A stretch of DNA of 43,034 nt, taken from a virus. Every line of letters begins with the position of its first letter. Within the stretch, counting starts at the first letter, position 1. Under the pieces are notes generated by a model. That model ran no database searches and had not been told where the DNA came from. It saw only the letters and a list, made by a program, of their open reading frames with translations. The translations under genes were made by a program, and so were the position numbers. Shown here in pieces: positions 1-43,034 of the stretch. The DNA is taken from IMG/VR virus record IMGVR_UViG_3300044627_004278, positions 1-43,034 of that record; one strand, given 5' to 3'.

Positions 1-622
1 CAAATATCTTTACAATATTTTTATTTAAATTTCTAGAAGAAGAATTTTTAATAGTTTTAATTGATTGTTCATGCATTCTTTCGGACCAAATTCCATTATT
101 AAAAATCCATTCTCTTCCTTCCATAATGCCATTGACAAAAGCATTTGGTGCAGATGGGTCAGCAACAATGTCTATTGCTGCCAACATAAAATCTTCTTGA
201 ACTTCTTGAAATCCATTTTTGGATTTCAATGATCCCATTCCACGTGTAGATACACCGAGTTGGGCTCCTTCATCGATAAGATTTTTTACAATTTTTCCCA
301 TCGGAGTATCAAGAACTTTTGCTCTTCCTACAATATTATTTCCGTCTTCGTGAAGTTCTTTTACGATATGCGATACTCTATCCAAATTTACGGTAGGACC
401 GGTTGGATGGTTTAATTCTCCTAAAGCGCGCCCCTTTGCAACGTATTCATTAATGTATCTTTTGCATTCTTTTATTAATGTATTTTGTGGATAAATTCTT
501 CCGTTGCGATTTTTTACTCCGGCTTGCATAAAAACGCCATCAATATAATAATTTTTATCGCCGTTTCCGACGTTTTCTTTGATGTATTTTATGTCTTCAG
601 TTAATTCAGTTATTAGTTTCAT
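1..622 (-). CDS. gp21: Prohead core protease, gp21-like (3' end outside window)
   Basis: This is the first 207 codons of a gene that runs off the left edge of the window, read on the minus strand from the ATG at 622-620. It resembles the T4 gp21 prohead protease, which cleaves scaffold and shell proteins during head maturation. Visible family features are an early KNRNGRIYP segment, GELNHP with a candidate catalytic His near residue 72, GVSTRGMG with a candidate nucleophile Ser near 125, and DIVADPSAPNAF near 151-162. It sits downstream of the portal and two small genes, which is the T4 order 20-67-68-21. The start overlaps the end of the preceding 57-codon gene by 17 bases, so translation is probably coupled. 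Confidence 0.85.
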   Translation of the reverse strand, partial: MKLITELTEDIKYIKENVGNGDKNYYIDGVFMQAGVKNRNGRIYPQNTLIKECKRYINEYVAKGRALGELNHPTGPTVNLDRVSHIVKELHEDGNNIVGRAKVLDTPMGKIVKNLIDEGAQLGVSTRGMGSLKSKNGFQEVQEDFMLAAIDIVADPSAPNAFVNGIMEGREWIFNNGIWSERMHEQSIKTIKNSSSRNLNKNIVKIF

Positions 623-779
623 TTTCTTTTCTCATGAAAGCTTTCTTAGAAATTTCTTTATATTTGGTTTCTAATTTGCTGCCAATTTTTTCATATAAAA
701 CTTTTGAGGTTTTATTTTTAAATTCAATGGCATTTTCTTCTATGATATTTTTTAACATGTATCTGATGTCGTTTTTCAT
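606..779 (-). CDS. Small prohead-core-position protein (57 aa)
   Basis: A 57-residue lysine- and glutamate-rich, probably helical protein. Its ATG (779-777) overlaps the stop of the preceding gene as ATGA, and its TGA (608-606) lies inside the gp21-like gene. The tight overlaps and the place between portal and protease match the T4 genes 67/68, which encode small prohead core (scaffold) proteins. The sequence is too short and simple to assign by homology, so the role rests on position. Expression is probably by translational coupling, as no separate promoter sits close to the start. Confidence 0.6.
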   Translation of the reverse strand: MKNDIRYMLKNIIEENAIEFKNKTSKVLYEKIGSKLETKYKEISKKAFMRKENETNN

Positions 780-1189
780 ATTATTCCTTTTGCTTCTTGA
801 GAAAATTTAATATGTTCTTTAAATTTTTCTGGTGTCTCAAAAATTTCTTTAGCCATTAATTTTCTGTTTTTTGAATTTAAAGATTCAAATAAACTTATTA
901 AATTTTTTACCTCGGATTCTGTAATATTTATATTCATTCCATTTTTAAAGGTATATTTTCCTTCTTGAAAATTATTTATAAACTTAATAAAATTTTTTAT
1001 ATTATCTTCATTTTCTGTTAAAGATTCAGAATATAACAGTTTAGTTTGAACTTCTTTTTTGATTTGTTTTAAAGATTCATTCAATTTATATGCAATAGAA
1101 TCTACAACATTTGTTTTAAAATATTCTTGATCTTCGTAGACTAAGCCTATTATTCCCTTTTTAAGCAAAATTTGTGTTATGTCTTTCAT
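776..1189 (-). CDS. Putative prohead core/scaffold protein between portal and protease
   Basis: A 137-residue, highly charged and probably alpha-helical protein whose start overlaps the end of the portal gene by 4 bases (1186-1189). In T4 the positions directly after gene 20 hold genes 67 and 68, prohead core proteins of about 80 and 140 residues, and this protein's length and Lys/Glu/Asn-rich composition suit that role. No diagnostic motif is visible, so the call is by gene order. Two TATAAATA matches on the minus strand at 925-932 and 973-980 lie inside it. They could be internal late promoters, but such strings are expected by chance in DNA this AT-rich. Confidence 0.6.
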   Translation of the reverse strand: MKDITQILLKKGIIGLVYEDQEYFKTNVVDSIAYKLNESLKQIKKEVQTKLLYSESLTENEDNIKNFIKFINNFQEGKYTFKNGMNINITESEVKNLISLFESLNSKNRKLMAKEIFETPEKFKEHIKFSQEAKGII

Positions 1190-2745
1190 TGTTGCTCTTG
1201 TCCCATATTTTGCTGTGCTTGTTGCATCATTGCTGCCATTTGTTCTTGACGCATTCGTTCACGGTCAACTTCCATTTCTTTATCCATATCTTTCATTTCT
1301 TCTTCTGTTTGTCTGAGAACATTTTTTCTGACATATGCTGAAGAAAAATATTTTCCAATATATGGATCAACAAAAGAAAGCATTTTAATTCGTTCTGCTA
1401 AAATTTCTGCTTCTTTTAAATCCCAGAAATAGTTGTCTGTGTTAAAAATTACTTTAATCTGAGAACGAAGTTCATGCCAATCGTCATCAGTCATTATTCC
1501 CTTTAAAAGTAATTGAACTCTAAGGGTGTCTAAAAATAGTTTAGAAAATTGATGACGAAGTCTTTCTACAAATTTATAGAACTTAATTTCCTCTCTGCTA
1601 ATCTCGCTGCTTCTTCCCATATTAAATCCAGTGGAATCGGAAGTCAGTCTGCTGATAGGTACGTTCAGTGCATTCAATAATTTCTTTTTAAAGAATTCTA
1701 CGTCATCTATCTGAGACATGGCTTGACCGCCGGGAAGAGTTGAGATTTCGGTTCCCCGTGAACCCTCTCTTCTCGGTAACCAATAGTCTTCTAAAATTGA
1801 AAGATGATTTCTCTCATCTCTAACTTCACCTGTTGCCTGATTATAGATTAATTTATTTCTAAATCGGCTCATCATATCTCTAATATATTGTTCTGCTTTT
1901 TGTTTTGGTAATTGACCAACGTCTACGTAAAACACTCTTCTTTCTGGTGCTCTAGCAACACGATAAACCAATAAAGCATCTTCTAATTGTCTTAACATGT
2001 TTAACGGTCTTATTGCTTTATGCAAATAACCCAAAACGCGTTTAGTATTTAAATCAAGAAGCCCGGATGGAACATATACTACACTATCTAAAGATAATTG
2101 CAATCCACCCGGACCAGTCATCATATAAGTTTCTTTATCCGTATTTGTATACTGATAATATTCTTCTATATCCTTAATTAAGGAAACTGACTGCCCATCA
2201 ACCCGTTCCATTTCTTTTTTAATTTTTCTTACCTTTTTAATTTTTAAAGGATCGATAGGAATAAGTTCTTTAATACCCTCTGTAGGCAGATCTTTATCAA
2301 TTACAATATTATAATAAACTTTAGAATCAATATACCATCTTCTAAAAATTTCATATGATTTGGAATTAAAATCCATTATATGTAAAATATTATCAAATTC
2401 TTTATATATTTTAACTTTAATATTTTCTGATAAAGGAACTTCTGCCAAATCAATTTTTACTGGTTTTCTATCTGTGCCAGAAACAATAGAAGCATTTACT
2501 ATTTCATCTACAGCATTATCTACTTCCGGATAAACCGACATATTTCGGTATTGAATTACTGAAGAATTCTCATCACGCATATTTGATGCGTAATCAAGTG
2601 CAGTTCCAAAAAATCCTCCAGCTTCAACAGTTACAGTTCCATCAAATAACTCGGGGGCGGCAAAAGCTTGTAAAGCTTTTTTTTCTGTAGTTTCTTTTTT
2701 CTTTGATTCGGCGCCAAACTGAAAGCCAAAAACTTCAATTTCCAT
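1186..2745 (-). CDS. gp20: Portal vertex protein, gp20-like
   Basis: A 519-residue portal protein of the T4 gp20 family, which forms the dodecameric ring at one head vertex through which DNA enters and on which the neck assembles. Family-like stretches include the N-terminal region with YRNMSVYPEVDNAVDEIVN, the central VYVPSGLLD and RAPERRVFYVDVGQLP, and NVPISRLTSDS before a charged, glutamine-rich C terminus. The length is close to T4 gp20 (524). The start at 2745 has a good Shine-Dalgarno AAGGAAA about 10 bases upstream and follows the tail-tube gene after 13 bases. It is co-oriented with gp19 and gp18 as in T4. Confidence 0.95.
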   Translation of the reverse strand: MEIEVFGFQFGAESKKKETTEKKALQAFAAPELFDGTVTVEAGGFFGTALDYASNMRDENSSVIQYRNMSVYPEVDNAVDEIVNASIVSGTDRKPVKIDLAEVPLSENIKVKIYKEFDNILHIMDFNSKSYEIFRRWYIDSKVYYNIVIDKDLPTEGIKELIPIDPLKIKKVRKIKKEMERVDGQSVSLIKDIEEYYQYTNTDKETYMMTGPGGLQLSLDSVVYVPSGLLDLNTKRVLGYLHKAIRPLNMLRQLEDALLVYRVARAPERRVFYVDVGQLPKQKAEQYIRDMMSRFRNKLIYNQATGEVRDERNHLSILEDYWLPRREGSRGTEISTLPGGQAMSQIDDVEFFKKKLLNALNVPISRLTSDSTGFNMGRSSEISREEIKFYKFVERLRHQFSKLFLDTLRVQLLLKGIMTDDDWHELRSQIKVIFNTDNYFWDLKEAEILAERIKMLSFVDPYIGKYFSSAYVRKNVLRQTEEEMKDMDKEMEVDRERMRQEQMAAMMQQAQQNMGQEQQ

Positions 2746-2758
2746 AATATAAATTTCC

Positions 2759-3304
2759 TTATGTTATTTTTGTAATAAATGCACCATCTGGACCGAGTAA
2801 TTCAATATAATCATAAACAATGATCACGTTAAAAGTATTTAACAAGTTGTTTGAAGTCATATTCAAACCAATTGGATCTATTGATGTTGGCCAGCAACCA
2901 TGCATTACATATTGTTTTAATGGATTACCAGAATCATTTAAATTTAAATGTTTTATTTTCCAGTTATCTGCTTTATAAGAATTTGTGGAATTTAAAATAT
3001 AAGATTGATTGGTATCATGCTTATTAATTAAATTTTGCCATGTGTGAAATGCTGACCACAAATCTTTTCCGGATCCAGTATCATCCAAAACACTGAAAGA
3101 CCAAGTTGAATACTGTTTTTCCCCGGGATAATAAAATTTTCTTCCAAAGTGAGAATATTCTAATGTAGTGGATGACAGCTGTGGAACTTGAGTAGATCTT
3201 ACATGAAATTTTGTAAAACTGCCGCCACCGGGTATAATTCCCGTAATTTCAAAACGATTTGCTCTAGTTCCACCTTGAAAATTGCTTTTGAATTGATTAA
3301 GCAT
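2759..3304 (-). CDS. gp19: Tail tube protein, gp19-like (copy 1)
   Basis: A 181-residue tail tube subunit. The N terminus FKSNFQGGTRANRFEI and the pattern of short beta strands match the T4 gp19 family, whose hexameric rings form the DNA conduit inside the sheath. The next gene upstream encodes a second protein with the same opening pattern, so the locus is a tandem pair of tube paralogues. Start and stop overlap by one base (ATAATG context at 3304), which implies coupled translation. T4 gp19 is 163 residues, so this copy is of normal size. Confidence 0.9.
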   Translation of the reverse strand: MLNQFKSNFQGGTRANRFEITGIIPGGGSFTKFHVRSTQVPQLSSTTLEYSHFGRKFYYPGEKQYSTWSFSVLDDTGSGKDLWSAFHTWQNLINKHDTNQSYILNSTNSYKADNWKIKHLNLNDSGNPLKQYVMHGCWPTSIDPIGLNMTSNNLLNTFNVIIVYDYIELLGPDGAFITKIT

Positions 3305-3855
3305 TATATTTGTGCTCCGTTTCTTAATCCAGAAACAATTTCCATGTGATCAAAAGTCAACGAAACATTAAAAGCCACAAAATTGGTTTCACCCATATTT
3401 AAAGAGATATCGCCAATTACGTTGGGCCAACACTTATATAAATTTATTGTTCTTAATATATTTCCATTAAGACCCAATTGTTTTACTGTCCAAGTTGTTT
3501 GTAAATTTGAATAACTATAATCATTATTGGCAACTTTATGATTATAGTGACCATCCAATGCTTCTTTCCATTGATTTAAAGCGCGCCATGTGCTAGCCGA
3601 TTCTCCATCATCATATATACCGACAATCCATGGCTCATAACTTCTATCTCCGGCATAACTTATAGTTCTTCCACGATATGGAATACCTATTGTGTTTATT
3701 TTTGCTCTAGGCAAAGAAGCCGATACTACTTTGAATTTAAAAGATTGTCCGGGTCTTGATGTTACCGCTGACGGCCAAGTGGCAAAAACTTCAAACCTAT
3801 TTGGCCTTGTTCCACCATTAAATGAATTTTTAAAATTTATTAGTGAATTTGTCAT
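3304..3855 (-). CDS. gp19: Tail tube protein, gp19-like (copy 2)
   Basis: A 183-residue paralogue of the adjacent tube protein. It shares the NSFNGGTRPNRFEV opening and a WPNVIGDISLNM segment near the C terminus, the counterpart of WPTSIDPIGLNM in copy 1. It lies directly after the sheath gene and ends against it (3855 is shared). One copy may build the main tube and the other a specialised ring, or both may alternate; the sequence does not decide which. A third, more divergent relative lies on the plus strand at 17074-17634. Confidence 0.88.
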   Translation of the reverse strand: MTNSLINFKNSFNGGTRPNRFEVFATWPSAVTSRPGQSFKFKVVSASLPRAKINTIGIPYRGRTISYAGDRSYEPWIVGIYDDGESASTWRALNQWKEALDGHYNHKVANNDYSYSNLQTTWTVKQLGLNGNILRTINLYKCWPNVIGDISLNMGETNFVAFNVSLTFDHMEIVSGLRNGAQI

Positions 3856-5147
3856 TATTGTGTGAGATTAATGTCTATGGTAAATGACTCCACACCGAGA
3901 AGGGGTTTTATAATTACTTTGATGTTTAAAATAGAAGAATTATCTGTATTATTTGAAGAATCGCATATAATTTGTGTTGCACTTGGTTGTAAGTATGGGT
4001 TATATGGTTCTAAAGATGTTTGAATTTCTGAAGTAATTGCTTCTCTTGTTGTAGCATTGTTAATATCGAAAGAATATTTTAAACCGATATCGGTTATTTT
4101 TTTCGTCAATTCCAATTTCATTCTTGCTGGGCCAATTCTGTCACCAACTGTAACAGTTGTGCCAGCTGTAGCGCCAACTAAATCGGACCCCAAGAACCTT
4201 GGGGTATAAGTCACAAAGAAATTTACTCTAGCATTTCTGAGAGTTGTTTTGGTAGAACTGGACCAATCAACAGCATCGTTGATGGTTCCATTTATTGCAA
4301 CCGCTCTATCCAAACCACCAATTGTAAGATATTGTTCATTTCTGTCTTTTGCTCTAGCAGCAAATCCAGCAACGTCTGTTGCGGTAGTTATAGTATAGGA
4401 AAGAGATCCATTTTCATAAAGAGAGCTTATATTATAATTTGATCCTTCTGTTGTCGTTGATTGGCTTTTTGTTCCATAGATATTAAAAATTCTTTTACCA
4501 TAATCTCCAAGCAAAGATGCTCCTGCGGCCAAAGAACTAAAATCTCTCATAGATTGTGAGGATCCTGTCAGACCATTGGTTGTTTGTGTTGGAAAAATAC
4601 CAATGCAATATGATTGATCGTTCATCCAAGAAGCAATAGAACTTTCTCCATCTTTTGCAATAATAACATCAAGATACTTTCCTGTTTGTGATTGGAAAGT
4701 ATTAAATCCAGCAGTTTCTCCAGCAATAACTAAACTGCCACCGTAGGCCAAATAATTTATCGAATGTAAAAAGTCATATCCAATTTTTGTTGGTGTTATT
4801 TCGGAACCAATATTTGTAAAAATTGCGGCAGATGCTCCTGTATTCGAAGATAAAAGACAGTTTGTAATCCCAGAAAGTTTATTTAAATCGTTTACTAAAT
4901 CTCCAGAATTTGTATAAACGATATATTTATCTGTGGTAAAACCCTTTGCCGGATTAAAATAAGCAGTATTGCTTCTTGAATATAAAAGAAGACCAAAAAG
5001 ACCACCCGGATCTTTATTTGGACCATTTGCGCCAGTAAAGGATGCGTTAGAATAAGTAGCACCACAAATCATTCCTGCTAAAAATTCTGTACCTAAAGTT
5101 TGTCTTGTATAGTGACTTGGATTAATAAAGGAACTTAATGATGCCAT
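3855..5147 (-). CDS. gp18: Tail sheath protein, gp18-like
   Basis: A 430-residue contractile sheath protein. The N terminus SLSSFINPSHYTRQTLG and the C-terminal half (roughly 280-430, with LRNARVNFFVTYTPRFLGSD and IQTSLEPYNPYLQP) fit the conserved sheath core, whose C-terminal strands lock subunits together. It is much shorter than T4 gp18 (659), so outer decoration domains are probably missing. It lies between terminase and tube genes as in T4. An NTAAATA late-promoter match at 5169-5175 stands 21 bases before the start, and an AAAGG ribosome-binding site follows it. Confidence 0.85.
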   Translation of the reverse strand: MASLSSFINPSHYTRQTLGTEFLAGMICGATYSNASFTGANGPNKDPGGLFGLLLYSRSNTAYFNPAKGFTTDKYIVYTNSGDLVNDLNKLSGITNCLLSSNTGASAAIFTNIGSEITPTKIGYDFLHSINYLAYGGSLVIAGETAGFNTFQSQTGKYLDVIIAKDGESSIASWMNDQSYCIGIFPTQTTNGLTGSSQSMRDFSSLAAGASLLGDYGKRIFNIYGTKSQSTTTEGSNYNISSLYENGSLSYTITTATDVAGFAARAKDRNEQYLTIGGLDRAVAINGTINDAVDWSSSTKTTLRNARVNFFVTYTPRFLGSDLVGATAGTTVTVGDRIGPARMKLELTKKITDIGLKYSFDINNATTREAITSEIQTSLEPYNPYLQPSATQIICDSSNNTDNSSILNIKVIIKPLLGVESFTIDINLTQ

Positions 5148-5168
5148 TGATATACCTTTTCTATGTAA

Positions 5169-5175
5169 TATTTAG
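5169..5175 (-). promoter_or_regulatory. Late promoter for the sheath gene
   Basis: CTAAATA on the minus strand matches the T4-like late promoter core NTAAATA. It lies 21 bases upstream of the sheath ATG in the short gap after the terminase gene and is followed by AAAGG, so this late gene has a leadered mRNA. Strings like this are common in AT-rich DNA; the intergenic position is what supports the call. Confidence 0.5.
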
Positions 5176-5179
5176 AAAA

Positions 5180-6835
5180 TTATAACGGGCTCCAAATCGC
5201 ACCATCACTGATAAAATCATCATCTTCATCTAAATTTTTGCTATCAAGCATAAACAATGTATTGTCGTCTTCAGGTTTTTTGGCATCTTCATAATTAAAT
5301 TTAGCACTTTCAATCAAATCTGCATAATATTCTTGACGACACAACCAAGCAAAAAATACTAAAGTCATAACTAAATCATCATTATGCCCTTCTTCGGCTT
5401 TATATGTGTTTGATTTAGAAACAAACGCCATCAATTCTTGAATTATTCTTTCATCATTTAAATAAATTTTATCTTCTTCTATTAAACGTTTTAAAATAGC
5501 ACAGCCTAGTTTTTTAGTTTGTGCTGTAGTTCTCAAACCCATCTCGCTCTTACTGCTAGCAAAACCTTGTGATAAAATTTGACCCTTTCTTCCCATTATT
5601 CTTGTCATCAATAAATTTTCATATTCTAAGTCATTATAAAGAATAGACGAAACCTGGGCACCTATATCATTTGTTTCAACTAAAATATAAGCATTATTGT
5701 ATTTTTCACCAATTTTTTTCAAAACAGTTGGAAAATTAAATGGACTTATTGTGTTATTTTTAAAAGTAGCAACTACTTTATATGGGCTTGAAGTTCCATC
5801 GATGACAGTAAATGCAGAATAATCTGAACCTTGCCCCCTAGACACATCGGCCATAACAAAATATATTTTGTTTATATTAGGCTCTTCAAAAATTTTAAGA
5901 CCCTCTTTATCTTCGCTCAAACATTCCTCTGATGCTAGAACACTTAATTTGCTTGATGATATTAAAGTATTCGAAGAACCCAAAAAATTGCAACCATATT
6001 CTTGTTCGAATTGATCTGCACTGGTGTTTGCAATTTGTTCTTGTGCCCATACATCATCTCTCAGTTTTGGAGTTCCCGGACTTATTGGGGTTTCTCTCCA
6101 ACTAACTTCTACGGGAATAAATTTATTTTTTAATTTATGCCCATCCGGTCTTTTTGCGTCTACCCACAATTTATGGAAATGGTTCATTCCATTTGGTGTA
6201 GAAACTATGATTAATTTTGTAGTAGTACCCGCTGAAATTGTAGGGTACGTTGATGTGTAAAATTCTTCTGCCAAATGGCTTGCCAAGAATGCATACTCGT
6301 CTAACAGCAATAGGTTATAAGAGCCGCCACGGATCGCTGTAGACGATGTTGCGTCGCACATGACCCTAGACCCGTTTTCGAGCTTAAAGCTCGTCTTATT
6401 CCATTCTACAACTCCTTGTTGAAGAAAATGTGGTAAATTTTCATATGCAAGTTGAAGTTTTGAGAATAATTCTTCTTTTGCAGTTTTTAAACGGTTTGCC
6501 AGAATTGCGACATTTACACTTTGATTAAAGGTTATATAATGGCATATATAACTGGTTACACACGTAGATTTACCACACTGACGAGGCCATTTAGAAATTA
6601 CAAATCTATTTTGATCTATTGCGTTTATAAACTTTTTTTGATAAGGATATAAATCAAAAGGAACTATACCCCTGTCCAGAGTTTTTACTTTTACATATTT
6701 TTCACAAAAATATACGGGATCTTTTGCGCATTTTATATATTCTTCAAGTTCTTCTTTTGTATATTGTAATTCAACTCCGGGGAGTTTTAAATTTGGGTTA
6801 TTTCTATAACCTTGTACATCATTCCCTTTTCTCAT
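5180..6835 (-). CDS. gp17: Terminase large subunit, gp17-like
   Basis: A 551-residue packaging ATPase-nuclease. Walker A is visible as RQCGKST near residues 85-91, Walker B as LLLLDEYAF, and the coupling motif as STPNGMNH. The nuclease part carries ADVSRGQGSDYSAF, ILVETNDIG and GHNDDLVM with the acidic metal-binding residues. The ATG at 6835 is preferred over the TTG two codons upstream because GAGGTGA lies 6 bases before the ATG. The start overlaps the end of the small terminase gene (6819), as is common in T4-like phages. Length is near that of T4 gp17 (610). Confidence 0.96.
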   Translation of the reverse strand: MRKGNDVQGYRNNPNLKLPGVELQYTKEELEEYIKCAKDPVYFCEKYVKVKTLDRGIVPFDLYPYQKKFINAIDQNRFVISKWPRQCGKSTCVTSYICHYITFNQSVNVAILANRLKTAKEELFSKLQLAYENLPHFLQQGVVEWNKTSFKLENGSRVMCDATSSTAIRGGSYNLLLLDEYAFLASHLAEEFYTSTYPTISAGTTTKLIIVSTPNGMNHFHKLWVDAKRPDGHKLKNKFIPVEVSWRETPISPGTPKLRDDVWAQEQIANTSADQFEQEYGCNFLGSSNTLISSSKLSVLASEECLSEDKEGLKIFEEPNINKIYFVMADVSRGQGSDYSAFTVIDGTSSPYKVVATFKNNTISPFNFPTVLKKIGEKYNNAYILVETNDIGAQVSSILYNDLEYENLLMTRIMGRKGQILSQGFASSKSEMGLRTTAQTKKLGCAILKRLIEEDKIYLNDERIIQELMAFVSKSNTYKAEEGHNDDLVMTLVFFAWLCRQEYYADLIESAKFNYEDAKKPEDDNTLFMLDSKNLDEDDDFISDGAIWSPL

Positions 6836-7265
6836 TTTCAATCACCTCAGCATCAACAACATCTTTATTGGTGCTTCTTTCTTTATTTAATAAATTTTGT
6901 AAATCTTTTGTTGAACCAATAAAAACAGAATTATTTGTTTGTTTTACTTCTACTTTTGAACTGGTAGTATCTTTTGCTTTTTTGTGTACATCTAAAACAT
7001 TATTGTTTAAGTCAGCCATGGTTTTTAAAAGTATTGCAACGACCTCAAATGCTCTTGGACTATCTGATTCGGTAGCTACCTTTAATGCAGTTTCTAAAGC
7101 AACATTTCCTGTCCCTATTAAAGATTTTAAATTTTCTTGTACTAGTTTGTAATCTTTTTCAAAATTATTAAAATCAAAAGTACCCCCCTGTAAATTTTTA
7201 TTTTCACTTGAGATTTTATTTTCTGGAACTGAAAAAAAATTAGCCAAATTTTTATTAATATTCAT
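6819..7265 (-). CDS. gp16: Terminase small subunit, gp16-like
   Basis: A 148-residue protein immediately before and overlapping the large terminase gene. A central helical region (about 30-105) contains ALETALKVATESDSPRAFEV, typical of T4-type small terminases, which form rings that regulate DNA recognition and stimulate the gp17 motor. Both ends are polar and probably disordered. It overlaps the end of the gp15-like gene by 11 bases, so the 15-16-17 run is one translational cluster. Confidence 0.85.
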   Translation of the reverse strand: MNINKNLANFFSVPENKISSENKNLQGGTFDFNNFEKDYKLVQENLKSLIGTGNVALETALKVATESDSPRAFEVVAILLKTMADLNNNVLDVHKKAKDTTSSKVEVKQTNNSVFIGSTKDLQNLLNKERSTNKDVVDAEVIENEKRE

Positions 7266-7941
7266 CTGTTATTCCAAATGTTACACCCAATCCCTCAATA
7301 GAAACGGATAAACTATTATAAGTAGTAGTCGGAATAAGTTTACCAAAAATATATGCTTTTGCTACAAAACTGAAAGAAGCAATATTTATTCTTCTAGTTG
7401 AAAAATCACCATCAAATCTTTCACTCAAATTATTGGGTCCCATTGTAATGGGTATGTTTACGTTTTTAATTACTTCATTGAAATCTATTTTAATTATATG
7501 GTCTGGAACAAAATATGGCATAATCTGTTCCACGATTTGCATCGTATCATCTGTATGTCTAGTATAGATGTATAAATTAAAATTTATATTTATTGGTATT
7601 TCGTTGGCTACTTGATAACCAGAAGGAACACAAGTTCCAGAACTTCCATCAACAGGACTATATGGATTTAATCTTCCTCTTTTTCTAGAAGAATCGGGAG
7701 AAATTCCACTTATTATATAACTCATTCTAGGTAGCTGGTTTTCAATTCTAGTTCCTTCAGTAATAGAAGAAGGATTTAAATATCTTTGAATAAATTTTTC
7801 TTGTGATGCATATGCAAGTGGTACTCTTATTTGTTTAAAAGTTCCATCATCATTTTTATGTCTGACATCAATATTATTAAATAATGATCCAAAAGCAATC
7901 ACTATTTTTTTTAAATTTTCACTGTAAGTGTAATCAAACAT
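7255..7941 (-). CDS. gp15: Tail completion/sheath stabiliser protein, gp15-like
   Basis: A 228-residue protein of the T4 gp15 family, which forms the ring at the head-proximal end of the tail and joins it to the neck. The opening MFDYTYSENLKKIVIAFGSLFNNI, followed by RVPLAYASQEKFIQRYLN, is the characteristic N terminus (gp15 homologues read FGSLFNNI then VPIxYGPRxK). It is a little shorter than T4 gp15 (272) and sits in the conserved 13-14-15-16-17 order. The upstream sequence has AAAGAA as a modest ribosome-binding site. Confidence 0.9.
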   Translation of the reverse strand: MFDYTYSENLKKIVIAFGSLFNNIDVRHKNDDGTFKQIRVPLAYASQEKFIQRYLNPSSITEGTRIENQLPRMSYIISGISPDSSRKRGRLNPYSPVDGSSGTCVPSGYQVANEIPININFNLYIYTRHTDDTMQIVEQIMPYFVPDHIIKIDFNEVIKNVNIPITMGPNNLSERFDGDFSTRRINIASFSFVAKAYIFGKLIPTTTYNSLSVSIEGLGVTFGITDEY

Positions 7942-7957
7942 TTTATTCTTTCTTTAT

Positions 7958-8821
7958 TTAATCAAATGGATTGTTTATATCAAAATTCAATTCATCCGCT
8001 TCTTCTTTAAGATTATCATTAATTCCAGCCGTGGTTCCCAAAATATTATTTTTAGGAATTGTATAATTCTGTATACTTGAATAGCATACTCCCGGGTTAG
8101 AATTACTATACACAACATAAGAAGTATTTCCAGCATAACCAAAAGTACCTGTTATACCAGATAATTTTATTACATTGTCATTAATATATGAAACAGTACC
8201 TTCACCTATTACAGTAATACCAGATTGAAGTTTTATAATATTTCCAATCATAAAACTTCCAGTGCCTCCAGACAATATATACTGACTATCATCTTGAGAT
8301 ATTGTATAAACTGTATCAATATTATTATTTTTAGTATTGATTTTTTCATAACTGTAGGTGAAGAGTTCAGCAGTTATGACATATGAATATAATTTTCCCA
8401 GAGGATATAATGGATTTTCATGTTCTACAAAATTTATTTCAAATAATGATTTTGAAAGAGGGAAATATATTAAATCTCCTTCTCTTGGCCTTGAAATAGT
8501 ATTATCATAATTTGAAATTTGTTGTTTAAATCTTCTTCTCGCAACTAACAAATTTATTTTATCTTTAATTTCAACGCCAAACTGTGTAATTATATCTGTT
8601 CCCTCAAATCCTTTAAAAGATAAGATATACATCTCTACAGTATATGTTTTTTCAAATGAAGATGCCGGGTCTTCTCCAAAAATTCTATCAATATTAAAAT
8701 ATTTTCTTGGAATGTATAAACAATCTTGGCCCGTAGCTTTAATTAATTCAACAGTAATATCCTCAACCAAATCTTGTTCGGAATGTCTATTAGTTAAATT
8801 TAGATACGGATTTGTTGCCAT
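7958..8821 (-). CDS. gp14: Neck protein, gp14-like
   Basis: A 287-residue neck protein. The N-terminal half (about 1-150) matches the gp14 pattern: NPYLNLTNRHSEQDLVEDI, then CLYIPRKYFNIDRIFGED and TDIITQFGVEIKDKINLLVARRRF. T4 gp14 with gp13 forms the collar structure that docks the tail to the filled head. The region after about 170 is richer in Gly/Ser/Thr and looks like an added beta-structured segment. AGG about 7 bases upstream serves as ribosome-binding site, and the stop of the gp13-like gene is 3 bases away. Confidence 0.88.
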   Translation of the reverse strand: MATNPYLNLTNRHSEQDLVEDITVELIKATGQDCLYIPRKYFNIDRIFGEDPASSFEKTYTVEMYILSFKGFEGTDIITQFGVEIKDKINLLVARRRFKQQISNYDNTISRPREGDLIYFPLSKSLFEINFVEHENPLYPLGKLYSYVITAELFTYSYEKINTKNNNIDTVYTISQDDSQYILSGGTGSFMIGNIIKLQSGITVIGEGTVSYINDNVIKLSGITGTFGYAGNTSYVVYSNSNPGVCYSSIQNYTIPKNNILGTTAGINDNLKEEADELNFDINNPFD

Positions 8822-8824
8822 TTA

Positions 8825-9652
8825 TTAACCTATTAGTGGATCGACGGGCAATTCTTGTGTTCTTAATAAAGTATTTTCAATTTCTGCTAATTCTTTTGTA
8901 GCATCAGACATCATCGCAGCCGCGTTTATTTGAGCACCACCCGGTAGCGGAATACCATTAAATTTAATTAAATTTTGAGCCCATTGTTTTTTCAATAAAG
9001 CTGAAAAGTATAATTTAAATACACGGTCATTCCATATTTGCGTATATTTTGTAGAATCAATTTTTACATAAGTTTCAAGTAAAATATATTTTGTACTAGT
9101 AAGTTTTGAATAATCTGTTTCCAAAAATAATCTATTTGTTGTTTTTGTATACGTATACGACATTGGATAATTGAAAATATTATCAACATCATTTATATAA
9201 GACATAGCTTCAATATAAGAAGCCAGTGGTGCCATTGGATAACCGGTTTGATTAAAATAAATGCCAAAAAAATCAAATAAAGTCATTTGATATCTCAGAT
9301 CAAACATGTAATCTCCGATTGGATGGCTCGGGGCATATACTTTGCTAACTGTTCTTATGTCTTGTGCGGTTGGCCAATAACCAGTAGTACCATCTGCTAG
9401 AGTTCTTTGTTGCGCGCCTATTGCATTGCCAAATGTAGAAACATCAAAAAATCTTTGAGCAATTTCTTGATCTGTTACCTGATGTGCAAATAAAGCCCTT
9501 TGGTTAAAATCAAAATGCCTATCATACATATATTCCAGAGCTTCATCCAAACGATCTTCGATCTGTTGGCTGTCTATATTTATTTGTATTACCGGGTGAC
9601 CCAAATGCCTTAAGGTATAGTCTATAAATTCTTGTCTGGATGATATGGCCAT
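8825..9652 (-). CDS. gp13: Neck protein, gp13-like
   Basis: A 275-residue neck protein of the gp13 family. The N terminus SRQEFIDYTLRHLGHPVIQI, followed by QQIEDRLDEALEYMYDRHFD, is typical. Its partner gp14 is encoded immediately downstream. The start at 9652 has no Shine-Dalgarno sequence. Instead CATAAATA (9658-9665) ends exactly 5 bases before the ATG, where a T4-type late promoter would start transcription at the ATG itself. This is one of several late genes here with that arrangement. Confidence 0.9.
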   Translation of the reverse strand: MAISSRQEFIDYTLRHLGHPVIQINIDSQQIEDRLDEALEYMYDRHFDFNQRALFAHQVTDQEIAQRFFDVSTFGNAIGAQQRTLADGTTGYWPTAQDIRTVSKVYAPSHPIGDYMFDLRYQMTLFDFFGIYFNQTGYPMAPLASYIEAMSYINDVDNIFNYPMSYTYTKTTNRLFLETDYSKLTSTKYILLETYVKIDSTKYTQIWNDRVFKLYFSALLKKQWAQNLIKFNGIPLPGGAQINAAAMMSDATKELAEIENTLLRTQELPVDPLIG

Positions 9653-9657
9653 ACAAG

Positions 9658-9665
9658 TATTTATG
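9658..9665 (-). promoter_or_regulatory. Late promoter placed for a leaderless gp13 mRNA
   Basis: CATAAATA differs from the T4 late core TATAAATA at its first base and is separated from the gp13 ATG by 5 bases. The T4 late core spans about -13 to -6, so +1 would fall on the A of the ATG. No Shine-Dalgarno sequence is present. Confidence 0.6.
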
Positions 9666-9683
9666 AATTTTTATTGGATTTGT

Positions 9684-10079
9684 TTAGGTGTTCGGGATTC
9701 CGTTTATTGTGACTTCAACAAATTTTATTTCTTCTGGGTCCAACTTTTCTATTTGTTCTTTTCTTGGATTTTTGATACCGGGATCGTAATTACTAAATCC
9801 CGGCATACTTAAAGGACAATTTAGTTTTGGATAATCAAGTTTTGAATATCTTTCAGCACTTTTTACTAACCAAGTATGTGGAAAGTCACCACAACCACAT
9901 TTACCACAATAATTCATTCCCTCAACAAGTTTACTGTTAATCAAAAATTCACATTTTGGTATATCTTTATAACCAAAACATGAAATTGCTCTTAATTGTT
10001 TTGTTTCTAAATCTATTTTTTTATTATTAATTCCTCTAGAAGCAATAGACATTGCCAAAGATACAACTTTATCTATCAT
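9684..10079 (-). CDS. Cysteine-motif protein, probable zinc-binding (CGxCGC type)
   Basis: A 131-residue protein of unknown function, with a central YCGKCGCGDFPHTWL and a later LNCPLSMPGF. This resembles small zinc-knuckle domains in phage proteins that pair a CxxCxC cluster with a downstream CP. The 218-residue protein at 24273-24929 carries the same arrangement (WCTKCGC ... FECPIKKFG), so the two may share a domain. It lies between the neck and baseplate genes in the late operon, which suggests a virion or assembly role. Ribosome-binding site GGAG lies inside the end of the preceding gene. Confidence 0.6.
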   Translation of the reverse strand: MIDKVVSLAMSIASRGINNKKIDLETKQLRAISCFGYKDIPKCEFLINSKLVEGMNYCGKCGCGDFPHTWLVKSAERYSKLDYPKLNCPLSMPGFSNYDPGIKNPRKEQIEKLDPEEIKFVEVTINGIPNT

Positions 10080-10081
10080 GA

Positions 10082-10717
10082 TTATACACTCCTATAAATT
10101 ATTACAACTCCTGCTGGATAAACATAATTCTTTAAAAAAGCATCGTAGGTCAATAAATTATTATATTTTGATGTGTTCACTTCTATGGTTATAGTTCCCG
10201 ATGAACCAGTACTAACATATACATCAGTCCAAGATAATCCCAACAAAGTACATATCAAATACTTTATAGCTTCCGGAGTTCCTTTTTTATCAATATATTC
10301 TGATTTTGCTTTTATTGAAAACTGTCTTATGTTATTTAAAACATTGGAAAGTGGAGCCTGAGAAAAATCAGCACCATCAAAATAGAAATCTGCAAATGCT
10401 TCTAAAAATATAGAATTTGAATATAAAGGAACTCTAATATTTTCCCATTCAAGTTGTGCGCCATATCCATAATCAATACTAAAAAGCCAACGTAAATAAT
10501 TCTTAACAAGAGAAACTACTAAAACGTTTTGCGGATCAGATTCATATTTTTTTATAATCCAATAAGGAAAAAGAGATTCCACTGTCAGATCGTCGCCCAA
10601 CCACCGTTTTCCATCCACATCAAAAAAATCAGAATAATATAAAGATTTGGCCTTTTCGACCATTTTTTCTATTTTATAACTTTCACTTACTGGTAAATTA
10701 TTAAAAAGTAAAATCAT
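10082..10717 (-). CDS. Minimal baseplate wedge protein, gp7/tail-protein-I-like
   Basis: A 211-residue protein next to the gp6-like wedge gene. The segment YIDKKGTPEAIKYLICTLLGL and a C terminus of the FLKNYVYPAGVVII type recall the fold shared by phage P2 tail protein I and the wedge-forming part of T4 gp7. Contractile machines have a conserved wedge core of gp25-, gp6- and gp7-like proteins, and here the three genes are adjacent in that order. It is far shorter than T4 gp7 (1032), so only the core would be present. The assignment rests on motif style plus neighbourhood. Confidence 0.65.
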   Translation of the reverse strand: MILLFNNLPVSESYKIEKMVEKAKSLYYSDFFDVDGKRWLGDDLTVESLFPYWIIKKYESDPQNVLVVSLVKNYLRWLFSIDYGYGAQLEWENIRVPLYSNSIFLEAFADFYFDGADFSQAPLSNVLNNIRQFSIKAKSEYIDKKGTPEAIKYLICTLLGLSWTDVYVSTGSSGTITIEVNTSKYNNLLTYDAFLKNYVYPAGVVIIYRSV

Positions 10718-11784
10718 AGACTATACTTTACGCTGATTCCTGCTGGTGTTTTATCTGAAAGATATAATAACAATTGATTCTGTAAAGACGTTCCTAATCC
10801 AGTAACATAAACTTTAACTTCTCCCAAAAGACTGCTAGTTACAGATATTTTTGTAATATCATCAGTACCGGATATTCCAGAATTTAATATTGCATTTTTA
10901 TAATCTGCAATCGTAACACATCGCTCTGTAGAAGATGCTTTGAATTTTAATTTTGTTTTTGCCTGAGCTACACTGATTAAATCATAACCACCAGATGGTA
11001 ATTCAGAGGTACCAAACGAAACATATGATGGAGCGTTTATTGTTGCACTATTTGCAGAACTACCGTTCGATTGTATAGCAGTTATTGTTACTTTATACTG
11101 TGTTGTTATATTTTTTGCAGTTGGTATATTTGTTGTTAAAATATAACCTAAATTTCCATTTATAACACAATAATGTTTATTATTTGAAGATGATATTTTT
11201 GAAATATTTGAAACTTCCGTCCATGTTTCAGTAGTATTTGTATTAGTATCGGTAACTTTAAATGTTATTGTTTCTGGATCTATTGTGTATGGTATTTCTA
11301 TAGAATTTGTTGTATAATCATATTCTGTATAAACAACAACATTTCCAGAATAAAGTTTTATTGATTTTGAACTATTACTGTCTATAGATTCTTTATTATA
11401 AAAATAAACTTGTGAACCTTTTGTAGTAATTGCAGTGAATGCTGTATATGATTCTAATGTTGTTCCTCCAATTATAAGAGTTCTAACACAACTTGCTGTT
11501 TTTGTCGGTTCAAGTAATACAGATGAATTTGAAGCAATACCAAGTAAACCATTTAATGTGGTTGCAGTAGTTGAAAAACTATTTAAATAGCCATATTGTG
11601 CATAAATTCCATTATAGGCTGTAGCTGTAGCAAGTATGTTTATTAACATGCTTATAGCACTAGCTGGATTATCATAATCTAAATCACCAACATCTTCTTG
11701 TTGTTTATAAAAATTAATCAAAGAATCTTTAATATCAGTAAAGTCTAAAGAAGCAACATTTAATTTTTTTAAATCATATGCCAT
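10714..11784 (-). CDS. gp6: Baseplate wedge protein, gp6/gpJ-like
   Basis: A 356-residue wedge protein. The N terminus carries LDFTDIKDSLINFYKQQ, then DLDYDNPASAISMLINILATATAYNGIY, the usual opening of T4 gp6 and P2 gpJ. The C-terminal part has STERCVTIADYKNAILNSG, the conserved TxxDYxxxxxS-like block of this family. It is about half the size of T4 gp6 (660), which again suggests a reduced baseplate. It overlaps the gp7-like gene by 4 bases and abuts the gp25-like gene. Confidence 0.85.
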   Translation of the reverse strand: MAYDLKKLNVASLDFTDIKDSLINFYKQQEDVGDLDYDNPASAISMLINILATATAYNGIYAQYGYLNSFSTTATTLNGLLGIASNSSVLLEPTKTASCVRTLIIGGTTLESYTAFTAITTKGSQVYFYNKESIDSNSSKSIKLYSGNVVVYTEYDYTTNSIEIPYTIDPETITFKVTDTNTNTTETWTEVSNISKISSSNNKHYCVINGNLGYILTTNIPTAKNITTQYKVTITAIQSNGSSANSATINAPSYVSFGTSELPSGGYDLISVAQAKTKLKFKASSTERCVTIADYKNAILNSGISGTDDITKISVTSSLLGEVKVYVTGLGTSLQNQLLLYLSDKTPAGISVKYSL

Positions 11785-12164
11785 TATATTTCTACCTCAA
11801 TATAACAAGTTGAATCGTTTTGATTTCCTATCTTGTTAGTTGTCGTGTAATCTACTTTGAACTCTAACATAGAATTAGTAAAATTTATCAAAGTTACTTT
11901 TGTTTTCAATAAATAATAAATTTTTGATAATATGTCAGCAGCAAGTTTTATTTCAATTTCAGATTTATATATCTGACCATCAAATATATAAGTAAAGTAA
12001 TCTGAACCGAGTTCTTTATCTGCTGGCAATTCGCCTTTTTGGGTTTTTGAAATGTTTTCTATATACTGGGAAATTGCATTAAATTCCGTAACAAATCCAA
12101 CATCTTTTTTTGATGAAGATGTTTGTATTTTTTTAAATGTTATTTCAAAATCTTTAATAGCCAT
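11784..12164 (-). CDS. gp25: Baseplate wedge protein, gp25-like
   Basis: A 126-residue gp25 homologue. The family core is seen as FVTEFNAISQYIENISKTQKG followed by PADKELGSDYFTYIFD and the ILSKIYYLLKTKV helix; T4 gp25 is 132 residues and has a lysozyme-like name but a structural role. I prefer the ATG at 12164 to a TTG at 12197, because the ATG clears the preceding stop and sits 5 bases after a perfect TATAAATA (12170-12177). That spacing predicts a leaderless late mRNA; no Shine-Dalgarno sequence is visible at the ATG. Confidence 0.82.
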   Translation of the reverse strand: MAIKDFEITFKKIQTSSSKKDVGFVTEFNAISQYIENISKTQKGELPADKELGSDYFTYIFDGQIYKSEIEIKLAADILSKIYYLLKTKVTLINFTNSMLEFKVDYTTTNKIGNQNDSTCYIEVEI

Positions 12165-12169
12165 CAAAA

Positions 12170-12177
12170 TATTTATA
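12170..12177 (-). promoter_or_regulatory. Late promoter placed for a leaderless gp25 mRNA
   Basis: A perfect TATAAATA on the minus strand that ends 5 bases before the ATG of the gp25-like gene and overlaps the stop region of the preceding gene. By T4 late-promoter geometry the mRNA would begin at the ATG. Confidence 0.65.
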
Positions 12178-12969
12178 TCAGATATAATCTCTTCCAATAT
12201 CTCCTATTTGTGATAAAGATAGTGATGTTTCATGACTAGATGCAGTACAAACATGTTTGATTCCAACTATGTAATAGTATCCATTCATGATAGAATTTGT
12301 TGTCATATAAGGATATCCGCTCGCAGCATTCATATTCAAATAAATTAAATCTCCTAATTTTAAAGAAAAATCTCCAGCAACAGTAACATCTATTTTTTTA
12401 GCATATTTTATGGCATCTAAAAATTCTGCTCTGTTTACTGGTGTTTCTTTTGGAGTGTTCCAAAATGTAGCATTATTTAATCTAAATTTAGCATATGAAT
12501 CAAACATCGGTCGAATATCTGGACAAGAACAGCTGTAATCTGCAGCCGGAGATCCCCATATGCATCCCTGCCAATCTGCTCCAAGTTTTTCTGTTATTTG
12601 TTCACATTCTTTAGAAGGAGAATCAAAAAAAGAATCAACGCCTTCAGTATAACTAATATCCATATCAGGTATGCTTGTGGCACCCTTCCACAAAACATAT
12701 CCACTATAACCAGATGAACCACAAGAACCGGGGGAACCAGTTGTTGCTCCTATTGTTTTTATAAAACCCAATTGTTCTGCTATTGCTTTAATTGTTGGAA
12801 ATTTTTTAAAACAATCATTAATAGTATTCGGAATTGCGGTCGCACCTCTATTTAAAAATGCATTTGCACACTCATAAGTGCCTTTAGAATTTAAAGGATA
12901 AAATGCTTCTTGGGAATAATTTGTCCCATATGTTTTTATTTGTTTAGACTCTGCTTTTTTTGTATTCAT
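12178..12969 (-). CDS. Probable baseplate/tail structural protein
   Basis: A 263-residue protein between the wedge genes and a hub-like gene. The C-terminal 80 residues (VTVAGDFSLKLGDLIYL ... GYYYIVGIKHVCTASSHETSLSLSQ) look like the 'Gdp.l..Gd.i' and 'G.Y.V..v.H' strands found in phage hub and late-control-type tail proteins. The middle holds a short Gly/Ser/Cys-rich segment (GSPGSCGSSGYSGY) and several cysteines, which is unusual for a cytoplasmically assembled tail protein. No Shine-Dalgarno sequence is visible. I infer a baseplate role from position and the C-terminal pattern. Confidence 0.55.
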   Translation of the reverse strand: MNTKKAESKQIKTYGTNYSQEAFYPLNSKGTYECANAFLNRGATAIPNTINDCFKKFPTIKAIAEQLGFIKTIGATTGSPGSCGSSGYSGYVLWKGATSIPDMDISYTEGVDSFFDSPSKECEQITEKLGADWQGCIWGSPAADYSCSCPDIRPMFDSYAKFRLNNATFWNTPKETPVNRAEFLDAIKYAKKIDVTVAGDFSLKLGDLIYLNMNAASGYPYMTTNSIMNGYYYIVGIKHVCTASSHETSLSLSQIGDIGRDYI

Positions 12970-12998
12970 TTTAATTAAATTAATAATTTTTTATATTT

Positions 12999-14939
12999 TT
13001 ATGGATTTCCACCAGTAGGACCAGTAGGACCAGTATTTCCAATAACAGTTCCGTCGCAACATCCATCTACAACATTTTCTACTGTAAAATAATAAACAAA
13101 ATTTTCTCCGTCAGAATATTTGCAAAGTTTTACTATATGAAATATATCTTCCTCTGGTAACAGATTTGGTGTCTTGGCTCCAACAGGTCTAAAATAAAAA
13201 CCATCAGGAAGACAAACATCAACCCATCCGGGCGGCAAATATGTTCCAGTTATGCCTCTTTCATTTAAATTTATGGCCCAGGTTTCATCCTGAGTGTCTG
13301 AAGATTTTAATGAATCGTCTAATAACCATTTTTCTATTTGATGGTAATATGTAAATCCTGTAGAACCAGTTGCTCCGGGTGCTGGAGGAGAAGAACCAGT
13401 TGCACCCGATGCTCCAGTTATACCACTGTCATAATAAAGTTTATTCCATTTATAACGATATTTTTTAGCATTTGCTTTTGTTGTGTTGGTCGGTGATACG
13501 TTATCTATTTCATATTTTTGCAATAGAGCAAAAAAACAATCTTCTCGGTTTCCCATACAACATAAAGAATAAAATATAAAATTTTGTAATTCTATATCTC
13601 TTATTTTAGTTAATTTATCTTGAACATTGTTTATTTTTGATTTAAAAGATTCATATCTTATATCTAAAACTTTTGACAAATACATATCAGACGCTATAGT
13701 AACCCCACTAATATCAGGATAATTAGGATGAATCTCAGTCATATCAAACATATTTTTCCACATGTCAGCCGTATCTACATACGGCATTACACCAGTAAGG
13801 CCCATCAAAGGTAATTCTGAATAAGGTTTATCTAAACCAAATTGTTGACCTATATGATTTAAATAATTTTCTGCATTTACTGCGTCCAAATCACTATAAA
13901 ATCCCCAGTGTGAATCATAAACAAGTTGTTCCGCACCCGGTATTCCTTGGGTGGCTCCTCCACTGGAAATAAGTTCTATATTATATTTTTCACCTTCATC
14001 TTGAAATTGAAATGTTAATGCTTTTATTGAATAATTTGGATCTGCACTGACGCCACTGGGAACAACATCCAAAAACTTTGGTGTTTTTTTGATATAATAA
14101 TAATTTTTTGAAACATATTGAAAAGCGGGGTTTGATAAAATAGCATATGCTTTTCTGTATTTTTTACCATCAGGAAGTTTTCTTATAACATCATCACCTT
14201 CAAAAACACCAACTCTTCTAAAATCATTATCTACTGTACCATATGAAGGATCCTTATCTGGATCTCTATGAAAATATTTAAAATTAAATTTTCCAGTTAA
14301 ATCAGTCCAAAAGAAAAAATTTGGTTTTTTATCAACTTCATCTACAGAAAATGAAGCAAGATAATTTAAATATTGAATTGTATCACCAGAAGGATTATGT
14401 TCTCTTGTTGATAACGCATTTAAAGGTTTATATAAAACAAAATTTGAAGTTTTATCAACAATTCCAGTAGAAAAACCAGTTTTTGTTACAATTTCTTGAA
14501 CAAAGGAATCTATTTTTTCTAATACAGGTTTGACGTAAGAGAGATCTTTTATTAATGATGTATTTTGTACTTTTTTATAAACTTCCGTAGTAAAAAATAT
14601 TCCGATAAAATTTTCTTCAGTATCTGAGGATGCGTTATTTAAATAACTTACAGAAGTAATATTAAAAGTAAAATTTGGATTATTGGATCCATACAAAACT
14701 ATTGATATTTTTGTTATTTCAAATTGTAAAATTCTAGATACTATATCTTTTTTATCTTGAACTACTAAAACACCATTTGGGAAAACATCATTAATTGTTT
14801 CCACCATTTCAATTCTTTCAAATAAACATTCTGTATTTTGTTTTGCAATATCAACAGATTCGCTTCCATCTGAATTTTGTAAAAAAATACTTTTTATATT
14901 AGAGTAAGCTGGATTAAAATTTGACTGAGTATTTGGCAT
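12999..14939 (-). CDS. Baseplate hub-like protein, gp27-type, with collagen-like tail
   Basis: A 646-residue protein. The first ~330 residues include IEMVETINDVFPNGVLVVQDKKDIV and FWTDLTGKFNFKYFHRD, resembling hub proteins of T4-like phages (gp27 type) that form the ring beneath the tail tube. The C-terminal ~160 residues contain collagen-like GATGSSPPAPGATGSTG and end in GNTGPTGPTG, encoded by short DNA repeats near 13012-13034 and 13370-13420. Such tails often trimerise or are exposed. The adjacent genes are gp53-like and gp48/54-like, consistent with a baseplate locus. The length well exceeds T4 gp27 (391). Confidence 0.65.
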   Translation of the reverse strand: MPNTQSNFNPAYSNIKSIFLQNSDGSESVDIAKQNTECLFERIEMVETINDVFPNGVLVVQDKKDIVSRILQFEITKISIVLYGSNNPNFTFNITSVSYLNNASSDTEENFIGIFFTTEVYKKVQNTSLIKDLSYVKPVLEKIDSFVQEIVTKTGFSTGIVDKTSNFVLYKPLNALSTREHNPSGDTIQYLNYLASFSVDEVDKKPNFFFWTDLTGKFNFKYFHRDPDKDPSYGTVDNDFRRVGVFEGDDVIRKLPDGKKYRKAYAILSNPAFQYVSKNYYYIKKTPKFLDVVPSGVSADPNYSIKALTFQFQDEGEKYNIELISSGGATQGIPGAEQLVYDSHWGFYSDLDAVNAENYLNHIGQQFGLDKPYSELPLMGLTGVMPYVDTADMWKNMFDMTEIHPNYPDISGVTIASDMYLSKVLDIRYESFKSKINNVQDKLTKIRDIELQNFIFYSLCCMGNREDCFFALLQKYEIDNVSPTNTTKANAKKYRYKWNKLYYDSGITGASGATGSSPPAPGATGSTGFTYYHQIEKWLLDDSLKSSDTQDETWAINLNERGITGTYLPPGWVDVCLPDGFYFRPVGAKTPNLLPEEDIFHIVKLCKYSDGENFVYYFTVENVVDGCCDGTVIGNTGPTGPTGGNP

Positions 14940-14942
14940 TTT

Positions 14943-15794
14943 TTATTTAAACTTTGCTGTTATAAAAAAACTTTTTGCTTTTCCAAAAAAAGAATTTGTA
15001 AAACTTTTTATAGTTTTTGATGAAGTGTTTATAAAAGATTCAACCGTTACATTTGATCCATTATCACCTGTAGTACCATAATTAAAATTTATAGATTCAA
15101 TTTTATTTGAATCAAATTTAGATTCTCCAGTAGCTGTTATTTTAGATGTTACTGTAAATTTACCATTAGGTTTATCATAAAAATATAAAGTTTTTTCTTT
15201 TGAAGTTTTAACTTCTTGTGTATAAAGTAGTTTTTGTATGCTATATGATCCCCCAGAATTTGGATATATTAATACATAAGAACTGCCAGTGACACCAGAA
15301 ACAAATAAAGTTCCATTTTTTTCTTTTTTGGTAATCATATCACTTGTTCCATAAAATTCATCATCAATTAAAGAAAAAGGACCATCGATGTTAAAATTTC
15401 CAACAGAAGAAAATGAAGCTGAATTACCACTATTTGATTGATATGGAAGAATTATACTTCCTCGGGGAAACACATAAGATGTTGTGCCAGAAAGATCTCC
15501 CGTCAAAGATATGTCATATTTTCCTTCTTCATTTTTATTAAAAATATTTGCATTTGGTGGTAGTATTTTTAATGGATTTATTTTTTTATTTGCTATAATA
15601 AATGACCAAAAACTGTCAGGATTATTATAAATTTTACTAGCCGCTTCAATTAAAGTACTTTTATCATCTAAATCTATAGTATTGGTATTTTCTTTTACTT
15701 TTGAAAAATCAATATAAGTAAAAAAATCAGATATAGTAAAGGAACCGATGGTACTTTCAAATTTTGTTTTTGGTAAATTTTCAAAATATTTCAT
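14943..15794 (-). CDS. gp53: Baseplate wedge protein, gp53-like N terminus
   Basis: A 283-residue protein. Residues about 1-80 (KYFENLPKTKF ... FFTYIDFSKV ... LIEAASKIYNNPDSFWSFIIANKKINPLKIL) match the gp53 pattern, in which an 'A..IYgnp.lYWvl...N' block is diagnostic; T4 gp53 is 196 residues. The remaining ~200 residues form a Ser/Thr/Gly-rich beta-type extension. T4 gp53 joins wedges together during baseplate assembly. The start is preceded by AAAGAATATT, a weak ribosome-binding site, 8 bases from the gp48/54-like stop. Confidence 0.72.
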   Translation of the reverse strand: MKYFENLPKTKFESTIGSFTISDFFTYIDFSKVKENTNTIDLDDKSTLIEAASKIYNNPDSFWSFIIANKKINPLKILPPNANIFNKNEEGKYDISLTGDLSGTTSYVFPRGSIILPYQSNSGNSASFSSVGNFNIDGPFSLIDDEFYGTSDMITKKEKNGTLFVSGVTGSSYVLIYPNSGGSYSIQKLLYTQEVKTSKEKTLYFYDKPNGKFTVTSKITATGESKFDSNKIESINFNYGTTGDNGSNVTVESFINTSSKTIKSFTNSFFGKAKSFFITAKFK

Positions 15795-15802
15795 AATATT
15801 CT

Positions 15803-16627
15803 TTAAATTGAATTGGCTGATATTTCTGATTTCGAATAAATTCCACCAGCTGCATAACCATCCGAACCACCGGGAACATATGTTCCTGTTTCAAATTCTG
15901 TAAATTGTAAACCTAAAAGTGTTACCGCCGAAGTGCCATTAGGCAACAATCTGATAACTGAATCGGAATTATCGTTTCTTTTTACCATAACAGTATTTAA
16001 TACACACACTAACGGCGATCCAAGCCAATCTGCTGTAAGATCTCCTTCATCACCAAATCCAGTAGGTGCATTTCCTTTAGTAATTTTCATAGCCCATAAA
16101 CTTTGGGGATAAGACCTTTCAGGAAGATCTGAAGCTTGTGTTGGATATGATGATTTATTAAATGAACCGACTATTTGTTCAATTATTTTAGCTTCTTGTG
16201 CATTTTTGGGAACTAAAACATATTGAAAAAAGTATTGTTTTCTTGCTTCTGAAATCATCGACATTTCAGCAATATTACTAAAACGTCTATAAGTTGTAGT
16301 AGCAAATACTCGTTCATAATATGACATGGCTGGCGCGGCCATTCTTTCCAACTGTCTTAAGGTTCCACCAATACCACCTCCTGCATTGGCTATGGCTGCT
16401 TTTGTTAATATGGGGCCAACCGGATTGCTATTACTTTCACCAAACTCATGTTGGACAACATAACCGGGTTCTTTGGGTAGAGGCAATTTAATATGATTAA
16501 AAGCTCTAGATATGACTCCAGCTCTAGTTCTTTGCGTATTTATTAGAGAATAATCAGCAGCATAAAAATTTAACCATAGAGGTTGTTCGGCTGCATAAGA
16601 TCCCAGTGGAAATTGATAGAAGGCCAT
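15803..16627 (-). CDS. Baseplate tail-tube cap protein, gp48/gp54-like
   Basis: A 274-residue protein. The features HIKLPLPKEPGYVVQHEF, then a segment of the form QYFFQYVLVPKNAQEAKIIEQIVGSF and SYP, match T4 gp48/gp54, which sit on the hub and nucleate tube polymerisation. It is the first gene of the leftward late cluster. The start at 16627 has no Shine-Dalgarno sequence. CTAAATA (16634-16640) lies 6 bases before the ATG, predicting a leaderless or one-nucleotide-leader mRNA. Which of the two T4 proteins it corresponds to is not resolved. Confidence 0.75.
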   Translation of the reverse strand: MAFYQFPLGSYAAEQPLWLNFYAADYSLINTQRTRAGVISRAFNHIKLPLPKEPGYVVQHEFGESNSNPVGPILTKAAIANAGGGIGGTLRQLERMAAPAMSYYERVFATTTYRRFSNIAEMSMISEARKQYFFQYVLVPKNAQEAKIIEQIVGSFNKSSYPTQASDLPERSYPQSLWAMKITKGNAPTGFGDEGDLTADWLGSPLVCVLNTVMVKRNDNSDSVIRLLPNGTSAVTLLGLQFTEFETGTYVPGGSDGYAAGGIYSKSEISANSI

Positions 16628-16633
16628 TTTAAA

Positions 16634-16640
16634 TATTTAG
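16634..16640 (-). promoter_or_regulatory. Late promoter, leftward half of a divergent pair
   Basis: CTAAATA on the minus strand, 6 bases before the gp48/54-like ATG. Together with CTAAATA on the plus strand at 16650 it makes a back-to-back late promoter pair in a 34-base intergenic gap. Confidence 0.65.
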
Positions 16641-16649
16641 ATAAATTAC

Positions 16650-16656
16650 CTAAATA
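16650..16656 (+). promoter_or_regulatory. Late promoter, rightward half of a divergent pair
   Basis: CTAAATA on the plus strand, followed by TTTTG and the ATG of the gp4-like gene (5-base spacer), so +1 should coincide with the ATG. It mirrors the leftward element at 16634-16640. Confidence 0.65.
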
Positions 16657-16661
16657 TTTTG

Positions 16662-17081
16662 ATGGCATACAAAACTAAATACAAACCCGAAAATAAACAA
16701 AAATATGTCGGAGATGTTGATAATATAGTTTGTAGGTCTTTATGGGAAAGATCTGTATGTAAATTTTTAGATCAAAATCAAAATATATTGAAATGGTCTT
16801 CCGAAGAAATACAAATACCATATTTGAATCCATTTGATAATAAAATGCACAACTACTATCCAGATTTTTTGGTGCAATTTAAAGAGGGGACATCTTTAAA
16901 ATGTTGGTTGATAGAAATAAAACCAAAAAAACAAACGTATTTAAAAGAAAATGCATCAAAGAAAGAAAAAATAACTTGGGGCATTAATCAAGCAAAATGG
17001 AATGCTGCAAAAAATTATTGTGATAAAAATAATTTTGAATTTAAAATACTAACAGAAAAAGAACTATTTACCAATGGCTAA
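16662..17081 (+). CDS. gp4: Head completion nuclease-like protein, gp4-like
   Basis: A 139-residue protein of the T4 gp4 (50) head completion family, which has a TnsA-like endonuclease fold. Visible family features are YVGDVDNIVCRSLWERSVCKFLD, then the YYPDFLV and WLIEIKPKKQ strands, which supply the E...PD...ExK acidic-lysine set. T4 gp4 is 150 residues. The ATG at 16662 is chosen over the in-frame TTG directly before it, since CTAAATA ends 5 bases upstream of the ATG and there is no Shine-Dalgarno sequence. It overlaps the next gene by 8 bases. Confidence 0.88.
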   Translation: MAYKTKYKPENKQKYVGDVDNIVCRSLWERSVCKFLDQNQNILKWSSEEIQIPYLNPFDNKMHNYYPDFLVQFKEGTSLKCWLIEIKPKKQTYLKENASKKEKITWGINQAKWNAAKNYCDKNNFEFKILTEKELFTNG

Positions 17082-17634
17082 TCCACAAAATTCAATTTTT
17101 GAAATTAAAAATTTTTTTGGTAGGCATCAAGGTCTACAAAGAGATAATAGATATAGTATTTCCTTTGAAAATTTGCCTCCAGAGGTTCCTGTGTGGTCGG
17201 AGCAAGATCTTTATTCAATAACTGCTGCAGCGGGAGCAAGAGGAATCGATGCTATTGCTGATAATCTTTCTGGGTATGGCCCGGGAAGAATTGTACCTAG
17301 ATCTCAAAAATTTGTTGGTGGAGTATTACTGACATTTCCAATAACGAATGATAATTTTATTGTAGATTTTTTTAATAAATGGTTTAATTCAATTTATTCT
17401 GGTGGAAGAAATGCAAATAATAAACCTTATCTTGTTCAATATTATGACACCCACGTTTATAATGTAAAAATGAGATTAAAAATATTAGATCCAAATGGAA
17501 ATATAAACAAAACTCTTTTGTTTCATGAAGTGTTTCCAGTCGAATGTATTCCTTTTGAATTTAATATGGCACAAGCAAATGAATATTTAAAATATCAAGT
17601 ATTGATGAATTATCGTGAATTTACTTTAATTTAA
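17074..17634 (+). CDS. Tail-tube-like protein (third gp19 paralogue)
   Basis: A 186-residue protein with gp19-like features: a small N-terminal FFGRHQGLQRDNRYSISF, a middle PITNDNFIVDFFNKWFN helix, and a C-terminal FHEVFPVECIPFEFNMAQANEY segment in the position where tube proteins have their last strand pair. It is diverged from the tandem pair at 2759-3855. It could be a tube-initiator or terminator ring rather than the main tube. It overlaps the gp4-like gene and precedes the gp26-like gene by one base, so it belongs to the rightward late transcript. Confidence 0.7.
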   Translation: MANPQNSIFEIKNFFGRHQGLQRDNRYSISFENLPPEVPVWSEQDLYSITAAAGARGIDAIADNLSGYGPGRIVPRSQKFVGGVLLTFPITNDNFIVDFFNKWFNSIYSGGRNANNKPYLVQYYDTHVYNVKMRLKILDPNGNINKTLLFHEVFPVECIPFEFNMAQANEYLKYQVLMNYREFTLI

Positions 17635-17635
17635 A

Positions 17636-18310
17636 ATGGAATATCAAATGGATTTAGCAAAAGAAATAAACAATTTTTTACCAAAATATAAAACTACATT
17701 GCCCTTTTCAAAAAAGGATGTAACGTTCGTACCATTTAAAGTAAAAGATGCAAAAAATATTGCTACTATTTTACAAGAAAATAACAGATATCTTGCTTTT
17801 AATGCTATGGTAGATATTTTAAAAAGAAACGTAGAAGGAGTTAATCTTAATGATCTTTGTTTAGCGGATGCAGAATTTTTATTTTTACAAATAAGATCAA
17901 AAAGTGTTGATGAAATGTTAAATTTGGTATACAATAAAGAAAAAATACAGATTAATATATCCGAGATAAAGGCAACAAATAGTCTACAAAATGAACAAAT
18001 ATCAGTTGGAGAAAATTTATCAATTATTGTAAAAACACCAAGTATTAAAGATTTGCTAAAAATAAATGGCACAGAAAAAGAAGATTTCATCAAAGCATCA
18101 ATAAAAAATGTTTTATTAAAAAATGAAATATATGATTGTTCAAAATTTATGCCAGAAGAAATAAAAGAAGTAATGGCAAATTTGCCTTTAAATATCATAA
18201 CAAAACTTGATGATTTTTTGAAAAAAGAACCACAATTATATTTGTCAGTTGAAACTAGTGAAGGTAAAAAGGAGGTCTCCGGGTTACTTAATTTTTTTAT
18301 CTATCGGTAA
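17636..18310 (+). CDS. gp26: Baseplate hub assembly protein, gp26-like (zero-frame product)
   Basis: A 224-residue protein matching the T4-type gp26 hub assembly family. The pattern is 'vtFvPFkVKDaKniatilqe', a helix, then LNDLCLADAEFLFLQIRSKSVDEM, which is diagnostic. T4 gp26 is 208 residues. It is likely an assembly chaperone rather than a final tail component. The frame closes with TAA at 18308-18310, just after seven consecutive T at 18292-18298, where a -1 shift opens a second frame continuing to 18498. Start at 17636; an in-frame ATG four codons later is also possible, and neither has a good ribosome-binding site. Confidence 0.82.
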   Translation: MEYQMDLAKEINNFLPKYKTTLPFSKKDVTFVPFKVKDAKNIATILQENNRYLAFNAMVDILKRNVEGVNLNDLCLADAEFLFLQIRSKSVDEMLNLVYNKEKIQINISEIKATNSLQNEQISVGENLSIIVKTPSIKDLLKINGTEKEDFIKASIKNVLLKNEIYDCSKFMPEEIKEVMANLPLNIITKLDDFLKKEPQLYLSVETSEGKKEVSGLLNFFIYR

Positions 18311-18501
18311 AGTTTTTTGATTTGGCTGATTATTTTTCAACTAACTTTACCATGATTAGCAAATACAATTGGAGAATATCTGATATTGAAATGTTGGCAC
18401 CTTGGGAAAGAGAAATATATATTACATTAATTGCAGCCAACGAAGAAAGAAAAAAAGAACAAAACATGCAAAATTCAATGATGCAAGGAAATAATTTTTA
18501 A
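17636..18501 (+). CDS. gp26-like frameshift extension product (about 288 aa), gp51-like C terminus
   Basis: If ribosomes slip back one base on T-TTT-TTT (18292-18298), reading continues through VKFFDLADYFSTNFTM, then KYNWRISDIEMLAPWEREIY, and stops at 18499-18501. This gives a protein about 64 residues longer than the zero-frame form. The added part has no good independent start: the ATG at 18352 lacks a Shine-Dalgarno sequence. Its 'iekynlsieelekmmPwEReiYi' pattern resembles C termini in gp26/gp51-type hub assembly proteins. AGGAGG at 18270-18275 lies 16 bases before the slip site and could stimulate slippage. The arrangement mirrors the gpG/gpGT type of tail chaperone frameshift. Confidence 0.65.
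18292..18298 (+). other. Slippery heptamer for -1 frameshift (T-TTT-TTT)
   Basis: Seven T in the phase T TTT TTT relative to the gp26-like frame, ten bases before its stop codon. Both decoding tRNAs can re-pair after a one-base backward slip. The -1 frame is open on both sides and joins a conserved-looking extension. Confidence 0.65.
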
Positions 18502-19064
18502 TGAATGAAGAAAATAATATTTCAATGGATTTTGAAGCAGAGAGACAATTAATGTCTCCAATTATTAATGTTTTTAATGAAGAAATTTCTACTACAAACA
18601 ATGTTTTATTTGATCCAAAATTACCAGAGTCTGATTTAATTCAAAGTTTAGAATCTACAGAATTGCCACAAACACAATTTATTGTTTCTTCAAAAACAAA
18701 TGAAACAAATTTTGTAGATAATTTATTACCCGAATCACAACCAATATCTCAAAATTTTGGTGTGGAGTTGCCTGAAGCATCTTTTATGATTCCAACAGAA
18801 ACTACAGATTCTTTTAGTTCCCAGATGCTAGAAGCACAATTTTCAAAAACAATAACGCCAACAAATATTGAAAGTGATGTTGATTCTTTGTATCAAAAAA
18901 CTAAATCTTTAGAAGAAAGTATTATGAATTTACAAAATAGAGGTGATGGTTGGTTAAAAACAAAAGAACGAGATTCTTTTGAAGAAAGACCTACAGTAGA
19001 ACCAACAAATTTGGTATTTGAACAAAGAAAAATGCGGTCAAGCACCATTCCAGAATGGGCATAA
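18501..19064 (+). CDS. Unrecognised late protein with acidic repeats
   Basis: A 187-residue acidic, low-complexity protein with no recognised domain. Short motifs recur: LPESDLIQS, LPQTQFIV, LPESQPIS, LPEASFM and LEAQFSK. They look like four or five degenerate copies of an 'LPExxF' linear motif that could bind a partner repeatedly. A coiled-coil-like stretch lies near 130-150. Its ATG overlaps the stop of the frameshifted upstream product as TAATG, and AAGGAA precedes it. It ends just before a strong terminator. A baseplate or assembly role is inferred only from its place in the late transcript. Confidence 0.6.
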   Translation: MNEENNISMDFEAERQLMSPIINVFNEEISTTNNVLFDPKLPESDLIQSLESTELPQTQFIVSSKTNETNFVDNLLPESQPISQNFGVELPEASFMIPTETTDSFSSQMLEAQFSKTITPTNIESDVDSLYQKTKSLEESIMNLQNRGDGWLKTKERDSFEERPTVEPTNLVFEQRKMRSSTIPEWA

Positions 19065-19090
19065 AAAACCCCCTTTCGGGGGTTTTCTTT
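19063..19090. terminator. Bidirectional intrinsic terminator
   Basis: AAAACCCCC, loop TTTC, GGGGGTTTT, followed by a T-rich stretch on the plus strand and by T on the minus strand as well. It separates the rightward late transcript from the convergent gp32-like gene. Confidence 0.85.
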
Positions 19091-19946
19091 AATCATTCTC
19101 CATTTCGGAAAAATATTTTAGAGGATCTTTTTCCTCCACATCTTCCACAACTGAAGTCTCTTCAACATCATCCTCAATGCTCTTACTTTCAGCAAACTGA
19201 GCACGGATGTCGTCTCCGACAGACTTCTTGAATCTGGCATTCAACTCGTCAAAGCTCTTAAACTGACTCTTGTCAACGAAGGGCTTGAGCGGGTACTGCT
19301 TCTTCCAAATTTCCTCAAGCTTCTTGTCCTCGCCACCAAACAAAGGTGCTGGTGTCGCAAACTCGCTTCGGTCGTAGTTTACATATCCACCGACATTGCG
19401 AATCTTGATTTTGAAGTCTGCTCCAGTCCAGAAGTTGAAAGGATCTACCGCAACTTCATCTTGGAATTCTGGATGAGCAAGGCTCTGGATCTTTTGGAAG
19501 ATCTTAGTACCATACTGATAAAGGAAGACCTTTCCCTTATTCTCTGGATTAGCAGGATCTTCAATAACCAAGATATTGGAAATGTAAGTCAGCTTACGCT
19601 TACGATTACGTGCAATGTTTTTATCATCCTCAATACCACTGTTCCACAATTCCGTATTTGCTGCACACACCGGGCACTTTTCACCAATGGTAGTTGGGCA
19701 GTTTTCATAGAACCAGCCACCCTTGCCCTTGAAGGTATGGCTATAAACCGCCACAAATGGGCTATCTTCATTTTCTATTTCTGGCAGAAAACGAATTACA
19801 GCGTATCCATTTCCCGCTTTGTCAATTCCGGGTTTCCACATTCTTTCATCTTTATAACTTTCTTTAGAAGTCATCTTATCAAGACGCTCAGTTAAAGATG
19901 CGACCGAATTTTTACTCTTCTTTTTAAAATCTGAAAAATTTCCCAT
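19089..19946 (-). CDS. gp32: Single-stranded DNA-binding protein, gp32-like
   Basis: A 285-residue homologue of T4 gp32, which coats single-stranded DNA in replication and recombination. The N-terminal SLTERLDKM/Lys-rich region, a core with AVIRFLPEIE, a zinc site made of VYSHTFKGKGGWFYENCP then EKCPVC, and an acidic C-terminal tail ending DPLKYFSEMEND all fit. Start at 19946 (MGNFSDF) because GGGGAAAG precedes it; the upstream codons are leader. Codon usage is clearly more GC-rich than that of its late-gene neighbours. A hairpin just before the ribosome-binding site may allow self-regulation. Confidence 0.93.
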   Translation of the reverse strand: MGNFSDFKKKSKNSVASLTERLDKMTSKESYKDERMWKPGIDKAGNGYAVIRFLPEIENEDSPFVAVYSHTFKGKGGWFYENCPTTIGEKCPVCAANTELWNSGIEDDKNIARNRKRKLTYISNILVIEDPANPENKGKVFLYQYGTKIFQKIQSLAHPEFQDEVAVDPFNFWTGADFKIKIRNVGGYVNYDRSEFATPAPLFGGEDKKLEEIWKKQYPLKPFVDKSQFKSFDELNARFKKSVGDDIRAQFAESKSIEDDVEETSVVEDVEEKDPLKYFSEMEND

Positions 19947-19958
19947 ATTATTCTTTCC

Positions 19959-19975
19959 CCAAGGATCTACCTTGG
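19959..19975 (-). promoter_or_regulatory. Leader hairpin upstream of gp32-like gene
   Basis: In the mRNA, CCAAGG and CCTTGG form a 6-bp stem around a 5-base loop, immediately before and partly continuous with the ribosome-binding sequence GGGGAAAG. T4 gp32 represses its own mRNA through a structured leader, so an analogous control element is plausible. Confidence 0.5.
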
Positions 19976-19989
19976 CCTTGTTGTTTATC

Positions 19990-20018
19990 AGTATACAATA
20001 CAATCAATCAATAGGCAA
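19990..20018 (-). promoter_or_regulatory. Sigma70-type promoter for gp32-like gene
   Basis: TTGCCT (-35, 20013-20018), 17-base spacer, TATACT (-10, 19990-19995) on the minus strand. It overlaps the end of the gp33-like gene and gives a leader that contains the hairpin. Confidence 0.6.
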
Positions 20019-20237
20019 ACGTTTTGTTTTTGTTTTTTTTAAAAAATTTAAATCTACCGCTTCAATTTCAATTTTTTCTATAAGAGGTTTTGTTAACAAT
20101 TTTCCAGCAGCATTTGGTTCAATATTCATTTCTTCTGCCAATTCTAATACACAATCCATAAATGGCAATTTTGTAGTTTTTACTCTCTGTAAAACTTTAT
20201 TTGAAAAAATTTCTTTGGCAGAATCATCAATATACAT
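20004..20237 (-). CDS. gp33: Late-transcription coactivator, gp33-like
   Basis: A 77-residue protein that resembles gp33 of T4-like phages, which bridges RNA polymerase and the sliding clamp at late promoters. Supporting points are the small size, a central helical segment FMDCVLELAEEMNIEPNAAGKLLT, and KIEIEAVDLNFLKK near the C terminus. It is located next to the gp32-like gene, as gp33 is near gp32 in T4-like genomes. Its presence fits the NTAAATA late promoters seen throughout. The start at 20237 lies only 5 bases after a TATGAT -10 candidate, so its own mRNA may be leaderless. T4 gp33 is longer (112). Confidence 0.65.
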   Translation of the reverse strand: MYIDDSAKEIFSNKVLQRVKTTKLPFMDCVLELAEEMNIEPNAAGKLLTKPLIEKIEIEAVDLNFLKKTKTKRLPID

Positions 20238-20242
20238 AACTA

Positions 20243-20270
20243 ATCATACTCCAGTTTTATTGAAAAGCAA
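20243..20270 (-). promoter_or_regulatory. Weak sigma70-type promoter for gp33-like gene
   Basis: TTGCTT (20265-20270), 16-base spacer, TATGAT (20243-20248), then 5 bases to the ATG. The -35 box is poor. If used, the mRNA would be leaderless. Confidence 0.4.
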
Positions 20271-20283
20271 TATTAAAATCTAT

Positions 20284-20290
20284 CTAAATA
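20284..20290 (+). promoter_or_regulatory. Late promoter for structural genes at 20.3 kb
   Basis: CTAAATA on the plus strand, 24 bases before the ATG at 20315, followed by AGAGGA as ribosome-binding site. It forms an inverted repeat with TATTTAG at 20300-20306. Confidence 0.6.
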
Positions 20291-20299
20291 TTCTAGAAC

Positions 20300-20306
20300 T
20301 ATTTAG
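20300..20306 (-). promoter_or_regulatory. Possible leftward late promoter
   Basis: CTAAATA on the minus strand, the inverted partner of 20284-20290, 62 bases before the gp33-like ATG. Late transcription of gp33 would be unexpected, so the palindrome may have another meaning. Confidence 0.3.
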
Positions 20307-20314
20307 AGGACAAA

Positions 20315-21298
20315 ATGCCAGCAGACATAGACCCAAATCTTGTTATAGAAACTTCAGGACTTACCGCAGCAGTCGCAACAGATACTGTTGTATTTTCTGG
20401 CACAACGGCACACTTTCAATTAATAAAATTAGCTTATGGCTTGACTGGTGCTGCCACTATAGTATCTCCCACCAACCCATTACCAGTTTCTGTTTCTTCT
20501 GGTATGACTGCTACTATTTCGGGATTTACTGGCACTTTGGCTGTAGAAGGTGTTGTAGGGGGAGAACCCTTAACTATAACCGGCACAGTAATTGCAACAG
20601 GAAACACATCTGCACCAGTATATATTTCTCATATAAGCGGTTCCCCGGTGGAGGTTACCGGAGGGAGAATTTTAACAAAAAGTACCGATGCTATTTCTGT
20701 TTTCGGGCCAGCGGGAAATACGTGGATATACACTAATCTAGTAAATTCATCTGGAAATGCAATTGGCAACACTTCAAATCCTTTAATAGTACAACTTAGT
20801 GGGGTTACAGTCAGTGCTACACTCAGTTCTACCGTGGGAGTAACAAACGACAGTGCAACTAGTGGTTTGCGTGTACAAGGTCTTTCTGGTGGAACATCTT
20901 TAGCAGTCACTGTAGGTAATACTGTCGGTATAAATGATACACAAATTTTAAATTCTCTTAGCGGGATTTCTTCACAACTCGGAACATTAAATACAAATCT
21001 TTCTACTCTCGGTATTTCAGTTCCTTCATCATTTAAAACAGGAAGAGTATCTGTAACATCTTCTTCGGTAGTTCAAATGGATTCTTCTGGCTATACTTGT
21101 GAAAATGGGATAACAGTAAAAGCAATAAATGCAAATACCAATGTTGTTTATATGGGAAATACATCAGGACTGGTTGGAACTTCTTTTGGTCACGCTTTAT
21201 ATGAAGGTGATGAAATTTTCTTAAAATTAAATAATACAAATAAAATTTATTTGATAGCATCCTCAGGAACACAAATAGTTACATACGTAGCATCTTAA
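20315..21298 (+). CDS. Repetitive virion surface/fibre-like protein
   Basis: A 327-residue protein rich in Ser, Thr, Gly and Val. It has repeated short beta-strand units such as VSVSSGMTATISGFTG, VTVSATLSSTVGV and LAVTVGNTVGI, typical of fibrous or decorative phage proteins. Residues about 250-327 (SFKTGRVSVTSSSVVQMDSSGYTCENGITVKA ... EGDEIFLKLNN) look like a compact beta-sandwich head. It is expressed from a late promoter with a ribosome-binding site and is followed after one base by another structural gene. Exact role unknown. Confidence 0.6.
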   Translation: MPADIDPNLVIETSGLTAAVATDTVVFSGTTAHFQLIKLAYGLTGAATIVSPTNPLPVSVSSGMTATISGFTGTLAVEGVVGGEPLTITGTVIATGNTSAPVYISHISGSPVEVTGGRILTKSTDAISVFGPAGNTWIYTNLVNSSGNAIGNTSNPLIVQLSGVTVSATLSSTVGVTNDSATSGLRVQGLSGGTSLAVTVGNTVGINDTQILNSLSGISSQLGTLNTNLSTLGISVPSSFKTGRVSVTSSSVVQMDSSGYTCENGITVKAINANTNVVYMGNTSGLVGTSFGHALYEGDEIFLKLNNTNKIYLIASSGTQIVTYVAS

Positions 21299-21299
21299 A

Positions 21300-22586
21300 A
21301 TGAGTACATCTTCGTTAAACCAAGTAAAAACCATGTCAAATTATGGTTTTTACGTTTCTGGAAATACTTTAGATCCTATTTTTGCTAAAGGAAAGATAGA
21401 AAGCAAACCATCTATATCTTTTTATGGATCTTCTCTATACATAGATTATTCAAATACATCTAATATTTCAGATTTAGTATACCTAAAAAAAACTTTTGGT
21501 TCTTTTACTGCTGGTGTAACATTTTATATTCCACCTGTTCAATATTATGATGGAAATAATAATATACAAACTACTATTGGTGGAACGGCATATTTTAATA
21601 AATTAATAAATGGAGACCGTGTTGTTGTTGCTAACATTATTAGTGGATTTACTACTCCTACAAATTATAGTTTTTTTGAAAAAAATAATTTTATTAAAAA
21701 CATAGAATACAATTTTTCTACTAGCCAATCTCTTACTGGATATTTTTTAGTAAATTCTATGCCAAGCATGAGTCCCAATAGATTTAAAGGATTGGGAATC
21801 ATAGGGAGTATATTTAATTTTGAAGAATATGTATCTTTGAATGGTGGAACTGCAGAAAATGCAGATAGATTAAAGGTATATGGTTATTGTGAATTAAAAG
21901 ACGGTCAAGAAGTAATATATTTTGAAAGTGGCGGAACAGCACAAAATTTAATAGAAACCAATTCTGAAATTAGTTTATATGTTCGAGGAGATCCAGATTT
22001 AATAACTGCACCAAAATATTCTTCAGTGCCTGTAGTATTAATATTAAAAGTTAAAAATTCAGGCTCTGTTATTTCTTGTTTTGAAAATCAAAGTTTCAAT
22101 CAAGCAATACTAAGAAAAAATCAATTTGGTGCTGCTAGCTATGCTTACGCAATAATTGATAATTGTGCGTCGTGTATTGATGCAAATTATTCGGATCCTG
22201 TTAATGGATATAAAAATGATATTGGTGAATTTTTTAATAGTTTGATTTTTATCAAATTAACAAATTCATCTGTTGCATTTGCAACTTCAGCTTTTTCTGC
22301 AACACTGAATGTAGCATCAAATCCTAATATTATTATCGGTGGCGCAAATAATAGCATTATAAAAATTGATATAAGCCATCCATCGCTGATTGGTTACGAT
22401 TTATTGATATATTCTGAACCAACAAGAAAAACTTTATTAAATATAAATCAATTTGAAAAATTTGGAAAATTGGGTTATATAAATTCTTTCGCTATATTAA
22501 AAAATTATATAACAAGTAGTACATTATATTGCACTTTACAAAATTCACAAACTTCGGCAGAAGTACAGTTTACCATAAAAGTATAA
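21300..22586 (+). CDS. Putative virion structural protein
   Basis: A 428-residue protein without a recognised family. It is rich in Asn, Ser, Ile and Gly, with predicted beta content and no transmembrane segment. Stretches such as LYVRGDPDLITAPKYSSVPVVLILKVKN and SVAFATSAFSATLNVASNPN look like beta-sandwich strands. A CASCIDANY cysteine pair occurs near residue 290. It starts immediately after the preceding stop without a clear ribosome-binding site, so translation is probably coupled. The gene ends inside a hairpin terminator. I read it as part of the same late structural pair. Confidence 0.55.
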   Translation: MSTSSLNQVKTMSNYGFYVSGNTLDPIFAKGKIESKPSISFYGSSLYIDYSNTSNISDLVYLKKTFGSFTAGVTFYIPPVQYYDGNNNIQTTIGGTAYFNKLINGDRVVVANIISGFTTPTNYSFFEKNNFIKNIEYNFSTSQSLTGYFLVNSMPSMSPNRFKGLGIIGSIFNFEEYVSLNGGTAENADRLKVYGYCELKDGQEVIYFESGGTAQNLIETNSEISLYVRGDPDLITAPKYSSVPVVLILKVKNSGSVISCFENQSFNQAILRKNQFGAASYAYAIIDNCASCIDANYSDPVNGYKNDIGEFFNSLIFIKLTNSSVAFATSAFSATLNVASNPNIIIGGANNSIIKIDISHPSLIGYDLLIYSEPTRKTLLNINQFEKFGKLGYINSFAILKNYITSSTLYCTLQNSQTSAEVQFTIKV

Positions 22587-22607
22587 ACCCCTCTTTTGGA
22601 GGGGTTT
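22585..22607. terminator. Hairpin terminator after rightward structural genes
   Basis: AAACCCCTC, loop TTTTG, GAGGGGTTT; the stop codon of the preceding gene lies in its left arm. The T tract after it is short on the plus strand, so termination may be partial. On the minus strand it can also end the 22640-22876 transcript. Confidence 0.7.
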
Positions 22608-22639
22608 GATACCTTCGTATTTAATACGTAAGTAAATTT

Positions 22640-22876
22640 TTACCGACTTCGGTTTCTAACCACACGGTAATATGAACGCCCATTTCGGGTTTCGCGTGTG
22701 ATAGCGTAGTTCATATCAAAGCGATTAAATGCTTCACGAAGGTCATGCATCGTTGCGCGCATGTTGCTTACACGGAAACGCTTCCGTGCTTCACCTGCTG
22801 TGAGGGGAGTACCCGAACGCATGTAATCAAACACTCTCTGAATCTTAGTAGGACGATCAACTGTAGTAATTTCCAT
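22640..22876 (-). CDS. Small winged-helix-like DNA-binding protein
   Basis: A 78-residue basic protein starting at 22876 (MEITTVDRPT), where AAAGGAAA gives a ribosome-binding site. The sequence RVFDYMRSGTPLTAGEARKRFRVSNMRATMHDLREAF has the spacing of a winged-helix domain: an initial helix, 'LTAGEARKRF' as the turn helix and 'NMRATMHDLR' as the recognition helix, then RNGRSYYRV as the wing. It is probably a transcriptional regulator or nucleoid-type protein made early. It has a strong sigma70-type promoter whose -35 box is shared with the divergent protease gene. Its GC content exceeds that of the late genes. Confidence 0.6.
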   Translation of the reverse strand: MEITTVDRPTKIQRVFDYMRSGTPLTAGEARKRFRVSNMRATMHDLREAFNRFDMNYAITRETRNGRSYYRVVRNRSR

Positions 22877-22907
22877 ATAAATTTCCTTTCTTATAAGAAG
22901 TGCCCAT

Positions 22908-22935
22908 AATATAGCACCCATTGCTTGACTGTCAA
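22908..22935 (-). promoter_or_regulatory. Sigma70-type promoter (leftward) with shared palindromic -35
   Basis: TTGACA (22930-22935), a perfect -35, with TATATT at 16 bases (22908-22913) or TATTAT at 18. The leader holds a TTCTTATAAGAA palindrome before AAAGGAAA. The -35 lies in TTGACTGTCAA, a palindrome that also serves the rightward promoter. Confidence 0.65.
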
Positions 22936-22954
22936 GTAATATCCTAAATAATAT
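22925..22954 (+). promoter_or_regulatory. Sigma70-type promoter (rightward) overlapping a late core
   Basis: TTGACT (22925-22930), 18-base spacer, TAATAT (22949-22954). A CTAAATA late core (22944-22950) overlaps the -10 region, so the HExxH protein gene may be transcribed early and late. Confidence 0.45.
22944..22950 (+). promoter_or_regulatory. Late promoter core upstream of the HExxH protein gene
   Basis: CTAAATA, 23 bases before the ATG at 22974, with GAGGAGAC between as a ribosome-binding site. The spacing is almost the same as for the late gene at 20315. Confidence 0.5.
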
Positions 22955-22973
22955 GGACTGAGGAGACTCCACC

Positions 22974-23570
22974 ATGAGCAAGCGGAATCGTCAGTTTGTC
23001 AGACATGTGAAAAATCATCTGGCAGAATATGGTATGAACCTTGTCATTGGGCGTGGAAAACGGGTAAACGTCGGGGGATACCGCTGTGTTGGATATTTCG
23101 ATGAAGGTAAAAAAGTTATAAAAATTGCAAAAAATTCACCAGAATTTATGTCCACTCTGGTCCATGAATATTGCCATTTTTTACAATGCATCAAAAATTG
23201 TAAAATTTTTAGAAAATCAGATATAGCTGGAATTATTATAGATGAATGGTTTAATGGAAAAGAATACTCAGAACAAAAATTGAAAAGAGCATTCTTTCTT
23301 GTTCGCGCCATGGAACGCGACTGCGAAAAAAGAGCAGTAAAAATTATTAAAAAATTTAATCTTGAAATTGACAGCAAGATGTATGCAAAGAAAGCAAATT
23401 GCTACATCTATAGTCATTTTTTGATGGAGAAGACTCGAAAATTTGACTCATACAAAAAGAGTCCCTATCGAAGTCCTATTGTTCTTAAAGTGATGCCATC
23501 TACAATGGCAGTTTTAAGTCATCGAAACATTCCACCAAAAATATATTCAATACTAGAATCATTCATTTAA
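22974..23570 (+). CDS. Putative zinc metallopeptidase (HEYCH motif)
   Basis: A 198-residue protein with a clear zinc-protease signature: LVHEYCHFLQ near residues 62-71 (HExxH). A downstream acidic position in AMERDCEKRAVKII could supply the third ligand. There is no signal peptide, so it would act in the host cytoplasm or in assembly. The strong ribosome-binding site GAGGAGAC precedes the ATG. The first ~35 codons are more GC-rich than the rest, which may reflect a composite origin or selection near the start. It converges with the 114-residue gene downstream, overlapping by 12 bases. Confidence 0.7.
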   Translation: MSKRNRQFVRHVKNHLAEYGMNLVIGRGKRVNVGGYRCVGYFDEGKKVIKIAKNSPEFMSTLVHEYCHFLQCIKNCKIFRKSDIAGIIIDEWFNGKEYSEQKLKRAFFLVRAMERDCEKRAVKIIKKFNLEIDSKMYAKKANCYIYSHFLMEKTRKFDSYKKSPYRSPIVLKVMPSTMAVLSHRNIPPKIYSILESFI

Positions 23571-23903
23571 TGGTGGATGTTCGTTTACAAATTTTTTAAA
23601 TGGTTGTTCTCCGTAGGGCCATCTGTCGTCTTTGTCCATAAACTTATAATAGACTAAAGAATCAAGATAATCTGAAAGCATTTTCAGAGTTGTGTCGTCT
23701 ATATTCCATTTCACATTGTCCTCTTCATTTATTGCTGGGGCATCTGCTGCATTGTGTTCTGCAACTGCAAGATCAGCAATCTTGGCAAGATTTCCAAGAA
23801 TCTCTAAGGACTTGGCGCATTGAAAAAAAAGATCCTTTTTGAGAGGATCTTCTTCTTTGCGAGCCAAGTTACGAATTTCGTAAACTAACTCTGAAATTTT
23901 CAT
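23559..23903 (-). CDS. Unrecognised small helical protein
   Basis: A 114-residue protein starting at 23903 (MKISELVYEI), chosen because AAGGAGAC lies 6 bases upstream. The first ~65 residues look helical (EIRNLARKEEDPLKKDLFFQCAKSLEILGNLAKIADLAVAEH); the rest is polar and ends DDRWPYGEQPFKKFVNEHP. No family recognised. It follows the ferritin-like gene after 10 bases and probably shares its transcript. GGAGAC is the same ribosome-binding sequence used by two genes of the GC-rich region. Confidence 0.6.
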   Translation of the reverse strand: MKISELVYEIRNLARKEEDPLKKDLFFQCAKSLEILGNLAKIADLAVAEHNAADAPAINEEDNVKWNIDDTTLKMLSDYLDSLVYYKFMDKDDRWPYGEQPFKKFVNEHPPLNE

Positions 23904-23913
23904 AATTGTCTCC

Positions 23914-24276
23914 TTACGACAGTGTGAGGAGATACCTGGTTTTCTGGACAAGTGCAAGCATCTCATCACGTATATTTAACAGAGATGTGTGGTCAATTGT
24001 TTTTTCTTTTTGTATTTCTTCTGAAAGATATTCTTCAAAAGATTTAAGAACAAAATCTGCAGTAGTTTTTTTTGGTCCATTGAATGTTAGAGAACTAATT
24101 TGAAATACTTCTTCCCGACCATTGATTCCAACATATGCCTCCGTAAATGCATCCAATAAAGGATCTAATCCTTCGTAAAGAGTTCCCAACGCAATATGGG
24201 CTGAATACGAGGATGTACCCCAATGATGGAGACGAATTTCATTTTGAAAATTTAAAAGTGTTTGTATACAATTCAT
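23914..24276 (-). CDS. Ferritin-like small phage protein (DUF5856-like)
   Basis: A 120-residue, mostly alpha-helical protein. Its N-terminal LLNFQNEIRLHHWGTSSYSAHIALGTLYEGLDPLLDAFTEAYVG resembles a conserved family in T4-like phages with the pattern 'lKifHWqTksya.H.alg.lye.ld...D...E', often described as ferritin-like. The conserved His and Glu/Asp positions suggest metal or cofactor contact, but function is unknown. It begins 4 bases inside the preceding gene's end, so expression is coupled to the cysteine-motif gene. Confidence 0.6.
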   Translation of the reverse strand: MNCIQTLLNFQNEIRLHHWGTSSYSAHIALGTLYEGLDPLLDAFTEAYVGINGREEVFQISSLTFNGPKKTTADFVLKSFEEYLSEEIQKEKTIDHTSLLNIRDEMLALVQKTRYLLTLS

Positions 24277-24929
24277 GTTATTCCTTTTTGTTCTTCAATA
24301 GTATTTACAATTGCTTTTGCAGCACCTTTTATAGAATTTAAAGCATCCTTTGTATTAAAACCTGTCCCTGAAGATTTACCAAATTTTTTAATTGGGCATT
24401 CGAAAGAAGGCATCCATAATTTATTTGTTAATGCTGCTCTAGGATTTTTTGAACTACAACCACATTTAGTACACCAACCCAGTTCTTCTTGATCTGGTTT
24501 TGGATTTACTTTATTTGGACACTCTTTACAAATATTTTTTCTTTCTTCATATATCTCAAGAGAAACTTTTCCATTAAAAAATTGAGATCCTTCTGCTTTT
24601 CCATATGAAAGAGCTTTTTTAAGAAAAGATTCACTTTCACCATTTTCTTCGTCAACTTTTTCATTTATAGAAGGATTGTATATGTTAGTTTGAGGAAGTT
24701 TTGATTTTAATTCTTGTAACGATGGTCGCAAAAATCCCGGAATATCCGGTGTTATATTTTTTCTTAATTCACATTCACTGCACTTTTTAATATTAGTTTC
24801 TTCATTTTTTAATGCACAAAATGAAGAACATTTGTTATTAATTTGCCAATATACGCAATTAATTTTTTTATGTACAATTTTATTATTAGTTGTACATCTT
24901 TCGAATTGTGGTAAAACAATATTATTCAT
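24273..24929 (-). CDS. Cysteine-rich protein with several zinc-knuckle-like motifs
   Basis: A 218-residue protein with about 15 cysteines in CxxC-like groups: CVYWQINNKCSSFC, KKCSECELRKN, ICKECPNKVN, and WCTKCGCSSKNPRAAL with FECPIKKFG. The last group matches the CGxCGC...CP arrangement in the 131-residue protein at 9684-10079. The remainder is helical and polar. It directly follows the 1272-residue cysteine-rich protein and overlaps its neighbours by 1-4 bases, so the two are made together. A metal-binding or disulphide-related partner of the large protein is possible; function is not known. Confidence 0.6.
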   Translation of the reverse strand: MNNIVLPQFERCTTNNKIVHKKINCVYWQINNKCSSFCALKNEETNIKKCSECELRKNITPDIPGFLRPSLQELKSKLPQTNIYNPSINEKVDEENGESESFLKKALSYGKAEGSQFFNGKVSLEIYEERKNICKECPNKVNPKPDQEELGWCTKCGCSSKNPRAALTNKLWMPSFECPIKKFGKSSGTGFNTKDALNSIKGAAKAIVNTIEEQKGIT

Positions 24930-27900
24930 TATCTACTTGGACCTTTAGCCGTAATTATAATATGACTTCTGTTTATTGCAAGTGAATCTCTATTTGGATT
25001 TGGCTGGTATGTAGTATCAAAAGGCAAAAATCCTCTATCATTTTCTTCTACTTCATATTTTTTAATAGTAATGTTTAATCCCGGTGCTTCTGAGGCGCAC
25101 ACCCTACCACAACCTAATTGAGGCCAAGGATTTATTGGAACATTCAAAGGCTCTAAACTCCAACATTGCGCATCACTGGTATACCAAGCATACCTACTCC
25201 AACCAGACAAAGAAGCATAATCTATGCTTATTCCATTTTCTGGGCAATTTATATCTTGGCTTTCTATTTCTATTTCTAAATTTTCAATAAAATCTGGAGT
25301 TTGTAGTTTTCCTTCTTTTGTTCTTTGTTGACATAAATATTTTCTCCAATTTACAAATGATGGTGGGAATCCCCAACCATATCCTGCTCCAAGAGGACCA
25401 CACGTTTTAAATTGATAACCATACTGACAGCCCGCCCCACTGGGACAATCAGGAGTTGCAGTTTTTGTCCATAAACAATCTGCTCCGGGACCAGAATATT
25501 TTTGACAATTTGCTCCAGACTTTAGTGCATCAATTGCTAATTGTCCATCACAACCACATGCATGATATTCTTGACAATTTTCAGACATACATTCTGACAA
25601 ATAAGTTGCAGTAGAATTGGCGCCCCCTGTCTGTAAGTATATTCTTTCAGTATCAAGTCCAAAATATTTTGGAGCAATCGAACAACTTGATAAGTAACAT
25701 ACTTCTGCAACTTCTCCTCTACTAACTAATTTTTCATCACCACAATCTTCACAAAATTTAGAAATTCCAACTCTAGCCTTTGGGCCCATAACATTTTGAC
25801 CACAAGACCAGTAACCAGACCAAGTTTTATCTGATCCAGCAACACCCTGTTCTATAGCAGAAGATTCTCCGGGGCAAGGTACTTCATTGCTTGAACCTTT
25901 ACAAAGTATAGTATCTTCACCAGTGCATTTATTGCATCTGCAAGAACTTTTACATTCAGGACAATCGGGCTCACACCCATCTCCATCTGGAAAACAACAG
26001 GCATCAGCCCCATTGAAGGTTCCTAATGGATTTCCATCTTCATCAAGATCTTCTGGAATACAATTTCTAGGAACACCAGAATATGGATTGTAACAGCCTC
26101 CAGGACAGAAACCTTGTGAACCACCACACGGATCTGGTTCATTTATTTGACAAACTGCATCTTGTTCATCACAGGCACACAAAGAACATTCAACTGCACA
26201 CATATATTTTGGTGCATTGGTGGGAAATGGGGTTTCATTAAACACGGGATATTGATTCATGTAATAACTATCCCTGCGGTATCCTTCTGCATCACCTATT
26301 GAACAAGTTGAGGATATCCATTCACAAGAATATTCTCCGTATAAAATACCACAATCATATGGTTCAAATCCCCTTGTAACTAATTCTTTTGCGTCTGAAA
26401 TTGCATCGGGGTGAACTTTTAATCCAATATAAGAATTTCTATATCTGCATCCTTCTCTGTCAACAAAACTTGACATGGGGGATCCCGGATTTCCAGATGC
26501 GAATGGTATATCTGCATTTGCTCCAGTCCATCTTTTTGAATGTTCTGCCATTACACTGGATGCATTTCCCGGATCAATTACATCATCATTTTGATCTACA
26601 TAAACAACGGGGCAGGATCCAAAACTTAAATAAGGTAATAGTTTATTTGTTAATCCAAATACACAATTATCTCCTGTAGGCCAAGGAGCTGGAGTTCTAA
26701 ATTGCACCTCTTGATTTGCGCAAAGATTTACCTGTGATGGCATTGGCAATCCTTTGCTGTGGATTATCATTTTTAATCCACCGCTAGTTTCATTTGTTGA
26801 ACCACCGGGCTGCGAATCACAATTGCAATTTGGATCACTTGAAGAACTACTACATACAATGCACGACATTGCTTTTGTTTCTACTTTTACATCTAAAACA
26901 ATAGGTCCTCTTTCTGCAAAAGATATTTTTCCTCCTATTTTATTTGTCATGCAATGTAAAAATGGATCTACTGGAAGAGGGTCCATAAATCCTCCACCCT
27001 CTAACCGTATTGGACAACCTGTTACACATTCGTCACAAGAAGAAGGTAATATTCTTTCATATCTTCCTGTATTTCCAGTTCCACTAGATCCTGTTGGGCC
27101 ACTGTCACCATAACATGGATAATGTGCTACAGACGATCCTGTAGGTCCAGATGATGCTGTAGGTCCAGATGATGCTGTAGGTCCAGATGATGCCGTAGGT
27201 CCACATGATCCAGAATTGTTTGTTGATGGTGTTTTATTTTTATAACCAGATGGACAATCGCAACCAAGACTAGAAAAATGAGTTTCTGTTAATTTTTGAG
27301 TAACAGTTATTTTAAATTTTTTTTCGTCTGGTGTTCCTTCTTTAAATACTTTTTCTAAAGAATTTATTTGAACATCCCAATCTCTGAACACTCTCCAGAC
27401 TTTTCCTTGATCTATATCAGAATGATCTAAAGTAAAAAGCACTCTAAGTGCATTTGTTGGTGTTTTATTTATCCACAGACCATCATCTTCGGGGCCAGCA
27501 GACCATTCAAATCCAGAAGCTTCTAATAATTCTATTTCACCATTTATGGCTTCACAATCCATACCAAAAGACCATTCACCAAAACTTCTTGCCTGTTCGC
27601 TATAAGTGGGTCTACAAAAATCTCCATATATACCACCAAAACCGTCAAAATCATAATCTGGCGGCGGGCCATCTTCCAATTCTTGCGCAAAAAATTTGGT
27701 TGGTACTACAACGTGAATACTAAATTTTCTCGGAAGCTGGCCTGAATTTGTTTTATCATAAACATCCCATTCTGGGGTTGTATATCTATGTGCCGGATCC
27801 CACCAACAAAAAAATCTTCTCTTTTCTTCTGCGGTATTATAATTTGAAAGTTTTTCACATGATTCGGGAACATCTTCCCAGCCAAATGGAGTTCCATTTG

Positions 27901-28747
27901 GATCTAATTCATAACATATTTCATCATTAGAACAATAAGATTTTAAACATCTCTGTGGGTTTTCATTTTCACAGGGATCTTCGCTTTCCCCATCGCCAGT
28001 ATTTGTTTCATCGTTACATGTATCATTAGAAAGACTATTTTGTTCTGCGTATTTAAATCTGTATGGCCATGGGCCTCTGGGCATTTTTGCAAAACTTTTA
28101 TTACAACCTTCATTACCTAATAAATCAACAAATGCATAACATTCTGTCAACTCTTCCCAATTTATTTTTTCACTTTCATTTACATGATAAGATCCAACTG
28201 CATCTGGATGCGCTCTTAAATTTTTTGTTTTTCCATTAATATTTAAATTTATAACTTCTTGGTAAGAACCATTTACTTCTTTTTCAATTTTTAAATTAAA
28301 TAAAATATCAAAAAATGAATCATCATCATTTTCGATATTTGTCATATTAAGGCCGTTGAACCAACACGGATATATTTCACCATAATATAATGCATCACCC
28401 CAAACATAACTTTGTTCTTTTAAAACATCTGAGGGGGTTCTAAAATTTATATAAGTATCTAAATTTTTTACTTTTTTACATTCCCAACAAGAATTTTCAT
28501 CATATGTTCCATAACCTATTGCTGTTTCTAATGTGCCATCTTGTGAACATATGAAATTGGTCATCACATGACCAACACTGGGTATATCGGTTGTTAAAGT
28601 TCCTATTGGATTCCAATTAGGTTGCCCACATTGTTCTAAATTACCTTCATTAGCAAATAAATCATAACGATTATACCAATTTGCTCCAGAAAAATCATGG
28701 TCGCACCAACCTTCTTTAATATCACAACAACAAGCTTTTGTAGGCAT
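24929..28747 (-). CDS. Large cysteine-rich virion/adhesin protein with collagen-like repeats
   Basis: A 1272-residue protein, the longest in the window. It is unusually rich in cysteine, often as CxxC or CC (for example CCCDIKEGWC near the N terminus and CSLCACDEQDAVC near residue 880). A collagen-like block with GPTASS units lies near 520-560. There is no signal peptide or transmembrane segment, so it is probably a virion component rather than secreted. The late promoter TATAAATA (28764-28771) and GAGGTGA precede it. The cysteines suggest zinc clusters or extracellular disulphides in a tail-fibre or host-binding protein. No close family is recognised by eye. Confidence 0.6.
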   Translation of the reverse strand: MPTKACCCDIKEGWCDHDFSGANWYNRYDLFANEGNLEQCGQPNWNPIGTLTTDIPSVGHVMTNFICSQDGTLETAIGYGTYDENSCWECKKVKNLDTYINFRTPSDVLKEQSYVWGDALYYGEIYPCWFNGLNMTNIENDDDSFFDILFNLKIEKEVNGSYQEVINLNINGKTKNLRAHPDAVGSYHVNESEKINWEELTECYAFVDLLGNEGCNKSFAKMPRGPWPYRFKYAEQNSLSNDTCNDETNTGDGESEDPCENENPQRCLKSYCSNDEICYELDPNGTPFGWEDVPESCEKLSNYNTAEEKRRFFCWWDPAHRYTTPEWDVYDKTNSGQLPRKFSIHVVVPTKFFAQELEDGPPPDYDFDGFGGIYGDFCRPTYSEQARSFGEWSFGMDCEAINGEIELLEASGFEWSAGPEDDGLWINKTPTNALRVLFTLDHSDIDQGKVWRVFRDWDVQINSLEKVFKEGTPDEKKFKITVTQKLTETHFSSLGCDCPSGYKNKTPSTNNSGSCGPTASSGPTASSGPTASSGPTGSSVAHYPCYGDSGPTGSSGTGNTGRYERILPSSCDECVTGCPIRLEGGGFMDPLPVDPFLHCMTNKIGGKISFAERGPIVLDVKVETKAMSCIVCSSSSSDPNCNCDSQPGGSTNETSGGLKMIIHSKGLPMPSQVNLCANQEVQFRTPAPWPTGDNCVFGLTNKLLPYLSFGSCPVVYVDQNDDVIDPGNASSVMAEHSKRWTGANADIPFASGNPGSPMSSFVDREGCRYRNSYIGLKVHPDAISDAKELVTRGFEPYDCGILYGEYSCEWISSTCSIGDAEGYRRDSYYMNQYPVFNETPFPTNAPKYMCAVECSLCACDEQDAVCQINEPDPCGGSQGFCPGGCYNPYSGVPRNCIPEDLDEDGNPLGTFNGADACCFPDGDGCEPDCPECKSSCRCNKCTGEDTILCKGSSNEVPCPGESSAIEQGVAGSDKTWSGYWSCGQNVMGPKARVGISKFCEDCGDEKLVSRGEVAEVCYLSSCSIAPKYFGLDTERIYLQTGGANSTATYLSECMSENCQEYHACGCDGQLAIDALKSGANCQKYSGPGADCLWTKTATPDCPSGAGCQYGYQFKTCGPLGAGYGWGFPPSFVNWRKYLCQQRTKEGKLQTPDFIENLEIEIESQDINCPENGISIDYASLSGWSRYAWYTSDAQCWSLEPLNVPINPWPQLGCGRVCASEAPGLNITIKKYEVEENDRGFLPFDTTYQPNPNRDSLAINRSHIIITAKGPSR
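27141..27212 (-). repeat. 18-bp tandem repeat encoding collagen-like GPTASS units
   Basis: Three near-identical copies of an 18-base unit (27141-27194) plus a degenerate fourth. They encode Gly-Pro-Thr-Ala-Ser-Ser on the minus strand. Such short in-frame repeats can vary in copy number between strains. Confidence 0.85.
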
Positions 28748-28763
28748 AAGTCACCTCAAATAA

Positions 28764-28771
28764 TATTTATA
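28764..28771 (-). promoter_or_regulatory. Late promoter for the cysteine-rich virion protein
   Basis: A perfect TATAAATA, 16 bases before the ATG at 28747, followed by TTATTT and the ribosome-binding site GAGGTGA. This is a conventional leadered late gene. Confidence 0.75.
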
Positions 28772-28773
28772 TG

Positions 28774-29700
28774 TTATGTGAGAGGAGTCGGATCTATTTT
28801 ATATGGTCTTTCATCATCCACACCAAAACCGATTGTACTAGCTATATCTGTTCCTAATCCACCTTGTGAGACTATACTATTAGGTGCATTTACATAATTT
28901 ATAAAATAATTATCCGCCGTTTTACCGGAAGAAGGGGTATTTGAAATATTTAATCTTCTGATAATAGTATAGTATGGTGGATTTGGACTTAAACTAACTG
29001 TATCAGCCGGACCAATATTGTTAGAAGGTTTACATGGATTTTCAATTACTATATCATTGCCACCTAATGTCATGCCTGTTCCCGCACCAGGTCCTTGAGT
29101 TATCTGGTAAGTAAATCCGATTGCAAGCTTCATTCTCCAAACAATTTCTTTTTCATTTCCGGGATTATTGTTAACTAAGTAGTAATGATATAATCCAGTA
29201 TAACCTGTAGTTGGGGCAGTATCTCCCATTTTGAACCCCATACAAAAACCGTACTCAACTGGAAATCCAAAAGTACTTCCGGGTCTTGGAGAATTTGCGG
29301 GTGTTCCTATAGTTCCACCTTGTGTAAATTTTCCTGCTGCAACTATTGTTTCTCTGGTTGTAGAATCATCTGTGGATGACTGATCTACTAATTTATAATA
29401 TAGAGTTAACCCAGCAGAAGAAAGCTGTGCAACCGTTTTTGGATTATTTGTTGCTTCTTCTAATGTTAAAACTAAAGTTGTAACTTTTGTCGGAAATCCT
29501 TCAGCTATATCTGGTGGAACTCTTTTATATGCTGGAGTCCAAGAAACAAAATTTGATGTTCCATTACCAAATGGTGGCAAATGCATGTAAAGATCATTTA
29601 TTCTTGGTTGATAATATATCGAACCCGTATTGTATTCGCCAGCAGAACCACCAACTTCAGTAGTTCTAGTACTGGGAGTTCCAAAATTTTTGTATGTCAT
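28774..29700 (-). CDS. Putative virion structural protein
   Basis: A 308-residue Gly/Thr/Pro-rich protein without recognised family. Segments such as YYQPRINDLYMHLPPFGNG, TTLVLTLEEATNNPKTVAQLSSAGLTLYYKL and KEIVWRMKLAIGFTYQI alternate beta strands and loops. It lies between the large cysteine-rich protein and two further small genes, all in one late transcript beginning at 30690. The ribosome-binding site is GGAGAAG. A tail-fibre-associated or decoration role is inferred from its neighbours. Confidence 0.55.
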   Translation of the reverse strand: MTYKNFGTPSTRTTEVGGSAGEYNTGSIYYQPRINDLYMHLPPFGNGTSNFVSWTPAYKRVPPDIAEGFPTKVTTLVLTLEEATNNPKTVAQLSSAGLTLYYKLVDQSSTDDSTTRETIVAAGKFTQGGTIGTPANSPRPGSTFGFPVEYGFCMGFKMGDTAPTTGYTGLYHYYLVNNNPGNEKEIVWRMKLAIGFTYQITQGPGAGTGMTLGGNDIVIENPCKPSNNIGPADTVSLSPNPPYYTIIRRLNISNTPSSGKTADNYFINYVNAPNSIVSQGGLGTDIASTIGFGVDDERPYKIDPTPLT

Positions 29701-30020
29701 AATTCTTCTCCGATATAATTAAATTTATATTTTGTCAATTCTTCATTTGTTGTAGAGTTTTTTAATACTAAATTAAAATTTTCTTGTACACTATTAAATA
29801 TTACTTTTAATTTAAAACTAAAAAAAGAATCAATTAAAATTTCATTATTCATTAATATCGGTTCTTCGTTCTTGATTAAATAAACTTCTACATTAGAAGC
29901 ATTTTGATCTTTTACTAATGTTAAATAAAATATTTCTGAATTTTCATTTCCAGAAAAACCCACTGTATATAAAAATTCTCTACTATTAGAATAATTATAT
30001 GTTGTTATACAATATTTCAT
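29697..30020 (-). CDS. Unrecognised small protein in the fibre-like late operon
   Basis: A 107-residue protein with predicted beta strands (KYCITTYNYSNSREFLYTVGF, IFYLTLVKDQNASNVEVYLIKN, FFSFKLKVIFNSVQENFNLVLKN). Its size and strand pattern suggest a single small beta-sandwich. It overlaps the next gene by 4 bases and follows the 216-residue gene after 4 bases, so it is translated from the same late mRNA. No function can be assigned. Confidence 0.5.
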   Translation of the reverse strand: MKYCITTYNYSNSREFLYTVGFSGNENSEIFYLTLVKDQNASNVEVYLIKNEEPILMNNEILIDSFFSFKLKVIFNSVQENFNLVLKNSTTNEELTKYKFNYIGEEL

Positions 30021-30024
30021 TTAA

Positions 30025-30675
30025 TTAAACATCTGTAATATTAAAAGTAGCTACGGTTGCATTTGGTGAAACTGATGTATTTTTCACTACAAATGATACC
30101 GGATATGGTTCAGGACCATCACTATAATCTTCAAGTGCTACTATTTTAAATCTTAAATTACCTGGGCCCAACGTTACTAATGCTAATTCTAATGTAGTAG
30201 AATCTGTTATATCGATATAAGACCCACCTTGATTAGAATATTGAAATTTATAATCAACCAAAGAAGAGAAACTGACACCTGTGGTGCCATTGAATACTCC
30301 AAATGAAAGTGTTACGGGACAACTATTTCCAGATAAAGTGGTAGCTGCATCAGGAAACAATTCTGCATCGGGTGCTGTGTAATCTGTAAACAAAATGTTT
30401 ACAGGGTTTCCTGAGTTTAATACACCAATGGTATAATTACATGGAATAAGTTTTTCTCTGCTATCGCCACTTAAAGTTTCATAACCAATTAATAATAAAT
30501 CTTGCATAGAAATATTGGGCAAACGAAAACCATTGTTTACGTTCACCCAAGATTCATTGAGTTGGTCCCATTTGAATGGGCCCATTGCAGTATTAATAAT
30601 TTTTTCACCTGTTTTTGAAGGTAAACCTGATTGCATACCTTCAAAAAATGTATTCATTGTCTTTTTTACGCCCAT
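30025..30675 (-). CDS. Putative virion structural protein, first gene of late operon
   Basis: A 216-residue protein. The N-terminal ~70 residues (MNTFFEGMQSGLPSKTGEKIINTAMGPFKWDQLNESWVNVNNGFRLPN) recall phage structural proteins that name a product layer. The remainder, YKFQYSNQGGSYIDITDS with later LRFKIVALEDYSDGPEPYPVSF, resembles an Ig- or fibronectin-like beta domain. It has a perfect TATAAATA late core at 30690-30697 and GAGGAAAA as ribosome-binding site. As the first gene of the operon leading to the large cysteine-rich protein, it is probably part of the same surface structure. Confidence 0.55.
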   Translation of the reverse strand: MGVKKTMNTFFEGMQSGLPSKTGEKIINTAMGPFKWDQLNESWVNVNNGFRLPNISMQDLLLIGYETLSGDSREKLIPCNYTIGVLNSGNPVNILFTDYTAPDAELFPDAATTLSGNSCPVTLSFGVFNGTTGVSFSSLVDYKFQYSNQGGSYIDITDSTTLELALVTLGPGNLRFKIVALEDYSDGPEPYPVSFVVKNTSVSPNATVATFNITDV

Positions 30676-30689
30676 ATTTTCCTCAAAAG

Positions 30690-30697
30690 TATTTATA
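30690..30697 (-). promoter_or_regulatory. Late promoter for the 30.7-24.9 kb structural operon
   Basis: A perfect TATAAATA, 14 bases before the ATG at 30675, followed by GAGGAAAA. It overlaps the end of the deaminase-like gene and marks the border between early and late transcription. Confidence 0.72.
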
Positions 30698-31067
30698 AAA
30701 TATTCAAACCATCATCATTGGTGTAATATATTTTATGAAATAGTTCTGAGCACCATTTACTGCACACTGGACATGGTTTTGAATTTCTAAATTCTCCAAA
30801 TCTGTTAAATCTTACGTTTAGCAATATAAGTTTTTTATCTCTCAAATTATATGGAACTTTTCTAAATGCGTCCAATTCTGAATGCATTTCTCCATACTTA
30901 TATCCCAATTTTATTGTTTTGGGATGAGTTTTAAAAATATTTTGGCCTATTGCTATTATTTTTTTCTTGTATATTATAATAGAAGTATGCTTTTTCTGCC
31001 TTTGCATTGAAATTGAAAGAGACTTTGCAATCGGCATATAATTTTCTATAATAGTATCAAAATTCAT
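30693..31067 (-). CDS. Cytidine/deoxycytidylate deaminase-like protein
   Basis: A 124-residue protein with the zinc-deaminase signature: GEMHSELDAF (HxE, with catalytic Glu) and KPCPVCSKWC (PCxxC). It resembles the dCMP/cytidine deaminase superfamily. T4-like phages use dCMP deaminase to balance dCTP and dTTP, but this protein lacks the extra allosteric region of T4 Cd (193 residues), so substrate specificity is open; a base- or RNA-level substrate is also possible. It overlaps no neighbour, follows the LSm-like gene after one base, and belongs to the sigma70-type transcript starting near 31390. Confidence 0.75.
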   Translation of the reverse strand: MNFDTIIENYMPIAKSLSISMQRQKKHTSIIIYKKKIIAIGQNIFKTHPKTIKLGYKYGEMHSELDAFRKVPYNLRDKKLILLNVRFNRFGEFRNSKPCPVCSKWCSELFHKIYYTNDDGLNIL

Positions 31068-31068
31068 T

Positions 31069-31377
31069 TTACGTCGTCAATTTTAATCCTCCAACTGTGT
31101 TTAGAGAATTTGTCGGGGTGACGATGCCCTTATTAAGACTTGAATCGTATTGTTCTTTGAGTTCTTCTACTGGTTCTACTATAAACGGAATAAATGATTT
31201 TGGAATTTCTACACCTTTAGATGCTTTTGTATAGATTAACCAAGGCATTAAACCAATTTGACCGTGGCCGACTGGAACTAAAATTGCTGGATCTTTTAAA
31301 ATAAAACTTTCAGGTGTTTCTTCAAACCTTGATAAAATTTCTTCGCCCGAATTTAGTCTAAATACTTTTACATTCAT
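31069..31377 (-). CDS. Small LSm/SH3-like conserved phage protein
   Basis: A 102-residue protein. Its start VKVFRLNSGEEILSRFEETPESFILKDPAILVPVG and middle IGLMPWLIYTKAS match a small beta-barrel family frequent in T4-like cyanophages ('rl.tGeeiig...e....v.nP.......'), suggesting an LSm- or SH3-like fold. Function unknown; an RNA-binding role would be an inference only. It has its own strong sigma70-type promoter and AAGGA ribosome-binding site, so it is early. The last ~25 residues are a flexible tail. Confidence 0.6.
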   Translation of the reverse strand: MNVKVFRLNSGEEILSRFEETPESFILKDPAILVPVGHGQIGLMPWLIYTKASKGVEIPKSFIPFIVEPVEELKEQYDSSLNKGIVTPTNSLNTVGGLKLTT

Positions 31378-31395
31378 ATGAATCCTTTGTGTATT

Positions 31396-31423
31396 ATTAT
31401 AGCCTGTATAATACTATTAGCAA
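31396..31423 (-). promoter_or_regulatory. Sigma70-type promoter for the LSm-like/deaminase genes
   Basis: TTGCTA (31418-31423), 16-base spacer, perfect TATAAT (31396-31401), with a leader ending in AAGGATTCAT and then ATG. Located in the 86-base gap after the glycosyltransferase gene. Confidence 0.7.
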
Positions 31424-31463
31424 GCAACAATCCAATGAAATCATTTATGAATGCTTACGATAA

Positions 31464-32243
31464 TCAAACTAAAAGTTCAGGATAAACAATTATTGGATTT
31501 AAAATTTCTTTAATATTTACCGAATGGCCATTTTCTTTCCACCAATTTAAAATTAAAGTATTAGAATTGATGTGAGCACATTTATCTTCTTCACCTTTAT
31601 CCGGGAAAACAGATTGCAAATTTATATTTTCAATCAATAGTGGTAAATTATAAGTTTTACCTCCCATATACATTATATTTTCACATATAGGCCATGCTTC
31701 TGCATTTGGTATTGTAAAATTAAATAAATTTATATCTTTAATATACCAATCTATTAATTTTTTTGCATAAGATCTCTTTATCAAAGAAAATAAACCAAAT
31801 TCTTGTATAATTCTTGGATGTAAATGATATGTAAGCCTTTGTGTACCATAGGTTATATTGCCTAAATGTATACATTCCCAATCATCTGGCAAATTGTTTT
31901 CAAATTCTTCCCAAGTAAAATTCCAATAATTTGCTGTTTCAAATGAAACATCATCTTCTAAAAACAGAGCGGAATTGTCATCTGTTGTTTCATACCATTC
32001 TTTTATTGCCAACAAATGTGATGCAGTCACATAATGACCTTTAATCGATCCTAATTCATTTATTCTGTGACCAGTTATTATTTTTTTTGAATCAGATTCT
32101 TCAGTAGATATTTTTAAATCATAATTGTTGATATTATAATTTTTAAAATGATCTATGATATAGTTTTGCCTATCTATACATGTCTCGTAAGACATGCAAT
32201 AAATTTTTGGTAAATTTTTTAATTTATTTTCCAAAGATACCAT
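31464..32243 (-). CDS. Glycosyltransferase family 25-like protein
   Basis: A 259-residue protein with the GT25 (LPS/collagen galactosyltransferase type) layout: an N-terminal KIYCMSYETCIDRQNYIIDHF, GSIKGHYVTASHLLAIKEWYE near the middle, and ALFLEDDVSF as the DXD-like metal and nucleotide-sugar site. It is probably a cytoplasmic enzyme that transfers a sugar to a glycan or protein. Phages can use such enzymes to modify host surface sugars or virion proteins. It is one base from a TPR gene and near a GH130-like gene, forming a small glycan cassette. Confidence 0.75.
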   Translation of the reverse strand: MVSLENKLKNLPKIYCMSYETCIDRQNYIIDHFKNYNINNYDLKISTEESDSKKIITGHRINELGSIKGHYVTASHLLAIKEWYETTDDNSALFLEDDVSFETANYWNFTWEEFENNLPDDWECIHLGNITYGTQRLTYHLHPRIIQEFGLFSLIKRSYAKKLIDWYIKDINLFNFTIPNAEAWPICENIMYMGGKTYNLPLLIENINLQSVFPDKGEEDKCAHINSNTLILNWWKENGHSVNIKEILNPIIVYPELLV

Positions 32244-32244
32244 A

Positions 32245-32754
32245 TTACAATTTTATATCAAGATCTTTTATAAATTGGAATGAATCGTCTTCTGCCTTCA
32301 TACCACATTTATGTGCAAACAATAATTTTTTTAATTTAAATTCAAGATCACCTTTATATGATATTGGTTCTCTTAATTTTTCATTTACATCACAATACTG
32401 TTCTCCAATACAAATCATCATATAAGAATTATGATGCATTGCAAGTTTGTAAAAAACATCTGCAATAAAAAGATATGCTTCAGGTCTATTTGGAAGAATA
32501 GAGATTGCATTTTGAAAAAATGATTTTTCTGTATAAAGCCTGCTGCCTTGTCTTCTTATTGCAAGACCCGCACGAATCATACATTCATATTGAAGTAATT
32601 TATCATCACTTCTTTCAGCACATCGAATATAATGTGATATTGCAGAAGCAACCTGATTCATAGAATCATAAGTTAAAGCTATTTTAAAATTTATTTCTGG
32701 ATCTTCAGTATTGTGTGTATATTCGATTAGTTGAGTTGATAAACGATCTATCAT
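32245..32754 (-). CDS. TPR-type helical repeat protein
   Basis: A 169-residue protein. It contains tetratricopeptide-like helix pairs: NFKIALTYDSMNQVASAISHYIRCAE, then YECMIRAGLAIRRQG and FFQNAISILPNRPEAYLFIADVFYKL, each with the Ala/Gly spacing of TPR units. TPR proteins bind other proteins. The genes on both sides are a GT25-like enzyme and a GH130-like protein, so it may organise a glycan-modifying complex. Its start overlaps the end of the GH130-like gene by 4 bases. Confidence 0.6.
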   Translation of the reverse strand: MIDRLSTQLIEYTHNTEDPEINFKIALTYDSMNQVASAISHYIRCAERSDDKLLQYECMIRAGLAIRRQGSRLYTEKSFFQNAISILPNRPEAYLFIADVFYKLAMHHNSYMMICIGEQYCDVNEKLREPISYKGDLEFKLKKLLFAHKCGMKAEDDSFQFIKDLDIKL

Positions 32755-33731
32755 AAATTCAACAGCCTTTCAATTATATTTTCGGGCACTTTTAATAAAC
32801 ATGCAGAATTATCTTGGAATCCAAAAGTTATGTAAAAATGTTCGTCTTTAAATGCCATTCCAGCACAAAATTCAATATCACCACCCAAAAAACTAAAATC
32901 ATCAGACCAACCAATTTTTACAAAATTTTTATCCCATAAAACAATTCTGTGTCTATAGATTCCATCTTTTCTTCCTATAAAATCATTAAAAAGATCTACT
33001 TCATGTGTAATAGTAATATAATAATTTTTCCAAGGAATTACTTGAGATCCACCTCTCAAATCTCTATTCAAAGATCTATACTCACCCACATAAACTTGTT
33101 TCGATGACAAATTATTAATATCTACTTTTACTAATTCTGTTGGGTTTGTCCATTTAACATAATGAAATGGTTTATCTAAAACTGGCATCCAGTTTTTTTC
33201 ACAATAGCTATCTTTATCTATAGGTGGTTCAATTCTATAACGTTTTATTTCTTTTACAGAATAATTATTAATTGACAATTCCGATAATTCAATTCTTCCT
33301 TGCCCGTTTGTTGTGGTATCTCTTCTTACCCCTGATAGATACATCTTATTGTCCCAATAAACAATTCTAGCATCTTCAAGTCCAACAAATTCCCATAAAG
33401 GCTCAACATCAAGCAGTGATGTATCGATAACAAGATTTTTTGAAACTAAACCATTATCATCAATTTCACAATAATAATTTGTTGTTTTTAATTTTTGATA
33501 ATGTTCTGGGTGCAAATATACAAGTGGTCCCCACTCATGTAAAAACTTTTTCTTTTCAGAATGATAAATTGTATAATTTACATGACGTAAAATTACAATA
33601 GTTTTTCCTTCATGAAAAATAATAGAAGGATTCATTAATCCTGTGCCATCAGTTAATGATGCAGGAATTATTAAAGGTGTAATTCTACCGCCGTTATCAA
33701 TTGTTAATTTTGCTAAAGGTTGATTCAACAT
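32751..33731 (-). CDS. GH130-like glycoside phosphorylase/beta-propeller protein
   Basis: A 326-residue protein resembling glycoside hydrolase family 130 (mannoside phosphorylases, five-bladed propeller). Matching points: GLMNPSIIFHEGK near the N terminus, WEFVGLEDARIVYW (the conserved GxEDAR), SYCEKNWMPVLDKPFHYV (EKNW/P), RDLRGGSQVIPW, and CAGMAFKDEHFYITFGFQD. Phosphorylases of this family cut mannosyl linkages using phosphate; the activity of this phage copy is unproven. It adjoins TPR and GT25 genes. The whole group uses AT-rich codons. Confidence 0.7.
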   Translation of the reverse strand: MLNQPLAKLTIDNGGRITPLIIPASLTDGTGLMNPSIIFHEGKTIVILRHVNYTIYHSEKKKFLHEWGPLVYLHPEHYQKLKTTNYYCEIDDNGLVSKNLVIDTSLLDVEPLWEFVGLEDARIVYWDNKMYLSGVRRDTTTNGQGRIELSELSINNYSVKEIKRYRIEPPIDKDSYCEKNWMPVLDKPFHYVKWTNPTELVKVDINNLSSKQVYVGEYRSLNRDLRGGSQVIPWKNYYITITHEVDLFNDFIGRKDGIYRHRIVLWDKNFVKIGWSDDFSFLGGDIEFCAGMAFKDEHFYITFGFQDNSACLLKVPENIIERLLNL

Positions 33732-33733
33732 AA

Positions 33734-34297
33734 TTAAAAAGGAATAGTCTCTGCAATGTATATAGGTGATTTATTTGCAAACCATTCTGGAATATTACCA
33801 ATTTTCCATTTTGCAAATCGTTGTTTTTCATTGATGTAATATTTTCTATAAGCTGTCACTGCATTTTCATCTTTATATTGTTCTGGCATAGCCTGAGCAA
33901 AAGGAGTTAGTTTTCCCTTTGGGATATTTACAGGTGCATTATAAAGTTCATCCATCAACATTGCTTCCATAGAATGCACTTTATTGCCATATCTCGCAGA
34001 GTATTCTTTGCACAAAGCATATGCATGCTTCCATAGCCACATGTAATTTTTTCTGCTTTCGCGGACCCAAATACTACATGGGTGATTAATCATAGTTGCT
34101 TTGCAAATATTTTTCTTTGTGCAAATACTAGTCTGGTATTTTCTTTTTCCAGTATCTACGTGAAGGATTTCACCATCAAGAACATGATGTGCAGTCGAAA
34201 GCAATTGGCAAGATTCAACAATCATCTTAACTACATGCTTATCGCACATCATTTGTGCAGAAATTTCCGGCTGTTCATCCAATACAAAAATATTCAT
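33734..34297 (-). CDS. Conserved phage protein of unknown function (CDKHVVKM family)
   Basis: A 187-residue protein. The opening MNIFVLDEQPEISAQMMCDKHVVKMIVESCQLLSTAHHV, the middle NHPCSIWVRESRKNYMWLWKHAYALCKEYSARYG, and a later PFAQAMPEQYKDENAVTAYRKYY belong to a family that recurs in dsDNA phages. Conserved His, Cys, Asp and Trp residues suggest an enzyme or nucleic-acid-binding protein, but I cannot name an activity. It overlaps the GMP reductase gene by 4 bases and is probably co-expressed with it. Confidence 0.6.
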   Translation of the reverse strand: MNIFVLDEQPEISAQMMCDKHVVKMIVESCQLLSTAHHVLDGEILHVDTGKRKYQTSICTKKNICKATMINHPCSIWVRESRKNYMWLWKHAYALCKEYSARYGNKVHSMEAMLMDELYNAPVNIPKGKLTPFAQAMPEQYKDENAVTAYRKYYINEKQRFAKWKIGNIPEWFANKSPIYIAETIPF

Positions 34298-35328
34298 ACT
34301 TCGTGACTTTCAAAAATGTTGTTAATAGTACGATTTACTTTAATCAGTTTACCACGTGAATATAGTTCAGGCAAATTAAAAGCGCCAACATAAGAGCAAG
34401 CCGAGCGCAACCCACCAAAAATTTCCTGTATCGTATTTCGTACAGATCCCTTGTATGGTACTTCAACAGTTCTTCCTTCCGATGCTCTATAATCGGAAAG
34501 CCCACCATTGTACTTTTCATTCGCAGTCTTACTGCTCATGCCATAGTGCAACATTCGGAGCTCTCCATGCTCACCGTGTCTTATTTCACCACCACACTCA
34601 TCGTGGCCAGCAAACATTCCTCCAGCCATTACAAAGGCTGCGCCTGCCACATATGATTTTGCAAAATCTCCGGGGTATATGATACCGCCGTCAGCAACGA
34701 TCCCAATATCTAATGCTTCTGCTGTCGCAGCACATTCTAATACCGCTGATAGCTGTGGATAGCCCACGCCTGCCACTCGCCGGGTCAGACACATCGATCC
34801 CGATCCTATCCCCACTTTTACGAGATCTACTCCAACTTTTGACAATTCCTCTACCCCCTCTGGGGTCACGACATTCCCTGCAATCAAAATAGACTTCGGC
34901 CATTTTTCTCTAACCTTTCTTGTAAAATTATGAAACTCGGTCATGTAGCCGTTTGCTACATCTACACAAACAAACGTAGGATCTTTGATGTCTGCACTAT
35001 CTACAAACAATCTGCTTTCGTTATCTAAGCCCAAAGTAAGAGAAACATATTTTTCTTTATCGGGATAAGACGATATAAAATTTAAATAATAGTTTCCACC
35101 TTTTCTCAGGCATGTTACCATTTTTTGTTCGGCCAATACTGCAGCCATTTGGTGTGTTCCAACGGTTGACATATTTGCAGCCATAATCGGAACACCAGTC
35201 CATTCTGTTCCATTTTTGAATGTCTTACTGACTTCAAGTGAGACATCTTTTCGAGAACGAACATTGCTTGTCGCCGGAACAATCAGCGCATCTAAATAAT
35301 CTAGTTTTGGTTCATAATTTAGAATCAT
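34294..35328 (-). CDS. guaC: GMP reductase (GuaC-like)
   Basis: A 344-residue TIM-barrel enzyme that closely follows bacterial GuaC (about 347 residues), which converts GMP to IMP using NADPH. The catalytic loop is KVGIGSGSMCLTRRVAGVGYPQLSAV with the nucleophilic Cys; GuaC-specific context includes VADGGIIYPGDFAKS, FVMAGGMFAGHDECGGE and a C-terminal GLRSACSYVGAFNLPEL. It lacks the CBS insert of IMP dehydrogenase. Codons are more GC-rich than in flanking genes. A sigma70-type promoter (35337-35364) ends 8 bases before the ATG, and no Shine-Dalgarno sequence is seen, so the leader is very short. It is probably an auxiliary metabolic gene for purine remodelling. Confidence 0.88.
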   Translation of the reverse strand: MILNYEPKLDYLDALIVPATSNVRSRKDVSLEVSKTFKNGTEWTGVPIMAANMSTVGTHQMAAVLAEQKMVTCLRKGGNYYLNFISSYPDKEKYVSLTLGLDNESRLFVDSADIKDPTFVCVDVANGYMTEFHNFTRKVREKWPKSILIAGNVVTPEGVEELSKVGVDLVKVGIGSGSMCLTRRVAGVGYPQLSAVLECAATAEALDIGIVADGGIIYPGDFAKSYVAGAAFVMAGGMFAGHDECGGEIRHGEHGELRMLHYGMSSKTANEKYNGGLSDYRASEGRTVEVPYKGSVRNTIQEIFGGLRSACSYVGAFNLPELYSRGKLIKVNRTINNIFESHEV

Positions 35329-35336
35329 TGATGAAT

Positions 35337-35364
35337 ATCATAACATATCATATCAAATGGTCAA
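35337..35364 (-). promoter_or_regulatory. Sigma70-type promoter for the GMP reductase gene
   Basis: TTGACC (35359-35364), 16-base spacer, TATGAT (35337-35342), then 8 bases to the ATG. The predicted leader is 1-2 bases, so this gene may also be leaderless. Confidence 0.6.
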
Positions 35365-35367
35365 TAA

Positions 35368-35541
35368 TTATTTTGACTCTTCTATTCTTTTAACCGCATC
35401 TCTAAGACTTAACATTTTTTGTGCCAATTCTTTAGAAGTTATTTTTTGACGCAAATAATCTTCATATTTTGATATGATTATTTTTGCTTCACGGAACAGT
35501 ACTGCGTGAAGATGGTTATTTTTTTTGTCTTCTTGTTCCAT
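35368..35541 (-). CDS. Small helical protein (57 aa)
   Basis: A 57-residue protein with ATG at 35541-35539 and TAA at 35370-35368. It is basic and helical: HAVLFREAKIIISKYEDYLRQKITSKELAQKMLSLRDAVKRIEE looks like one long amphipathic helix or helical hairpin. Its first codons (MEQ) and the preceding ATTTTAATGGAACA repeat those of the gene upstream, suggesting a duplicated start region. ATAAATA at 35548-35554 ends 6 bases before the ATG, the same late-promoter spacing as in other leaderless genes. Function unknown. Confidence 0.6.
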   Translation of the reverse strand: MEQEDKKNNHLHAVLFREAKIIISKYEDYLRQKITSKELAQKMLSLRDAVKRIEESK

Positions 35542-35547
35542 TAAAAT

Positions 35548-35554
35548 TATTTAT
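35548..35554 (-). promoter_or_regulatory. Possible late promoter for the 57-aa gene
   Basis: ATAAATA on the minus strand, 6 bases before the ATG at 35541. It overlaps the stop codon of the upstream gene, so chance cannot be excluded. The spacing fits the other late elements. Confidence 0.4.
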
Positions 35555-36162
35555 TCTGTACCAATTGTTTCATCGCGGATAAATCTAAAAACACTATCCA
35601 CATAAAATGATTTCCACATCTGTTCGTTTATGTCCCATATTCCAAGTCTATCGCCGGAAAGAGGAGAAAAGAAATTTTTTCTGGCTCCATATTCCTTTGT
35701 GGGAAGCATAGATGGTTCCAATGTTCCAGTCAATCTTCTGGAAGAGCCATCCGTTCTTTTAATAAAGAATACTGTGCAAACTCCACTGAGCAATTCTAAA
35801 ATAATTTCGTGTGTAGAAATATGATCTGATGTATAGGACTCTTCTTTATTTACTATTTTGACATCAATTCTATAATCTACTCCCGGATCAAACACGTTAG
35901 TATTTTGATTTATTTTAAATTGCTGTAGATAATTTTCATATGATCCATATGCTTCTGCAATAAAATTTTTGTATAAAAGATCATTGTTTTGTAATTTTTG
36001 ATATGTTCTTAGTTGATAGTCAGAGCCACCATACTCACCTTTAAATGGTTTAGACTCAAAATAAGAAAAATTTGATTCTTCAAATTCTTTTTTTAATTGT
36101 GTTCTCTGCCTATCCAGAGAAGACAATGCTGAACGGATATTGTTTTGCTTTGACTGTTCCAT
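35551..36162 (-). CDS. DUF2693-like small beta-barrel protein with helical N terminus
   Basis: A 203-residue protein. The C-terminal ~80 residues (CTVFFIKRTDGSSRRLTGTL ... RLGIWDINEQMWKSFYVDSVFRF) match a small beta-barrel family of phages with the pattern 'v.F.y.K.dG..R...gt ... yWDl...dWRsf..d.v', which I read as DUF2693-like. The N-terminal ~110 residues are helical and unique. Two proteins of the GC-rich region (40364-40654 and 42139-42477) carry the same core. Function unknown. The ATG overlaps the preceding stop as TAATG. Confidence 0.6.
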   Translation of the reverse strand: MEQSKQNNIRSALSSLDRQRTQLKKEFEESNFSYFESKPFKGEYGGSDYQLRTYQKLQNNDLLYKNFIAEAYGSYENYLQQFKINQNTNVFDPGVDYRIDVKIVNKEESYTSDHISTHEIILELLSGVCTVFFIKRTDGSSRRLTGTLEPSMLPTKEYGARKNFFSPLSGDRLGIWDINEQMWKSFYVDSVFRFIRDETIGTE

Positions 36163-36407
36163 TAAAATTCTAATACAATTACATTTTTTTTCTTCATTAT
36201 ATTTTTTGGTTTAATATCAAAATTTTCCATTGCACTTGAAATCTGGTTTGAAGCAAAGACTGGAAATTTTAAATATATCGAACTGAAAGGAAGTTTTTTT
36301 TCTTCTATAATTTGTTCAAAAACTTTTTTTATTTCTTCTATAAAATTTTTATTCATACCCGATACAACATATACAATACCATGAATATTTTGGATTTTAT
36401 AAATCAT
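36162..36407 (-). CDS. Unrecognised small protein (81 aa)
   Basis: An 81-residue protein starting at the ATG at 36407 (MIYKIQNIHG), preferred over a GTG at 36443 that would add twelve residues of no obvious fold. It looks like a small alpha/beta protein: a strand GIVYVVSGM, a helix NFIEEIKKVFEQIIEEKKL, and a strand NVIVLEF at the end. No family recognised. It is the first gene after a 200-base palindrome-rich spacer and ends in overlap with the DUF2693-like gene. Confidence 0.5.
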   Translation of the reverse strand: MIYKIQNIHGIVYVVSGMNKNFIEEIKKVFEQIIEEKKLPFSSIYLKFPVFASNQISSAMENFDIKPKNIMKKKNVIVLEF

Positions 36408-36609
36408 CTTTATTATTTGCTTTACTAAAAATATATAGTACACTCACAGGAACTTTTAAGTTCTCTAGAGTACTTTATAATAATCTCTCTAAAGAGTATA
36501 TTAAAGTATATCTAAAGAAACTTTAAAGTAACTTTCATTGATTCAAGATATTCAATAACTTTTGATTTTTCGGTTTTTTCGCTTATAATAAATAGCGTAC
36601 ATACCCCAT
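36408..36609. other. Palindrome-rich AT spacer between leftward and rightward genes
   Basis: No gene is visible. The stretch 36448-36530 contains several short inverted repeats: GAACTTTTAAGTTC, CTCTAGAG, CTCTCTAAAGAG and a TTAAAGT/ACTTTAA pair. TCTAAAG-like and ACTTTAA-like words recur. It separates divergently transcribed genes. It could be a control region or a replication start; the sequence alone does not decide. Confidence 0.5.
36562..36589 (+). promoter_or_regulatory. Sigma70-type promoter for the HNH protein gene
   Basis: TTGATT (36562-36567), 16-base spacer, perfect TATAAT (36584-36589), then 20 bases to the ATG. The leader has no Shine-Dalgarno sequence (TACCCCAT precedes the ATG). 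Confidence 0.6.
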
Positions 36610-37002
36610 ATGCCAATAGACCTATTTGATCATCAATACGATTGTGGTACCACTAATAATCGTTTAACGGAGCACAGAAATGGATGTAGATGTGATGTTT
36701 GCAGAAAAGAAAAAGCAATAGACGATAATAAACGTTATGTAAAAGCCCAAAAATACGTTTCAAGAGTTAAAAGACTTTTTGGATGCCAAGATTGTAAAAA
36801 TCCAGAAGTATCTGATTTGCTTATTCTACATCATGAACAGGCAAAAGATGAAAATTATACAAAACTTTCTTCATGCAAAAGCATTTTTGGTGCAAAAAAA
36901 GAAATTCGAAAGGGTGTACTATTGTGTCCAAACTGCCATGCAAGAAGGCATCAAGATCCCGTGACAAAAATTGTAGATTATCGAAATAAAAATTTGAGAT
37001 AA
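36610..37002 (+). CDS. HNH-type zinc endonuclease-like protein
   Basis: A 130-residue protein with paired CxxC motifs (CRCDVCRKEK, FGCQDCKNP) followed by LLILHHEQ and VLLCPNCHARRHQ. That is the zinc ribbon plus HH...H set of HNH endonucleases. Such proteins act as homing endonucleases or in DNA packaging. Here it is free-standing, next to the change in base composition, and transcribed alone by its own promoter. Whether it is a homing element cannot be told without relatives that lack it. Confidence 0.7.
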   Translation: MPIDLFDHQYDCGTTNNRLTEHRNGCRCDVCRKEKAIDDNKRYVKAQKYVSRVKRLFGCQDCKNPEVSDLLILHHEQAKDENYTKLSSCKSIFGAKKEIRKGVLLCPNCHARRHQDPVTKIVDYRNKNLR

Positions 37003-37044
37003 CCCGCACAGAGCCCTAGAATGCCCTATACAGAGTTTTGTATT

Positions 37045-37167
37045 TCACCGGGCCGAGCACTGGCTAGCAAGTAAAGAACCTACCACAAGCGATCCTACAA
37101 TGATTCCGATGGTAAACCAATCAAAGGGTGTGGAGTTTTTCCATAAATTGTAGAAAAAATCTTTCAT
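37045..37167 (-). CDS. Tiny single-span membrane protein (40 aa)
   Basis: A 40-residue protein, ATG at 37167-37165. It has a basic/aromatic N terminus (MKDFFYNLWKNSTPFDW) and one clear hydrophobic span, FTIGIIVGSLVVGSLLAS, near residues 18-35. It converges with the HNH gene. CTAAATA (37174-37180) ends 6 bases before the ATG, the same late-promoter spacing as the gp48/54-like gene, which is the main support for a gene this short. A holin, spanin or other envelope role is possible but not shown. Confidence 0.55.
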   Translation of the reverse strand: MKDFFYNLWKNSTPFDWFTIGIIVGSLVVGSLLASQCSAR

Positions 37168-37173
37168 GCAACC

Positions 37174-37180
37174 TATTTAG
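37174..37180 (-). promoter_or_regulatory. Late promoter placed for a leaderless mRNA of the 40-aa gene
   Basis: CTAAATA on the minus strand, then GGTTGC and ATG (6-base spacer). It stands at the border of the GC-rich region. Confidence 0.5.
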
Positions 37181-37231
37181 ACCATTTTCCGCCCAAAAAT
37201 TTTTTGAGCCATCCCATGGTTTTTGAGAATT

Positions 37232-37261
37232 GGGGTTAGGGGGGTGGGGGTACTGGACGGG
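37232..37261 (+). other. Candidate G-quadruplex
   Basis: Four runs of G (4, 6, 5 and 3 bases) with loops TTA, T and TACTGGAC. The last loop is longer than the usual cutoff, so folding is possible but not certain. It lies between late and early modules. Confidence 0.35.
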
Positions 37262-37375
37262 ATCAAAATTATTTGAGAAAATTAAAGAGGTATGAGAGAA
37301 TTGAGGGGGTGGAGAGCTAGCCCGCCCAAATATTAATATTTCTTAGGGGACCCATTTTACTGTTTGGACACGACC

Positions 37376-37413
37376 ACCAAGGAGATTCTACCACACCCCC
37401 TTCTCCTTGTCAA
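37376..37413 (-). promoter_or_regulatory. Tagged promoter 1 (leftward; tag variant CTCCTTGGT)
   Basis: TTGACA (37408-37413), 17-base spacer, TAGAAT (37385-37390), then CTCCTTGGT in place of CTACTTGGT. It points toward the junction and the tiny membrane gene. Confidence 0.75.
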
Positions 37414-37429
37414 CCCCCCCACCTACAAT

Positions 37430-37508
37430 AACACAGCAGCCTCTCTCCCGCCCCATCATTCGGCCCGTGTAACGGGCAGGGGGCATTGGGTTCGGAGGCT
37501 GCTGTGTT
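37430..37508 (-). terminator. Long hairpin after early gene A
   Basis: A perfect 14-bp stem, AACACAGCAGCCTC against GAGGCTGCTGTGTT, encloses about 50 bases that hold an inner GCCCGT/ACGGGC hairpin. Other early terminators here share the AACAC...GTGTT base. The T tract is weak, so it may be a structured 3' end rather than a pure terminator. Confidence 0.5.
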
Positions 37509-37537
37509 CCCGATTGTACCGTATGTTCGTTTCCCTG

Positions 37538-37879
37538 TCAAGCGACAGGGGTCGCCTCCTCTCGCATGATGCGAACCAGTTGACCCGCGTACTTACGGAT
37601 CAACTTCCGCGCGTAGATCATCTGCTTCTCCGACAGCGTACCGCGCTTGATCGCCTGCGTTGCGAGGCTGCTGCCGAACTCCGCATCGAACCCCGAGAAG
37701 CCGTAGCCGTTGTCGTGGGTTGTGGCCGCACTCTGCTTCTCGTCAGCCGTCTGACGGTTGTAGATGGCGATCAGAGCCTCAACGACGAGGCCGTCGTTAG
37801 TGGTCATCTCCTCGCGCACGGCGAGGGTGGCCTGCTTGACGGGGGCGGTGAGAACGAGTTCGTAGGTGGTGCTGTTCAT
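37538..37879 (-). CDS. Early gene A: unrecognised small protein (113 aa)
   Basis: A 113-residue protein starting at 37879 (MNSTTYELVL). The C-terminal LSEKQMIYARKLIRKYAGQLVRIM is a basic helical segment of a kind seen in small phage DNA-associated proteins; the N terminus is beta-like. No function assigned. The mRNA from its proximal promoter should be leaderless: TACTAT, 6 bases, ATG. Tagged promoter 2 lies 85-115 bases upstream and would give a longer leader. The stop lies within a CCTGTC/GACAGG hairpin. Codon usage is GC-rich, unlike the late genes. Confidence 0.65.
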   Translation of the reverse strand: MNSTTYELVLTAPVKQATLAVREEMTTNDGLVVEALIAIYNRQTADEKQSAATTHDNGYGFSGFDAEFGSSLATQAIKRGTLSEKQMIYARKLIRKYAGQLVRIMREEATPVA

Positions 37880-37885
37880 GCGTTC

Positions 37886-37915
37886 ATAGTACCATACCCC
37901 CCCTTCCCCTGTCAA
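37886..37915 (-). promoter_or_regulatory. Leaderless-type promoter of early gene A
   Basis: TTGACA (37910-37915), 18-base spacer, TACTAT (37886-37891), GAACGC, ATG. Confidence 0.75.
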
Positions 37916-37954
37916 GGGGGTGAAGCGACAGCGAAACCAATAAATTATTTCCAA

Positions 37955-37993
37955 ACCAAGTAGAGTATACCATGACCCCCTCCACTTTGTCAA
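37955..37993 (-). promoter_or_regulatory. Tagged promoter 2 (leftward, distal promoter of early gene A)
   Basis: TTGACA (37988-37993), 18-base spacer, TATACT (37964-37969), CTACTTGGT. It is back-to-back with tagged promoter 3. Confidence 0.8.
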
Positions 37994-38006
37994 GAACCCC
38001 CACCAC

Positions 38007-38044
38007 TTGACACCAACGGCCTCCCGTGGTACAATCTACTTGGT
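38007..38044 (+). promoter_or_regulatory. Tagged promoter 3 (rightward, against early gene B)
   Basis: TTGACA (38007-38012), 17-base spacer, TACAAT (38030-38035), CTACTTGGT. The downstream 44 bases are nearly the same as after tagged promoter 4. Confidence 0.8.
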
Positions 38045-38104
38045 GCGCTTTGTCAATTTCAGAAAAAATTGAAAAACACAACGCCCCCTTCGGGGCGTTG
38101 TGTT
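38045..38104 (+). ncRNA. Possible short antisense/structured RNA from tagged promoter 3
   Basis: The predicted transcript holds TCAATTT/AAATTGA and then a 13-bp stem, about 60 bases in all. It shares its first 44 bases with the tagged promoter 4 transcript. No T tract follows on this strand, so read-through into antisense of early gene B is equally possible. Confidence 0.3.
38075..38104 (-). terminator. Terminator of early gene B
   Basis: AACACAACGCCCC stem of 13 bp with a 4-base loop. On the minus strand it is followed by TTTCAATTTTTT, a good T tract. Confidence 0.85.
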
Positions 38105-38147
38105 CCCTTCGTTCAGTCCCTCCCCGCATCACCGCAGGGGGTGCAAA

Positions 38148-38474
38148 TCATTCCCTCGCGGTCGTGTAGTGTAGTCGGCATCCGGGGTCATTTGAAAACC
38201 ACATGGTGCCCGAATCCGATTGCGCGACGGTGCTGGTGATGGTGATGGTGTCTCCCACCTTCACCGGGCAGTCTGCGAGTTTGGCGGGGTCGCGCACGGC
38301 ATTGCTGATGTACCCCCACACCATGCGCCCGTCAGCCATCCGGACGGTCATTGCAACGCGGTGAAAGGTGCCGTATTCAACGCTTGAGCGGAAGCGGCGC
38401 GTGTAGCCCTTCCAACGCTTCTGCACAATCTTGGTTTTCAGGCTCACGATCATGCCCATGTTCTCGCTGCTCAT
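38148..38474 (-). CDS. Early gene B: small OB-like beta protein (108 aa)
   Basis: A 108-residue protein with a basic N-terminal half (KTKIVQKRWKGYTRRFRSS) and a beta-rich C-terminal half: VRMADGRMVWGYISNAV, VGDTITITSTVAQSDSG, TMWFSNDPGC. The pattern 'DG..v.G.i....... l.Gd.vt.tatv..s....fgf..rP' recalls small OB-like phage proteins. Function unknown. It differs from most genes in this region by having a real leader: the promoter at 38524-38551 starts RNA about 43 bases upstream, with a GCCCC/GGGGC hairpin and then AGGAGAC as ribosome-binding site. Confidence 0.65.
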   Translation of the reverse strand: MSSENMGMIVSLKTKIVQKRWKGYTRRFRSSVEYGTFHRVAMTVRMADGRMVWGYISNAVRDPAKLADCPVKVGDTITITSTVAQSDSGTMWFSNDPGCRLHYTTARE

Positions 38475-38523
38475 GTCGTTGTCTCCTGTGGCCCCATTCG
38501 GGGGCGGTTAGTGGTATGTCTGT

Positions 38524-38551
38524 ATGATAGCACACCCCCCCTCTCTGTCAA
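38524..38551 (-). promoter_or_regulatory. Promoter of early gene B (leadered)
   Basis: TTGACA (38546-38551), 16-base spacer, TATCAT (38524-38529). The leader contains a hairpin and AGGAGAC before the ATG at 38474. Confidence 0.7.
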
Positions 38552-38561
38552 CCCCTCCACC

Positions 38562-38577
38562 AAAGAAATATTTCTTT
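38562..38577. promoter_or_regulatory. 16-base perfect palindrome between divergent promoters
   Basis: AAAGAAATATTTCTTT lies between the early gene B promoter and tagged promoter 4. A perfect AT-rich palindrome in GC-rich DNA is a plausible protein-binding site. Confidence 0.5.
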
Positions 38578-38587
38578 CATCCACCAC

Positions 38588-38625
38588 TTGACATGGGGCC
38601 GGGAGTCTGGTACAATCTACTTGGT
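38588..38625 (+). promoter_or_regulatory. Tagged promoter 4 (rightward, against early genes C/D)
   Basis: TTGACA (38588-38593), 17-base spacer, TACAAT (38611-38616), CTACTTGGT. Confidence 0.8.
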
Positions 38626-38683
38626 GCGCTTTGGCAATTTCAGAAAAAATTGAAGAAACACCATCGACTACGGTCGATGGTGT
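38626..38683 (+). ncRNA. Possible short antisense/structured RNA from tagged promoter 4
   Basis: Parallel to 38045-38104: the same GCGCTTTG, TTTCAG and AAAAAATTGAA words, then a different hairpin (38658-38683) at the same place. The second stem keeps its shape while its sequence changes. Confidence 0.3.
38658..38683 (-). terminator. Terminator of early genes D-C
   Basis: An 11-bp stem ACACCATCGAC/GTCGATGGTGT with TACG loop (plus-strand sense). On the minus strand it is followed by TTCTTCAATTTTTT. Confidence 0.8.
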
Positions 38684-38695
38684 CCTTCCAGCCCT

Positions 38696-38911
38696 CTAAC
38701 TGCCCCAGTCCTTGTGTCCTCCTGTGGCACACATTTCCTCGTAGCCTGCTCTGTATGCTTCGATCTCTTCGGGGTCGGTCAGTTCGACCCGTTCGCATTG
38801 GTAGGTCCCCTGCGGGTACTTGTGCGGCCTGAATGCCCTTCTGTACCACGCATCCGCCGAACCACGGTCATAGGGAGAACCGTGCCAGTCTGGATACTTC
38901 TTGTCGCTCAT
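38696..38911 (-). CDS. Early gene C: small conserved-looking phage protein (71 aa)
   Basis: A 71-residue protein starting at 38911 (MSDKKYPDWHG), with AAGGAG 7 bases upstream. The core PYDRGSADAWYRRAFRPHKYP and later LTDPEEIEAYRAGYEEM match a small phage family in which 'RGsaDayYgRpf.Ph' and 'aY..Gy' recur. Function unknown. The ATG overlaps the stop of gene D as ATGA, so it is the second gene of a two-gene unit and uses a conventional ribosome-binding site. Confidence 0.65.
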   Translation of the reverse strand: MSDKKYPDWHGSPYDRGSADAWYRRAFRPHKYPQGTYQCERVELTDPEEIEAYRAGYEEMCATGGHKDWGS

Positions 38912-39237
38912 GCGTTGCTCCTTCCAACATGTCGGACGGTCGAAATCAGAAAATCGCGGTACTCCTTGTCTTGAGGAAGATCTGCTGCCCACTCGCTGTA
39001 GGGGATCACATCAAGAATGTGGGTCTGGCTGTAGTTGTCGCAGACGAGGGTGGGCATGGCCGCGATAGCCTCCTCGCGGGTAGCCACGCCGTAGATGAAG
39101 TAGTCGTCGCCGCCCTTGAACTTCCAGTACTGGGGGCATTCGCCGGTGCCGTCCCAGTCGTGTGCGCCGTAGTTCTCGCGGAACTGGGTGATGACAACGA
39201 AGGCGGGAGCGTTTGAAACGGTGGTGGTGGTGTCCAT
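38908..39237 (-). CDS. Early gene D: conserved-looking phage protein (109 aa)
   Basis: A 109-residue protein whose VVITQFRENYGAHDWDGTGECPQYWKFKGGDDYFI resembles a recurrent phage protein family ('REnYGAHdWdGkGeCPqYWKfKGG'). The strong conservation of Trp, Asp, His and Cys residues suggests a defined binding site, but no activity is known to me. The proximal promoter gives TAAAAT, 6 bases, ATG, predicting a leaderless mRNA. The N-terminal codons are repeated ACC. Tagged promoter 5 provides a distal start. Confidence 0.7.
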   Translation of the reverse strand: MDTTTTVSNAPAFVVITQFRENYGAHDWDGTGECPQYWKFKGGDDYFIYGVATREEAIAAMPTLVCDNYSQTHILDVIPYSEWAADLPQDKEYRDFLISTVRHVGRSNA

Positions 39238-39243
39238 GCGATC

Positions 39244-39272
39244 ATTTTAGCACAGGCCGACGAGGGTGTCAA
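39244..39272 (-). promoter_or_regulatory. Leaderless-type promoter of early genes D-C
   Basis: TTGACA (39267-39272), 17-base spacer, TAAAAT (39244-39249), GATCGC, ATG. Confidence 0.8.
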
Positions 39273-39312
39273 GCACCTTTCAAACACAAATTTTTGTTAC
39301 TTATTTTTGCCC

Positions 39313-39351
39313 ACCAAGTAGAGTATACCATGACCCCTAGCGGGTTGTCAA
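39313..39351 (-). promoter_or_regulatory. Tagged promoter 5 (leftward, distal promoter of early genes D-C)
   Basis: TTGACA (39346-39351), 18-base spacer, TATACT (39322-39327), CTACTTGGT; about 80 bases before gene D. Confidence 0.8.
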
Positions 39352-39366
39352 GTTCCGATAATGGCA

Positions 39367-39388
39367 CAACCCCCCTTTCGGGGGGTTG
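39367..39388 (-). terminator. Terminator of early gene E
   Basis: CAACCCCCC stem of 9 bp with a TTTC loop (plus-strand sense). The T tract on the minus strand is poor, so efficiency is uncertain. Confidence 0.65.
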
Positions 39389-39409
39389 CTGTTTTCCGAT
39401 CCTCCTTTT

Positions 39410-39685
39410 TTACTTGGTCGCCAATTCCATCAGGGCGGCGAAGTCTGTGTCGCTGATGCGGAGCAGCCCCTGCTGCTCCATCCAGAGGACGTACTGGGCG
39501 TAAACCTTGACCTTGTTGCCCTTGAAGCCGAGTTCGCGCTTGATGATCGTGTAGCAGGTCGGAGCCTTGCTCGTCAGGCGAATCTTGTGCATGATCTCGC
39601 CCTCCAAGCCGATGCGGAGAGTGTGGGCGCGTAGCGCGTTGATCTGGGCGGGGGTGGAGAGAACGATGGAGGAGTTGGTGCTCAT
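39410..39685 (-). CDS. Early gene E: unrecognised small helical protein (91 aa)
   Basis: A 91-residue, mostly helical, slightly basic protein: INALRAHTLRIGLEGEIMHKIRLTSKAPTCYTIIKRELGFKGNKVKVYAQYVLWMEQQGLL. The 'CYTIIKRELGFKG' turn resembles a DNA-binding helix-turn-helix spacing, so a regulator is possible but unproven. The promoter gives TAGAAT, ACACAC, ATG, predicting a leaderless mRNA. It is monocistronic, with a hairpin after its stop. Confidence 0.6.
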   Translation of the reverse strand: MSTNSSIVLSTPAQINALRAHTLRIGLEGEIMHKIRLTSKAPTCYTIIKRELGFKGNKVKVYAQYVLWMEQQGLLRISDTDFAALMELATK

Positions 39686-39691
39686 GTGTGT

Positions 39692-39720
39692 ATTCTAACA
39701 CAACCCCACCACCATGTCAA
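39692..39720 (-). promoter_or_regulatory. Leaderless-type promoter of early gene E
   Basis: TTGACA (39715-39720), 17-base spacer, TAGAAT (39692-39697), ACACAC, ATG. Confidence 0.8.
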
Positions 39721-39752
39721 GGGGTGAAGCGATAAGTCCGGTAACACCTCGT

Positions 39753-39790
39753 TTGACAACAAAGACACCTTGTGGTACAATCTACTTGGT
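39753..39790 (+). promoter_or_regulatory. Tagged promoter 6 (rightward, against early gene F)
   Basis: TTGACA (39753-39758), 17-base spacer, TACAAT (39776-39781), CTACTTGGT. AAGTCCGGTAAC begins 19 bases before the -35 box, as at tagged promoter 8. Confidence 0.8.
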
Positions 39791-39827
39791 CGCTCTTAAA
39801 AATTTCAAATTTCAAAGAAACAAAGAA

Positions 39828-39843
39828 GCCCCCTTTCGGGGGC
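39828..39843 (-). terminator. Terminator of early gene F
   Basis: GCCCCC, TTTC, GGGGGC (plus-strand sense). On the minus strand it is followed by TTCTTTGTTTCTTT. Confidence 0.8.
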
Positions 39844-39852
39844 CGGGAGGGT

Positions 39853-40212
39853 TTAGCCCTCCGCGTGTTGGTCCCAGTAGAGCAAGTGCTCCTCATCGGC
39901 CTCGTAGCCGGGGTCCTCGGTGGCATCCGCCTGCGCGTCCGCCTCCGCCATGTTCGCGCGGTCCAAGATTTCCTCGCACACCCCGCAGAGGGTGTCCGAG
40001 CCAGCGCAGACGCAGCAGGCGGGGCGGGTGGTTTCTTCGGCCTCGTAGCCCCATTCCTCCAATGCCTCAATTTCCTCCTCGCGGCGAGCCTCGCGCTCGC
40101 GCGCCTGCTCCTCCTCGCAAAACGGGCAGAGGCTGTCCGTGTAGGCATACTCGGCGCGGTGGCAGAAGCAGGGGAAGTGTTCGTCTTCGTGGTTGTGGGT
40201 GGTGTTGCACAT
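39853..40212 (-). CDS. Early gene F: acidic cysteine-rich zinc-ribbon-like protein (119 aa)
   Basis: A 119-residue very acidic protein with three cysteine groups: FPCFC, LCPFCEEEQ, and CCVCAGSDTLCGVCEEI. The CxxC pairs around 21-30 and 67-80 suggest one or two zinc ribbons. The middle EEEQAREREARREEEIEALEEWGYE is a charged helix, and the tail is acidic. It could bind host RNA polymerase or another protein, as small acidic phage proteins often do, but that is inference. The promoter gives TAGAAT, GGCATC, ATG, predicting a leaderless mRNA; tagged promoter 7 lies about 85 bases upstream. Confidence 0.62.
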   Translation of the reverse strand: MCNTTHNHEDEHFPCFCHRAEYAYTDSLCPFCEEEQAREREARREEEIEALEEWGYEAEETTRPACCVCAGSDTLCGVCEEILDRANMAEADAQADATEDPGYEADEEHLLYWDQHAEG

Positions 40213-40218
40213 GATGCC

Positions 40219-40247
40219 ATTCTAGCATACCGGGGCGGAGTTGTCAA
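40219..40247 (-). promoter_or_regulatory. Leaderless-type promoter of early gene F
   Basis: TTGACA (40242-40247), 17-base spacer, TAGAAT (40219-40224), GGCATC, ATG. Confidence 0.8.
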
Positions 40248-40285
40248 GAGCCTATTCCCGCGATTTACATATAAAGGCAAAGCCC

Positions 40286-40323
40286 ACCAAGTAGATTCTA
40301 CCACGATGTTCTCAAAATGTCAA
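40286..40323 (-). promoter_or_regulatory. Tagged promoter 7 (leftward, distal promoter of early gene F)
   Basis: TTGACA (40318-40323), 17-base spacer, TAGAAT (40295-40300), CTACTTGGT. Its -35 overlaps the base of the gene G terminator. Confidence 0.8.
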
Positions 40324-40352
40324 CCCCCACCCCCCTTCGGGGGGTGGGGGTT
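40322..40352 (-). terminator. Terminator of early gene G
   Basis: A 14-bp, almost pure C/G stem with a TTC(G) loop and little T afterwards on the minus strand. It is very stable and abuts tagged promoter 7. Confidence 0.75.
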
Positions 40353-40363
40353 CTGTCGGGCTG

Positions 40364-40654
40364 TTAGGCCCGGTTCGGGTTTACTACGATTGCTTCGATC
40401 CGTTCGATCCGTTCGGTCTTGCATGACCGCCAATCTTGCGCGGTGAGATCCCAGTAGGAGATCATGTTCTCCGGCATCCGGCGGGTTCCCTTCGGGATGT
40501 TCGCGCTCGGAATCAACTGGTCATCGTTGGTTCCCAACGCGATCCGCAGAGAGCCATCCATCTTGCGATAGACGAATCGAACGATGCCCACGGCCATTGC
40601 CGCGCGGAGGTTTGAGGCGAGAGGGTAGGAGGAAACGGTGGTGGTGAGTGTCAT
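40364..40654 (-). CDS. Early gene G: DUF2693-like small beta protein (96 aa)
   Basis: A 96-residue protein with a DUF2693-like core: GIVRFVYRKMDGSLRIALGT, then a loop and MISYWDLTAQDWRSCKTERIERI. It shares this core with early gene K and with the C terminus of the AT-rich gene at 35551-36162, so the same family spans both composition regions. Function unknown; the fold is probably a small SH3-like barrel. The promoter gives TATACT, GCGGGC, ATG, predicting a leaderless mRNA. Confidence 0.7.
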   Translation of the reverse strand: MTLTTTVSSYPLASNLRAAMAVGIVRFVYRKMDGSLRIALGTNDDQLIPSANIPKGTRRMPENMISYWDLTAQDWRSCKTERIERIEAIVVNPNRA

Positions 40655-40660
40655 GCCCGC

Positions 40661-40689
40661 AGTATAGCAGACGACTCCAAAGGTGTCAA
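40661..40689 (-). promoter_or_regulatory. Leaderless-type promoter of early gene G
   Basis: TTGACA (40684-40689), 17-base spacer, TATACT (40661-40666), GCGGGC, ATG. Confidence 0.8.
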
Positions 40690-40702
40690 GTCACCACATG
40701 GC

Positions 40703-40714
40703 AAGTCCGATAAC
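40703..40714 (+). promoter_or_regulatory. AAGTCCGATAAC element upstream of tagged promoter 8
   Basis: AAGTCCGATAAC starts 19 bases before the -35 box. Copies occur at 39734-39745 (one change; also 19 bases from its -35) and 40783-40794 (30 bases from its -35). A reverse partial copy is at 42068-42076. Confidence 0.5.
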
Positions 40715-40721
40715 ACTCGGC

Positions 40722-40759
40722 TTGACAACGGAGACACCTTGTGGTACAATCTACTTGGT
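40722..40759 (+). promoter_or_regulatory. Tagged promoter 8 (rightward, distal promoter of early gene H)
   Basis: TTGACA (40722-40727), 17-base spacer, TACAAT (40745-40750), CTACTTGGT. Confidence 0.8.
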
Positions 40760-40812
40760 GAAATAAAATAAAAACACGGGGAAAGTCCGATAACGCAATG
40801 TTGCATGGGGGC

Positions 40813-40841
40813 TTGACACCATCGGCAGCGTGTGGTAAGAT
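40813..40841 (+). promoter_or_regulatory. Proximal promoter of early gene H (leadered)
   Basis: TTGACA (40813-40818), 17-base spacer, TAAGAT (40836-40841), then TGGCGC and ATC. The position that is ATG in other genes is ATC here, and the gene instead starts 45 bases later after GGAGAC. Confidence 0.7.
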
Positions 40842-40892
40842 TGGCGCATCGGGCCGTGTGGCCCAGTCAACACCCTCTACGGAGACAGTCAG

Positions 40893-41285
40893 ATGAACAG
40901 CACCACCCAGTTCCTCCCCGGCTTCGAGTCCCTGATGATGGCCGATCCGCGCCCATCCAACACGGCGAACACCCACGCGCCTCGCGGCCTCGGCGGTAAG
41001 CGCGGCGTTCAGTATTCGGCGTCCACCGAACAGATCGCAGGATCGAACTACGTTCACCGCGAGTTCCGCGCTGCGGTCTGGACGCTCACCTCCGGCGACC
41101 GTTGCGTGTCGGTGAAGGTGCAGGCCGATGCTTCGGACAGGATCGGCTACCACTTCGGATCCATGCTCGTCCGATCCGTCGATGGCAACTACGTTTCCGT
41201 CGGCATGGACGCAGAGCAGATGCGTTCGGTCGCCGCTGCCCTCCTCGCCGCCGCCAACTCCTGCGGAGCCAAGTGGCGCAAGTAA
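40893..41285 (+). CDS. Early gene H: unrecognised protein (130 aa)
   Basis: A 130-residue protein, mixed alpha/beta. The middle EFRAAVWTLTSGDRCVSVKVQADASDRIGYHFGSMLVRSVDGNYVSVGM looks like a beta-sheet, followed by a helix AEQMRSVAAALLAAANSCGAKWRK. No family recognised. Unlike most neighbours it has a leader with a GGGCC/GGCCC hairpin and GGAGAC as ribosome-binding site, similar to early gene B. It is the first rightward gene and ends in a very GC-rich palindromic terminator. Confidence 0.6.
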   Translation: MNSTTQFLPGFESLMMADPRPSNTANTHAPRGLGGKRGVQYSASTEQIAGSNYVHREFRAAVWTLTSGDRCVSVKVQADASDRIGYHFGSMLVRSVDGNYVSVGMDAEQMRSVAAALLAAANSCGAKWRK

Positions 41286-41295
41286 GAACGGGATG

Positions 41296-41321
41296 GGGGA
41301 GGGGCCGCGCGGCCCCTCCCC
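41296..41321 (+). terminator. GC-rich palindrome after early gene H
   Basis: A perfect 26-base palindrome centred on CGCG with GGGG and CCCC at its ends. It is followed at once by the gene I -35 box and has no T tract, so it may be a roadblock or partial terminator. Confidence 0.65.
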
Positions 41322-41350
41322 TTGACACTCGCACACCCAACAGGTACAAT
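41322..41350 (+). promoter_or_regulatory. Leaderless-type promoter of early gene I
   Basis: TTGACA (41322-41327), 17-base spacer, TACAAT (41345-41350), ACACCC, ATG. Confidence 0.85.
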
Positions 41351-41356
41351 ACACCC

Positions 41357-41548
41357 ATGAACACGCTCTTCCCCGTCCTTCGCATCGTTTCGATCCTCAA
41401 CGCCATTGCCGCTGGCATCTTCGGAGTATGGATGGCTTTCAACGGAGACACCTATGGCAGCGTCTTCTGCCTTGTGATGGGAGCCATCTCCATCGTCCTC
41501 TCGCTGTTTGCCAATAAGTGCCAGAAAGAATATTTCTCCACTCGTTGA
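41357..41548 (+). CDS. Early gene I: small two-span membrane protein (63 aa)
   Basis: A 63-residue protein with two hydrophobic stretches, ILNAIAAGIFGVWMAF and SVFCLVMGAISIVLSLFA, joined by NGDTYG, and a basic C-terminal tail (NKCQKEYFSTR). It is a hairpin-type inner membrane protein. Early phage membrane proteins can alter host transport or exclude other phages; which applies here is unknown. The start is the ATG 6 bases after TACAAT, not an upstream in-frame codon, so the mRNA is leaderless. Its stop lies within the -35 box of gene J. Confidence 0.7.
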   Translation: MNTLFPVLRIVSILNAIAAGIFGVWMAFNGDTYGSVFCLVMGAISIVLSLFANKCQKEYFSTR

Positions 41549-41549
41549 C

Positions 41550-41578
41550 TTGACTTCCCGCACCACCTACGGTACAAT
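41550..41578 (+). promoter_or_regulatory. Leaderless-type promoter of early gene J
   Basis: TTGACT (41550-41555), 17-base spacer, TACAAT (41573-41578), ACACCC, ATG. A second TTGACT begins five bases upstream. Confidence 0.8.
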
Positions 41579-41584
41579 ACACCC

Positions 41585-41872
41585 ATGAATCGCACCACCG
41601 TTGCAGACCTCGTCCTTTCCGTTCGCCACCTGAACTCGGCTATGGGATTCTCCGATGATGCCGCAGCAGCCATCGGCGTGAACTCCGCTCCCGGTTCCTA
41701 CTTCTTGCAGGGAGCCTACGGAGGCTGGCAACTTCAGCGCGTCCACCCGATGGGTGGGTGCGAGTCCGTGACCTCGGGCTACCGCAGCAAGCGGGAACTG
41801 AACGAACTGGTGAACGCGATCCGCTACGGCGTACTGGAGGGGACGGTGCGTATGACCGGGCTAACGATCTAA
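41585..41872 (+). CDS. Early gene J: unrecognised small protein (95 aa)
   Basis: A 95-residue protein. It has an N-terminal helix (VADLVLSVRHLNSAMGFSDDAAAA), a central GSYFLQGAYGGWQLQRV beta hairpin, and a C-terminal helix (SKRELNELVNAIRYGVLEG). The pattern recalls small phage proteins that present a 'G.y.l..AYGG..L.r' hairpin. Function unknown. The mRNA is predicted leaderless. The stop codon begins the conserved 3' element shared with gene L. Confidence 0.6.
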   Translation: MNRTTVADLVLSVRHLNSAMGFSDDAAAAIGVNSAPGSYFLQGAYGGWQLQRVHPMGGCESVTSGYRSKRELNELVNAIRYGVLEGTVRMTGLTI

Positions 41873-41909
41873 CGAGGTGGTGCTCGTCAACCGAAAAGGC
41901 TAACGCCCT

Positions 41910-41939
41910 GCCCCGGAAGTTCCGGGGCTAGGTTTTTTT
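41910..41939 (+). terminator. Terminator of early gene J
   Basis: GCCCCGGAA/TTCCGGGGC, then TAGG and seven T. Confidence 0.85.
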
Positions 41940-41947
41940 ATTGGCAC

Positions 41948-41985
41948 TTGACATCGGACGGGATCTGTGGTAGAATCTACTTGGT
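41948..41985 (+). promoter_or_regulatory. Tagged promoter 9 (rightward, distal promoter of early gene K)
   Basis: TTGACA (41948-41953), 17-base spacer, TAGAAT (41971-41976), CTACTTGGT. It faces tagged promoter 10. Confidence 0.8.
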
Positions 41986-42021
41986 CCCCAAGTGAAAAAA
42001 GAATCGTTATTATACTTGAAC

Positions 42022-42060
42022 ACCAAGTAGATTCTACCATACCACCCTCCACATTGTCAA
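42022..42060 (-). promoter_or_regulatory. Tagged promoter 10 (leftward, convergent)
   Basis: TTGACA (42055-42060), 18-base spacer, TAGAAT (42031-42036), CTACTTGGT. With tagged promoter 9 it makes a 15-base inverted repeat around about 36 bases, so the two promoters fire toward each other. Confidence 0.8.
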
Positions 42061-42103
42061 GTGGGGATATCGGACTCTGTATGATTTTATTTCTTGCGAG
42101 TAC

Positions 42104-42132
42104 TTGACACCCGGCCACTTGTGTGTTACAAT
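42104..42132 (+). promoter_or_regulatory. Leaderless-type promoter of early gene K
   Basis: TTGACA (42104-42109), 17-base spacer, TACAAT (42127-42132), AGGCGC, ATG. Confidence 0.85.
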
Positions 42133-42138
42133 AGGCGC

Positions 42139-42477
42139 ATGAATACCACCTCACGCAACGGCATCGGCATCGTCCTTTCCTCCAACCTCTACTCGCGTCA
42201 CGACGAAGTGATGAGCCTCCTCTCGAACGGGTGGGTGCAGGTCACCTTCCGCAAGGGCAACGGTGATGTGGTCACCCGCATCGCCACCCGCAACCCGACG
42301 CTCGTCGGCACCTTCGGTGACCGCGTGAACCTGACCGCCATCCGTAACTCGGACGGCCCCTTCAATGCGGTCCCGCTCGTCTACTTCGACCACGCTGCCG
42401 GGGACATCCGCTCCTTCTATGTTGAGGATGTTCGGTCAGTCTGCATCCCGGCGGAATGCCCGGAGAACAACCACTAA
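42139..42477 (+). CDS. Early gene K: DUF2693-like small beta protein (112 aa)
   Basis: A 112-residue protein with the same core as early gene G: GWVQVTFRKGNGDVVTRIATRN, then a variable loop and PLVYFDHAAGDIRSFYVEDVRSV. It has a longer N terminus (IVLSSNLYSRHDEVMSLLSN) than gene G. The start at 42139 is chosen because TACAAT lies 6 bases before it; the longer upstream frame would run through the promoter. Function unknown; the family is a likely SH3-like barrel. Confidence 0.7.
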   Translation: MNTTSRNGIGIVLSSNLYSRHDEVMSLLSNGWVQVTFRKGNGDVVTRIATRNPTLVGTFGDRVNLTAIRNSDGPFNAVPLVYFDHAAGDIRSFYVEDVRSVCIPAECPENNH

Positions 42478-42482
42478 CCCCC

Positions 42483-42511
42483 TTGACAACCGCACCCCGA
42501 ACTGCTACAAT
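42483..42511 (+). promoter_or_regulatory. Leaderless-type promoter of early gene L
   Basis: TTGACA (42483-42488), 17-base spacer, TACAAT (42506-42511), ACACCC, ATG; only about 40 bases after gene K. Confidence 0.85.
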
Positions 42512-42517
42512 ACACCC

Positions 42518-42730
42518 ATGACACCACTCATCAAGACCAACACCGACCCCGCCTACAAGTACGCATACGCCTACGGCACACTCTGCCATTGCATGACGGT
42601 CGTGGCCGACATCGTTGACCGGGCCAAGCGCAAGGGAGACTACATTGACCCGAACGACCCCGAACTGAAGTGGGCCATCGACAATTTCAAGATCGCAGAC
42701 GATGTTCTGCACCGTGAAGAAAAGAAATAA
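42518..42730 (+). CDS. Early gene L: unrecognised small helical protein (70 aa)
   Basis: A 70-residue helical protein: AYKYAYAYGTLCHCMTVVADIVDRAKRK and PELKWAIDNFKIADDVLHREEKK form two amphipathic helices around a short GDYIDPNDP turn. No family recognised. Its opening MTPLIK is nearly the same as MTPLNN of gene M, and both begin ATGACACCACTC, so the start regions may share ancestry. The mRNA is predicted leaderless. It ends with the second copy of the 3' element. Confidence 0.62.
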   Translation: MTPLIKTNTDPAYKYAYAYGTLCHCMTVVADIVDRAKRKGDYIDPNDPELKWAIDNFKIADDVLHREEKK

Positions 42731-42767
42731 CGAGGTGGTGCTCGTCAACCGAAAAGGATTCGTCCCT

Positions 42768-42798
42768 GCCCCGATTCGTTCGGGGCTAGGTTTTTTTT
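42768..42798 (+). terminator. Terminator of early gene L
   Basis: GCCCCGA, loop TTCGT, TCGGGGC, then TAGG and eight T. Confidence 0.85.
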
Positions 42799-42806
42799 AT
42801 TGGCAC

Positions 42807-42844
42807 TTGACATCGGACGGGATCTGTGATAGAATCTACTTGGT
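42807..42844 (+). promoter_or_regulatory. Tagged promoter 11 (rightward, distal promoter of early gene M)
   Basis: TTGACA (42807-42812), 17-base spacer, TAGAAT (42830-42835), CTACTTGGT. Confidence 0.8.
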
Positions 42845-42881
42845 GAACAAAAAAGAAAATCCGTTCGCATCGCCCTCCCCC

Positions 42882-42910
42882 TTGACAACTTCGGAGGGGT
42901 GTGTTACAAT
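42882..42910 (+). promoter_or_regulatory. Leaderless-type promoter of early gene M
   Basis: TTGACA (42882-42887), 17-base spacer, TACAAT (42905-42910), GGGTGC, ATG. Confidence 0.85.
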
Positions 42911-42916
42911 GGGTGC

Positions 42917-43034
42917 ATGACACCACTCAACAACATCCCCAACCGTACCGCCACCTGCCTCATGCTCATCGGTTCGATTCGTGAGGCCAGCGAAAACCTC
43001 GCGTTCACCAAGTCCGTCCCGGAAGAAACGAATG
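42917..43034 (+). CDS. Early gene M: start of a small protein (3' end outside window)
   Basis: Only the first 39 codons are in the window: MTPLNNIPNRTATCLM, then LIGSIREASENLAFTKSVPEE. The reading frame is open to the edge. The start is supported by TACAAT six bases upstream and by the shared ATGACACCACTC opening with gene L. The visible part looks helical after residue 12. No function can be named from this fragment. Confidence 0.65.
   Translation, partial: MTPLNNIPNRTATCLMLIGSIREASENLAFTKSVPEETN

Follow-up and report, generated by a model that had tools for sequence, protein, structure and literature searches.

Genes and features of the locus

The window analysed here, the whole of a 43,034-base virus record, is a contig from an uncultured T4-like phage, and its relatives were taken from IMG/VR. 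T4-type portal, terminase, gp32 and tail tube genes are all present: the portal matches phrog_213 (E 3e-187), and the terminase, tail tube, baseplate hub and gp32 were also identified in the left 37 kb. The T4-type replisome (DNA polymerase, primase, helicase, clamp loader, UvsX, gp46/gp47) is found in the relative G004, the window itself being only a fragment. By tblastn, the window terminase is at best about 49% identical to cyanophage terminases, and no DNA-level relatives of positions 30,000-43,034 were found among 50,697 phage records. Compared with the Kyanoviridae T4-like phages, including Pelagibacter phage HTVC008M, the lineage shows identities of 48-51% for terminase, 41% for DNA polymerase and 44-48% for cobS. 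The elements of the left side and of the junction are listed below.

1..36,443, no strand: AT-rich T4-like block (portal, tail tube, sheath, terminase, baseplate hub, gp32, a GMP-reductase-like gene and others)
36,610..37,002, plus strand: HNH endonuclease gene (phrog_2255, E 5e-11), an insertion
37,045..37,167, minus strand: conserved ORF of 40 aa, the last gene before the switch, with a TAAATA late-like core just upstream
about 37,236..37,254, plus strand: G-rich run, identical in the relative G005, absent in G004
37,316..37,393, minus strand: near-invariant leader and tagged promoter with a 12-codon ORF, from the alignment of window, G005 and G004
37,366..43,034, no strand: GC-rich island (GC 0.57, GC3 0.80), running past the window end

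The left block, 1..36,443, is syntenic with positions 38.7-79.1 kb of G004, at 65-87% DNA identity. The HNH gene lies outside the matched segments, its site being occupied in both G004 and G005 by other AT-rich genes; used as a database anchor, it gave no matches.

A sharp switch in base composition

The GC content of 1-kb intervals ranges between 0.25 and 0.42 over positions 1-37,000, and between 0.53 and 0.60 from 37,001 onward. At a resolution of 200 bp, it rises from 0.33 at 36.8 kb to 0.56 at 37.35-37.55 kb. The initial annotation had described a sharp AT-to-GC switch accompanied by a change in codon usage, and both features were confirmed: a maximum-scoring-segment scan placed the edge at 37,366, with a GC content of 0.572 inside and 0.320 outside (score 525, as compared to 16 for the next-best segment), and GC3 is 0.19 for the 44 genes on the left and 0.80 for the 12 genes on the right. 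A transition zone, with a GC content of 0.43, spans 37,003-37,371. The first tagged promoter (37,376-37,413, minus strand), with which a dense promoter array starts, is located at this edge.

The G-rich run, the late core and the first tagged promoter, all previously assigned to the junction, are indeed found there. The G-rich run was rejected as a functional part, since it is missing from G004 and is thus not a conserved element of the junction. The leader at 37,316-37,371 (minus strand) contains a 12-codon ORF which is almost unchanged between window and G004. A structured RNA in this leader was also considered and rejected, as the predicted fold of the surrounding 226 nt is weaker than those of shuffled sequences (z = +1.7). 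The product of the 40-aa ORF at 37,045-37,167, in which one hydrophobic stretch may be recognized by eye, is probably a membrane protein; a homologous ORF is seen in G004, by eye and by alignment, while G005 is without that part.

Genes with the PF10902 domain (formerly DUF2693) had been noted on both sides of the switch, and are found there with different scores: on the left, 35,551-36,162 scores 26.7 bits, exactly at the cut-off; on the right, 40,364-40,654 scores 65.9 bits and 42,139-42,477 scores 25.5 bits, just below the cut-off. As had also been observed, gp32 and the GMP reductase gene, with GC3 values of 0.43 and 0.33, are more GC-rich than most genes of the left part.

The two compartments belong to one replicon

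A junction of this kind could be produced by an assembly chimera, in which an AT-rich phage is joined to a GC-rich contig, and some contigs of relatives do stop at or near the junction (L137, L148). In G005 (31 kb) and G004 (137 kb), however, which come from two different datasets, one contig each contains the junction block together with the left flank and with parts of the island, and the junction block 37,316-37,393 is nearly invariant in window, G005 and G004. Since the same junction, with both flanks, is present in independent assemblies, the chimera was rejected, and we regard it as extremely unlikely. The AT-rich and the GC-rich parts of the window are one replicon, as had been proposed: relatives in separate assemblies cross the junction.

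Further relatives were sought by using the junction-adjacent GMP reductase as a query. Out of 80 loci, 56 hold at least 3.5 kb of upstream sequence, and a GC segment with a score of at least 60 was found in 28 of these. Five distant loci (47-49% identity), two of which pass marginally, with a GC content of 0.50, were set aside. The remaining 51 loci all have 3.5 kb or more of upstream sequence and a GMP reductase of 70% identity or higher, and 26 of them carry the segment. In this count some loci represent one phage repeated (e.g. L141, L183), and G004 and G005 are themselves included. Since the upstream sequence covered is 10 kb at most, a miss applies to that distance only, and G018, whose island is about 11 kb away, is scored as a miss. 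Seven additional loci were retrieved by a junction 16-mer and inspected for GC only: three lie at a GC step (L304, L305, L306) and four do not. The L137 and L148 contigs end about 100-130 bases into the GC-rich sequence past the switch, as if assembly tended to break there.

Extent, gene content and distribution of the island

The right part of the window is a compact island cut by the window end, not half a genome. The whole island, with both edges, is contained in four records, where it measures 12.0 kb (G004), 11.3 kb (G017), 11.1 kb (G018) and 12.7 kb (G021), with a GC content of 0.55-0.57 inside and 0.34-0.37 outside. G016 (135.8 kb) is a weak case, its island having a GC content of 0.51 and being probably cut by the record ends. 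The highest GC content of a 10-kb interval exceeds the genome mean by about 0.12 to 0.20 in G004, G017, G018, G019, G021, G022, G025 and G032, by 0.09 in G016, and by 0.03 to 0.08 in six cultured T4-like phages. No comparable GC island is present in these six, which include three cyanophages and Cr30, a T4-like phage of Caulobacter, a high-GC host.

The island genes of the window are the following.

37,538..37,879, minus strand: phrog_21015, with homologs in proteobacterial phages
38,133..38,505, minus strand: cassette containing gene 38,148-38,474, shared at 96-98% identity with three contigs of 62-65% GC phage
38,696..38,911, minus strand: ortholog in G004
38,908..39,237, minus strand: ortholog in G004
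39,410..39,685, minus strand: island gene
39,853..40,212, minus strand: internal difference from G005 at an intragenic repeat
40,364..40,654, minus strand: WYL_2 (PF10902)
40,893..41,285, plus strand: ortholog in G004
41,357..41,548, plus strand: leaderless-type promoter
41,585..41,872, plus strand: leaderless-type promoter, ortholog in G004
42,139..42,477, plus strand: WYL_2-like, leaderless-type promoter
42,518..42,730, plus strand: leaderless-type promoter, ortholog in G004

The genes of G004 were called by a simple longest-ORF script; island genes were chosen by start site and verified by translation.

Promoters and recombination at promoter tags

Positions 37,000-43,034 contain 26 promoter-like sites, as compared to 2.7 in shuffled sequences. 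Eleven of these promoters, five on the minus and six on the plus strand, carry the tag CTACTTGGT (in one case CTCCTTGGT) behind the -10 element.

37,376..37,413, minus strand: tagged promoter 1, the leftmost, TTGACA-17-TAGAAT followed by CTCCTTGGT
37,956..37,993, minus strand: tagged promoter 2, back to back with promoter 3
38,007..38,044, plus strand: tagged promoter 3
38,588..38,625, plus strand: tagged promoter 4
39,314..39,351, minus strand: tagged promoter 5, site of a deletion/insertion difference from G005
39,753..39,790, plus strand: tagged promoter 6
40,286..40,323, minus strand: tagged promoter 7
40,722..40,759, plus strand: tagged promoter 8
41,948..41,985, plus strand: tagged promoter 9, convergent with promoter 10
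41,986..42,021, no strand: 36-bp spacer between the inverted tags 9 and 10, exact reverse complement in G005
42,023..42,060, minus strand: tagged promoter 10
42,807..42,844, plus strand: tagged promoter 11

The tag occurs in window, G004 and G005; elsewhere there are just a few scattered matches to its core. The tagged promoters at 38,007, 38,588 and 39,753 (plus strand) run into a hairpin, and these hairpins are called opposite-strand terminators by the scan.

In other promoters an ATG is located exactly 6 nt past the -10 element, as in leaderless transcripts. In order to count such sites, only ATG starts with an ORF of at least 40 codons were considered, because the tag itself can end in GTG, which inflates a GTG-inclusive count. 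In 13 records (G009, with an island stretch of less than 2 kb, being left out), 111 leaderless sigma70-type sites with an ORF were found in about 105 kb of island sequence, and 37 in about 868 kb outside. The 6-nt spacing is kept in 103 of the 111 island sites, and islands of all 13 records contain promoters of this type.

Two rearrangements at tags distinguish window and G005: an inversion of the 36-bp spacer, and a difference of about 1.9 kb with its breakpoint inside tagged promoters. In the latter, the stretch that separates tagged promoters 1 and 5 in the window island is missing from G005, where a single promoter, a hybrid of both, is left. The spacer at 41,986-42,021 may be an invertible element, or may have been turned by plain recombination. 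One further difference, in gene 39,853-40,212, occurs at an intragenic repeat and not at a tag.

Island genes shared with phages of high GC content

A possible source of the high GC content is foreign origin: the island genes would have been imported from GC-rich phages sharing the host, and would not so far have moved to the AT-rich composition of the genome. Some genes do point in this direction. Three contigs of a phage with 62-65% GC, otherwise dissimilar to the window, contain the cassette at 38,133-38,505 with 96-98% identity; used as a database anchor, the cassette retrieved these three viral contigs and had no match among phage records, and it looks like a recent import or exchange. 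A contig of the cassette-bearing phage and a contig with a portal 100% identical to that of the window share the dataset number 3300044616. Two records having the cassette, G002 and G003, are uncultured small phages (37 and 36 kb) of 62% GC, with a phrog_38 terminase, an Erf-type annealing protein and a PAPS reductase.

As concerns the host, 84 of the 87 phage records matching the DUF7178 gene of the G004 island are, by name, phages of Actinobacteria, a figure which may also be taken in favour of import; relatives of the phrog_21015 island gene are found in proteobacterial phages. A search of genome contigs with the portal and the shared cassette gave 18 and 261 pattern matches, respectively, none confirmed as a relative. 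Since island genes point to actinobacterial and proteobacterial phages alike, no host is claimed.

GC content is maintained in diverging island genes

Seven of the 12 window island genes have orthologs in G004. At 4-fold degenerate sites, window and G004 agree in 0.47 of the positions in these seven genes (204 sites) and in 0.48 in 43 AT-rich genes (3,054 sites), a near-saturating divergence. The island genes nevertheless have a 4-fold GC content of 0.75 (window) and 0.80 (G004), as against 0.19 and 0.22, respectively, elsewhere. A model of drift towards late composition would predict, at that identity, an island value of 0.57-0.68; the test is small and the model simple. Swaps between G and C account for 38 of the island 4-fold sites (18.6%), where about 4-5% would be expected under drift and about 22-25% under a stationary composition; the observed values are nearer to the stationary case. 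Polarised substitutions in the island are only four, too few to be used. Window and G005 differ at 9 of 285 island sites and at 325 of 3,035 sites elsewhere, so that the island may also have been exchanged recently, or be under constraint.

A second line of evidence is provided by genes with T4-like counterparts. The AAA protein of the G004 island is cobS, with best matches in HTVC008M (47.7%) and cyanophages, and its near neighbour matches the "peptidase" of HTVC008M and S-P4 (26% identity to the former, E 2e-68), which is located near cobS in both phages. The GC3 of cobS is 0.22 in HTVC008M, 0.34 in S-P4 and 0.82 in G004; that of the peptidase gene is 0.19, 0.33 and 0.80, in the same order, while gp45 stays low (0.22 in HTVC008M, 0.24 in G004). 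The two genes are close together in Kyanoviridae as well, HTVC008M included, but they lie there near gp45 and the clamp loader, at low GC3. The window ends before them; among 12 relatives searched, several of them short, both were found in seven, and always within the island, with GC3 values of 0.77-0.86 in six and 0.64-0.65 in G016.

Foreign origin alone fails, because GC content is held through near-saturating divergence, with no drift towards the rest of the genome, and cobS, which like the peptidase is a T4-like gene with low GC3 elsewhere, reaches 0.82 here. The core island genes, moreover, are found clade-wide at GC3 near 0.8, as a gene set common to the relatives. Import can explain single cassettes, not the island, and as a general explanation we consider it unlikely.

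Codon-specific bias and intergenic composition

In G004, GC3 increases from structural (0.24, 38 genes) to replication (0.39, 12 genes) and island genes (0.79, 22 genes), the difference between replication and structural genes being significant (P = 6.5e-6). Two probably late genes outside the island exceed a GC3 of 0.4, namely 2,379-5,261 and 35,485-36,888 (0.43) of G004, the latter being presumably, from gene order, at the major-capsid position.

The bias also depends on the codon. In the islands of G004 and window, AAA is used for 13 of 200 Lys and GAA for 106 of 292 Glu codons (P = 1.8e-15), while the corresponding figures in G004 structural genes are 631 of 729 and 606 of 708 (P = 0.65). 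TTA is never found among the 293 Leu codons of the two islands.

These figures bear on a regional, non-selective push towards GC, due to GC-biased gene conversion or to a different mutation spectrum in a recombining, transcribed early region. The region does recombine, and its intergenic GC content is raised as well, to 0.52 in the window island and 0.51 in that of G004, as compared to 0.29 and 0.30 outside, so that codon usage is not the whole story. A uniform push would not account for AAA at 6.5% of Lys and GAA at 36% of Glu codons, both being A/G two-fold choices, unless neighbour-base effects on mutation play a part, nor for a GC3 of 0.79-0.80, well above intergenic GC. We regard such a push as distinctly unlikely to be the cause of the island.

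tRNA genes within the island

No tRNAs were identified by ARAGORN in the window, which ends before the tRNA part of the island, while G004 contains ten tRNAs and a permuted tmRNA. A cluster of Lys-TTT, Leu-CAA, Arg-TCT and Ile-TAT tRNAs (anticodons UUU, CAA, UCU and UAU) lies inside the island in 8 of 14 records (G004, G017, G018, G019, G021, G022, G025 and G032). At the GC-rich start of G016 there are three tRNAs of such a cluster (Leu-TAA, Arg-TCT and Ile-TAT), and none of the cluster tRNAs was found in the remaining five records, whose islands are cut by the contig or by the fetched end. G016 also differs by its lower island GC (0.51), a cobS GC3 of 0.64 and Leu-TAA in place of Leu-CAA; its host is perhaps lower in GC.

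The share of codons read by eight G004 tRNAs falls from 25.8% in structural genes to 18.3% in replication and 6.8% in island genes; the tRNAs for Tyr and Asn are uninformative in this respect, as each of them reads both codons of its pair. In the same three classes, AAA represents 0.87, 0.45 and 0.06 of Lys codons, AGA 0.65, 0.34 and 0.06 of Arg codons, and ATA 0.44, 0.12 and 0.02 of Ile codons. The weak point is Leu-CAA, which reads TTG, a codon with little contrast between classes (0.24, 0.22 and 0.17 of Leu codons). The cluster mostly reads codons which are common in AT-rich genes and rare in the island.

The permuted tmRNA of G004 (L098:1335-1613, at about 101.3-101.6 kb; RF04321, 81.8 bits) also occurs in G017, G018 and G021. 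The predicted tag peptide is ANIKAAPMRMAA in G004 and G017, ANELAMAA in G018 and ANQLAMAA in G021.

Phage tRNA sets combined with a codon usage differing from that of the host are dealt with in PMC13015707; in the present case a single genome contains both sides of the contrast, with the tRNA cluster inside its GC-rich part.

Proposed role of the island

Given a conserved island, its promoter anatomy, the fit of codons and tRNAs, a maintained GC content and two rearrangements at tags, the best reading is probably that of an early, host-type, recombining island, kept at host-like GC content and codon usage for translation. The early timing, the GC-rich host and translational selection as the cause are inferred from these features, and early and late classes were assigned from promoters and gene functions only. 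A compact early region of an AT-rich T4-like lineage would then have the switch as its left boundary, and a complete copy would measure about 11-12.7 kb. Small genes make up this region; most of them have a host-type sigma70 promoter to themselves, and many would be translated from mRNAs without a leader. Its composition would be host-like, on the assumption that its codons are those of the host, because the genes need immediate translation by an unmodified host machinery favouring GC-ending codons. The island tRNAs, made early, would serve the codons of the AT-rich replication and structural genes. The repeated promoter tags would let recombination lose, gain and invert cassettes, as in hyperplastic regions bearing PeSLs (promoter-early stem-loops), and by the same route the region may also take up genes from other GC-rich phages.

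The initial annotation had suggested that composition may follow expression time and host translation rather than origin alone. That origin alone is not the cause is supported by the 4-fold GC, by cobS and the peptidase, by the codon-specific bias and by the tRNA set; a dependence on expression time may exist, as far as the assigned classes go. Against the translational reading, Cr30 has no such island, although its host is of high GC content; the raised intergenic GC and the probably late genes with a GC3 above 0.4 speak against it as well.

A more specific proposal, which appears rather unlikely, is that selection has produced two translation regimes, a GC-rich, leaderless early set with host codons and an AT-rich set unlocked by phage tRNAs, with codon usage acting as a timer.

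Relation to known systems

The nearest parallel is offered by the PeSL hyperplastic regions, which according to Arbiol et al. 2010 and Comeau et al. 2014 are reportedly made of promoter-early stem-loop cassettes recombining among small variable genes. Like the island, these regions combine arrays of strong host-type promoters, small variable genes, nearby hairpins and recombination at repeats, by which cassettes are removed, added or inverted. In the island, many strong sigma70-type promoters are found among small variable genes, and cassette shuffling is represented by the two events described above. Unlike PeSL regions, the island has a conserved tag on many promoters, many leaderless promoters, and a GC content about 20 points above that of the genome; we know of no composition switch in PeSL hyperplastic regions.

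PeSL cassettes of T4-type phages are described in PMC4503421, where these two studies are cited. The same paper deals with the "ORFanage" of the T4-like phage S-PM2, a contiguous, deletion-prone block of orphan genes beside a host-like early promoter, and indicates that PeSLs are much denser in other T4-like phages. The "ORFanage" resembles the island, both being blocks of orphan genes next to a host-like early promoter and prone to deletion. The GC rise in the whole S-PM2 genome is weaker, with a 10-kb maximum of 0.46 over a mean of 0.378, and may not coincide with the "ORFanage". No description of a compositional early island in a T4-like phage was found among the titles and abstract openings of the literature searched, which is weak evidence for its novelty.

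The gap in composition between phages and hosts, and the role of phage tRNAs, are long-standing questions, approached for the most part by comparing different genomes. In the present case the contrast is found within one genome, is conserved in the clade, and includes genes with low-GC T4-like counterparts (cobS, peptidase). As the tRNA cluster matches the other compartment, origin and translation become directly testable against each other, with early and late genes as mutual controls. If the two regimes proposed above were real, the AT-rich codons would be poorly read by the host until unlocked by tRNAs (and, in some members, by the permuted tmRNA) made from or near the island, and late protein synthesis would be held back until the phage tRNAs are made. 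A GC-rich block inside an AT-rich genome is a natural test of whether a virus tunes the composition of its genes to translation.
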